Part shown: positions 1 to 49,295 of the stretch, in pieces
How positions within the stretch are numbered: the stretch's first letter is position 1
Layout: each line of letters begins with the position of its first letter
Assembly (NCBI GenBank): GCA_004565275.1
Contig: SDOX01000114.1
Span: forward strand, 33,970-83,264
From: Nannochloropsis salina CCMP1776
Lineage: Eukaryota; Sar; Eustigmatophyceae; Eustigmatales; Monodopsidaceae
Reading direction: 5' to 3'
DNA: 49,295 bases
The notes under the pieces: model-generated
The model's database searches: none
What the model was told of the DNA's origin: nothing
Seen by the model: only the letters and a program-made list of their open reading frames with translations
Program-made: the position numbers and the translations under genes

Positions 1-1
1 G

Positions 2-103
2 AACGAAATTTCTCAGGTGGAGAAACGCATCATCCAGTACGGAGCTGGCACGCTCCTGTCCCTGGTCACGGTGGGGCTGGGCTTCGCGCGGTTGATGATG
101 TGA
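2..103 (+). CDS. C-terminal end of a small membrane protein (DUF1640/CCDC90-like?)
   Basis: Partial gene entering from the left edge. Reading from base 2, 33 codons are open and end in TGA at 101-103. A short amphipathic stretch (ISQVEKRIIQYG) is followed by one hydrophobic helix (AGTLLSLVTVGLGFARL) and then two Met. A coiled coil followed by a single C-terminal membrane helix right before the stop is the layout of the DUF1640 family (CCDC90/MCUR1/FMP32, mitochondrial inner membrane), and the residues around QYGAGTL look similar. That is recalled resemblance on only 33 residues, so the family name is tentative. A caveat: the stop overlaps a good donor (GTGAGT at 100), so the exon could instead end at 99 and the gene continue. 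Confidence 0.45.
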   Translation, partial: NEISQVEKRIIQYGAGTLLSLVTVGLGFARLMM

Positions 104-1874
104 GTCACGCCTAGTAAAGTCGACGAGGGGGGGGGGGACAATGGTCTGGAGGCGACGGCGGCCCAGGGAGGGGCCAAGAGGAAGGGGGAGGAAGGGGGGG
201 AGGAAGTGTTTGAAAGGGTGGAATGGGCATCGCATTTTGGAATGAGAGATGATTGAAAATTGTGCGATCGCGTGCAGCGGAGGAAGGGTGGAGGAAGGGT
301 GAGGGGGGGAGAATCTCCCGCAGGGATGGGAGGGAAACAGGAGGGGGAGAGAAAAAAGAGAAGATTTCAGGCAAGTGGGAAAAGCAAAGTTGAAAACCTT
401 CCTGGCCGAAAACAAACGATGTGTACAAGCCGAGGGAGAAATGAGGGAAGGAACTGTGAGTGAACAGAAAGGAAGGTAAGGGTTGGGGGGGGCCGACTAT
501 TCCCTCCCCTCCCCCTGGAGAAAAAGCGACCGACGTGGGCTTAGACGGTCGGGCTCAGGGAATGAATCTGAACGGGAAGGACACGAGGGAGGGGGAGGGA
601 GGGCGGAATGGGCGCGATATATGTAGATATGGATATTTTCGGTGCGTGGCGGGGCTGGGGTCCCCCTCCGGGCGCAGGAAAAGAAGGAAATCAGCAACCT
701 AAAGGAAAGCCATCCGGCAGCACGAAGGGGCAGGGCATGTCTCGACACGCTCACAGAGGCCGCAAGCAGACCCGTAGCCCTTTTGGGTGGACTCACTCAG
801 AGGAAGAGCCAGTTTTTTTTTTTTCCGCCTGTCGAGTGTGGGGAAGTTTCTTCTTTTGTTTCTGCCCCCCCTTTTCACCCAATCCCCTGCATCTCTCCAG
901 CTTTTCCCTTGCCCCTATCCCTCCCTTGGCTGAAGTTAGACGCGCTGGTTGAAGGGCATGTCCCGACTTCAATAAAACGGAAGCGCCCGAGGCGTCCGCG
1001 ATCTCGCCTCCATGCCTGAGACTTGTATGGTTCCCCTCGCCTTTTTTGCCTATTTGCGACTCCCTCCCTCCCCCCTCCCTTCCTCCCTTCCCTCCCTCCC
1101 TCCCTCCCTCCCTCCCTCCCTCCCTCCCTCCCTCCCTCCCTCCCTCCCTCCTCCCCCCCGTCGATGACCTCCTTTTCTGTTGTTGTCAGGCATCCTTGCT
1201 CTTCCTCTTTCCCTCGCCTGGACGCTCCCGCGCATGCCCAGAGCCCACGCCGCCCCCCCTCCCCCCCTTCAAAGCTCCCTCCAGAGTCCTCGGTCCTAAG
1301 GACTGCTTGCGGCCATCTCCACACCCATCGCTTAGAGGCAGCACACACGCCGCACGGAGCTCACGTCGCGTCCTTCCACATCCATCAAAGATCCTGGACC
1401 GCACCGACTCGACGATGGCAGAGGGGGAGGGGGCTAGTTGTCGCTCCGGTTCGCCCGTTCCGTCACGTCTTGGTTGAGACCGTGCCCATTCCCTTTCTCG
1501 TCATCCTCCCGTCTCCTTGTAAAGCATGCTCCCTCCCTCGACACACACCCCACCACAGGCTTCCGAACTCCCCTACCCACTTGACATGTCCCTGCCCCTC
1601 CCGTGCTTCCTCCCCCCCGCCCTCCGTTCCTGTTCCTCATTGGGCGCCTCGAGGAGGCCCTCTCCCGACGCACACGTAGCCCTAACGCAACGCTCGGAAA
1701 AAGCAGATTTATATCCAACATCACCCACGGCTTGTACACGCAAAATAATATTCTCTGCGTGTCTTCGCAGAGCGCTTCGCAGAGCGCATTACATCCCTAC
1801 ACATACATGCATACACCTACCTACCTACCTACTACCTCGCTCTCTCCCTCCCTCCCTGCCCCCCTTCCTCACTC
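104..1874. other. Gene-poor pyrimidine-rich stretch
   Basis: No exon can be supported here. The first 700 bases are G-rich on the plus strand. From about 830 on, the plus strand is C/T-rich with several simple repeats. An AATAAA hexamer lies at 971-976 and could be a polyadenylation signal for the gene at the left edge. Long open frames on both strands are proline/serine or glycine/arginine low-complexity products of the CCCT/GGGA repeats and show no domain. Confidence 0.6.
1061..1154. repeat. (CCCT)n microsatellite
   Basis: Near-perfect CCCT tandem repeat of about 90 bases on the plus strand, purest from about 1093 to 1150. The same motif marks introns elsewhere in the window, always with CCCT on the sense strand, so this one hints at plus-strand transcription here. 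Confidence 0.95.
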
Positions 1875-2129
1875 TCACTCCGCTGGCCCCGTCAGCCCGC
1901 CCTCCCCCTCGCCCTCCTTTCCGCCCTCCTTCCCCGCCTCGGTCGGTCCCTCCCGCCTGTCCTCTTCTCCACTTCCTTCCCCCGTCATAATTTCTTCCAA
2001 CTGGCTCGCAATCTCGATCGCAATCTTTTTCCCCATCCCGCCCTCCTTCCCGCCCTCCTTCCCGCCCTCCTGCTCGTCCTTCTTATCCATTGTGCCGGAG
2101 ACTCCTTTACTGACGTCATCACCGGCGGC
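1875..2129 (-). CDS. Possible 3' exon, GGKE-repeat low complexity
   Basis: On the minus strand a good acceptor (TTGCTGCAG) ends at 2130, and the next 84 codons are open to a TGA at 1875-1877. The start of the exon looks like ordinary protein (AAGDDVSKGVSG) and so does the middle (GKKIAIEIASQLEEIM). The rest is GGKEGGKEGG-type sequence derived from purine-rich DNA. The frame is compatible in phase with the Lon-domain exon at 2371-2499, so it may be the last exon of that gene, joined directly or through a very small exon (a KGSKE-coding stretch near 2273 has splice-like borders). If so, most of a normal Lon domain would be missing. It could equally be an untranslated or unrelated stretch. Confidence 0.3.
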   Translation of the reverse strand, partial: AAGDDVSKGVSGTMDKKDEQEGGKEGGKEGGMGKKIAIEIASQLEEIMTGEGSGEEDRREGPTEAGKEGGKEGEGEGGLTGPAE

Positions 2130-2154
2130 CTGCAGCAAGAGGAAAGCGCGCCAA

Positions 2155-2244
2155 GGGAGGGAGGGAGGAAGGGAGAGAGGGAGGGAGGGAGGGAGGAAGG
2201 AGGGAGGGAGGGAGGGAGGGAGGGAGGGAGGGAGGGAGGGAGGG
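2155..2244. repeat. (GGGA)n microsatellite
   Basis: About 90 bases of GGGA/GGAA units on the plus strand, i.e. CCCT on the minus strand. It lies just upstream (minus sense) of the acceptor at 2130, where it would serve as part of a polypyrimidine tract. Confidence 0.95.
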
Positions 2245-2320
2245 CATGAGCGACCCAGTCTTCCATCTACCTCTTTGCTTCCTTTCTGAGGCGGTCCCCA
2301 ATCCCCCCATGCGTGAGCAC

Positions 2321-2349
2321 CACTCACTCACTCACTCACTCACTCACTC
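2321..2349. repeat. (CACT)n microsatellite
   Basis: About seven CACT units on the plus strand (GAGT/AGTG on the minus strand), followed by a short CCCT run. It falls inside the predicted intron after the Lon-domain exon. Confidence 0.9.
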
Positions 2350-2370
2350 CCTTCCTCCCTCCCTCCCTAC

Positions 2371-3050
2371 GTCGTTGAAGATGTCCTGAAAGAGCTGCCG
2401 GTAGCGGGGTTCGAAGACACGGAGTTGCCGCGTCGCCCCCGGAGTCCCCACAATGTTGAGGGGAAATATAGGAACCTTCTTCAGCTCTCTTTGCATGTCC
2501 TAGTGAAGGAAAGGGGGGGGAGGTGATGAGAGATAAGTTGAGTCTGTCCCAGGCCCGCAGACAAAAGAGCCTCCATTGAGTGTTTTGAAGTCACCAGAAA
2601 TCACTGTGTAGCACGAGAATGCCGGATGCATCGTGTTCAAAGTTTGAATCCTTCCCTCTCCACAAAGGCCGCATAGGCACCGGGAAGGTGATACTCCCCC
2701 CTCCAGAGTCGAACATCGCTCTCATACCAGGTAGAAACCATCCAGAAAGGCCCGGTAAGTCCCTTTCGTATTCTTCTCAGTATTGTCTCTCGTTTTCTTA
2801 CCTGTCTTTGCATGCGACAAGCCCCTTTGCCGCGTTGAACCCGTGTTCTTGTCGCCCAGTTTCCTGATACTTGCTCTCGGGGTGGTCGAGACCCGCCCAT
2901 GAAGGCGTTAGCGCCATTCAAACCCACCAAGAGGAACGCTGCGACGAAAAACGATGATAAAGCAGCAGGGAAGAAACGTCGATGGCGGAATGCGTTGTAG
3001 GAGGGAGCAGAAAGTGCAGGCGATGACCGCCTAGAAGAAAACAAGCCCAT
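2371..3050 (-). CDS. Lon N-terminal (substrate-binding) domain protein, plastid-type presequence, 5' exons
   Basis: Two exons can be read on the minus strand: 3050-2802 (83 codons) and 2499-2371 (43 codons), joined in phase 0 by GTAAG...CTAG. Residues 26-45 are a hydrophobic signal segment followed by GANA|F, the signal-peptide/transit-peptide junction used for secondary red plastids, so plastid import is likely. Exon 2 reads KKVPIFPLNIV...GATRQLRVFEPRYRQLF, the start of the LON_substr_bdg domain (N-terminal domain of Lon protease, also found alone in plant and algal plastid proteins). The exon ends at a GTAGGG donor. The rest of the domain (some 150 residues in typical members) was not found to the left; only the GGKE-rich candidate exon at 1875-2129 follows. 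The start at 3050 was chosen because the signal peptide begins there; the frame stays open upstream to about 3224. The gene may be truncated or have a very divergent 3' part. Confidence 0.7.
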
Positions 3051-5304
3051 CTCCACTTGGCGGTGACCCAGAGGGCTAGCTGTGACTTCAAGGAGAGGAA
3101 AAGGGGCGGTAAAACCACGGTGAAGGGGGGGGAAACGCGACTTATGTCTGTCTCGCTGCCCGAGGATGTCTTGTGCGATGTGTTGAGGTGCGATATTGAA
3201 TGGAAAAAGGAGGAATGTGGACAATGTCCTAGAAGTTGATCGACAGCGACGGTCGACTTGCTGGATCTTGGGAGAAGGGAATATTCCACTCCAGACGTGC
3301 AGCGCCTTTACCTACGCAATCCTTGCACTAGACAAGCACCAATTTCTTTCTCGCAGAAGTTGGAGCATCGCTCTTATGTCGTGTGACTGCATGGGCTTAA
3401 CAGGAGGGACAAAGTTTCTTTCTGGCACCCAGGTCGACACACCCTGAGATAGCGTCTGAGGGAGCTGCAGCATCGCTTGTAAGCGAGAATTCCGGACTAT
3501 CCGTTTCCCCATTGCCACGAGAAAAGGTATCCGTCTGCACATTCGAGCAATGCAACGCCACGATGTGCCTGACGAAGCGTACTCGTCGGTTGATGTTTCA
3601 GTGAATCACCATTGGCAAGGTTTCCTTGGCTGACGCCACACGAGGAACGATAGGATAGCTATCTCGACAAGAAAAATGGGGGATACCTTCCTTACGGCTT
3701 CGAACCTCTGATACAGAGCGACTTCTTCTCATGAACCTCGAAGATTGTCCTGGAGCGGCTCTTTGGTTTTATTTTTTTCTAATTGCTTAGACGGAGTGCT
3801 TGGCACCTGTTCAGGCGCTGAGTGCAACGAATCGGCAGGGGTATACGTGCTCCCAAAGCTTCGTTCTGAATGAGGAGTGGAAAAGGCTGTAGTATTGTAG
3901 TGTGTATACGTTCTATGCATGCATTTTGGGAAAGGATGCCACAGAATGATGGAAAAAAATATGCTTTGAAGAGGAAGGAGTGCATCCTTTTCACCACCGT
4001 TAGGTCCTGTGTACTTTTTGACCCCTTTGGCAGCGCTTATTTCGGTTCATCCTGCCACAGAGTGACTATTGTACGAGGAAGCATCAAGAGAAAGTATTGT
4101 CCATAAATCGCCTACATGCGTATGCGGTAGATCTGGTGGAAACTATAATCTTTGTTGACTTCGTGAACATCAAGTGAAGGCTGAGACGGGAGATGCCATT
4201 CCTTGTCCAAAAATCAAAATTCAAGAAAAATAATTAATCCAAGATATAGCCCGGCAACAACGTCCTAGTCATGCAAAGTATCGATAGAAACGAGCTGGAT
4301 TCGATTTGATGCTTTTCTTATTCTTGTTCGGAAAAAAAATATGTAATACGAGGCTCGACGAGATCAAAGGATCCACTGTCAGAGTACGGTCGCAAGTGTT
4401 CACCTGGCACTGTCATTTAAAGAAACTCATTAAACGGGACGAAATGAAGCGAGAGATCAATAGAGATAGCTTTCGAATGTTTTCACTTCCGATGCATAAT
4501 TTAAATCAGCTTTTACCTGTATGATGATTCGTTTACGGTGACGTTTCTAGTACCAGCCATACCCTTGGTAATTTGTCAAATTAACGAGTTGCAATAGAAA
4601 GTTTCGAGAAGAAAATCTCAAAAATCTACCAAGGCCGATAATCTTTTTGTGTGACTTTACTGATTGCAACGCATGGTCTGAAAAAAAAGAGGCAGGAGGG
4701 TGTGATAGGAAGGGGCACTATCGTGCTTTGAACGGACGCAGGACCGTTTCACCCTACTTTACGGCCCATGCTGAAGACTGGCTTAGAATATAACACCCCC
4801 ATAGTTACACGAAGGATAGAGCAAAAAGACCCCAAAACACGGTGGATCCGCTAATGAGTAAAAATCACTTTTACCTTTTAAAAAATTGACACGTTCAGCT
4901 CCTGACCACATCGATGTATGTATTGTACGTATCATGTGCATTGATATACAATGTTTTGCCATCGCGGTGCACCCTCTGCCCGGCTGGATAGTAAAAGTAC
5001 ATATGGACATCCTCCATGAAAAAAAAATAGGTTTATTCAAGGTTGGGCTGATACACATTGATCTCCTTGGGCGTATCCTGTTTGTAACATGCCGATAAAA
5101 ACTCGCGACCATCTAGGGTGCCAGCATCCATATGCACACATGCCGTCCACAAAAATAGATGGAAAATAAGACAGGGAAATTCTTAATCAAGAGCCCTTTT
5201 GCTACAATATTGAGTCGAAAGTGGCGTATTTTGCCAGCACATATTAATCAATTCTTCATTTTTGTCACTGATTGGCCAAGGGAGGAGATAAGGCAGGGTG
5301 GCAA
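3051..5304. other. Intergenic region between two divergent genes
   Basis: About 2.25 kb between the start of the minus-strand Lon-domain gene and the start of the plus-strand GT17 gene. It turns AT-rich from about 3700. No exon, tRNA or repeat could be supported; the open frames are short and overlap on both strands. It should contain both promoters. Confidence 0.5.
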
Positions 5305-7432
5305 ATGGTCGACCCTGGAAAGTCGGATAGTGCACCGGAAGGGAAATCCAAGAAATGGCTTCGAATCGGTGCACTACTGACAATCAACCTCATAGCAGTC
5401 TATTTCGCCATTGTTGATAGCACGGACTTCTGGGAGAAAGGGGCGACTCTGCCAGGTAACGTCGAGGCTCTTGTGGAATTTCTGCTTTAAGTGCCTTATA
5501 ATGATCAGCTAAGCCTTCCGTAGCAATGCTTAATTCTTTTATGACTGCATTATATACCACAAACCATTAAAATGATGCTGCCGTGCCATAGGCTCTTCTT
5601 TACAGCTATTCCAAGCAGGTCACAATGGTAGCGATCAAATACCCACGCTTCCTAACGACGAGCCACGAAATGAAGATCGTGAAGCTCGATCTAACTCATT
5701 CCTACAAATGATGGGTACGAGGTTGAGGAGATTGCATCGTAAATATGTGGCATTGTGTATGAGGCTCGCCTGCATTCGCACAGATGCATGCTGGAAAGTG
5801 CTCGTAACACATGCCTCATGATAGGATTGATCCTCCCTTTCCGTGCACATTAGGGAAATTTCCTTGGGCCGATGCGGTGGCTGCTTTAAACGATACGGGA
5901 AATACCTCGCACTACACACAACTTCTGCTCGACCAACTCTCCACGAGTCTGATACAAGAGCCCATCGTCGCCCCTCGACCTGGCTGTCACCCGCCGCCTC
6001 TGATGCAAGCTGCCGACATCCAATGCTCGAAGTACCCCCACGCTTGTACTCCCAAGGAACGACGTGAGGTGAGAAGGGTGTAATAGTAGATTAAGTCTTT
6101 GGTATGGCTTTGAAATGTTGGCAGCTAATGTCTTTGCGGCGTGCGAAAGGGATCAATAATGGCATTTATTCCCACCAAGAGGACCTCAATTATCCAACTC
6201 CGAATCATTTTCATATCCTGACAGAAACCCGTCAAGGTCGCTCACCTCATCCAGGTAAGTAGTACATTCATCTCTGAGATGAATCGTCCTGTTGCACAGT
6301 CAGCCATCAAGGCCCTTCAGCACCCATTCTTTAAGGCTTCATTCTTGGCACGTGTCTTGACCAGATTGGCTTCGACGCCGACATGTTGGAGGTCCTACTC
6401 CACGAACTGGATGATGTAGTGGACAAATTCTTCGTCATTGAGTCCACAAGGACGCATAACAAGGTAGGTCAGTCCGGCATGACGGGCTCCGCGCCGTAGC
6501 GTAAGCTGTCGAGCAATTCTCCGTGTCGTGCCCGCCGAGACTGAAGCCATACGTCTCACTGCAATAAACGCGGTCTCTTTCTCTTCCCCACGCTTTTGTC
6601 CGCACAGGACGCCCGGAAAATCCTCATGTGGGACCGGCTCAAATACCAACCTCGCTTCGATTTCGTGAAAGACAAAGTTGTCCACCTGGTCCTTGACGAC
6701 TCCGAGGCGTTAGTGAACCCTGAGGTTCTTTTTGCGCGCGAAAACCTGCAGGAAAAGGCTCGGTGGGATTCGTTCCTCAGCTGGAACAAGCACAGCAAAT
6801 ACTTCGGACCCGAAGACCTGGTAGGTTTCGGAGATACCGACGAGATCCCTGCTCGCTCCAATGTCCAGCTGCTGCGACACTGCGAAATGGCCGGTGCGTC
6901 TGTGGATATCGGATCGTGGTTTGCCCCGACCCGACTGGACGAGGCGTTTCGGCCCGACTGGCCCGTGCCGGGACACCCATGGACGTTAGGGGATCCCACA
7001 TATTGGACAGTAGCCTCCGCGACAGAGTACGGGAACGCCGGAAACCAATACCCTAGCAGAATGCGGGGAAAGTCCGGGAAATTCTTGCTCGGTGGGATCC
7101 ATATGACTGACAACGGCTATTTCCCCATGCGGATGGCCAAGCTTGTTGCCTGCACTGAGTGCAGTGATCGCGCTGTCCGCCTGATTCAGGACATGGCGTC
7201 GTATTTCCAAGAGGGTAACGCTGGAAAAGAGGTGCTGAGTCAGCTCGACCTATATCTGAACCCAGTCTGGCCTGATCGAAAGCGGTTTGTGGAGGGAGAC
7301 ATGATTGAACCAACAGTGGGGGCGGCCTACCATATCCCGTGGTTCCTGAAATGCAATCCCGATAGGTACGCGTCTTGGTACAGAAAGATTGACAGCCGTG
7401 TTGGGCAGCGGCGAAGGCGTTCATTGATGTGA
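5305..7432 (+). CDS. GT17 family N-acetylglucosaminyltransferase-like protein (MGAT3-like), 6 exons
   Basis: Exons: 5305-5455, 5619 to about 5738 (or 5756), 5854-6068, 6225-6254, 6365-6463, 6608-7432; all phases agree, giving about 479-485 residues. A short cytosolic tail is followed by one membrane helix (residues about 18-38, IGALLTINLIAVYFAIVD), the type II layout of Golgi glycosyltransferases. After a Cys-containing stem the catalytic domain starts in exon 4. LHELDDVVDKFFVIESTRTH is the hallmark of family GT17 (beta-1,4-mannosyl-glycoprotein 4-beta-GlcNAc transferase). GDTDEIP near residues 281-283 is the DxD-type metal/sugar-nucleotide motif. The family member in animals adds the bisecting GlcNAc to N-glycans; the substrate here is unknown. 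Exon 4 is a 30-base microexon. A GT10 gene follows in the same orientation. The membrane-anchor exon and the end of exon 2 are the least certain parts. Confidence 0.85.
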
Positions 7433-8606
7433 ACAATTGCTAGAAATTTTGTAATCTTCGGGCTGTATAAGCATCTCTTTGGGATTGTCGAGGAAGACTT
7501 GGCCCTGAAGTGGGAGTCTCAGTCATACAGCCCATATGCAGGCAGAATGCAAAGCGAGTGTATAAAAAGATAGACTAGAGACCCAATCGATTACAAAGAA
7601 TCTTTGTTAGGGCTTTGTCGGAGGAAGACGTACGGAAATTCGATCATGATCTGAATGAGGAAAGAAAAAGTGGTTTCTTTATGGCTGCTCGTGTAGAGAG
7701 CGAACATGAACTCGACTGTCACAGCATTCGTGAATTTGTTCGAACAAGCAAATTAATTAATCGAAATCTCTGCTCCATACGAATATAAATGTTGAATACA
7801 GCCAAATTATGAAAATCAGGAGAAAAGTTTCAAGCTCATCGGGCGGGAGCTCACCCTTTCCTCAAAGAGGGGGAGGACGGAAAGAGGAAACAGAATGTAT
7901 CTGCTAACAAAGGGTTTCAGCGGGCGGTAGGCTCGCAGGCATGAGTATCCAAGGCACACATTCGCCGCGGATGCGAGAAAGGATTTGGGTCGATTAAGCT
8001 TTATTGCGTGGGGAGATCGCTTTTGGATAAGCCCACACGACGGTTTTTCTACTCTCATCATGATTCTTAAATACCTTTTGGGAAAAGATTATTCTCTCTA
8101 CCTACGCGTATTATCTATTTTTTCATGTCAAAAGAATTCAGTCCCTGAGATGTCCCTGAGGCTTTCACGCCAAGCCTGACCTGCTCTCCCGATGGCCTCA
8201 TTATTAATGCAAGCGTACTCTTTCTGAGTTGTTGACTTCCCCCAACTTTTCCACGAAATCAATAGAGGTGCCCCAAAAAAATCAAATCCAAAGAGGCTCA
8301 AAATGCCTCGTGCAATCTGGCCTCCACCACGAAGGGGGGGGATAGAAGATTATCTCGGATTTTTTTCCCAAAAAACGAGCGAGTTGAACTGTTGGAGATC
8401 CTGGGGGACAGGCCCATATCTGCAACGTGCCAATATGAAACAATCCTCACCATCCCGTCCATCGCAAATGGTGCGGGTGGCAGGTAAAATTGATGAATTG
8501 CAATCTACCAAAATGAATGCTAATATACGAGTTTCCACCATTCATTCTTATCACACAGCTTGCGCTGTGAGGCTGGTGTATTCATCGCTCTGTAGCTCGG
8601 CGCACC
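7433..8606. other. Intergenic region GT17-GT10
   Basis: About 1.2 kb, AT-rich, between two plus-strand glycosyltransferase genes. It should hold the 3' end of GT17 and the promoter of GT10. Small open frames (for example 7816-8061 minus) show no recognisable features. Confidence 0.5.
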
Positions 8607-9905
8607 ATGTTTCGCAGTCCTTTGCGGAAACTTGGCTATCAAACACATTGTCACAATCCTGGCATTCGAGGGATACTTATCATTTTATTTATAGCATGGA
8701 TTTTATGCGCATTTCTTTTCTTACATTCCTTCCAAAGCGTGCATTACAAAATGCTTTTCTCAAAGGAAATTCTTCCCTCCATATCCATGGCTGTGGAAAC
8801 GGCACAACCAAGCAGCAGCCTTGACACGTATTTGCACCTGCGGTCGCGCGCCAGACAAGCATTAAACATCACTGACGAATCAATAAGCATAAAAACGGAT
8901 AAGGCGGATGTACCGAAACGTATAAGAATCGCACAGTACAGCCATGTATACGGTGCTGACCCTCTCTGGAACGACGACAGCGGTGCCTGGGAGTCCTGTG
9001 GACAGCCGTGTGAAGCAATTGGTGGATATGGAGACGCCTCGTCAGCAGCTGCCGCCGACGTGGTCGTGCTGGACATACAAACCTTCAGATCTGTACCGTG
9101 GGCCCGACCGGCGAAACAGATATGGGTGGGAACATACTTTGAGTCCCCTGACCATTACCCAAACCGGAAAAACCCTCAAATCATGTCACAATTCAATGTA
9201 ACGATGGGTTTCCGCCCCGACGACGACCTTCCAGTCTTCAACATGGTGTACGATACCATGAAGGGCTTCGCTGGCATTGCTAATCTTACACTTCCGACCT
9301 GGGAAGCAAAGCAAGCCCGTCCTGAATTGATGTCCGTCTGGATCTCCAACTGCAACACGGACCGCACGCACCGGAAAGATATTCTTAAGCAGCTCGCATC
9401 CTCCAAGATCTCGTATGCCTCCTACGGCCGCTGCTGGAACACGCATTCCTCCAAGCAAGGTGTGACGGCATTGACGGATGCAGATTGGCGGCGCTACGGT
9501 TCTCAAAATCTTGGCGCGGAACTTGTTGCTGTTGCCACTCAATACCTCTTTTTCTTTGCGGCAGAGAATTCGGATTATCCATACTACATCACCGAAAAGG
9601 TCTTCCATGGACTTGCCGCAGGATCAGTACCCGTCTACGTAGGGGACGCAGAGAATCTAAAGAAGATTGCCCCACCTCATTCGATTATTTATGCGAACGA
9701 TTTTGAATCTGTGGGAGCCTTGGCTTCTCATCTGCACGCGGTGGCGCAAAATCCCGAGCTTTACGAGCAATATTTGAAATGGCGACAAGATTCTGACGCG
9801 CTCAACAAACTTGAAGCGATGATGGCTCTTCCCGCATGGGCATCCACGCACGGACGCGAATATGCATGTGCATTGTGTGAGTACATGCACGCCATTGGCA
9901 GCTGA
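8607..9905 (+). CDS. GT10 family alpha-1,3-fucosyltransferase, intronless
   Basis: 432 residues in one exon. Residues about 22-42 form a single membrane helix after a 20-residue basic tail: a type II Golgi protein. Residues about 311-365 hold the GT10 signature: FFAAENSDYPYYITEKVFHG matches the alpha-1,3-FucT motif (F-x-x-x-EN-S-x-x-x-x-YITEK), followed by GSVPVYVGDAENLKKIAPP and a Phe/Ile-rich strand ending ANDF. The C-terminus has a CALC motif (residues 423-426, ACALCEY), like the CxxC found near the end of plant-type core FucTs. The reaction is transfer of fucose from GDP-fucose to GlcNAc in alpha-1,3 linkage, probably on N-glycans; the exact acceptor is inferred. Unlike its neighbours it lacks introns. 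The ATG at 8607 is the first in frame that gives the anchor. Confidence 0.9.
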   Translation: MFRSPLRKLGYQTHCHNPGIRGILIILFIAWILCAFLFLHSFQSVHYKMLFSKEILPSISMAVETAQPSSSLDTYLHLRSRARQALNITDESISIKTDKADVPKRIRIAQYSHVYGADPLWNDDSGAWESCGQPCEAIGGYGDASSAAAADVVVLDIQTFRSVPWARPAKQIWVGTYFESPDHYPNRKNPQIMSQFNVTMGFRPDDDLPVFNMVYDTMKGFAGIANLTLPTWEAKQARPELMSVWISNCNTDRTHRKDILKQLASSKISYASYGRCWNTHSSKQGVTALTDADWRRYGSQNLGAELVAVATQYLFFFAAENSDYPYYITEKVFHGLAAGSVPVYVGDAENLKKIAPPHSIIYANDFESVGALASHLHAVAQNPELYEQYLKWRQDSDALNKLEAMMALPAWASTHGREYACALCEYMHAIGS

Positions 9906-10476
9906 TTGTGGCGTACACATACAGGCAGCTGATGTACGAGAAGCGCAGTCGGCAATCGCTTTCCTCCAAAGCCGAGGGCGAACAAAGGCGTGCTCTGGCC
10001 GGAGAGATTCGAGACGAAGGCTTGTCTGAGGGTGCTCACGCACGACCAAACAGTATTTCGAGAGTTGTATTTAAGCAGTAAGGGGACGAAAAAGCGAATC
10101 AATTGCTTCGCATGGGTGCATAGTGCTCTTGATTATGTGTACAAATGGTCATGGGCTGATCGTGCAGCGGGATAAAGGGTGAAGGGTATCCCTTACCAAA
10201 CTTTAAAATAGCGTAGTTTCGTCTGGTCATCAGACAGCAAATCTGAAGTAAATTTCTTGGACAACGAAATCAATCTAACATTACTTGTGGATGTTTCAAA
10301 GGGATAAAATAAAGCACGTCGTTTAAAAACTCATGGGAATCTGACCTTTGAGGTCGGTCGCCTCGCCATTTCTCCCTTTCTGTTCCTCCTTTCAATGATT
10401 ATTTCTTTCATGCTTTCCCCTCTTTCACGGGTCTCTACTTATTTGGGAAAAGCGTTGCGCATAGCTAGCTGGGCGC
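9906..10476. other. Short convergent intergenic region
   Basis: 570 bases between the 3' ends of the GT10 gene (plus) and the next gene (minus). No exon or repeat is evident. Confidence 0.5.
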
Positions 10477-12668
10477 CTAATTACCGGTAAGGGAGGACAG
10501 AATGCGCGATGGGTCGGCTTCCTCGTACTCGCTCACCTGGGAAAGAAAGCAACCGCAAAACGAGGGCAAGCAAGGTCTGTGAGTTCATATCACTAGCAAA
10601 CACAATGGATGAATGCTGGGGGGGAAAAAAACAAACAACAACAACACAACCAACAACAACGACAACCAAAGAAGAGAGGGGCGCTTGGAAAAGGGAAAAG
10701 GGACACGGATGTCCCCGTACCTTAAGAGGTCGTAGGTTCGGGTTCCTAAGATTGCTCAGAACGCTCTCGTCCCCAACCGCACGAAGCAAATTTTCGTCCG
10801 CGAAAAAGTTCTCCCGTGCCCTGTCAACCCACTGAGGGTTCTGGTCAAAAAGTATACGAAAAGTGATACGGTAAATCGATCCAGGAAGAGACTCAGAGAT
10901 TGATGCTTTGATGACAATTTGCACTTTTTGCCTTATAAACCAGAAGATCAAAACTTGATGCTCGAGAAGTGAGCGGAAGAAAGGGCATGAAAAGGAAAGT
11001 AGATAAGGTTGCCTCGTTTTTCCACGCACTTCTGCTCCTCCCAGCGCTTTTGACGACCTCCTTTTCTATCCATTTCACCTGAAAAGTCTCCAGATCGATC
11101 CCGCCCAGGTACTGGTTCGCAAATTTCTGTTGGAGAGTGGCGATAGCCCTGGGACTTCCCCTTTTGGCGGACGCGACGAGTTCAGGGGAGGAGGCGTCGT
11201 TTGCTTTCAGCTGGTGAAGGGGATTGACAGGGAAAGGGGAGTGTGGTTAAGTCCAAAATACAGTCCCAAAAGTGGAAAGAAACAAAGGTCCTGTAGCATT
11301 CCTTTGCACAAAAAGGCCAGAAAAGGGACGGGCCAACACATCGCCAATGACAGGCGTTCTCCTTTTCCCTCCCCTCTCTCACATCATCGAGGAAGTCATT
11401 CGCGTGCTGGACGACAGTGTCGGCGTCTTTGGTGATAGACCTCGCCTCGATGAGGATAGCACCCATCTCTCGTACGGCCTCGACCATCGCAGCGGCGGCC
11501 TGGAGGGCGGAATGAGGGAATGTCGATGGGAGGGAAAGAGGGGCTCCTGGTTGGTAGTTTTGTTTGAGGCATGCTAGGCTTACACAGGCGGGTAGAGAGG
11601 GCAGGACACCAAGTAGCTCGAACGCTTCCATACATAGGGAATAAAGCAATGACAGAGGACTTTTCGGAAAAAATGCTGCATTATCCGCTGTTCTCTAGAG
11701 TGTGTCGAAGTTCCTCGTAATGGAGAGCCGAAGGGAGGAAGGTCATTTCAGTCGTAGGAGTAGGCTTTCCGGAGCCACTTTTACTTACGGCGTCCTCATC
11801 CGCAGCCTCTCCCGTTTCTATAAATTTTTTCCAGACGTTGGTGGTTTTCATGAAGGGAAATTGCTCAAAGATTTGTCGTGCCTCCCTCTTTGTGACCGTT
11901 CTGAGAAAGGAGAAGCGGGGAAAAGTAGACGAGACAGCAAGGGAGGAATCCATCGAGAGGATTCAGGGAAATAAAAACGTATGTGAGGCAGCAGTACAAA
12001 TGGTTTGCATCATTTGAGTGAGGAAATGAGGTGAGCGGGCTTTTATTTCTGTATTCAGCCCTACATACTCCTCCCAATCCTTTTCACTCCCGTCTCCTCC
12101 AACGTACTCGAGCATGCTGGGCAAGGAATCCCTGAAGAAATCGAAAGTGCCAGCCTTGATCCTTCTATGCGGAGAAATATGTAGGTGTAGGTGTTGGAAT
12201 GATGCAATTCAGCGTGCTTGTGAGAGGAGTGGACGTTAACGTAATGGAGCTGCTGTACTGTCTTTTCCTTTCGGTAAGCGTTTCACAACGATCCATCATC
12301 ATCCCTCATTCTAACGGCTCATATATTTTTAACTATCGTCTCTTGAAACCTCACTCGATAACAAGCTTGTGGTAATTTGTTTATGAGAATGTGTTGACGG
12401 CTATCCGTGCGACTCACCTAATCATGTCGAAATCGGGATCCAGAACTGTACTTGATTTTGTGGCATCTTCCTCGGTTGAAGCCTGATTACTTGCACGACG
12501 CTGTCCAGATGAAGACTTTTTGGAAGTTTTGGAACTTTTGTCTCCCTTTTGTGGGCGTTGTTCATGAATCTTATCGAAGAGTGAGCTGCCTTGTGCTCCA
12601 AGAAAAATGCATCCACCAAGAATTATAAGCTTAAAAACCAAGACTTTCCACGGTTTGTGCTGAGGCAT
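10477..12668 (-). CDS. Unknown protein with N-terminal signal/anchor, 7 exons
   Basis: I do not recognise a family. Exons on the minus strand: 12668-12418, 12164-12069, 11900-11789, 11499-11383, 11210-11079, 10960-10721, 10536-10477; all phases agree and give 335 residues ending in TAG. Residues 7-27 (WKVLVFKLIILGGCIFLGAQ) are a signal peptide or type II anchor. Residues 37-75 are Lys/Ser-rich and look disordered. The rest is mainly helical: exon 4 reads AVREMGAILIEARSITKDAD and exon 6 has SIYRITFRILFDQNPQWVDRA. Splice borders are canonical (for example GTATGT after exon 2 and GTAAGT after exon 3). The 5' end is head-to-head with the beta-helix gene starting at 13823. The acceptor of exon 6 (CTTCTCGAG) was picked because it keeps phase. 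A secretory-pathway location is inferred from the N-terminus only. Confidence 0.7.
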
Positions 12669-13822
12669 GGCTGCCTTTGCCACAAACTACTTTTTGAGAT
12701 GGAATTCTGGCTTGTCTCGTAGATTATGTGTCCATGTGGATTCCTGTAATATGATATAAATCGGAATCAGGCACGGGCCTCGTTTCTTGCCGGTACTATG
12801 CAATTTCAGTTAATAGCACAAATTCAACATCTTCCGTAGCCACGCAATAAAGAATTTGATTGCCCTATGTCTTAACAAGCCTCGGTCACCCGTTGACCAT
12901 GTTTTTACGCACGTGCAGTCTCGGCCTAGGCGAGATGGGCCAAGCCAGCGAGGCGCCGACGCTTTGCTGACCGCACGAGCACGTCCATCCTTGTACTTCT
13001 TTTTCCATTCTTGTCCCGGTCAAACATTCGTCCATCCATCCAGCGAGGTCTTCTCCTGCTTTATTTGACATTTTATATGATGTGTCTCTCTAAGCCATGT
13101 TTCTTACATGTCTATGTGTGTATTTTGTATGCCCATAATCAACTGGTGATGAACGATATGCTGAATGCTGATCACTGCATCTCTGCTTATTCGTCGGGTT
13201 AGAGGTCTTTCGCGGCAAAAACGTGGCAACATCCCCTCTCGTTTAATCTTAAACTTTTACTTGGAGAAACTATGATCCTTGGCTGATGAAGGACGTTGTA
13301 CAATGCCACCATTTTTGTCATGACAATGCTTCTTAATGGAGGCAATGGTCCCAGGGAAATATGACGGGTAACTTTTAGGCGAGGTCATGGCATCTCGACT
13401 GTCGCCGGTTTGGTATACAGCTAGCATTGTTTGCACAGCTCAGGAGGCCGACATCTTCAATAAAGACAGTAAACTCTTCGTGTATGATCACTCCCGAGTT
13501 TTGACGCAGAGCCATGGTATGGTGTGCTATGCTTTGGGAGGTCGAGTCGTCGGCATCTCTATAATGATGTCTTCCCCTTGTCAAATCAGTGACTGCTTGA
13601 ACTCATCGCTGTCTCTGCGGGCATGGATTACTCTCTGGCCCATGATGTGTCTCGCACAAATGGTGTTACGCCATTCGCTCTATTTTTTTTCACAGCTCGT
13701 GGAGCACGAAAATTCTATCTAGCGAATGTGATACTGTCATTGTTGGAAAGCGGTGTATTTGACCTCAGATTCTCTCTGGAACTCTAATTCATGTTTCATC
13801 CAGCGCGACAGCCAACACTCTG
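12669..13822. promoter_or_regulatory. Divergent intergenic region, presumed shared promoter
   Basis: 1154 bases separate the start codons of the minus-strand unknown gene and the plus-strand beta-helix gene. Both promoters must lie here. A GC-rich island sits at about 12910-12990 in otherwise mixed sequence. A 111-codon open frame at 13387-13722 (plus) overlaps one on the other strand and shows no protein-like features. No specific promoter motif was identified. Confidence 0.35.
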
Positions 13823-16800
13823 ATGCAGCAGCATAGGTGGGCACTGAGGCTGACATTTAGCATAGTAATAGTTATTGTGGCAGTACTGGCTGTGCATTTT
13901 GCCAAGCGGCGCCACGCCAGTACTGATGTTGTCAAACCGGAGTCCAAGGTAATGTGGTCGGAGTTTCGCATTGGAAGGACCCTACATTAAAAAGTCCACT
14001 ATTGCCATCAATCAGCAGGACGCATCCACAGCATGGGATCAGCATCAAAATTCTTGGACTAACCTCTCTTTTGACGTTACGAGGGACAAGGCGGGTAACG
14101 GAACTGACTTAAGACCAGGCGAAGAAGCAGATGTGTCGTCCCCGACTACGGACGAGCACACTCCACCTGCAATTCAACATTCCGTTCCCATCATGTCGAA
14201 TGGTACAATAACGACAATAGGCAGTGGACTCATTGCGCCCTTCATCGAGTCCCGACTAGGTAACATGGTACCAGAATGCACGCCAAAAACGGGAGTAGAG
14301 TTGCAGCAGATGGTAGAAGGTAAGTTTTAAAATATCGACATTGATTTCGCTATTTCCTCACCGCAGAAAATAAACTTTGTTCCGCTCAGGTACCCTCTGT
14401 TCTGTGGTAACTTTGCTCCCCGGAGTGACCTACGTCCTTTCGGAATTCATTCGTGTCAGCCGGCAAATTACTGTCATTGGCCGACCGTTAGACATGCCCA
14501 CAGTTGATGCCCACAGGGCTTTTCGAGCCTTTACTGTTGAGGCAGGAGGATTTATAGACATTCGATTTGTCCGTCTTTTTCGTGGAAAGCCTATTCGACT
14601 TCGTCCGTCACTCCTCGAAATCCGAGGAGGCGTATTCTACATTAGAAGAGGAGGGCGAGCAGTCTTGACCAGCTGTTTCCTCACGGTCAACCCTAGATTG
14701 ATAACGGAATTTTTTATCAGCGAGCAGTTGGACACCTTGCGACTTAGAGGAGGATACATACTTCAAGAAGAAGGAACTCTAGTAATGACAGACGTGCATA
14801 TCTACGTTACACGACCCGGTGTGCTGTTTCGGGAAGTCTATACGGTGGGCGGGCAGGTTCTACTATTGGCTGGCAATGCAGTGTTTACAGGATGCACTTT
14901 TTTAAGCAATCTGCTCTTCGTCAATGTTGTTGGTGTAGGGGACGCCATAGGGGTTTTTGGGGGAACCGCAATATTCACCGGATGTTCGTTCACTTTGAAT
15001 TGTGCCTTTCTTTCGGTAAGCATTTTCGTTGACGACCAGTTCTGTTGTAGAAGACTTAAAATGGCTGTTGAAATATTATCTAATACATGAAATACTACTT
15101 CTGTCTTTTAACTGCCCTCGCTTTCAGAGTCAAGGAACCGGGATGCTCCTTTTCATGGGAGGCGGCGTTTCCGTTTTCACAGGGTGTCAAGCGATACTCA
15201 ACATTGGAGCCCGTACCTTTTTTGGAGCTGGTGGGACTTTTTTTAGTGGTGGTGGCGTCTCAATCTGGACGGGCGTGTCAGTACATGCAGATATTGCATT
15301 GCTATTCGGTGCCGCAGTCGGTGTCATCCTGGGTCAGGGGGCGGGCATATTTATCAAAACAGGAGTCTCCCAAACGGGATATATAGCGGTGAATGCCGTG
15401 GCATGCTTAGGTTTGACACTTTACGTTGGCTCGGGCGTCGTAGTCCAGTCGGAGACGCTGTGGGTACGTGTGGCGGCTGTTACTGCTTTTTACGGGGGCG
15501 GGGGCTCCGTCTACATTCATGCTGGCACAGGTACGTAACATCTTATGATATAAAGAGTTATTCAGCTGGAGTGAAAAAAACTAGAGTATAATTAGGGTGC
15601 CATTTAACTGTTTAAGCTCTCATGGCATGGCCGGTGACCGAAAGACTAGGTCAGGCATTGGTGACTCTCCTTTCGTGCACGCAAATGCCTTATATGACCT
15701 TTTCCACACAAATGGCAGTTTCTATCATCAACACTGCGGGGCTTATCATCAACATCATACTATTCGCCTCTATCGCCGGTGGTCATTTTTTTTTACATGC
15801 GGGCTGGTTGACTACCGTGAACATGTATTTCTATAAGTTTGAGTGTGTTGGCGTTGTGTACGGCCAAGGTACCGAAATCCTTGTTCTAGCGGGAGGAGCT
15901 GCCCTGATCAACACAGGCTATCAAGGTGGTGTTTATTTTGTTTTTCACGGGAATCGTCGCCTTGCACAGTTCTGGATTGCCGGCCACGACGTAGTATTGC
16001 GGAGCAACAAAACTTTCAGCGGTGCTATTGCAACCAGGGACAAAGTTACTTACATCCTTAAAGACAGGACAAGGATGCGAGTTCAGATGCAGAACGTCGC
16101 TTTCGAAGACTACGATCAGACGGAAGTAGAAAGGGTGTTCGGGTTTAGAAACCATCGTCGTCACCTTACATCCCTGCAGGAGAAATTAGAAGCATTTGCC
16201 GTATTCGATCCTCCTACGCAGGAAGACGAGGAAGGCCTGAGTTTGACGCCAACTGTCAAGGCAACACCCACTCCTTCCACATTATCTCTCATGGCTGAGG
16301 CTCCAGTGCTTGAGCAGGCCTACCAGAGAGTCGTTCCCTTCACCCATCTTTACATACCCACCATACCTACCGACGTGAGGACCGACCATATCTTCCTAGC
16401 GGGGGGCTTGGACGACTGTTCTCTTTGCAATGTGAAGCCCGGACATACTAGCGAAAACGTGGACGGTCCCGGCGCTGCCACTTGCGCCCTAGCTGACCGT
16501 TGTGAGAACCGGGCACCCTCTCGTAGAGATGCGTTAGACGAGAATAGCAGTAGCAGCAGCAGCAGCAAAGGCAGCAACAATAATAGCAACAAACGTGATG
16601 GTAGCAGTAGCAAAGATGACTGGTGGAACCCGCCACTAGATTTAGGAATGCCTAACTCCTCTGTTGCTGTGCTGGATATACAGGTTAAGTACACGCCCAC
16701 GTATCCTTTCACTGCCTACTTAGAGCCTGATAGCGTTGAGGTCGGGATTAAAAAGGCCTTTTTGACCCTGGGGGTTACCCCACGCGCCCATGTGCGAGTC

Positions 16801-17649
16801 CAGCCAGACTTAGTAAATCCATTAAATTTCGATGATGAGGAGTATGTGAAGGCGGTAAGAAGAGATACCGAGCAGAACGGAGGCCTCAATGCAGCAGAGG
16901 TAGGAACCACGCTGAGGGACGAAGAAGGAGAGTTGCTTGAGGAATTTTTGCGAGCAGGGGACAGGAAGATGGTCTACGAAGAGTGTTTGAGCAAGTCCTT
17001 TCGGGTATATGTGGTCAGCGACTGGCAGAACGTGACCGACACGCACGTTGACAAGCTGAAGGGAGCAGCAGGAAGCGGGGCTTTGACCCTGGCATTGCAG
17101 GACACACAGCCAGCAGACGACGGTGTAAAAATCTGCGAAGCATTCCTGAAGACAGCCCGTTCGATTTTTATTCCGGGTCTTAAAGCCTCGTCGTCCAAGA
17201 AAGAGGCTCTAGAAAAAGGAAAATCTTCGATAGCCGACGTGTTGGGCGCAGGGAAGGCTACCTCGATGGCAGCGGCAGCACTGACGGACAGCGTTACAGG
17301 TGCGCGTGTTGACGAGGTATGGATGGGCAAGACCTATGCTCTGGAAATAGAGAATTTTGCACCTGCGACGCCTTTGGTTGTCAAGCTGGTTCCTCGTGAC
17401 GGAGATGGGCCCCTGACATTGGACGCTTTCTTCCTGCGGGACGGAGAGGGGGCCCTTACTGCCTGGATGTGGACAGTGGACGAAACTGTTGAACCTGGGG
17501 CATATTTTCTGCAAGTCACGAGCGAGGAGACAAGCAGTAGATCTTCGACAATCTTTGAGAAGCTGAGCACACTTGTGGGTTTAAAGTCGGCAACCCCAAC
17601 TACTGCTTCAAACTTTGCCTATACCCAGGCGTTTGACGTGCGCGAATGA
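13823..17649 (+). CDS. Large type II membrane protein with beta-helix-like repeats, 5 exons
   Basis: Exons: 13823-13948, 14016-14319, 14390-15015, 15128-15530, 15617-17649; phases agree, 1163 residues. Residues about 8-26 (ALRLTFSIVIVIVAVLAV) form a membrane anchor after a short basic tail. Residues about 145-600 are a string of roughly 38-42-residue, Gly/Val/Phe-rich units with a recurring turn such as AVFTGCTF, AIFTGCSF, VSVFTGCQ and VSIWTGVS. This is the pattern of a right-handed parallel beta-helix and recalls bacterial Pmp/adhesin repeats. Residues about 690-720 contain a Ser/Asn/Lys-rich linker. The last about 110 residues (WMWTVDETVEPGAYFLQV ... NFAYTQAFDV) resemble the Kre9/KNH-type Ig-like domain of fungal and oomycete wall proteins; this is weak, recalled similarity. 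The likely site is Golgi lumen or cell surface. No enzyme motif was seen. The start is the first ATG giving the anchor. Confidence 0.75.
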
Positions 17650-19096
17650 CGAAGAACGATGTTCTATTTGTACGGGTGTATTTGACAAATCATTCAGATA
17701 GTTACGCCTCATGGTAGAACCTCCAGTGTGACACACTAATTGCTGGTCATGACCGAGGTGTGTGGAGTCCCTGGGTGTGGAGTTTACTACCATTTGTGTC
17801 CGCCTCTGTCACTCAAATATATCGGCCACAGAGGCTTTTTTGAGGGAACGCTTTTCCAGGTTTCTTCCTGGAAAGCATCCGAAGGAGCTCTAAACAGTAG
17901 GGGTAATATAATCTCACGTTTCCACGTCTACAATTTTTCTGGTCATTAAAGTTTTGAGGGTTCTCTGTCTTGTGTAGCATAGATAGAAGCGATCCTGCTA
18001 CAGCACTGATAATGTCCATGAGACATAGCCTCCGTACATATTCATAGTAGAATTGCCAGGCCGCGAGAATCTATGTGCAACAATGTAGATATGAGTGCTT
18101 GACTGTCAATGTTCCAAATGATATATTGATGTAGGTGGGATTCCTTTACACGCACTAAAGAGTAGTGTAAAGAGTAGTGTGTGTGAGGAAGCTTAGAAGA
18201 AGGTTGCGAAATAGGATTGTAGATGGTAAAAGATTCGGTGAGAATGCAAGACCTCTGTATGATCCATATCTCTCACACAAAGTTAGAGAAGTCTATCCTA
18301 TAGGGAAATCACAAATTTTGAAATGCGCTGGTTTCTGCATTTGACATATTTAAGAGAGAGCACAGCAAGTCAATGATTGTGAAAGAAGAGCAATTGGGGA
18401 GGCACTTTAAATGCTGGAGACACCATTTTGTGCTGTGAGAATGATAGCGTTAATTCGTTTCTGATTCAAGACTGGTGACACGAAATATTAAGTGCGCTCT
18501 CTTTTAAGTCTTTCACACGTCATCATTTACAGAATTCTATCACATTCTTCTATTACATTCTGATATCGAACAACAGTCGCGATTCTCGACTTCGAAAACC
18601 TAGAATGAATGTCAAACAAGTGTGAGTGAACCCGCGTGGATACGTAGCAAGAGGTAACGTACAACTTGAAGCTTCTTATCAAATTCAAATCACGCGCCAT
18701 TTACCAAACAACAACATGTCCTTTCTGCATTTTGTCAGGGTGAATTTGTTGCCCTTCTATTTTTCCCATGTTGCTCCAGCCCTTGTATTTAATTGGAACG
18801 GAAGGTCTAGAGCTGAATTATGCTTTTAAAAGGAAAAAAGAAAAACTTCCCTTGTATTAAAATTTCGGTCTCGCTTCAATGGCCACGACAAAACTATTGT
18901 GTCATGATCACTACCACGGGATGATTACGCGAGATGCTTCTGCGAAGTCACATGGCAATAAAAGCTCTTTTACTTCTAGACAGGTCATTTTCTGTTTTAG
19001 CATGTCAGCAAAGGGGTAGATTTTTTTTTTCACTTCTTCAAATCATATCCTTCACATCCATGTTCCTCCATCCTTTATGCCCACGTAAGTATACAG
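17650..19096. other. Intergenic region with a small inverted repeat
   Basis: About 1.45 kb between two plus-strand genes, AT-rich, no exon seen. An inverted repeat at 17850-17875 (CTTTTCCAGG ... CCTGGAAAGC, about 10 bp stem with a one-base bulge and a loop of 5 bases) lies about 200 bases after the stop of the beta-helix gene and might be a 3' UTR hairpin. Near 18160 an AAAGAGTAGTGT unit is repeated twice. Confidence 0.5.
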
Positions 19097-22000
19097 ATGG
19101 ACATCGACCTTCAAAATGCGTGCCCAGAAAATTCAAAGGATGGGACACACGATGTTAGAAGTAAAGAAGCTGTCGAGGGCATCGAGTCAGCACGTGGGTC
19201 TGGCAACGTTTCTCTCTCCCCTAACCCTGTACTTCACCCGCTAATTCCTATTCAAACCGGGCCCCTCGTCCAACAACGAGGTGCCGAAGACCATGACCAA
19301 GGGCACTTGCAAATTCAAAGAGATCAAACAGCCCTAGCCTTGATTCGAAGCGGGTCTGGAAGCCCCACCTGCGCCCAAAAAAGAAGCATCTTAATGCAAT
19401 CGGAGCACGGACTACAAGAGTCACACGAAAAGCGAATTCAGTCACAGGAGCAGCAGCCAGAGGGTGGAGAGGAGTTGAAAGCACGGAACAGAAGTATTTC
19501 GGACAAATCTCTCCAGTCTTGGGAGAGTGGGACAGGTGGCCGGCACCTCTCCCGCACAGCCACCGTGAGCCAGTTGGTCAACCCCAAGGTGCCTCGACGG
19601 GAGTGTCATGTGTTGAGCGAGCTTCACGCGTATCGGATTCCTCAGCCCTACCCAAGAAAGGATCAGCAGCGCTCGTTCATGTAAGTTATGCGTGTGCGTC
19701 GGCTGCTCTGCATTTTTCTCGCCTTTGAACCGAGGGTGCCAGCACTGGACAGACCTTCGTAAGCGTCCCTTGTCTCCTGTTCTCCCCTTTCCTGTCGGAG
19801 ACTCCTCTGCCTTATTCCTTACGATTTAAGATATCTTGCGGGACTCGTTTGCCCTTATCGGAGCGTCCACTCTCCGGCACTGTTGCTAACCCATCAATGC
19901 CGCTTTGTTTTGCCCACTCCCTACCCCGCAGCACGACGAGGCCCTGGTCTTTCATTCGAATCCTTTTCTACTTCAAGGGCACCGTCCTTGAGAACATATG
20001 GCCTCAGGTGCCCCTCCTACTCCCTTTCTCCCTGCTTCTTTCCGATTTATCCACTATTGATGTCCGTCACTATACCCTCTTGCAGCTTTTGTTTCATCCC
20101 CGCTCCTCACCTTCCACTTGCTTTCTTCCAGATTCTTTTGGGCGTCCTCGTGGTCATCTTTATCAAAGTTCTCCAGTCTGTCTTTGACGTCACGTACCAA
20201 GTCAACCCTCGGATCTCCACCATTCACACCATCCTGGGATCGGTCCTGGGCTTTATCACAGTGTTTCGAACGAATCGGTGAGAGGGAGGAGGAGGAAAAG
20301 GCAAAGATGGAGGGAGGGCTGCATCTTGATGCAGGGTAGGGACATGATGTGTCTTATGACAAAATCTGAAGTTACCCTTTTTCGTGCACAACTCACCCCC
20401 CTCCTCTTTTGCTTTGTCCCTCGCTCCCTCCTTCCAGCGCCTATGATTCCTACATCGAGGGCCGTAAATTCATCGCCCGTGTGGTCAACAACTTGCGAAC
20501 AGCCATGATGGACATGTACATCAATGATCCTCGGTACTAAATCAGCCTTTTCCTCCATCTCTACTGTTTTCCGTTCCCTTGCGTCTTTTTAAATTTCTTC
20601 CAATCATATACCTAGTCTTCTTTATGTTTTCCCCCTTGTTACCTTTTTTCATTTCTTACCTTTAACATCGATGGTCCTCAGAGACGAGACGCTCGAGACA
20701 AGAGAGATCCTGGTAGAGCTGGCTGAAGATTTTAGGCGCAAGTGTAACATTCTTTACGCGTTCATCAGGTCAGAGGGAAGACCAGGAGTGAGGGACAAAG
20801 GGGAAGGGGGGGGGGGGGGGGGAAGGGAGAAGGCGGCGGAGCCAAGCATGAAGAGGCTCGTCCCGGCCCTTCAGGGTGCATGCTCCTAACTCGCATGAAC
20901 TTCCTCTCCTTGCCCTCCCTCCCCCTTTCTCTTATTCTCCTCTTCTCCGTCCTATGTTGCCCCTCAATTTTCCGCTCGTGCGCCAGGCAAAGCGCCCGGG
21001 AGGCCAAAGACGGCTTCTGCCCCGCCTCAAAACTCGCCAAGACAAAGTGCGTAGCAACTTTTTCTCGTGATCTCCCTCTTTCCCGCCTCTACCCCTATTT
21101 CCTCCCTCTGATCCACCTCTCACTCCTTCCTCATATCCTGGATCCCACGTCGCTTTCGCAGTTTCCATCCGTATCCCCCACACCGTCTATTCCTTTTTTA
21201 GAAAAGAGTCGTCTCCCTGCCTTCTCTTAATCCAACTCATCCCCTCTGTCTTAAGGGGCTTTTACTCTAGTCCCATCTAGTTAGTCCCTGAATTAGACCC
21301 CTAATAAACGACACAGAATGAATTATAGGTTGATTTATTATTATCAATCGAATCACCAAAATCAAGATGATAATCACCACCAGAACAAGGCTCTCTACCT
21401 TGCTCTCCCGCATCATTCCAGAGATCATCCTACTCCATTCCTCTGATTCAGTGGACTTCGTTCTAACAATTGTTTTCTTGCCGTGTCTTTCTCCTTATTT
21501 CTGTCTGCCTAGATTCAACAAGGACACCTTCGTCCTAGATCCTACTCGACCTCGGCTTGTGGACTTGCTGACAGAGGAGGAAGTACAACAATTCCGTCGC
21601 ATGTAGGGGGGGGGGGAGGGGAAAAGAAAGAGCGAGGAGCCGAAAAGCTGAGAGGGCTCTCCGCTACATATTCTATGATGAATTTATTTTCGACCCTTTA
21701 TTCTTATCAACTTTTCATGATTCCTAATGTGCCTTGACATTCCTTCCCTCCTTTGGCTCCTTTTTCTCAGGCCAGTGAATTCCCGCCCAGTCTATTTGAT
21801 CACTGAGATGAACCTGTTGGCCTACCGTATCCTGGGTCTATCAAAAGAAACCTCCATCAGGATCAATATTGGTAGGCTTCCCTTCATTCCCCAACCGCCC
21901 TTCTCCTTTCTCTCTTGTTCTTTTCCCTCTCGTCCTGCGCAGGAGGTATTGCCGGGTTTACTGATTATACGTCTGGGTCGGAATCCTTTTGTCTGCTGCA

Positions 22001-23098
22001 AACTATCAGTGTTATGCATATCTCCCCTTTTTTCTTTCCCGATAGCTTTATCGCTTCCTTCTTTGTCATTCTCTTCCATGTAGACAACAAATTTCAGGAG
22101 GTCCTTGCTGGCTGGAATGGAATGCTCCGGGTAAGAGGGCAGAAGACGAGACAGAGAGGGTCAACCAGCTAAGTTGAAGCATTGTGGATGGTATCAAAAA
22201 GCCGAAGAGATGAGGGAAAGAGAGGAAGAAACGTTACAGTGGGAGCAAAGGACGGGCAGGAAACGACGAAGAGGGAGAGGGATTGGACGGACGGGGTAAG
22301 CGCACTACTGCTGAAATCTCATCCTCATCTCTCCCTGTCCTTCCCTTCCTTCTCCTCATCCGTCTTACCTTGTCGTTCACAGGTCGAAAACCTCCGCATT
22401 CCTTTCCCGTACACCCATGTCGTCAATCTCCTCACCTTCATCTTCGTCTTCGGAGCCCCTTTCATCTACACCTCCCGCACGCAAAACTGGGCGGAAAATG
22501 ACGTCCTTCTCTTCGCCTCCCTCCTCCTCGGTGTCGCCTTTTACGGGCTTGAGGACATGGCCCGCAAGGTACATCCCTCTGTGTCTATCGCATCCTTTCT
22601 TCCTTTTTTCCTGTCCACTGCTATTCATGATCGTTCTACTTGCAGCCTCGGGCTGACTCTGTACTGTTTCCCCCCCTCCCTCCCTCCCTCTCCCCTTTCA
22701 TGACTCTCCTTGTCCTCGTCCCAGTGTCAGCATCCTTTAGGATGGGATCCAGAAGACCATGACTTGGAGATCTTTGGGATCAGGCTCAATCTTGGTAAGG
22801 AGAAACGAAGGCGGGAAATTGGCAGAAAAGGGGACCGAGTAAACTTTGCTTCCCGACGCCTGTCATCCCTCCCTCCTTTCCTTCTGGTCCCTTTTTGTTT
22901 CTGCTTCTTCCCGCAGACGGGCAAGAAATGGCCAAAATTTGCGGTGTACAGGAGCCGATGGAATTCATGCCGTACTCCGAGCTCTTTGATGACCTTCCCG
23001 ACTTCTTTCAGGTCATGTCGTATAAGAGCTACTTGCAGACTACAAGCGTGACTATGGAAGGGAAGATACCTCTCATCCCTCGACGGCCTGGAGAGTGA
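19097..23098 (+). CDS. Bestrophin-like anion channel, 12 exons
   Basis: Exons: 19097-19680, 19932-20007, 20132-20277, 20438-20533, 20682-20768, 20987-21046, 21513-21602, 21771-21871, 22084-22130, 22383-22568, 22725-22794, 22917-23098. All phases agree; 574 residues. Residues 1-194 are a polar, probably cytosolic extension. The bestrophin/UPF0187 core follows: RPWSFIRILFYFKGTVLENI, a membrane helix ILLGVLVVIFIKVLQSVF, HTILGSVLGFITVFRTNRAY, then helices in exon 10 (HVVNLLTFIFVFGAPF, FASLLLGVAFYGLEDMA). The end of the core, LGWDPEDHDLEI, corresponds to the family PFG-x-D-x-x-D-L region. The product should be a pentameric chloride/bicarbonate channel; in algae relatives serve thylakoid ion balance or bicarbonate supply, but no plastid presequence is visible here. 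Introns hold CCCT-rich tracts on the sense strand. An upstream non-coding exon is possible, since GTAAGT lies at 19085. Confidence 0.92.
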
Positions 23099-23675
23099 GA
23101 CAAGGGGCAAATTTTTGAAATTTCCCGACGAAAGCATCTGCTGTGCATATCTGCATGCCTCTCAGTACTCTTACATTTTTCTTCTATCTCTGGTGACTAA
23201 AATTATAATTATAAATCAATGTTCAGGAAAGGATCAAGATGCATTTTTCGACGAAGTACAGTGAATAGCACACGATTTGATCTTTGTAAATGGTTATCGA
23301 AGCATTGTAGGATCGTACCAAAAGAAAGTGACGTCCACTGTATGGAAAGAAATGCAAAATGCACTCTGGTTTGGGCTCAATAGTCGCTTGTCTTCCTTTT
23401 AAAAAAAGCTCAATCCTAATGAGCACACGGTCACTCCAAGGTCCTTCGCACGACACAAAAACAATCGATACTTTCCCGGTCATTCTTCGCGCCTTTTCCT
23501 CCCTCCCTCCATCGCCTTCCTCGTCACTCTCGAACCCTGACTAGGTCTGTGCCTCCACCCCTTTTTTCCCGACTCGCATGCCGTTCCCGTTCCCATCTCC
23601 GCCATTATCCGCCCTAATCCAAGCCCTGAGCACCAAAGCCCCCCAAGCCTCCCAAGAACTCCATTCTTCCCCACT
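23099..23675. other. Convergent intergenic region
   Basis: 577 bases between the stops of the bestrophin gene (plus) and TSR2 (minus). The first half is AT-rich with an ATAATTATAAAT segment; the second half is C/T-rich. No gene seen. Confidence 0.5.
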
Positions 23676-24847
23676 TTATCCGAATAACCCGGGCTCTCTC
23701 CGACGCTGCCGGGGATTGGGCGCCTTTTTCTTCGGTTTGACCGCTGTCCAACCCTCCTCCTCCTCCTCCTCCACCTCCGTCCCTCCAGCATGTGCGTCCC
23801 CTGCCCCGTTCTCCATGCTTCCCGCGTCCTCACCACCTCCCTCCGCTTCCATCCCCCTTACGTCTTCCTCCCCTCTCGCCTGGCCCCCGATTCCTCCTCC
23901 CTCCTCCTCTTCGTCCCGCAACTCTTCCTCCCCCTCCTGACTCTTCCTCACGTCCTCCTCCATCCGGCTCGCCTCCCTGCTCACCTCACTCCAGCGCTGC
24001 TGCAGCCTCAGCACGGCGGCCTCCTGCGCGCACACCTTCGTCACCCCCTCCCTCCTTCCCTCCTTGCACTCCTCCCAGAGGTTACACACCCAGGCACTCA
24101 CTTCTTCCAAGCTCCCGTCCTCCACCAGCGTTCCAAATTGCTGTGCATTCGAAGGAAAAGAGGGAATTCAACGAAAAACCAAGCGTGAGAGACAGGCTAC
24201 TTGCCCTCCCGCTATCGGCATATCGAAAGGAGGGGATACAGACGTGGGGGCTGGCATCCACCTCCGAGTGTCTCCTCCCTTATGGTCCTCCACCAGGGAC
24301 AAAGTCCGCAGACTCAGGCCACGGTCCCCACGCGTCCACGCACCTCCTCCATGTAGTCCCCCAATTTTTCCTCGAGTTCCTCAGGCGTGGGGAGTTGCTT
24401 GGGTCGGTGGGCGGTTCGAGCGAGGGGGGGAGGGACGAAAAGGCGCAAGGTTTCCTCCAAGAGCAAGGTGGCTTTTCGGTAGCTGTCGCCGCCACCCCAA
24501 TTATTGGTCACGGCAAGGTGGAGAACCATCCACTGGGATACAGGAAGGAAGGGAAGAGGAGATGGAATGGGGGAGGCGGTTAAAGCGAGGATGGCAAGTA
24601 CCCCATGGGGATCCTTTGCCTCGAGTCCTACGACCTGGCCCGAAGATTGTCTTTCCACACTGACATGACAGCCAGTGGACTAGAGAAATCCTGTCGCGCG
24701 CAGAGGCAAACATTGTTGAAATCAAAGTGGGCCCACCTGCCCTTCCCTTCCCTCTCCTTCCCTTTCTCCTCAAGGCCCTCCTTCCTTTGGTACCTGCTTA
24801 AAAACTGACGTGACGCCTTGTCGGAAAAGGGAACAAGCCTCGTCCAT
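23676..24847 (-). CDS. TSR2: Pre-rRNA-processing protein TSR2, 3 exons
   Basis: Exons on the minus strand: 24847-24794, 24532-24344, 24140-23676; phases agree, 235 residues. Residues 1-18 (MDEACSLFRQGVTSVFKQ) join directly to WMVLHLAVTNNWGGGDS, matching the TSR2 core F-x-x-GV...W-x-x-L-x-x-AV...GG. Exon 3 continues with FGTLVEDGSLEEVSAWVCNL, the family VEDGS motif, then an acidic region (residues about 140-200) and the conserved tail EEEGWTAVKPKKK. In yeast and human, Tsr2 is the escortin that carries ribosomal protein eS26 and delivers it to pre-40S particles, with the acidic tail releasing it from importin. Length (human 191) is typical with a longer tail. An ORF upstream of exon 2 that lacks ATG was not used because exon 1 gives the better match. 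Confidence 0.92.
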
Positions 24848-25829
24848 GCTAACGGCCTGCTGCTCGCTTGATCGCTCGTACTTGTTTATGGTGTCTTGGC
24901 AGCAAAGTTTGCGAACATTGGGAGGTTTCCTTTTAAAAGTCTGGCTTCCTCCTGCCAAGAGGAGGAATCAGAGAATTCAAATGTTGAAATGGATTTTTGT
25001 AACGAGTGTTTGTGCCTAAAAGATACTAGACATGTCGAAGGTAAGCGCATTCGAGTGCCGGCATAAAGGTTATTCCTGGATTATGGAGAGGGGGGCTCCC
25101 AAGTGATTCCTGACCCGTGATCTAAATCGCAGCGATTTTCCATGAACACAGAGAACTAATAAGACATGCCTCAGGAATCCAAGCCCTTCCCAAGGTGGCA
25201 TTTCCTTCAACCATCCGGAGTGGGGCACAAAATGCGGACTTTTCCCGAGAATAGGAAGGCGTCCTGCGGCCATGGTCATGTTGCCTTACCCGGGTATCCA
25301 CAGCCTGTCCTTGAGCTTTCGAGCGACTGGAAAAAAGGGAGTGCACTTAGATCCTGTATGCGTGCACTTTACTTTTAGGAGGATGTCTGTATGTCGGTAT
25401 AAAACGTATACTGCTCATGTTTAATTTGCAAGGCCGTCCGCAAACATGGAAAGCACCAGACGACGGGTCGTTGCCGAGGACCCTGAAAAGGAATAGAGGG
25501 GGCCTACCATGTGGCAGGCTGTTAGAAATTGTCTTGTTCTTCGGAAATGATGGCGTTTGCTAGAGCTTGGTTTACTCAGGAGTTCCTTGCTGTTGTGGAA
25601 TTTGACTACAAACACTAAGTTTATTAGTTATTTTGAGAAAATGATATCAAAAGAAAATACATGATAAACCACGAGTCGCAGCTTCCGCTTGAATGGCTTG
25701 ACTTTTGCGATTAAAGACTACTTTGATTCTATACTGCTGTGAGTAAAGATAGAAAAACTTTTAAAACCCTTGCTGAGTTCCTTGAATACTCACATCTCCT
25801 CCTCCTTTTTGATTCCTTTTTATCTTGGC
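24848..25829. other. Intergenic region TSR2-HAD gene
   Basis: Just under 1 kb between two minus-strand genes. It should hold the TSR2 promoter and the 3' end of the HAD gene. Short open frames only, no repeats of note. Confidence 0.5.
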
Positions 25830-27485
25830 TTATTCCCTCTTTTCCACATTTCTTACGTTCTCACCACCACCTCTCCCTCTATGTTGCTGCCGATGGCTGG
25901 CCAGCAATGCCTCGATGTGCACGCGGACATCCTCCCACCGCGTGACACGGGTGATGGACGGAGGCAGGGAGGAGGGAGGAAGAGACGGGTCCGCTTGATT
26001 CCAAGCATAGTCTCCTGAGCCATGTGGGGACCGAGGGAGGGACGGAGGAGCGACGACAGGGATCAAAAGGGACACAGAAAAGAGGAGGGTGGGAGAGAGA
26101 GGTGAAAAATAAAGTTCATGGGGAAGGAACGAATGATGGAGCGACCAAGGAAATGGACGGCTCCGAGTTTGGGAGGGATCCCTACGGACGCTGCCCCCCG
26201 ACGCAAGTGCCACGCACCAAAGAGGAGGACTGGAATGCCAGCGTCCTGAGCAACTTGGTGGGCGTATCGGAGGGAGTCGTCGACCAGGAGCTGGGCCTTG
26301 ATGGCCTCGCACATCTCCCCTTTAGAGCGTTGGGGCCCAGTGGCTGAGGAGGGAGCGAGGATGGGAGGGAGGGAGGGTCAAGAGTAGAAGATTGGACGTA
26401 ATGAGATAACATTGCCTCCTGAATACAGCGAGTGCGAGTAGGGGGCAAGGGAGGAAGGGCGGGACGGAGGGAAGAAGGGGGGACCGTACCCGAGTAGTGG
26501 TTGCCGTAGTGGAGGCCGGTAAAGATACCCGGATAATGCTTTTGCACCCACTCCTCTGTCTCTCGTTGGATGCAAAACTGGCGGGAGGTGACCACATGAA
26601 AGTCGACGCCTGAAGGGAGGGAGAGGGAGAGGGAAAAAAGGGAGTGAGGAAACGGAGGAAGAGGGGAGGGAGACAAATGAACATAGGGAGCGAAAGAAGG
26701 AGGTAAAAAGCCATGGGGCCGGCGGCATCGATGGAAGAGAAAGAGGGGGGAAGAAGGGAGGTCAGAGTGAATAAGGGTGGAAGAGAAGGAGGGAGGGGGA
26801 GAGAGGAGGGATGGAAGGAGGGAGGGTTGCAGATATTCACCCTCGTCTTTGAGGGCCTTCAGCACGGGGAAGGCGTCACGGATGGGGGGGAGCTCCTCCT
26901 GCATGTATATGAAGGGAGCGTCATCAACATCTGGGACACACGTTCAAATCCCTTTCGCGCCTTTTTGAGAATTTCTACCCAGGGTTACTCACCTGGAAAT
27001 GGCTGGACTTGAAAAAGGCCAGCACTTTCGCGTTCGCCTCCTCCCGGGTCCCCCCCCACACGTGCACAAAGTCGTAACTGTGAAAATCGTCTGGGGGAGA
27101 CACGAGTCTACAAAATGAAAAGGATGATGCTTCCTAGGCACGGAACTTCAAGGGAGTACCACGGGTGAGGAACGTGAGACGGGCTCTCTTTCGGCCTCCG
27201 TAAGGGGACACTCAGGTCTTGGTATTCTCTCTCTAAACAACCGCCTCTAGTGAGTCGTCAGCGTCCCTGTATCCGTCATTTCAAGCCCCGTTTTTGTCCC
27301 TTTCCTGGCGCGGCAGTAGGCTGTCGTCAAACTGTCCTCAATCCCCTATCGTCCGGATGCTTACCCGCCGTCAAGGAGCCTCCATACACCTCATTGTGAA
27401 AGCGAGCAAGGATCTCCACGAACAAGCCAAGCACCTCGTCCAAATCTACCGCCACCACCAGAGGAGGTCTGGAGATCGAGCTCAT
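25830..27485 (-). CDS. HAD-superfamily phosphatase (5'-nucleotidase-like), 6 exons
   Basis: Exons on the minus strand: 27485-27365, 27090-26993, 26898-26841, 26609-26490, 26343-26218, 26014-25830; phases agree, 235 residues. Motif I is VVAVDLDEVLG (Asp14 nucleophile, Asp16 general acid/base). A helical cap region follows (DFHSYDFVHVWGGTREEANA). Motif II is VDFHVVTSRQF, with Thr/Ser after the hydrophobic strand. Motif IV is AQLLVDDSLRYA, with the metal-binding Asp pair. The C-terminus FGDYAWNQ ... VTRWEDV matches a eukaryotic group of small nucleotidase-like HAD proteins found in plants and algae. The substrate is unknown. No targeting peptide. Introns are GGGA-rich on the plus strand (CCCT in sense). 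The acceptor at 26899 was chosen because the nearer one shifts phase and meets a stop. Confidence 0.88.
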
Positions 27486-28212
27486 GGTGTCACGCTGGAG
27501 GAGGTATAGGGAAGTCGGGAGCAAAGAAAGAGGGGAGAGAAATTGTGGATGAGAAGGGAAAGGCTATGACGGTACACAGGATTTCAGGGTCTAATAACGC
27601 TACAATTCGACCATAGGGATTCTTCTGGTCCATGAAGTGTGGTTTTACCATCAAATATCCAACAGTATGATGCTTGGGAGAGGGTGAGAGAATGACGGGT
27701 CCAACGAATGCTGCCGTGAACTGCGCTTCATTCTTCTTCTGCTACGTGTGAAGCATAACCAATTTTAGTTGACGTTTCAGTGATGTACAGCGAGCCGATG
27801 AGTCCCCCGCATTCAATATACATGCAAAGACACTGGTACCAGAGCCGTATAGGGACCTTCAAGCGGAGGAAGAATGAACACTTTCACCGCACACAGAACC
27901 ATGTCTTCCACGGGCACTACCGGGCCCCCTACGTGCAAGGCCCAGTGGGTAGGGGCGGGCAGGAACGCTGGAGACTCGTGTAGTTTTGATGGTCGAGTTT
28001 TGAGGGCTACAACCGTAACCTCCTGCCTAGGTCTCACCCGTTACCGCGTCCAGGTCAACAGGCTCGTGCTTGAAAAGGAAGACGAGCATTTTAAAGTGAA
28101 CGACGCACCATTCCTGGGATTCCCCCCTGGTTTTCCACACGAAACGCATGCAGGACCGCTGAAGGAGTGCTACTGCTGATGGGTGGCATTTTCGCAAGGG
28201 AAGTAGACGCGA
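27486..28212. other. Intergenic region up to the duplication boundary
   Basis: About 730 bases upstream of the HAD gene (minus) and ending where the duplicated block starts. It must hold the HAD promoter. The only candidate gene is the short frame described separately at 27901-28179. Confidence 0.4.
27901..28179 (+). CDS. Possible small ORF, unknown
   Basis: 92 codons from ATG to TGA on the plus strand. The C-terminal half (RVQVNRLVLEKEDEHFKVND) looks more protein-like than most random frames here, but no domain is recognised, the other strand is also partly open, and no splice context supports it. It ends 33 bases before the left edge of the duplicated block. Confidence 0.2.
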   Translation: MSSTGTTGPPTCKAQWVGAGRNAGDSCSFDGRVLRATTVTSCLGLTRYRVQVNRLVLEKEDEHFKVNDAPFLGFPPGFPHETHAGPLKECYC

Positions 28213-28373
28213 CTCCTACCAGGGTTGCCTCTTTCTCATATCGCTTACATAATGCGTCCACATGCTGCCAACATTTTCTTCCGTCATTTTCACCCGTCCT
28301 TTTCGATTTTTTACTCCCGTTATGCATAGATTCGTATAGCTTAGCGTAGTGTTACTCTGTGCACGGGTCTGAC

Positions 28374-29931
28374 ATGGCACCGCCTGGCCGGAGAAGGCTA
28401 GTCATCTTCCTCCGCCTCATGATGGCGGCATTAGTATTATTAGCCACCTGTCAAGCTTTTTTGGGTTTTTCATATTCTTCGCAGCGCATTGCTACGCCAC
28501 ATTCTACTGCATTGCGGATGCATCAGCTACAGCCGCCATTGAACACGCCGCTGCAGTTTGGTTGCGGATCTAGACGGGTGTTGCTGCTTTTTGCAGGGGA
28601 GAAGGGAGGCGAGGAGGACGCCCTAATAGGAGTAAGGAGGCAACGGGGGTGGTGGAAGAAGTCAGAGAAAGAGCGTTAGCAAGCAGTGGAAAGAGAGGAT
28701 ATGTGCCTGGACTAGAGGAGGGAATGTATTTGATTGATGAGAGAAAGGAACAAGGGTGCAAGCTGCTTCTGATGCGATGAGGCGGTGTCAGCGTCGAGAA
28801 CGGCAAACCATATAAAAACCACAAGGATTTTTCTGGAAAGAAATCGTCGATAATAACTGTCTCACGCCTCATTTGTCGCTCCTTTTTATCTGGCCCACCC
28901 CTCCTTGTCATATCCTTCTTCGCAGGACATTGCGACTATGGAGGAGTTGGAGGCAGCCATCCAGACGTCCGGAACGACCAAACCGCTCGTGCTTCGGTTC
29001 CACGCTTCCTGGTGCTCGGTAGGAAAAGAGGAAGGAGGGAGGACGGGGGGAGTGAAGACAGTAGGACCGCAAAGAAGGTTGGGCCTAGGACCTGCCCGTA
29101 TCTCGAGGGGGGGTAAGGGCAGGAAAGGAAAGAGGATGGCGAGGGGAGGAGAGCCATAGGCATTGGTGGAAGATATGTATTACTGGTATGCTGTATTTTG
29201 TCGATGATATAGAATCAAGTGTATGGGTACTCGGTCCCGGCTCCTCGCTCTCCTCACATTCTCACATCATTCTTTGTGACCCTAATTCCCTCCTCCCTCC
29301 CTTTCTCCCATATTTTCTTCTGGGATAGGCCTGCAAGCGCTTTGCCCCCACGTGGCAACAAACTGTAAACGCTTACGAAGAATACTTCGACTTTGTCGAT
29401 GTGGATGTGACGGTAACGGATGAGAGGGAGGAAGGGGAAGTGAATAGGTGCTCTGTCTGGCGACAGGAACGTCACAAATGACAGGGACTCTATTGCTTCA
29501 GAATTATTCTCTCCTTCATTCTTTGTTCGCCATCTAATCCCTGCTCTTTCCTCCATAATGGTAGGGGAAGAGGGACATCATCGTGGCCATGGGTCTGACG
29601 GTGCTTCCTCACTCTCATTTCTACGTCGGAGGGAGCAAGGTGGAGGACTTTGGTGTCTCGATCAAAAAACTTAATGTGCGTGACATGTTTCTCTTGTCCG
29701 TGTCTTCGACATTCCGTCCCCCTTTCCCTCTTTCGCTCGTCGAGTCCCTCATCCTTGCTTCCCTTCCTTCCTGCTGCTTTCATCTCTTGTTTGTTTTGTG
29801 ACCTCTTCACCACCCATCCTTCTCGTCATCCGTAATGTCGTTTGAGACCTCTCTTATTGCCTCCGTCGTTTTTAATTTTGGTCCGCCAGGGGCTTCTGGA
29901 ACGGCTGGATAAGTATAAGAAAATGCGATGA
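28374..29931 (+). CDS. Plastid-type thioredoxin-like protein, copy 1, 5 exons
   Basis: Exons: 28374-28631, 28926-29018, 29329-29412, 29565-29675, 29890-29931; all in phase 0, 195 residues. Residues 9-28 are a signal peptide ending TCQA|F, the heterokont plastid-import junction, followed by a Ser/Thr-rich transit-like stretch. The thioredoxin fold starts at about residue 90 (MEELEAAIQTSG). The active site is WCSAC (Cys116, Cys119) instead of WCGPC; the fold continues with FDFVDVDVT and the cis-Pro site TVLPHSHFYVGG (Pro160). Both cysteines are present, so disulfide exchange is plausible; similar atypical thioredoxins (for example CDSP32- or lilium-type families) are plastid redox carriers. The ATG at 28374 is preferred because the signal peptide follows directly. 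It is convergent with the secreted-protein gene and present again at 36803. Confidence 0.88.
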
Positions 29932-32352
29932 CGGAAAACGGGAAAATGTGACGAAGATATGGATTCAGAGCGACCAAATTGTGTAGATAATACACTTGAG
30001 GAATGTTTAAGAGCTCAGGACTGGGGCAGAAAGATATGAAAAGGAAGCGGGGAAGGAGGCCTCGGGGTGACTTGTATGTCTGAACTGAAGGTCGGCCTGT
30101 GGGAGAATTAGAGCGCGCAAGGATGTTTGAGAATCATCACAAAATGACATTTCAGTGGCTCGTTATCCAAGCAATTTTGAGGAATCTCAGGGAAGGATCC
30201 GTTTGGTGAAAGGATAAATTTCCTGTGGATCATGTAGCCCGATAAAAACTCAGAAAAACCAATGGTGCCCAGTTTCTTTCCCTCTCTTGATCCCGCCATT
30301 TTCCATCCGTCATTCTCTGGAAAGGACAGAGGAAGGTTAGTTTCAGGGTTGATAAAAGTGGTGATAGAGAAGGAGGAGGAGGAGGAAGTTGTTAACAGGA
30401 CGAGAAACTGGCCATTCTTCCTGCGTCGTTCGCTGTGCCTCCTATTCCCAAGTCCAACTGTTTTGATCATCTAGACGTCGCCTCCTCTCTGCTCTTCCAC
30501 ACGGGTGTAATAGAGTGGGCGGTTCATTTCCATACGGGTGGATCGTAGCGGAAGCTTCATTTGAGGAAATGGAAAAGGAGCTGTAGGAGGACGAGTCTAA
30601 AGGATAACGTTAACAGGGTTTACGCTACTGTTAGACTTAGGATACGCTTACGGAAGAGTCTAAATGATATCCTATGGCCATTGTATTTCTCTCGGACTTG
30701 GACTTGGTAAAGACCTCTCGATAGATCTACTTAAGACTGGCCTTTCATTCGCGCCAGATGCTTTTGCCTGCTGTTCAAACACTCGAATAGTGCGTGCCTC
30801 AAGATTACACGAAGGGAAGGCCTGCACTTGTGCGAAAATCAGACGCGTCACTTTGTTAGTGTGATGTGCAGCTACAGCTCAAGGGCATAGCTCGAATGAC
30901 TCTTTCTTGCTTCATTGCCTGTGCATTTTTATACCTATAGTCTACAATCACTATAGTCCCTCTGCTACAGGCACCTCCTAGCACTTAGGCTTCCAGGTCC
31001 CCCTCCTCACTGCATACAATACTCAGTCTGCAAAGATGTGTCGAGTTCTTCGCTCATGATGATGAGACCCGACACCTGTTTCTATACGCAGGCATAGAAT
31101 CGTTAAGAATTTGGACACTTCTCAGGACAAAATAGAGGCAACAAAGGTATCCGTCATAGCTGGTTAGCAAGCCTGTTACCGACCTAATTTTTGCGGTACA
31201 AGGGACACGTACAATACAGGATTGAGCGAAATGACCCTTGAAGGCATAAGACGAACGCCAATATTTGGACTCTGTCGGAGCTTAGTCTGTCTAAGAGTCG
31301 GCTGACTCTGTGTCAGCTCCCAAAGGACACCAAGTGGGGCAAGAGAGAGGAATAGCGGTGTAAAAAGACAGATAAGAAAGTATTACACCTCTGGAAACAT
31401 GGGAAAGGGAGGCACTAGGATGCGTGCCCTGAAGTAGAATGGGCTACCTCAAAGGTATCAAGCCGCCCTCTTTACACCTTACTATATTTCCTCTTCCTTT
31501 ATTTCATTCGATCCTTCCTCCCTTTATTCGTTAAATTGTCTTGCCATCCTACAGCCCTTGCCAGACAACGATGAATACTTAAAAAGGCATACGTATATGA
31601 AATGATTGGAAGTTTTTGATCTCTTCCCTACCATCTTGTATGCTGTCTTTCTACATCTCTTGTGCCATTGACAAGAAGAAAAATACGCATGCGGACTTTT
31701 CAAGTGTGGTCATTACGAATAAGAGTACAGCTTATTCCATCCCCTTGACCCTTACGAATTTGCTCTCTTAGATGTGTCGAAAAGAAATGACAACAAAATT
31801 AGAAATAGTCATGGTAAGCTTTGAGCGGAGAATCTAGTATGCTACACTTGGACGCTTAATTCAAGGTGGTTCTTATGCATGAAATAGCTAGTCTCCCAGA
31901 TAACTTGATTTAGATGCTTGAGGATTCCTCTTACTTCCCAGGACATTATAGTATTAATTCAGGACACCCAAGCTGAAGAAAAGCCCCTCATCAGCCATCA
32001 AAGGATATATTGAGACGGTATTTATGGCATGACATATCAAGGGCCCCGAGAATTAACGTTGCATACATAATTGACAAGCCCAAGTACGACACCATACCAG
32101 TTTAAGTATAAGCAGGAGCACGATGACAGGAAATACGACAAAGACGTAGTATATATACGCCTCCACATAGACCTGCATCATAGACGATACACGATAGAAA
32201 GGTACAGGGGTCAACAATTTAAGTGATCGTGACGTGAAATTATAGGACTTCCAGACGAAAAGATGAAGTCTCCTGTGGTGTACTTAACGCTACTGGCAGA
32301 GACTTAATGACGTTGGCGTGTACTTCGATGCCGATCACTCGATAGAATAAAT
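29932..32352. other. Intergenic region inside duplicated block, copy 1
   Basis: 2.4 kb between the convergent thioredoxin and secreted-protein genes. It matches 38358-40800 almost base for base. A GGA-repeat (30368-30388) is present. The largest open frame (30108-30470, minus, 120 codons) is conserved only because the whole DNA is, and gives no recognisable protein. Nothing else was identified, which makes its near-identity between copies notable. Confidence 0.5.
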
Positions 32353-34176
32353 TTAGACGGCCTCTGCAGCGTCTTCTGGTTCTTCCCCTTCTGGTGCTTC
32401 TCCACACTGCTCAGAGAGTTGAATAGTACTCCCCTCAGGGGTGAGCGTGTAAAGGACCTGTCTAGCACCAATTATCACACCTGACTCCTCGTATTGCTCC
32501 TTTGTGGTACATTTACAGCTCCCCCCCTGCGGATCGAAAGTAGCCATAAAGTAGCCGCCAGCATCGACACAGGCTTGCGCGCAATAAACGATATCTGGAA
32601 AATCTAGAGAAACAATCGTCCCCTCGCTGCATGTAGTAAAGGCGCCGCAATCATTAAATGAATATATAGAGGAAATACCATCATCATCAAAGTAAGCAGT
32701 CACTTCTTCGCATTCCACGATATTCTCTGGCGAGGTAGAAGGAGAAGGCGTCGTGGGTGTTGCACTCGGGCTTGCCGTGGGCATGGCCGTAGGTGCGGAC
32801 GATGGAGCGCTTGTCGTTGGAGCGACTGAGCATTGCTCAGAGAGTTGAATAGACCTCTCCTCAGAAGCGACCGTGTAAAGTTCCTGTCCAGCAGCTACAA
32901 TCACACCTGACTCCTCGTATTGCTCCTTTGTGGTACATTTACAGCTCCCATCCTCCTGATTGAAAGTAGCCATGAAGAAGCCGCCAGTAGTGGTACAATA
33001 TACCGCACATCCTAAGGGACCTGGAAAAGGTGGAGAAACAATCGACCCCTCACTGCATGCAGTAAAAGAGCCGCATTCATTAAATACATATGTTGTATCA
33101 CCAATTGGAAACAATTTTTCTTCGCATTCGATATCTGGCGAAGGCGTCGTGGGTGCTGCACTTGGGCTTGCCGTGGGCATGTCCGTAGGCGCGGACGATG
33201 GAGCGCTTGTCGTAGGGGCTGCTGTGGGTTGCGCAGGGGTAGGAGCACTTGTAGGCACAGCCGTTTCGTCCACCACCGCTTGATACGTGTCAAAGTTCCC
33301 ATCCAGTATCAAAGTACAATCGCCACTGCAGCAGAAACATTGGCTTGTCACCGTATTCCAACTGAAGAAGAAAGGCGCCGACACGTCGCCATTCAGGGAG
33401 CAATACGAGAAGCACTCGGAAGGCGTCGCAATTGAAGCCGAAGCCTGCAATGTCCGTGTGCCATCTGGCACCTTGCGGATCATGTTCCGCTCTGCGTCCA
33501 GTCGGATATCGTCGACCAATCGACGATCCTCGAAAGGGGCCAGACGACTCGGTACGCCGCGCTGACCGGGGGCATACAGGGAGAAAGGTGCGGCGGGATT
33601 CACTGTCGGAGCAGGGGTCGGCGCACATGTCGCATGACCCTTCAATGATTTTTCCCCGAGACCCGCTTTCTTGGTGCGGGAGTATCGCACGTGCACGTTA
33701 GCAGGCGCGGCCAAGGACTCGGTGCAATAGGGAGTCATATCCGTCGCATTCACAAGGTAAGCAAGAGCTGTGACGGCCAGCACATCTGGAGCGCATTCGT
33801 CGACGATCACCTTGGCCTGGAAGGTACGCTTGAAGGATTTGGTCTTGTAAAAGGCCATATCGGTCCAGTAGATGGCCGTTGATCCGTCGCTGTTCTGCAC
33901 AATCGTCGGGTCTGCGACGGCTTTGGAGGACGGACGAGTGCGCGTCTGCAGGACGGCTAAGCCGTTGGGGAGCTCCAACTTGAATGCAGCGTCACGTGCA
34001 GGACCCTGACCGCGCATCGTGACGAGGATCCTCGCGCGACCGCGACCGGCCAAGACCCCACGCCTGTTGTTGGGCCGCACCTTGGCAGTGAGCTGAAAGC
34101 GTGGGCATTGTTGACCGGAGAAGCTGGGAAGCCATGCGAGGCTAAGGAAGGCGAGCAATAGACAAGCGCGATGCAT
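32353..34176 (-). CDS. Secreted Cys-rich repeat protein with Pro/Thr/Ser linkers, copy 1
   Basis: 607 residues in one exon. Residues 1-21 form a signal peptide. Residues 22-185 are a Cys-poor beta-rich domain of unknown family. Cys-rich domain 1 spans residues about 245-303 (SECFSYCSLNG ... CFCCSGDC). Then come linker 304-347 (SAPSSAPTDMPTASPSAAPT), domain 2 (349-449), linker 450-486, domain 3 (487-591) and an acidic tail. Domains 2 and 3 share a frame: ECEE...N(E/D)CG-x-FT-x-CSEG...C...C...(F/Y)FMATF...GSCKCTTKEQYEESGVI...IQLSEQC. This recalls WSC/PAN-like carbohydrate-binding modules, but I cannot assign a Pfam family. An extracellular or wall location is inferred. No GPI signal or second membrane helix is seen. 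Its paralogue is at 40801-42669; the N-terminal 300 residues are nearly identical, the C-terminal domains are not. Confidence 0.88.
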   Translation of the reverse strand: MHRACLLLAFLSLAWLPSFSGQQCPRFQLTAKVRPNNRRGVLAGRGRARILVTMRGQGPARDAAFKLELPNGLAVLQTRTRPSSKAVADPTIVQNSDGSTAIYWTDMAFYKTKSFKRTFQAKVIVDECAPDVLAVTALAYLVNATDMTPYCTESLAAPANVHVRYSRTKKAGLGEKSLKGHATCAPTPAPTVNPAAPFSLYAPGQRGVPSRLAPFEDRRLVDDIRLDAERNMIRKVPDGTRTLQASASIATPSECFSYCSLNGDVSAPFFFSWNTVTSQCFCCSGDCTLILDGNFDTYQAVVDETAVPTSAPTPAQPTAAPTTSAPSSAPTDMPTASPSAAPTTPSPDIECEEKLFPIGDTTYVFNECGSFTACSEGSIVSPPFPGPLGCAVYCTTTGGFFMATFNQEDGSCKCTTKEQYEESGVIVAAGQELYTVASEERSIQLSEQCSVAPTTSAPSSAPTAMPTASPSATPTTPSPSTSPENIVECEEVTAYFDDDGISSIYSFNDCGAFTTCSEGTIVSLDFPDIVYCAQACVDAGGYFMATFDPQGGSCKCTTKEQYEESGVIIGARQVLYTLTPEGSTIQLSEQCGEAPEGEEPEDAAEAV

Positions 34177-34570
34177 TTTAGTTGCTCAAGTGAGGTTGAA
34201 ATGTGGAGTTGAACTTGTGAAAGGGAAGCGATAAGCAGTGTATTAGGAATAATGAGATACGAAATCGGAAGTAGAATGACAATGCAAAGAATGATATAGC
34301 TAGTCGCTACCGCATTTGAAGGTCTAGTGCTTGACATGAGGGGCTAGATTGCTCTCGGTACAATTAAAAAATAATTCTCTCGACGAATATCTCTCGACTT
34401 CATTGTTCTGCTAGATTCGCCTGGTGCATTGATCGAAATAGTAGAGATAGTAGATGGAAAGCAACAACTTATGTAGCCTTTGATGTTATCACGATGCAAA
34501 GCTTATCGCCCACTTCAAGACTTATTTCTTTCAAGTGTTGCTATGTGCGGAGTGGAGCAACCGTAAGTAT
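34177..34570 (-). promoter_or_regulatory. Presumed promoter of secreted-protein gene, copy 1
   Basis: 394 bases upstream of the start codon that belong to the duplicated block; the equivalent in copy 2 is 42670-43053. The two match apart from scattered substitutions and short indels, so both genes probably kept their promoter core. No TATA box or other element could be assigned with confidence. Confidence 0.35.
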
Positions 34571-34611
34571 GACGCGAATATAAAGATGACAGGATGATGC
34601 TAAGGGAGCAT

Positions 34612-34699
34612 GAGATCGGCGATAGGAGGTCAAGAGATCGGCGATAGGAGGTTCAGAGATCGGCGATAGGAGGTCATGAGATCGGCGATAGGAGGTTCA
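34612..34699. repeat. Tandem repeat, 4 x 22 bp
   Basis: Four 22-base units, each GAGATCGGCGATAGGAGG plus a 4-base end that alternates TCAA, TTCA, TCAT, TTCA. The alternation suggests growth by a 44-base dimer. It starts 42 bases after the right edge of duplication copy 1 and is not present after copy 2. Confidence 0.95.
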
Positions 34700-34702
34700 G
34701 AG

Positions 34703-36641
34703 AGCCGTCGTACAGTGTTGCATACCTATATCCTTTATGGATCCAACAGTCTGTATCACGATGTGCTGATCGCTACTGTATCATGTCATGGTTTGCGTCC
34801 ACCTAATCATTTTATAGGTTATATTGTTATACGACAACAGGACTGGCGTCGATCAGTGTCTTTGGTTGTCGATCGTATTGGTTATCTTAGTGCGAGATTC
34901 TTGGGTGAATCGTTGGTCTACATTCTCAGGGAGAAAAGTGGTCGTACTGAAGAATCAATTGGGTATTGGGTTACCCGTGGAGCATTAGTTTGTTTATTCG
35001 CATCTGGTCATGGGCCCTAATTGACCAAACCTTTGAACTGGATAAATAGCTGATTATTCAAGACACTGATCGACGGTCTATTTTGGTGCAATTGGATTTG
35101 CAGAAATAGAGATCTGTACGTATCTGAATCTCTCTGGTGCAATTGGATTTGCAGAGATTCAGGACTGCTTTAATTGGCAATTGGATTTGCTAGATTAAAG
35201 GCAGGAAATAATTGTATCTGGAGGCCTTAGATACGGCTGGCCAGGACTGTAATCGTAAAGTCATTGGAGACAAAGACGATTATAGGATGGCAATCTTCAG
35301 TGGAAGATTGGAAGACTGGGACACCTGGAAGAGCGAGGTTGAAAGCTTTATCGGGGCTAAGGACCCAGAGATGGCAGACGTCATTGTTGGATTAACCAAG
35401 TCACCGATTTCTGGGGACGAGGTAAAATCTTACGATGAAAGGAATGCCAAAGGTTACTTCACCCTCAAGAAGTACCTTAAAGGAGCGGCTGCAAGCTTAA
35501 TCGAGAAACTCCGTCCAAACAAGGATGGGGCGGGTGCTTGCAAAGCACTAACAGACAAGTATGAATTGAAAGGAGAGACGCAAAAGGCGTTACTAATGTC
35601 CGAGTTCAGCCAACTTAATTTCGATGAGAATGGCGATCCGGGAGAAACTTTCGAAGCAGCTGAGGAGCTAGCTAGAAAGATTAAGCATGGATTTGATATG
35701 GAAATCGATGAATCCATACTACTTACTAACTTGATTAATAAAATTCCATCGGCATATGGAATGGTGAAAGTGAGTCTGGAAACACAAGATTTGATGTCTT
35801 ATTCAAATCTGAAGTCAAAAATGATAAATCATTTTGTGACAAATATAGCTAATAAGGTCAAGGATGACTAATGTCTAGCTATCACTTTCAATGAATACTG
35901 CAATTGGTGCGGTAAATACGGGCATAAGGAAATGAAATGCCTCGTAAAGAAAAATGGTGGAGGCCGAGCGCGACCTCCTGACAACGGAAACAAATTGGGC
36001 CGGTATGAGCGTGTACCTGGCAACCCCTGCAATGGCCCTGGCAAAGGCGGGCGCAATAATTTCGGACGGGGAAAAGCAGGCCGTGGAGGCCGAAGTGGAC
36101 GTGGACGTGGCAAAGGATTGCACGGTGGCAATGGTTGCCGATACTGTGGAAGTGCAGATCACTGGGGAAATGAATGCCCCAAGAATAAAACGGAGCACTC
36201 CTATACATGCTTGCTAGCCACCAAGAATATATCTGGAGCCCTGGAACACACACAAATGAATTCTGCAATGGTGGATAGCGGAGCTACATCCCATATGAAG
36301 AGAGACACTACGGGATTGACTAATGTCAGACGACATTATGGTCACGTATATGTGGCAAATGGGAAGAAACTAGAAGTACGTTACATCGGAGACTGGCTCA
36401 TGGAAGTGAAGCACAGTGATTGCAAAATAAAGGGTGTCATGTTTAAGGACGTTATTGTGGTACCAAACCTAAGTCGAGATCTATTATTTATGGCTAGAAT
36501 TGATAAAGCCGGTGGAGATATAATAATCCGTAAAGGAAAGGGCGTGATTAGGAAAGGTGATACATATTTGTATGATAAGGAAAGTAGATAACATGTACTT
36601 GTTAGACTACTACGGCGAATCGTGTGAGGAAGCTAATGTTG
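34703..36641 (+). mobile_element. Ty1/copia-type LTR retrotransposon fossil, 5' part
   Basis: A copia-family fossil lying between the two duplication copies. The parts seen are a leader with short repeats, a Gag region (about 35287-35871; EFSQLNFDENGDPGETF and LTNLINKIPSAYG are typical copia Gag features), CCHC zinc knuckles (CRYCGSADHWGNEC is the clearest, about 36137-36178) and an aspartic-protease region with the VDSGATSHM motif near 36275. Integrase, reverse transcriptase, RNase H and a 3' LTR are absent from this window. The element is broken, with about two breaks. The left limit is approximate because no LTR border was identified; the right limit is the edge of duplication copy 2. Age cannot be measured without a second LTR, but the coding parts still read well, suggesting it is not very old. 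Confidence 0.8.
35084..35194. repeat. Three spaced copies of a 15-base motif
   Basis: GCAATTGGATTTGC occurs at about 35088, 35139 and 35177, twice within a longer TGGTGCAATTGGATTTGCAGA unit. It lies in the leader of the copia fossil and could be part of its LTR or untranslated leader. Confidence 0.8.
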
Positions 36642-36802
36642 CTCCTACCAGGGTTGCCTCTTTCTCATATCGCTTACATAATGCGTCCACATGCTGCCAA
36701 CATTTTCTTCCATCATTTTCACCCGTCCTTTTCGATTTTTTACTCCCGTTATGCATAGATTCGTATAGCTTAGCGTAGTGTTACTCTGTGCACGGGTCTG
36801 AC

Positions 36803-38357
36803 ATGGCACCGCCTGGCCGGAGAAGGCTAGTCATCTTCCTCCGCCTCATGATGGCGGCATTAGTATTATTAGCCACCTGTCAAGCTTTTTTGGGTTTTTC
36901 ATATTCTTCGCAGCGCATTGCTACGCCACATTCTACTGCATTGCGGATGCATCAGCTACAGCCGCCATTGAACACGCCGCTGCAGTTTGGTTGCGGATCT
37001 AGACGGGTGTTGCTGCTTTTTGCAGGGGAGAAGGGAGGCGAGGAGGACGCCCTAATAGGAGTAAGGAGGCAACGGGGGTGGTGGAAGAAGTCAGAGAAAG
37101 AGCGTTAGCAAGCAGTGGAAAGAGAGGATATGTGCCTGGACTAGAGGAGGGAATGTATTTGATTGATGAAAGAAAGGAACAAGGGTGCAAGCTGCTTCTG
37201 ATGCGATGAGGTGTCAGCGTCGAGAACGGCAAACCATATAAAAACCACAAGGATTTTTTTGGAGAGAAATCGTCGATAATAACTGTCTCACGCCTCATTT
37301 GTCGCTCCTTTTTATCTGGCCCACCCCTCCTTGTCATATCCTTCTTCGCAGAACATTGCGACTATGGAGGAGTTGGAGGCAGCCATCCAGACGTCCGGAA
37401 CGACCAAACCGCTCGTGCTTCGGTTCCACGCTTCCTGGTGCTCGGTAGGAAAAGAGGAAGGAGGGAGGACGGGGGGAGTGAAGACAGTAGGACCGCAAAG
37501 AAGGTTGGGCCTAGGACCTGCCCGTATCTCGAGGGGGGGTAAGGGCAGGAAAGGAAAGAGGATGGCGAGAAGAGGAGAGCCATAGGCATTGGTGGAAGAT
37601 ATGTATTACTGGTATGCTGTATTTTGTCGATGATATAGAATCAAGTGTATGGGTACTCGGTCCCCGCTCCTCGCTCTCCTCACATTCTCACCTCATTCTT
37701 TGTGACCCTAATTCCCTCCTCCCTCCCTTTCTCCCATATTTTCTTCTGGGATAGGCCTGCAAGCGCTTTGCCCCCACGTGGCAACAAACTGTAAACGCTT
37801 ACGAAGAATACTTCGACTTTGTCGATGTGGATGTGACGGTAACGGATGAGAGGGAGGAAGGGGAAGTGAATAGGTGCTCTGTCTGGCGACAGGAACGTCA
37901 CAAATGACAGGGACTCTATTGCTTCAGAATTATTCTCTCCTTCATTCTTTGTTCGCCATCTAATCCCTGCTCTTTCCTCCATAATGGTAGGGGAAGAGGG
38001 ACATCATCGTGGCCATGGGTCTGACGGTGCTTCCTCACTCTCATTTCTACGTCGGAGGGAGCAAGGTGGAGGACTTTGGTGTCTCGATCAAAAAACTTAA
38101 TGTGCGTGACATGTTTCTCTTGCCCGTGTCTTCGACATTCCGTCCCCCTTTCCCTCTTTCGCTCGTCGAGTCCCTCATCCTTGCTTCCCTTCCTTCCTGC
38201 TGCTTTCATCTCTTGTTTGTTTTGTGACCTCTTCACCACCCATCCTTCTCGTCATCCGTAATGTCGTTTGAGACCTCTCTTATTGCCTCCGTCGTTTTTA
38301 ATTTTGGTCCGCCAGGGGCTTCTGGAACGGCTGGATAAGTATAAGAAAATGCGATGA
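36803..38357 (+). CDS. Plastid-type thioredoxin-like protein, copy 2, 5 exons
   Basis: Exons: 36803-37060, 37352-37444, 37755-37838, 37991-38101, 38316-38357; 195 residues. The protein is identical to copy 1 except Asp87 becomes Asn (GAC to AAC at the first codon of exon 2). Signal peptide with CQA|F, WCSAC active site and the cis-Pro loop are all intact. Because the duplicated block starts only 161 bases before the ATG, sequence further upstream is copia DNA rather than the native flank of copy 1, so expression may differ. Confidence 0.87.
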
Positions 38358-40800
38358 CGGAAAACGGGAAAATGTGACGAAGATATGGATTCAGAGCGAC
38401 CAAATTGTGTAGATAATACACTTGAGGAATGTTTAAGAGCTCAGGACTGGGGCAGAAAGATATGAAAAGGAAGCGGGGAAGGAGGCCTCGGGGTGACTTG
38501 TATGTCTGAACTGAAGGTCGGCCTGTGGGAGAATTAGAGCGCGCAAGGATGTTTGAGAATCATCACAAAATGACATTTCAGTGGCTCGTTATCCAAGCAA
38601 TTTTGAGGAATCTCAGGGAAGGATCCGTTTGGTGAAAGGATAAATTTCCTGTGGATCATGTAGCCCGATAAAAACTCAGAAAAACCAATGGTGCCCAGTT
38701 TCTTTCCCTCTCTTGATCCCGCCATTTTCCATCCGTCATTCTCTGGAAAGGACAGAGGAAGGTTAGTTTCAGGGTTGATAAAAGTGGTGATAGAGAAGGA
38801 GGAGGAGGAGGAAGTTGTTAACAGGACGAGAAACTGGCCATTCTTCCTGCGTCGTTCGCTGTGCCTCCTATTCCCAAGTCCAACTGTTTTGATCATCTAG
38901 ACGTCGCCTCCTCTCTGCTCTTCCACACGGGTGTAATAGAGTGGGCGGTTCATTTCCATACGGGTGGATCGTAGCGGAAGCTTCATTTGAGGAAATGGAA
39001 AAGGAGCTGTAGGAGGACGAGTCTAAAGGATAACGTTAACAGGGTTTACGCTACTGTTAGACTTAGGATACGCTTACGGAAGAGTCTAAATGATATCCTA
39101 TGGCCATTGTATTTCTCTCGGACTTGGACTTGGTAAAGACCTCTCGATAGATCTACTTAAGACTGGCCTTTCATTCGCGCCAGATGCTTTTGCCTGCTGT
39201 TCAAACACTCGAATAGTGCGTGCCTCAAGATTACACGAAGGGAAGGCCTGCACTTGTGCGAAAATCAGACGCGTCACTTTGTTAGTGTGATGTGCAGCTA
39301 CAGCTCAAGGGCATAGCTCGAATGACTCTTTCTTGCTTCATTGCCTGTGCATTTTTATACCTATAGTCTACAATCACTATAGTCCCTCTGCTACAGGCAC
39401 CTCCTAGCACTTAGGCTTCCAGGTCCCCCTCCTCACTGCATACAATACTCAGTCTGCAAAGATGTGTCGAGTTCTTCGCTCATGATGATGAGACCCGACA
39501 CCTGTTTCTATACGCAGGCATAGAATCGTTAAGAATTTGGACACTTCTCAGGACAAAATAGAGGCAACAAAGGTATCCGTCATAGCTGGTTAGCAAGCCT
39601 GTTACCGACCTAATTTTTGCGGTACAAGGGACACGTACAATACAGGATTGAGCGAAATGACCCTTGAAGGCATAAGACGAACGCCAATATTTGGACTCTG
39701 TCGGAGCTTAGTCTGTCTAAGAGTCGGCTGACTCTGTGTCAGCTCCCAAAGGACACCAAGTGGGGCAAGAGAGAGGAATAGCGGTGTAAAAAGACAGATA
39801 AGAAAGTATTACACCTCTGGAAACATGGGAAAGGGAGGCACTAGGATGCGTGCCCTGAAGTAGAATGGGCTACCTCAAAGGTATCAAGCCGCCCTCTTTA
39901 CACCTTACTATATTTCCTCTTCCTTTATTTCATTCGATCCTTCCTCCCTTTATTCGTTAAATTGTCTTGCCATCCTACAGCCCTTGCCAGACAACGATGA
40001 ATACTTAAAAAGGCATACGTATATGAAATGATTGGAAGTTTTTGATCTCTTCCCTACCATCTTGTATGCTGTCTTTCTACATCTCTTGTGCCATTGACAA
40101 GAAGAAAAATACGCATGCGGACTTTTCAAGTGTGGTCATTACGAATAAGAGTACAGCTTATTTCATCCCCTTGACCCTCACAAAATTGCTCGCTTAGATG
40201 GGTCGAAAAGAAATGACAACAAAATTAGAAATAGTCATGGTAAGCTTTGAGCGGAGAATCTAGTATGCTACACTTGGACGCTTAATTCAAGGTGGTTCTT
40301 ATGCATGAAATAGCTAGTCTCCCAGATAACTTGATTTAGATGCTTGAGGATTCCTCTTACTTCCCAGGACATTATAGTATTAATTCAGGACACCCAAGCT
40401 GAAGAAAAGCCCCTCATCAGCCATCAAAGGATATATTGAGACGGTATTTATGGCATGACATATCAAGGGCCCCGAGAATTAACGTTGCATACATAATTGA
40501 CAAGCCCAAGTACGACACCATACCAGTTTATGTATAAGCAGGAGCACGATGACAGGAAATACGACAAAGACGTAGTATATATACGCCTCCACATAGACCT
40601 GCATCATAGACGATACACGATAGAAAGGTACAGGGGTCAACAATTTAAGTGATCGTGACGTGAGATTATGAGACTTCCAGACGAAAAGATGAAGTCTCCT
40701 GTGGTGTACTTAACGCCACTGGCAGAGACTTAATGACGTATGATGGTTGTTGACAAACTTTTGGCGTGTACTTCGATGCCGATCACTCGATAGAATAAAT
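38358..40800. other. Intergenic region inside duplicated block, copy 2
   Basis: Matches 29932-32352. A small cluster of differences occurs at about 40160-40202 (copy 1 31734-31776), and an about 22-base extra segment lies at 40740-40761, in the presumed 3' UTR of the secreted-protein gene. No gene seen. Confidence 0.5.
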
Positions 40801-42669
40801 TTAATCGGCCTCTGCAGCGTCTTCTGGTTCTTCCCATTCTGGTGCTTCTCCACACTGCTCAGAGACTTGAATAGTACTCCCCTCAGGAGTGAGCGTGAAA
40901 AGGACCTGTCTAGCACCAATCAATACACCTGACTCCTCGTATTCCTCTTTTGTGGTACATTTACAGCTCCCATCCTCCGGATTGAAAGTAGCCATGAAGT
41001 AGCCGCCAGCATCGACACAGGCTTGCGCGCAAAGTCTGGGACTTGTAGCAGCAGGTACAATCGTCCCCTCACTGCATGTAGTATAGCGCCCGCAGAAATG
41101 TATTTCTAATCCTAATCCATCCCCATCGGGATCTAAGGTTTCAAGTCTGCATTCGTGATTTCTCTGCTGCGGAACACTTGGAGAGGGCGTTGTTACTGCG
41201 GGTTGCGGAGTAGGAGCTACTGAGCACTGCTCAGAGAGTTGAATAGTACTCCCCTCAGGAGTGAGCGTGTAAAGTTCCTGTCCAGCAGCTACAATCACAC
41301 CTGACTCCTCGTATTCCTCCTTTGTGATACATCTACAGCTCCCATCCTCCTGCTTGAAAGTAGCCATGAAGAAGTCGCCAATACTCTTACAAGCTCTCGG
41401 GCAATCAAGGGGATCTAAGAGGCCAAAACCAAGATCAAACCCCTCGCTGCATGTAGTAAAGGCGCCGCATTCATTAAATATTAGACCAGAATTATCAAAC
41501 ACTTCTTCGCATTCCACGATATTCTCTGGCGAGGTAGAAGGAGAAGGCGTCGTAGGTGCTGCACTCGGGCTTGCCGTTGGCATGGCCGTAGGTGTGGACG
41601 ATGGAGCGCTTGTCATAGGGGCTGCTGTGGGTTGCGCAGGGGTAGGAGCACTCGTTGGGCTTGCCGTGGGCATGTCCGTAGGTGCGGACGATGGAGCGCT
41701 TGTCGTAGGGGCTGCTGTGGGTTGCGCAGGGGTAGGAGCACTTGTAGGCACAGCCGTTTCGTCCACCACCGCTTGATACGTGTCAAAGTTTCCATCCAGT
41801 ATCAAAGTACAATCGCCAGTGCAGCAGAAACATTGGCTTGTCACCGTATTCCAACTGAAGAAGAAAGGCGCCGACACGTCGCCATTCAGGGAGCAATACG
41901 AGAAGCACTCGGAAGGCGTCGCAATTGAAGCCGAAGCCTGCAATGTCCGTGTGCCATCTGGCACCTTGCGGATCATGTCCTGCTCTGCGTTCAGTCGGAT
42001 ATCGTCGACCAATCGACGATCCTCGAAAGGGGCCAGACGACTCGGTACGCCGCGCTGACCGGGGGCATACAGGGAGAAAGGTGCGGCGGGATTCACTGTC
42101 GGAGCAGGGGTCGGCGCACATGTCGCATGACCCTTCAATGATTTTTCCCCGAGACCCGCTTTCTTGGTGCGGGAGTATCGCACGTGCGCGTTAGCAGGCG
42201 CGGCCAAGGACTCGGTGCAATAGGGAGTCATATCCGTCGCATTCACAAGGTAAGCAAGAGCTGTGACGGCCAGCACATCTGGAGCGCATTCGTCGACGAT
42301 TACCTTGGCCTGGAAGGTACGCTTGAAGGATTTGGTCTTGTAAAAGGCCATATCGGTCCAGTAGATGGCCGTTGATCCGTCGCTGTTCTGCACAATCGTC
42401 GGGTCTGCGACGGCTTTGGAGGACGGACGAGTGCGCGTCTGCAGGACGGCTAAGCCGTTGGGGAGCTCCAACTTGAATGCAGCGTCACGTGCAGGACCCT
42501 GACCGCGCATCGTGACGAGGATCCTCGCGCGACCGCGACCGGCCAAGACCCCACGCCTGTTGTTGGGCCGCACCTTGGCAGTGAGCTGAAAGCGTGGGCA
42601 TTGTTGACCGGAGAAGCTGGGAAGCCATGCGAGGCTAAGGAAGGCGAGCAATAGACAAGCGCGATGCAT
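40801..42669 (-). CDS. Secreted Cys-rich repeat protein with Pro/Thr/Ser linkers, copy 2
   Basis: 622 residues in one exon. Residues 1-300 match copy 1 with only a handful of changes (Val161Ala, and LNAEQDM for LDAERNM). The first linker (304-382) is longer because the SAPTPAQPTAAP...MPTASP unit is duplicated. Domain 2 (386-481) and domain 3 (507-605) keep the conserved frame (CSEG, FFMATF, EESGV, SEQC), but the segments between ECEE and the following Cys, and between CSEG and the next Cys pair, are replaced: copy 2 has VFDNSGLIF and FDLGFGLLDPLDCPRACKS in domain 2 where copy 1 has KLFPIGDTTYVF and SIVSPPFPGPLGCAVYC. The linker phrase TSPENIVECEE precedes domain 2 here but domain 3 in copy 1, which suggests module shuffling. 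Role is unknown; cell wall or recognition function is inference. Confidence 0.87.
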   Translation of the reverse strand: MHRACLLLAFLSLAWLPSFSGQQCPRFQLTAKVRPNNRRGVLAGRGRARILVTMRGQGPARDAAFKLELPNGLAVLQTRTRPSSKAVADPTIVQNSDGSTAIYWTDMAFYKTKSFKRTFQAKVIVDECAPDVLAVTALAYLVNATDMTPYCTESLAAPANAHVRYSRTKKAGLGEKSLKGHATCAPTPAPTVNPAAPFSLYAPGQRGVPSRLAPFEDRRLVDDIRLNAEQDMIRKVPDGTRTLQASASIATPSECFSYCSLNGDVSAPFFFSWNTVTSQCFCCTGDCTLILDGNFDTYQAVVDETAVPTSAPTPAQPTAAPTTSAPSSAPTDMPTASPTSAPTPAQPTAAPMTSAPSSTPTAMPTASPSAAPTTPSPSTSPENIVECEEVFDNSGLIFNECGAFTTCSEGFDLGFGLLDPLDCPRACKSIGDFFMATFKQEDGSCRCITKEEYEESGVIVAAGQELYTLTPEGSTIQLSEQCSVAPTPQPAVTTPSPSVPQQRNHECRLETLDPDGDGLGLEIHFCGRYTTCSEGTIVPAATSPRLCAQACVDAGGYFMATFNPEDGSCKCTTKEEYEESGVLIGARQVLFTLTPEGSTIQVSEQCGEAPEWEEPEDAAEAD

Positions 42670-43277
42670 TTTAGTTGCTCAAGTGAGGTTGAAATGTGGA
42701 GTTGAACTTGTGAAAGGGAAGCGATAAGCAGTGTATTTGGAATAATGAGATACGAAATCGGAAGTAGAATAACAATGCAAAGAATGATATAGCTAGTCGC
42801 TACCGCATTTGAAGGTCTAGTGCTTGACATGAGGGGCTAGATTGCTCTCGGTACAATTATAAATATATATATCTCGACGAATATTCATTGTTCTGCTAGA
42901 TTCTCGCCTGGTGCATTGATCGAAATAGTAGAGATAGTAGATGGAAAGCAACAACTTATGTAGCTTTTGATGTTATCACGTTGCAAAGCTTATAGCCCAC
43001 TTCAAGACTTATTTCAAGTGTTGCTATGTGCGGAGTGGAGCAACCATAAGTATTTAAATGTGGCATTCCGTGTGATACATGAATTGTTTTCTCATGTGAA
43101 TATTCACGGCTTGATCCTGAATTCTCCCGAGCGATAGTCAGTCATAGGAGCGTCCGACCAGATCTCTAGGAAGGTCCACATAAGCTTGAGGGTGACCTTG
43201 CAATCCCAACAGACGACAGATTATGATAAATAAATAATCTTCAAAAAGGTAATATGCCATTGGATTTTACAATCGAT

Positions 43278-43560
43278 GGCCAAGGTGCACCTCCTCAGGC
43301 TTATGACTTGGCGATGGCTGACGGGAGATTGGAAGATTCTTCTCTACATCATTCAGAGGAGCTTCTGACCATCCTTTGGCAGATCCACGGGAGCGGTGTG
43401 TGACACTTCAAACCTGTCATACAGCACAAAATGATTAATATACGATTTTATATGAGGTCGAAAATAGTTTCTCCTGATCTGCTGATCTGTGGCCAGGAGT
43501 CGCATCTACAGACGTATGACTTGGCGGTGGCTGTTTGGAGATGAGAAGATTCTTCTCCGT
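43278..43560. repeat. Pair of diverged direct repeats
   Basis: A unit of about 70 bases at 43278-43347 recurs at about 43491-43560 with roughly 70% identity; the shared core is TATGACTTGGCG(A/G)TGGCTG and GAAGATTCTTCTC. The first copy lies in a 49-codon frame (43254-43403). Confidence 0.6.
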
Positions 43561-45409
43561 GGGGTGCAACGGCGTCACCGGTTGGACAACCGTTGCGGGA
43601 TATTAGTTTGAAGACAAGTCTTCATGGACGACTTGAACTTCGTTCCCCTGATGAGAGCTGTCCAAAAAATACGTGGAAATTTCCCTTGCACAAGAAAGAT
43701 CTTTATGGTCAGCGAGGGCCCTCTTTAAACAACCCTGTCGGACGATCCTTTGTGAGGTACCGACTCATAAAACAAACGGGGACCCATGCAACCAGAGAAC
43801 TAGCACATAATTGTACGATTAGAGTTAGTAGAGCTTTGGGTAGGTGTCTTGATGTTTGTTACTTGGAGTCGGGGCACCTGGAATCCTGAAGCCCGAAATT
43901 GGTCTGTTTGTTGTTGTCTGAGTATATATATAAGAGTCTAATGAGATCTCACGTCATGTGTAATCAATTTTTTGTTGACAAATAAGGTTAGGTTCTCAGG
44001 GTGCGCTTCGAAGCATTTTGTTTACAACCAGGAAAAAAGAAGGCTATCCTAATGCTCTTTGAAAAAGCTATCAAGTCATACAATAGTCATTTGTTCACAT
44101 GCGTTGCATATACACATAACATGAGGGACAGCTTGTTAAGACCTCTGAGAATGCCTTCTGTGGCCACATATTGTATTAAGTGGCTCCTTCTACACTAGCT
44201 TAGAAGTTAGGGGTTTATCTGGTTGTTGATCCCCCTTCTGGAAATAATATCGACCATTCTTTCATGATATGTAAAAGATGCGCAGAATACCTTTCTGCTC
44301 TTTTCGGGCCATGGACCGCATGCAAAACATATGTCGCCGTGTCGGTCCTTACACATTTCTATTAACATAATTGCAACGACTCCAAGAGGGGTAGAAAGCG
44401 ATGTGATGTGGATAAACTGACTACTTGAAAATACTACCTTTGTGTATTTTCACCTGATAAGAAAGAAATGCACTGAATGTGAAAGTCAGATAGAATGTGG
44501 CAATTCTGTCTGCGACAGGATTGAGAACTCTTACGCATTAATCAAGGAGTAGTCATGGACAAGGCCCATAATACTTTTATTGCAAAGGCGAGGACGTCAA
44601 CAATAATACGATAATGTGCAATTTCCTCATGTTCTCTCTTTGAAAACTACATTGCTTCGGTGCTACTCACCATATTCTGTTCCTTTTTTGAACTTTCGGC
44701 CGAACAATCATGGCTACAAATTTCTTTACAAGCTTTGACTATTTCCCAAGAGTAGTCACTTCTTGTTGCTTGTCATGTAGTCGATAACTTGTTGTCCAGT
44801 TCGGCTATTTATCTTGCAAATCCCATTAAAAACTTTATACCACACTATAATCCATATAAATCTACATTCCCAAAAAGGAAAGCCTAGTTGATTTCAGTCT
44901 AGCAAAAGCATAAAATCTGCATGCCTAGTAAGTAAAATGGAAAAGGGATTGTGCAACAAATTTTATTCATGGGAGATGTTCATGCACATAGGCCTTCGCT
45001 TGTATCTTGCATTCCCTTTTTACTCCGATTTCTCTCCCATACATGCGTCATATTCTTCCCGATCTGACAACGAGGTACAGAAGTGTCACCTAACAGACAT
45101 TTGAATTTGACAGTAGGAGCGCGTACTTTACTCGAAGTTACAAAATATTTGCTGAATCGCTCACGACGGGTACGACAACATACAACTACAAACTTAAAGA
45201 TGTATCTCTGTCGGACACAATCCCATGTTTTTCCAGTTCAAAGGCCTAATATTTACATTGGCGACAACATTGTTTCACAGAACAGAACGCACTTTCGTCC
45301 ATCGAAGCGGCCTCGTTTGTTAATGTTATTGTGGTGCCGCCTCGCTCAGAACCTTTTATTGCTCAGGAGTTGTTATCGTTATGAAGGACTCTTGGATTTC
45401 TCTGGCCAC

Positions 45410-45620
45410 CTGTGTGTATGCATACATGCGTACCAGTACCTGTGCGTGTGAGCTCACATATTTATTTTAAGATATGTATTGTATATGTGCGTGTGTGTCT
45501 GCCTTCTGTCTACCTATGTGTGTGTCTGTCTGTCTGTTTATTTGTCCAATCTGTATCTTTGTGTCTGTGTAGCTCTCTTTTGTGCATGCGTGTGTCCGTG
45601 TGTGAACATACACACGTATA
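45410..45620. repeat. TG/CTGT-rich simple sequence
   Basis: Imperfect TGTG and TGTC runs, for example GTGTGTGTCTGTCTGTCTG near 45518-45536. Low-complexity DNA, no coding signal. Confidence 0.75.
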
Positions 45621-46049
45621 GAAACATACAAATCTAAGATGCAAGAGTGGATGAGTCTTCTATGTTTACGTGTGGCTATACGTGTGCGCGGACGAGTACA
45701 TATCTCGACTTTTGTCTCTTCCTATCTCTTGGCAATGTACAACGTGTCCTCGTTTCTATCTCCTTATCTATGTTACCGAGCACTTGCCTGAGCGCATGTC
45801 TAATATTCCTGTCATCATTTTTGTTTCTGCTACAATACACTAGCTTTTTTATTAGCGTGACTACCTTTTTCTAAGGGATGGACACATGTGTGCAACATCC
45901 GGACCAAGTGGAGGAGGCCGCGCACAGCAGTGTCTCGTTTTTCATCTGTAATGCGCATCAGATATGCTACCTATAAAGCGCTGAACCGTCGTGTGATGTT
46001 CTTCGACCTCAATTTGAAGGACTCCAACCTCACCATTCTCCCAAAACTT

Positions 46050-47442
46050 GCGCAACACTGAAAAAAGTGGTTATAACAGTAGCCGTTGCCATGGAAACAA
46101 TATACCGCCTCGCACAATTTCTTTTCTTTTCTGTTTTCCCCTCTTTTTATCCTGCCACACTCCCTCTTTCATCTGTCCTGCGCTTATTTTGAGGCGCTTC
46201 CGCCCTCATCCAGCCATAACCTTTCCAACTCATCCTTTTATTTCTTGAGATCCCCCTCTGTCCTTTCTCCGTTCTCCTCCCTTCTCTCGGAGTCGCACGT
46301 GTGGGTCGTCTGTGGCAGAAAATAGCTACCGAGTAGGCACTCATAGCATACAAACCTCTCCGTCCTCTTCAAATAGGCTGCACAGTCTGCTCCTCTTCTT
46401 CATCTCCATCCCTCTCTTTCTCCCCCCCCCACTCTCCTCAAGCGGCTGCAGTGCCCTTATTCCTACAGACTTGTCACGCCTTCCATCCCCACGTCTCAAT
46501 CCTGCTTGTCCCTCCTCCAACCCCACCTTCTGTCGTTCGCTACCCACCAAGGCTCCTTTCTCTATTCCTGCTTCCCTTTCCCTCTTTCGGAACATCCTCC
46601 TGTGATATGAGCGAGGATGACTCCGTCCTTGCGTCCATCACCCCCCGGCCCCCCCACCGCGATCCTGACGGCCGCCTCCAAGTCTCTCGCTCCTCCTCAT
46701 CTTCCTTGCTCATATGAAAGTTCCTCCGAACCTCAACGGATTTACTGTCCTACACCATTTCCCCCCATGGTTCTTGAGCGACCATTGTGCAAGAAGGAGG
46801 ACCATGTCCTCCCTCTTTGGGTGCCCATACCCCTCGACTGAGCACTTCCCCCTCGCCATCCCCTCTCTTTACTGTCGTCCTTCCCGCACACATGAGAGGC
46901 CCTGGCTTACTCTGCATGCCCCTTTCCTTTTGTAAATCCTTCCCCTCCCGGGAACAAAGATACCGCCGGCAGCTTCCCCCTACCTCCCCCTTTCCCGGTC
47001 TCCTCTTCCTCCGACTCTTTTTGCCCGTTAATCCCGCACCCCCCCACCCTCCACTTTGGCCTAAAAAATAGTCGGCACCTCCTCCCCTGTTAAGTTGTCC
47101 TTGCTCACCTTCTCTCTCACGCTCCCTTCATGCCCTTTAGAGCGCTCGGGGTCGTTCTTTTTTTCTTCCCTCCAGCTTCGATTCTCTCTTTAATGGCTGG
47201 GACGTTCGCGCTATCGCTTCTTCCCTTTCCTTCCTCTTCTCCTCCCAACGCTTTTCCTCCTCTAATCTCCTCTACTCATCCTTCCTTACAGACACACGGG
47301 CATCGCTAGTGTGTAAGTAGCCTGTTCTCTCAACACCTGGTCCGTGTCCCTCTTCCTTCTCTCATCCCCTCCCCCTCTTCCGCTCCCTTTCTCACTTCCA
47401 CACACTGGCTTCCTGCCCCCGTTCCTCCCCTACACCAGGACC
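46050..47442. other. C/T-rich region, no supported gene
   Basis: About 1.4 kb downstream of the DDX6 stop. The plus strand is strongly pyrimidine-rich, unlike the DDX6 introns, where the plus strand is purine-rich. A possible 21-base microexon with good borders (TTACAG at 47291, GTAAGT at 47313) and a 36-codon frame at 46608-46718 were noted, but nothing forms a coherent protein. A plus-strand transcript here is possible. Confidence 0.4.
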
Positions 47443-49144
<1,702 letters not shown>

Positions 49145-49151
49145 CTGGGGA

Positions 49152-49174
49152 CAGGGAGGGAGGGAGGGAGGGAC
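49152..49174. repeat. (GGGA)n microsatellite in DDX6 intron
   Basis: Short GGGA run on the plus strand, just upstream in the minus sense of the acceptor at 49145, giving a pyrimidine-rich tract. Confidence 0.85.
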
Positions 49175-49295
49175 GGAGGGAGAAAGAGAGAGGACGGGCG
49201 GCATCGATGAGGCGATGTGCTCCATTCGAGATTGCCAAGGTGCGTATACAGGTACCATGGCGATGGAAGGGAGGTAGGCAGGGAGGAAGGGGAGG

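Follow-up and report, generated by a model that had tools for sequence, protein, structure and literature searches.

How can two copies of one block of DNA be nearly identical in their non-coding parts and differ strongly within a gene? The question is raised by two paralogous genes for secreted proteins in Nannochloropsis salina CCMP1776. They lie in a window of 49,295 nucleotides, i.e., the whole stretch of DNA that was analyzed. The first-pass annotation of this DNA offered two answers, strong diversifying selection and gene conversion or cassette exchange with other family members. The reading that we prefer, at about even odds (roughly 0.5), is that of an old divergence island, built by recombination among domain cassettes and retained within surroundings that either turned near-identical or remained so.

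The Duplicated Block

The duplicated unit and its first gene are arranged as follows.

28213..34570, no strand: block A, first copy of the 6.4 kb duplicated unit (self-BLAST and global alignment)
36642..43053, no strand: block B, second copy of the 6.4 kb unit (self-BLAST and global alignment)
28857..29720, plus strand: thioredoxin-like gene, intron-containing, copy A (limits approximate, by eye; one exon matches PF00085)
37283..38146, plus strand: thioredoxin-like gene, copy B (alignment coordinates)

By self-BLAST and global alignment, blocks A and B are direct copies, alignable end to end. Global alignment places substitutions at 4 of 641 sites in the left part of the block, 6 of 864 in the thioredoxin-like gene, 11 of 2632 in the intergenic DNA, and 8 of 1016 in codons 1–342 of the secreted-protein gene. 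The difference thus amounts to 0.4–0.8% of sites in those codons, in the thioredoxin-like gene, and in the intergenic DNA alike. The last codons of the secreted-protein gene differ at 3 of 51 sites, and its 5′ flank at 10 of 381 (2.6%). The intergenic DNA is 45% GC. The thioredoxin-like exon matches PF00085 with E 0.00057 and 20.3 bits, under the curated cut-off of 23.5. An Rfam search of the window matched no family.

The flanks had been described as near-identical, which is right overall, but the identity is uneven. The segment 29698–31736, 2039 bp long, contains neither a substitution nor a gap, and a gap of this length among the 21 substitutions of 28213–32352 occurred in 0 of 10000 simulations. 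Outside the divergence island the substitutions are clustered, with six of them, for example, within 31737–31775; the 5′ flank is a further departure from evenness. The difference-free stretch suggests recent homogenization of the flanks. Gene conversion between the copies may be ongoing, as the difference-free 2039 bp and the clustered differences fit it, along with other possible readings.

The Paired Secreted Proteins

32353..34176, minus strand: gene 1, secreted protein of 607 residues from Met (open frame and translation)
40801..42669, minus strand: gene 2, paired secreted protein of 622 residues from Met, same architecture (open frame and translation)
33253..33453, minus strand: domain 1 of gene 1 (very weak profile match, 2.1 bits; translation)
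32830..33132, minus strand: domain 2 of gene 1, with loops V1 (33082–33123) and V2 (33010–33045)
32404..32718, minus strand: domain 3 of gene 1, with loops V1 (32656–32709) and V2 (32584–32619)
41224..41517, minus strand: domain 2 of gene 2, with loops V1 (41476–41508) and V2 (41404–41439)
40852..41157, minus strand: domain 3 of gene 2, with loops V1 (41101–41148) and V2 (41032–41064)

The product of gene 1 consists, in order, of a signal peptide-like start (judged by eye), an N-terminal domain, domain 1, Thr/Ser/Pro-rich linkers, domains 2 and 3, and an acidic tail. Inspection by eye gives both proteins a signal peptide-like start and no obvious membrane anchor. The two frames are open over the 607 and 622 residues and all cysteines are kept, in agreement with the annotated picture of a shared framework and an intact reading frame. 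Domain 1 of gene 1 is possibly a divergent, conserved relative of domains 2 and 3. A profile search found no further copy of the domain within the window.

Copy B contains a linker repeat (41567–41652 and 41657–41742) that is 95% identical by self-BLAST. The phrase TSPENI precedes domain 3 in copy 1 and domain 2 in copy 2, at ORF residues 484 and 382, respectively (ORF numbers are 3 higher than the count from Met), and so the phrase does sit before different domains in the two genes, as first noticed. The loop coordinates first given are correct when counted from Met. The loops of the four domains are unequal in length. They had been called entirely different; loops have indeed been replaced, but the wording is too strong for some, as V2 of domains 2 and 3 of copy 1 are clearly related to each other.

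The Divergence Island

32404..33160, minus strand: divergence island, copy A, domains 2–3 and linkers (159 of 694 aligned sites differ, with 6 indel events)
40852..41654, minus strand: divergence island, copy B, with 91 bp of extra linker (alignment coordinates)

The two paralogs display a local divergence peak over near-identical flanks. The island, about 0.76 kb that code for the two C-terminal domains, differs at 23% of its aligned sites, against 21 of 4137 sites in the left part, thioredoxin-like gene, and intergenic DNA pooled (Fisher P ~4e-116). Alignment of the blocks with identity taken by region gives a sharp peak at the island and no even fall; domains 2 and 3 do diverge far beyond the surrounding non-coding DNA. 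Synonymous differences rise too, from 3 of 254 in the N-terminus to ~7.5 of 77 in the positionally paired C-terminal halves (Fisher P 0.0006–0.002). The divergence of the island, synonymous as well as amino-acid, is old relative to the flanks.

Selection and Codon Composition

By maximum likelihood, loop omega is 1.54–1.71 (2dL 0.99–1.48), not significantly above 1. Counting gives loop values of 0.82–2.81 over six domain pairs, and loop dN and dS that are similar in the positional pairs (0.94 and 0.94; 1.01 and 1.24); the uncertain loop alignment inflates both dN and dS. The maximum likelihood frame omega is 0.92–0.95, and thus strong constraint on the frame is likewise not supported. The loop dN/dS is thus near 1, the first half of what the first-pass annotation had counted against its own proposal, and does not demonstrate diversifying selection.

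Positive selection on point mutations following a recent duplication is a very improbable source of the island. It would account for the loops being by far the most changed amino-acid stretches and for the counted omega above 2.5 in two of the six pairs, but the island's synonymous sites are several times more diverged than those of the N-terminus, and the loops differ in length. Given the raised synonymous divergence and a likelihood estimate of loop omega that does not significantly exceed 1, selection acting on point mutations is insufficient by itself, and its simple form is rejected.

The loops also differ from the frame in codon composition, a new observation. G or C occupies 17 of 106 third positions in the loops (16%), compared with 52% of 300 frame codons and 65% of 307 codons of the N-terminus. 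The deficit persists when stratified by amino acid (z −6.0 against the frame and −8.2 against the N-terminus). Third-position GC as low was given by 1 of 104 circular shifts of the loop mask and by 0 of 20000 random segment sets. It is 0.55 in frame columns with identical codons, 0.45 in frame columns with variable amino acids, and 0.16 in the loops. Runs of low third-position GC are also seen in other ORFs of the window, such as the fucosyltransferase ORF, where they make up 34 of 433 12-codon windows.

A second alternative, which we reckon unlikely, is relaxed constraint. That is, conversion homogenizes the flanks, while loops that tolerate any sequence have become too heterologous to convert, with no selection for diversity. 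The similarity of loop dN and dS in positional pairs is in keeping with this, and low third-position GC in the loops could reflect a mutational equilibrium outside conversion tracts. However, the frames are open with every cysteine in place, and intergenic DNA, expected to be freer, is near-identical at 45% GC. Without selection, moreover, relaxed constraint leaves the initial divergence of the loops under conversion unexplained.

Possible Mosaic Structure of the Domains

The C-terminal halves of the domains appear to pair by position, and the linkers and N-terminal halves crosswise. Exact shared tracts include 54 bp of linker (domain 3 of gene 1 with domain 2 of gene 2), 36 bp (both domains 3), 50 bp (domain 2 of gene 1 with domain 2 of gene 2), and another 50 bp (domains 2 and 3 of gene 1). 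In a change-point test, the two-against-two site pattern switches at the end of loop V2, with 7 of 20000 shuffles as strong; this P is optimistic, as the test was picked after the pattern had been seen and followed non-significant runs tests on the same 26 sites (1628, 993, and 1341 of 20000 shuffles as extreme). These runs tests speak against the mosaic, and so does the frame taken by itself, where just 2 sites favor crosswise pairing and 13 the positional one.

When each 45-column window of copy 1 is matched to the better partner domain of copy 2, 638 of 756 sites match. Because the best-partner windows match no further than this, reshuffling of the four domains or differential domain loss is insufficient. 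Differential loss from a three-domain ancestor is rejected as the whole explanation, as 118 of the 756 sites still differ. A search for a loop donor within the window found, besides self matches, only matches of 10–14 bases (E 0.06 or weaker).

Pieces of linker, N-half, loop, and C-half thus appear to be combined, mosaic-fashion, in each of the four domains. The gene conversion or cassette exchange named by the first-pass annotation fares well here: the synonymous rise, the mosaic-looking domains, and the distinct codon composition of the loops support recombination.

The Junction Between the Copies

34570..36641, plus strand: truncated Copia-type element between the copies (PF14223, E 1.5e-8; PF22936, E 7.8e-12)

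The element has a putative 5′ LTR starting at the TG at 34570 (by eye), gag, a zinc knuckle (zf-CCHC match below cut-off), and a Pol_BBD region, and it is cut off where block B starts. Block A ends at the element's first base, and the matching place in block B continues without the element. Thus, the copies may descend from two haplotypes. LTR elements are not known to leave without a trace.

A third alternative builds on this map. Balancing selection would have maintained one locus as two haplotypes, one carrying the Copia insertion and one lacking it, and unequal exchange would have joined them; the island would be an old allelic polymorphism and the 0.5% flank difference ordinary allelic diversity. 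Balancing selection with recombination predicts a narrow divergence peak over a low background, as is found here, and the exact stop of block A at the element, with block B running on, fits as well. We give this proposal less weight than the preferred reading. An older duplication of larger extent would lead to the same map in one event more, given an insertion into one copy and a deletion that reaches from the element into the other. In addition, the LTR was assigned by eye, neither a second LTR nor a target duplication can be seen, and the 2039 bp difference-free tract needs later conversion or uneven allelic diversity. The proposal overlaps with the reading that we prefer; what sets it apart is the place at which the divergence came about.

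Retroelements are typical sites of misjoins, and it is within one that the two copies meet; two haplotypes or a misjoined repeat might have been set in tandem by the assembly. Such an artifact is quite improbable, as the window contains no N and the junction is base-exact. Even if misjoined, the two island versions would be real alleles.

Fold and Possible Function

Pfam searches with both proteins and the four domains gave no PAN match at E 10, no relatives, and no cellulose-binding module. Sequence searches of the PDB with gene 1 and the domain profile found no relatives (best E 0.29 and 1.1). None were found in viral contigs, queried with the domain alignment and gene 1, or in prokaryote contigs, queried with the domain alignment; these collections comprise prokaryotes, viruses, and plasmids, and say little on algal relatives. 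Among the literature titles listed, none describes this gene pair.

A Foldseek search with a predicted model (pLDDT 64) gave the SML-2 lectin as best match (E 0.05), with none at E 0.001 or better. Of the best 50 of 124 matches, 45 are proteins that carry PAN, apple, or WSC domains, 25 of these being AMA1 entries. The model, a weak one, points to a PAN/apple fold for domains 2 and 3; the PAN fold has a helix that packs against a beta sheet, with disulfides from helix to sheet. The N-terminal region and domain 1 are poorly predicted (mean pLDDT 38.9).

Our preferred reading, the old island built from cassettes, would run as follows. The divergence of the island probably predates the joining of the two copies or else the last homogenization of the flanks. 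The island would owe its make-up to unequal exchange or conversion between domain cassettes, drawn from the pair itself as well as from alleles or family members not seen here. Its persistence would rest on the usefulness of different loops, together with the need of the frame to preserve its fold. More tentatively, the domains may be PAN/apple-like binding modules on Thr/Ser/Pro-rich stalks, with the loops as contact surface, and the secreted protein might then work in extracellular recognition or adhesion, a putative role by analogy. The cell-surface variation system suggested in the first-pass annotation is likewise conjectural.

Comparison with Known Systems

RHCE and RHD are reportedly a case of a divergence peak in duplicated genes under gene conversion. 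In the red and green opsin genes, which also undergo gene conversion, divergence is low in the flanks and peaks locally at exon 5, where differences are retained (PMC3924837), much as in the present pair; the opsin peak comprises a few sites, whereas here it takes in two complete domains, indels and replaced loops included. Mosaic islands are described for GOT1 paralogs in Tigriopus (PMC3728101). In the HNWD genes of Podospora anserina (het-d, het-e), the repeat frame is homogenized within and between genes and a few surface positions diversify (PMC1805685, PMC2873952). Our repeats likewise have a common frame, with loop omega not significantly above 1. HNWD proteins are intracellular, with NACHT and WD40 repeats; the present ones are secreted and putatively PAN-like, with two variable domains per gene.

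The stramenopile protein CBEL, of oomycetes, has a signal peptide, repeated PAN-like domains, and a Pro/Thr-rich hinge, and binds Gal/GalNAc motifs (PMC3532174). A signal peptide-like start, repeated domains of putative PAN-like fold, and Thr/Ser/Pro-rich linkers are found here too; unlike CBEL, our proteins have neither PAN nor cellulose-binding module by Pfam, another cysteine spacing (by eye), and hypervariable loops. In chicken immunoglobulin and trypanosome VSG genes, templated gene conversion swaps short tracts in a constant frame (PMC3924843). Short tracts are replaced within a constant frame here as well, but the window holds no donor array and nothing points to somatic or programmed switching.

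Eustigmatophytes have no observed sexual reproduction, but they have meiosis genes and a haploid-dominant life cycle (PMC8570151). A bolder proposal, unlikely enough to be offered as speculation, is an algal extracellular recognition locus (for mating, self-recognition, or binding of viruses or bacteria) in which PAN-like lectin domains would swap short loop cassettes and some process specific to the loops would leave them with A/T-ending codons, within a frame that is otherwise homogenized. Other hypervariable proteins could be screened for the sharp contrast in codon composition that separates loops from frame, a signature both simple and general. Should the island prove to be a genuine and old polymorphism, this 0.8 kb stretch would be a concrete candidate locus for cell–cell or cell–virus recognition in an ochrophyte alga.

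The duplicated blocks and the divergent island

The window contains 49295 bases (49% GC, zero N), with introns, a Copia-type element, and low-complexity tracts. The features that matter here are as follows.

28213–34570, block A, the first copy of a 6.4 kb unit
36642–43053, block B, the second copy, in direct orientation
32353–34176 (−), gene 1, secreted protein of 607 residues, in block A
40801–42669 (−), gene 2, its partner of 622 residues, in block B
32404–33160, the divergent island as it lies in block A, coding domains 2 and 3 with their linkers
34570–36641, start of a Copia-type element between the copies, cut off at 36641 (putative LTR from the TG at 34570, gag, Pol_BBD region)

Outside domains 2 and 3, four regions of the blocks (left part, thioredoxin-like gene, intergenic DNA, codons 1–342) diverge by 0.42–0.79%. 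Divergence is 2.6% in the 5′ flank, and 3 of 51 sites are changed in the last codons. In the island, 159 of 694 aligned sites are changed and six indel events are found. Thus, the first-pass annotation was right that this coding DNA diverges more than its non-coding flanks.

An intergenic tract of 2039 bp (29698–31736) matches its block B copy with zero substitutions and zero gaps; neither a long ORF nor an Rfam family was found in it. The 21 substitutions across 28213–32352 are clumped: equal over-dispersion arose in 5 of 10000 simulations, and a substitution-free gap as long as that observed in 0 of 10000. Therefore, the flanks have diverged little, but not in a clock-like way, a pattern that points to conversion or mixed ancestry. 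Two clusters inside near-identical DNA, six substitutions at 31737–31775 and four at 34370–34377, each look as if made by a single exchange or change event.

Apparent mosaic structure of the four domains

Domains 2 and 3 of both genes share a frame of conserved motifs (ECxx, CG..T.CSEG, C...C, FMATF, GSC.C, EESGV, SEQC). Each domain has two variable loops, V1 from the first cysteine to the CG motif and V2 from CSEG to the next cysteine, and loop lengths differ among domains. Domain 1, conserved between copies, scores 2.1 bits against the domain 2–3 profile and may be a distant relative. The Thr/Ser/Pro linker preceding gene 2 domain 2 holds a tandem duplication (41567–41742) of about 90 bp, 95% identical.

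In the C-halves, likeness follows position. In the linkers and N-half frames, gene 1 domain 3 instead matches gene 2 domain 2, with exact tracts of 54 bp and 30 bp, and further tracts cross in other combinations. A change point at the V2 end, over 26 two-against-two sites, gave P = 7/20000 in a test picked after runs tests on the same sites, which had given 1628, 993, and 1341 of 20000. When each 45-column window of copy 1 is given its better copy 2 partner, 638 of 756 sites match. Therefore, reshuffling of these four domains alone cannot supply the loops.

Selection or import

Codons 4–340 show a dS of 0.012 (3/254 sites) and a dN of 0.007 between the genes. The positionally paired C-halves have dS values of 0.069 (2.5/37.8 sites) and 0.139 (5.0/39.3 sites), a synonymous contrast with Fisher P of 0.0006 or 0.002, depending on rounding. 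In loops of same-numbered domains, dS is 0.94 and 1.24 and dN 0.94 and 1.01; that is, synonymous divergence is no lower than that at other sites. Loop omega in the remaining domain pairs is 2.81, 2.54, 1.36, and 1.30. Under a codon model on three trees, a weak test given recombination and few sites, omega is 0.92–0.95 for the frame and 1.54–1.71 for the loops, never significantly above 1.

The synonymous divergence in C-halves and loops counters amino-acid selection alone as the cause of the island, and together with the loop omegas it indicates that the island includes old or imported DNA. Of the causes first proposed, strong diversifying selection or conversion and cassette exchange, the raised dS favors the second; strong diversifying selection is not demonstrated by the codon model.

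The loops also differ in codon composition. G/C third positions occur in 17 of 106 loop codons, compared with 52% of 300 in the frame and 65% of 307 in the N-terminus; stratified by amino acid, the contrast gives z of −6.0 (frame) and −8.2 (N-terminus), the four frames being homologous and their codons not independent. All eight loops take part, with 1–3 G/C-ending codons of 11–18 in each. GC3 as low was reached by 1 of 104 circular shifts of the loop mask and by none of 20000 segment sets drawn at random from codons 4–340. Low-GC3 windows in other ORFs speak against uniqueness of the signal: windows of 12 codons occur at 34/433 positions of the fucosyltransferase ORF, 21/666 of ORF 15616–17649, 0/284 of the GT17 ORF, and 1/325 of gene 1 codons 4–340, and windows of 13 codons at 15/227 and 19/226 positions in two additional ORFs, as well as at the ends of genes 1 and 2. 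The loops may lie outside the tracts in which conversion raises GC, may stem from an A/T-biased source, or may have been hypermutated.

Other features of the window

The fucosyltransferase (8571–9905; family 10, PF00852, E 1.7e-32) has a near neighbor at 6545–7432, an ORF resembling family 17 glycosyltransferases (PF04724, E 2e-5, below the PF04724 cut-off). Long ORFs at 14374–17649 carry Gly-rich repeated motifs and by eye resemble beta-helix surface proteins; two scanned pieces gave no Pfam match at E 0.1. The products of 2637–3311 (−) and 28350–28676 (+) have N-termini that look like a signal peptide followed by a targeting peptide for secondary plastids, with an Ala-X-Ala-Phe motif. Together with the introns, the Copia-type element, and the low-complexity tracts, this resemblance hints at an ochrophyte alga, perhaps a eustigmatophyte. 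GGGA/CCCT microsatellites lie at 1060–1159, 2154–2244, and 48722–48773, the first two mutually inverted.

Fold of the variable domains

Gene 2 domain 2 was modeled from the four-row alignment (mean pLDDT 64; residues 1–26, V1 included, below 50). V2 precedes the main helix, and V1 falls in the low-confidence part. At an E-value limit of 10, Foldseek returned 124 matches, none of which reached E 0.001. Among the 50 matches listed, 45 are proteins with PAN, apple, or WSC domains (25 AMA1, 5 SML-2 lectin, 4 copper oxidase, 3 factor XI, 3 Kremen, 2 plasminogen, and one each of MIC4, NK1, and an Eimeria PAN module); the other five are not. Because a Pfam search of the secreted proteins and the four domains found no PAN domain, the PAN/apple resemblance of the model is a lead rather than a membership.

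Origin of the two copies

The Copia element (gag PF14223, E 1.5e-8; Pol_BBD region, E 7.8e-12) adjoins the end of block A; block B at the equivalent place runs on without it. Its putative LTR contains four tandem 22 bp units (34612–34699), and GCAATTGGATTTGC occurs three times within 35088–35190. In the simplest map, a haplotype carrying the element would have undergone an exchange with one lacking it, in which case blocks A and B may once have been alleles. The copies could also stem from a larger duplication that was later altered by an insertion and a deletion.

Relation to known systems

Paralogs under gene conversion with local peaks of divergence are an established pattern (PMC3924837; PMC3728101). 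Podospora HNWD genes combine homogenized repeat frames with diversifying surface positions (PMC1805685; PMC2873952), and oomycetes have secreted PAN proteins that combine Pro/Thr hinges with lectin activity (PMC3532174). The gene pair resembles these systems in outline, as a candidate rather than an established member of any.
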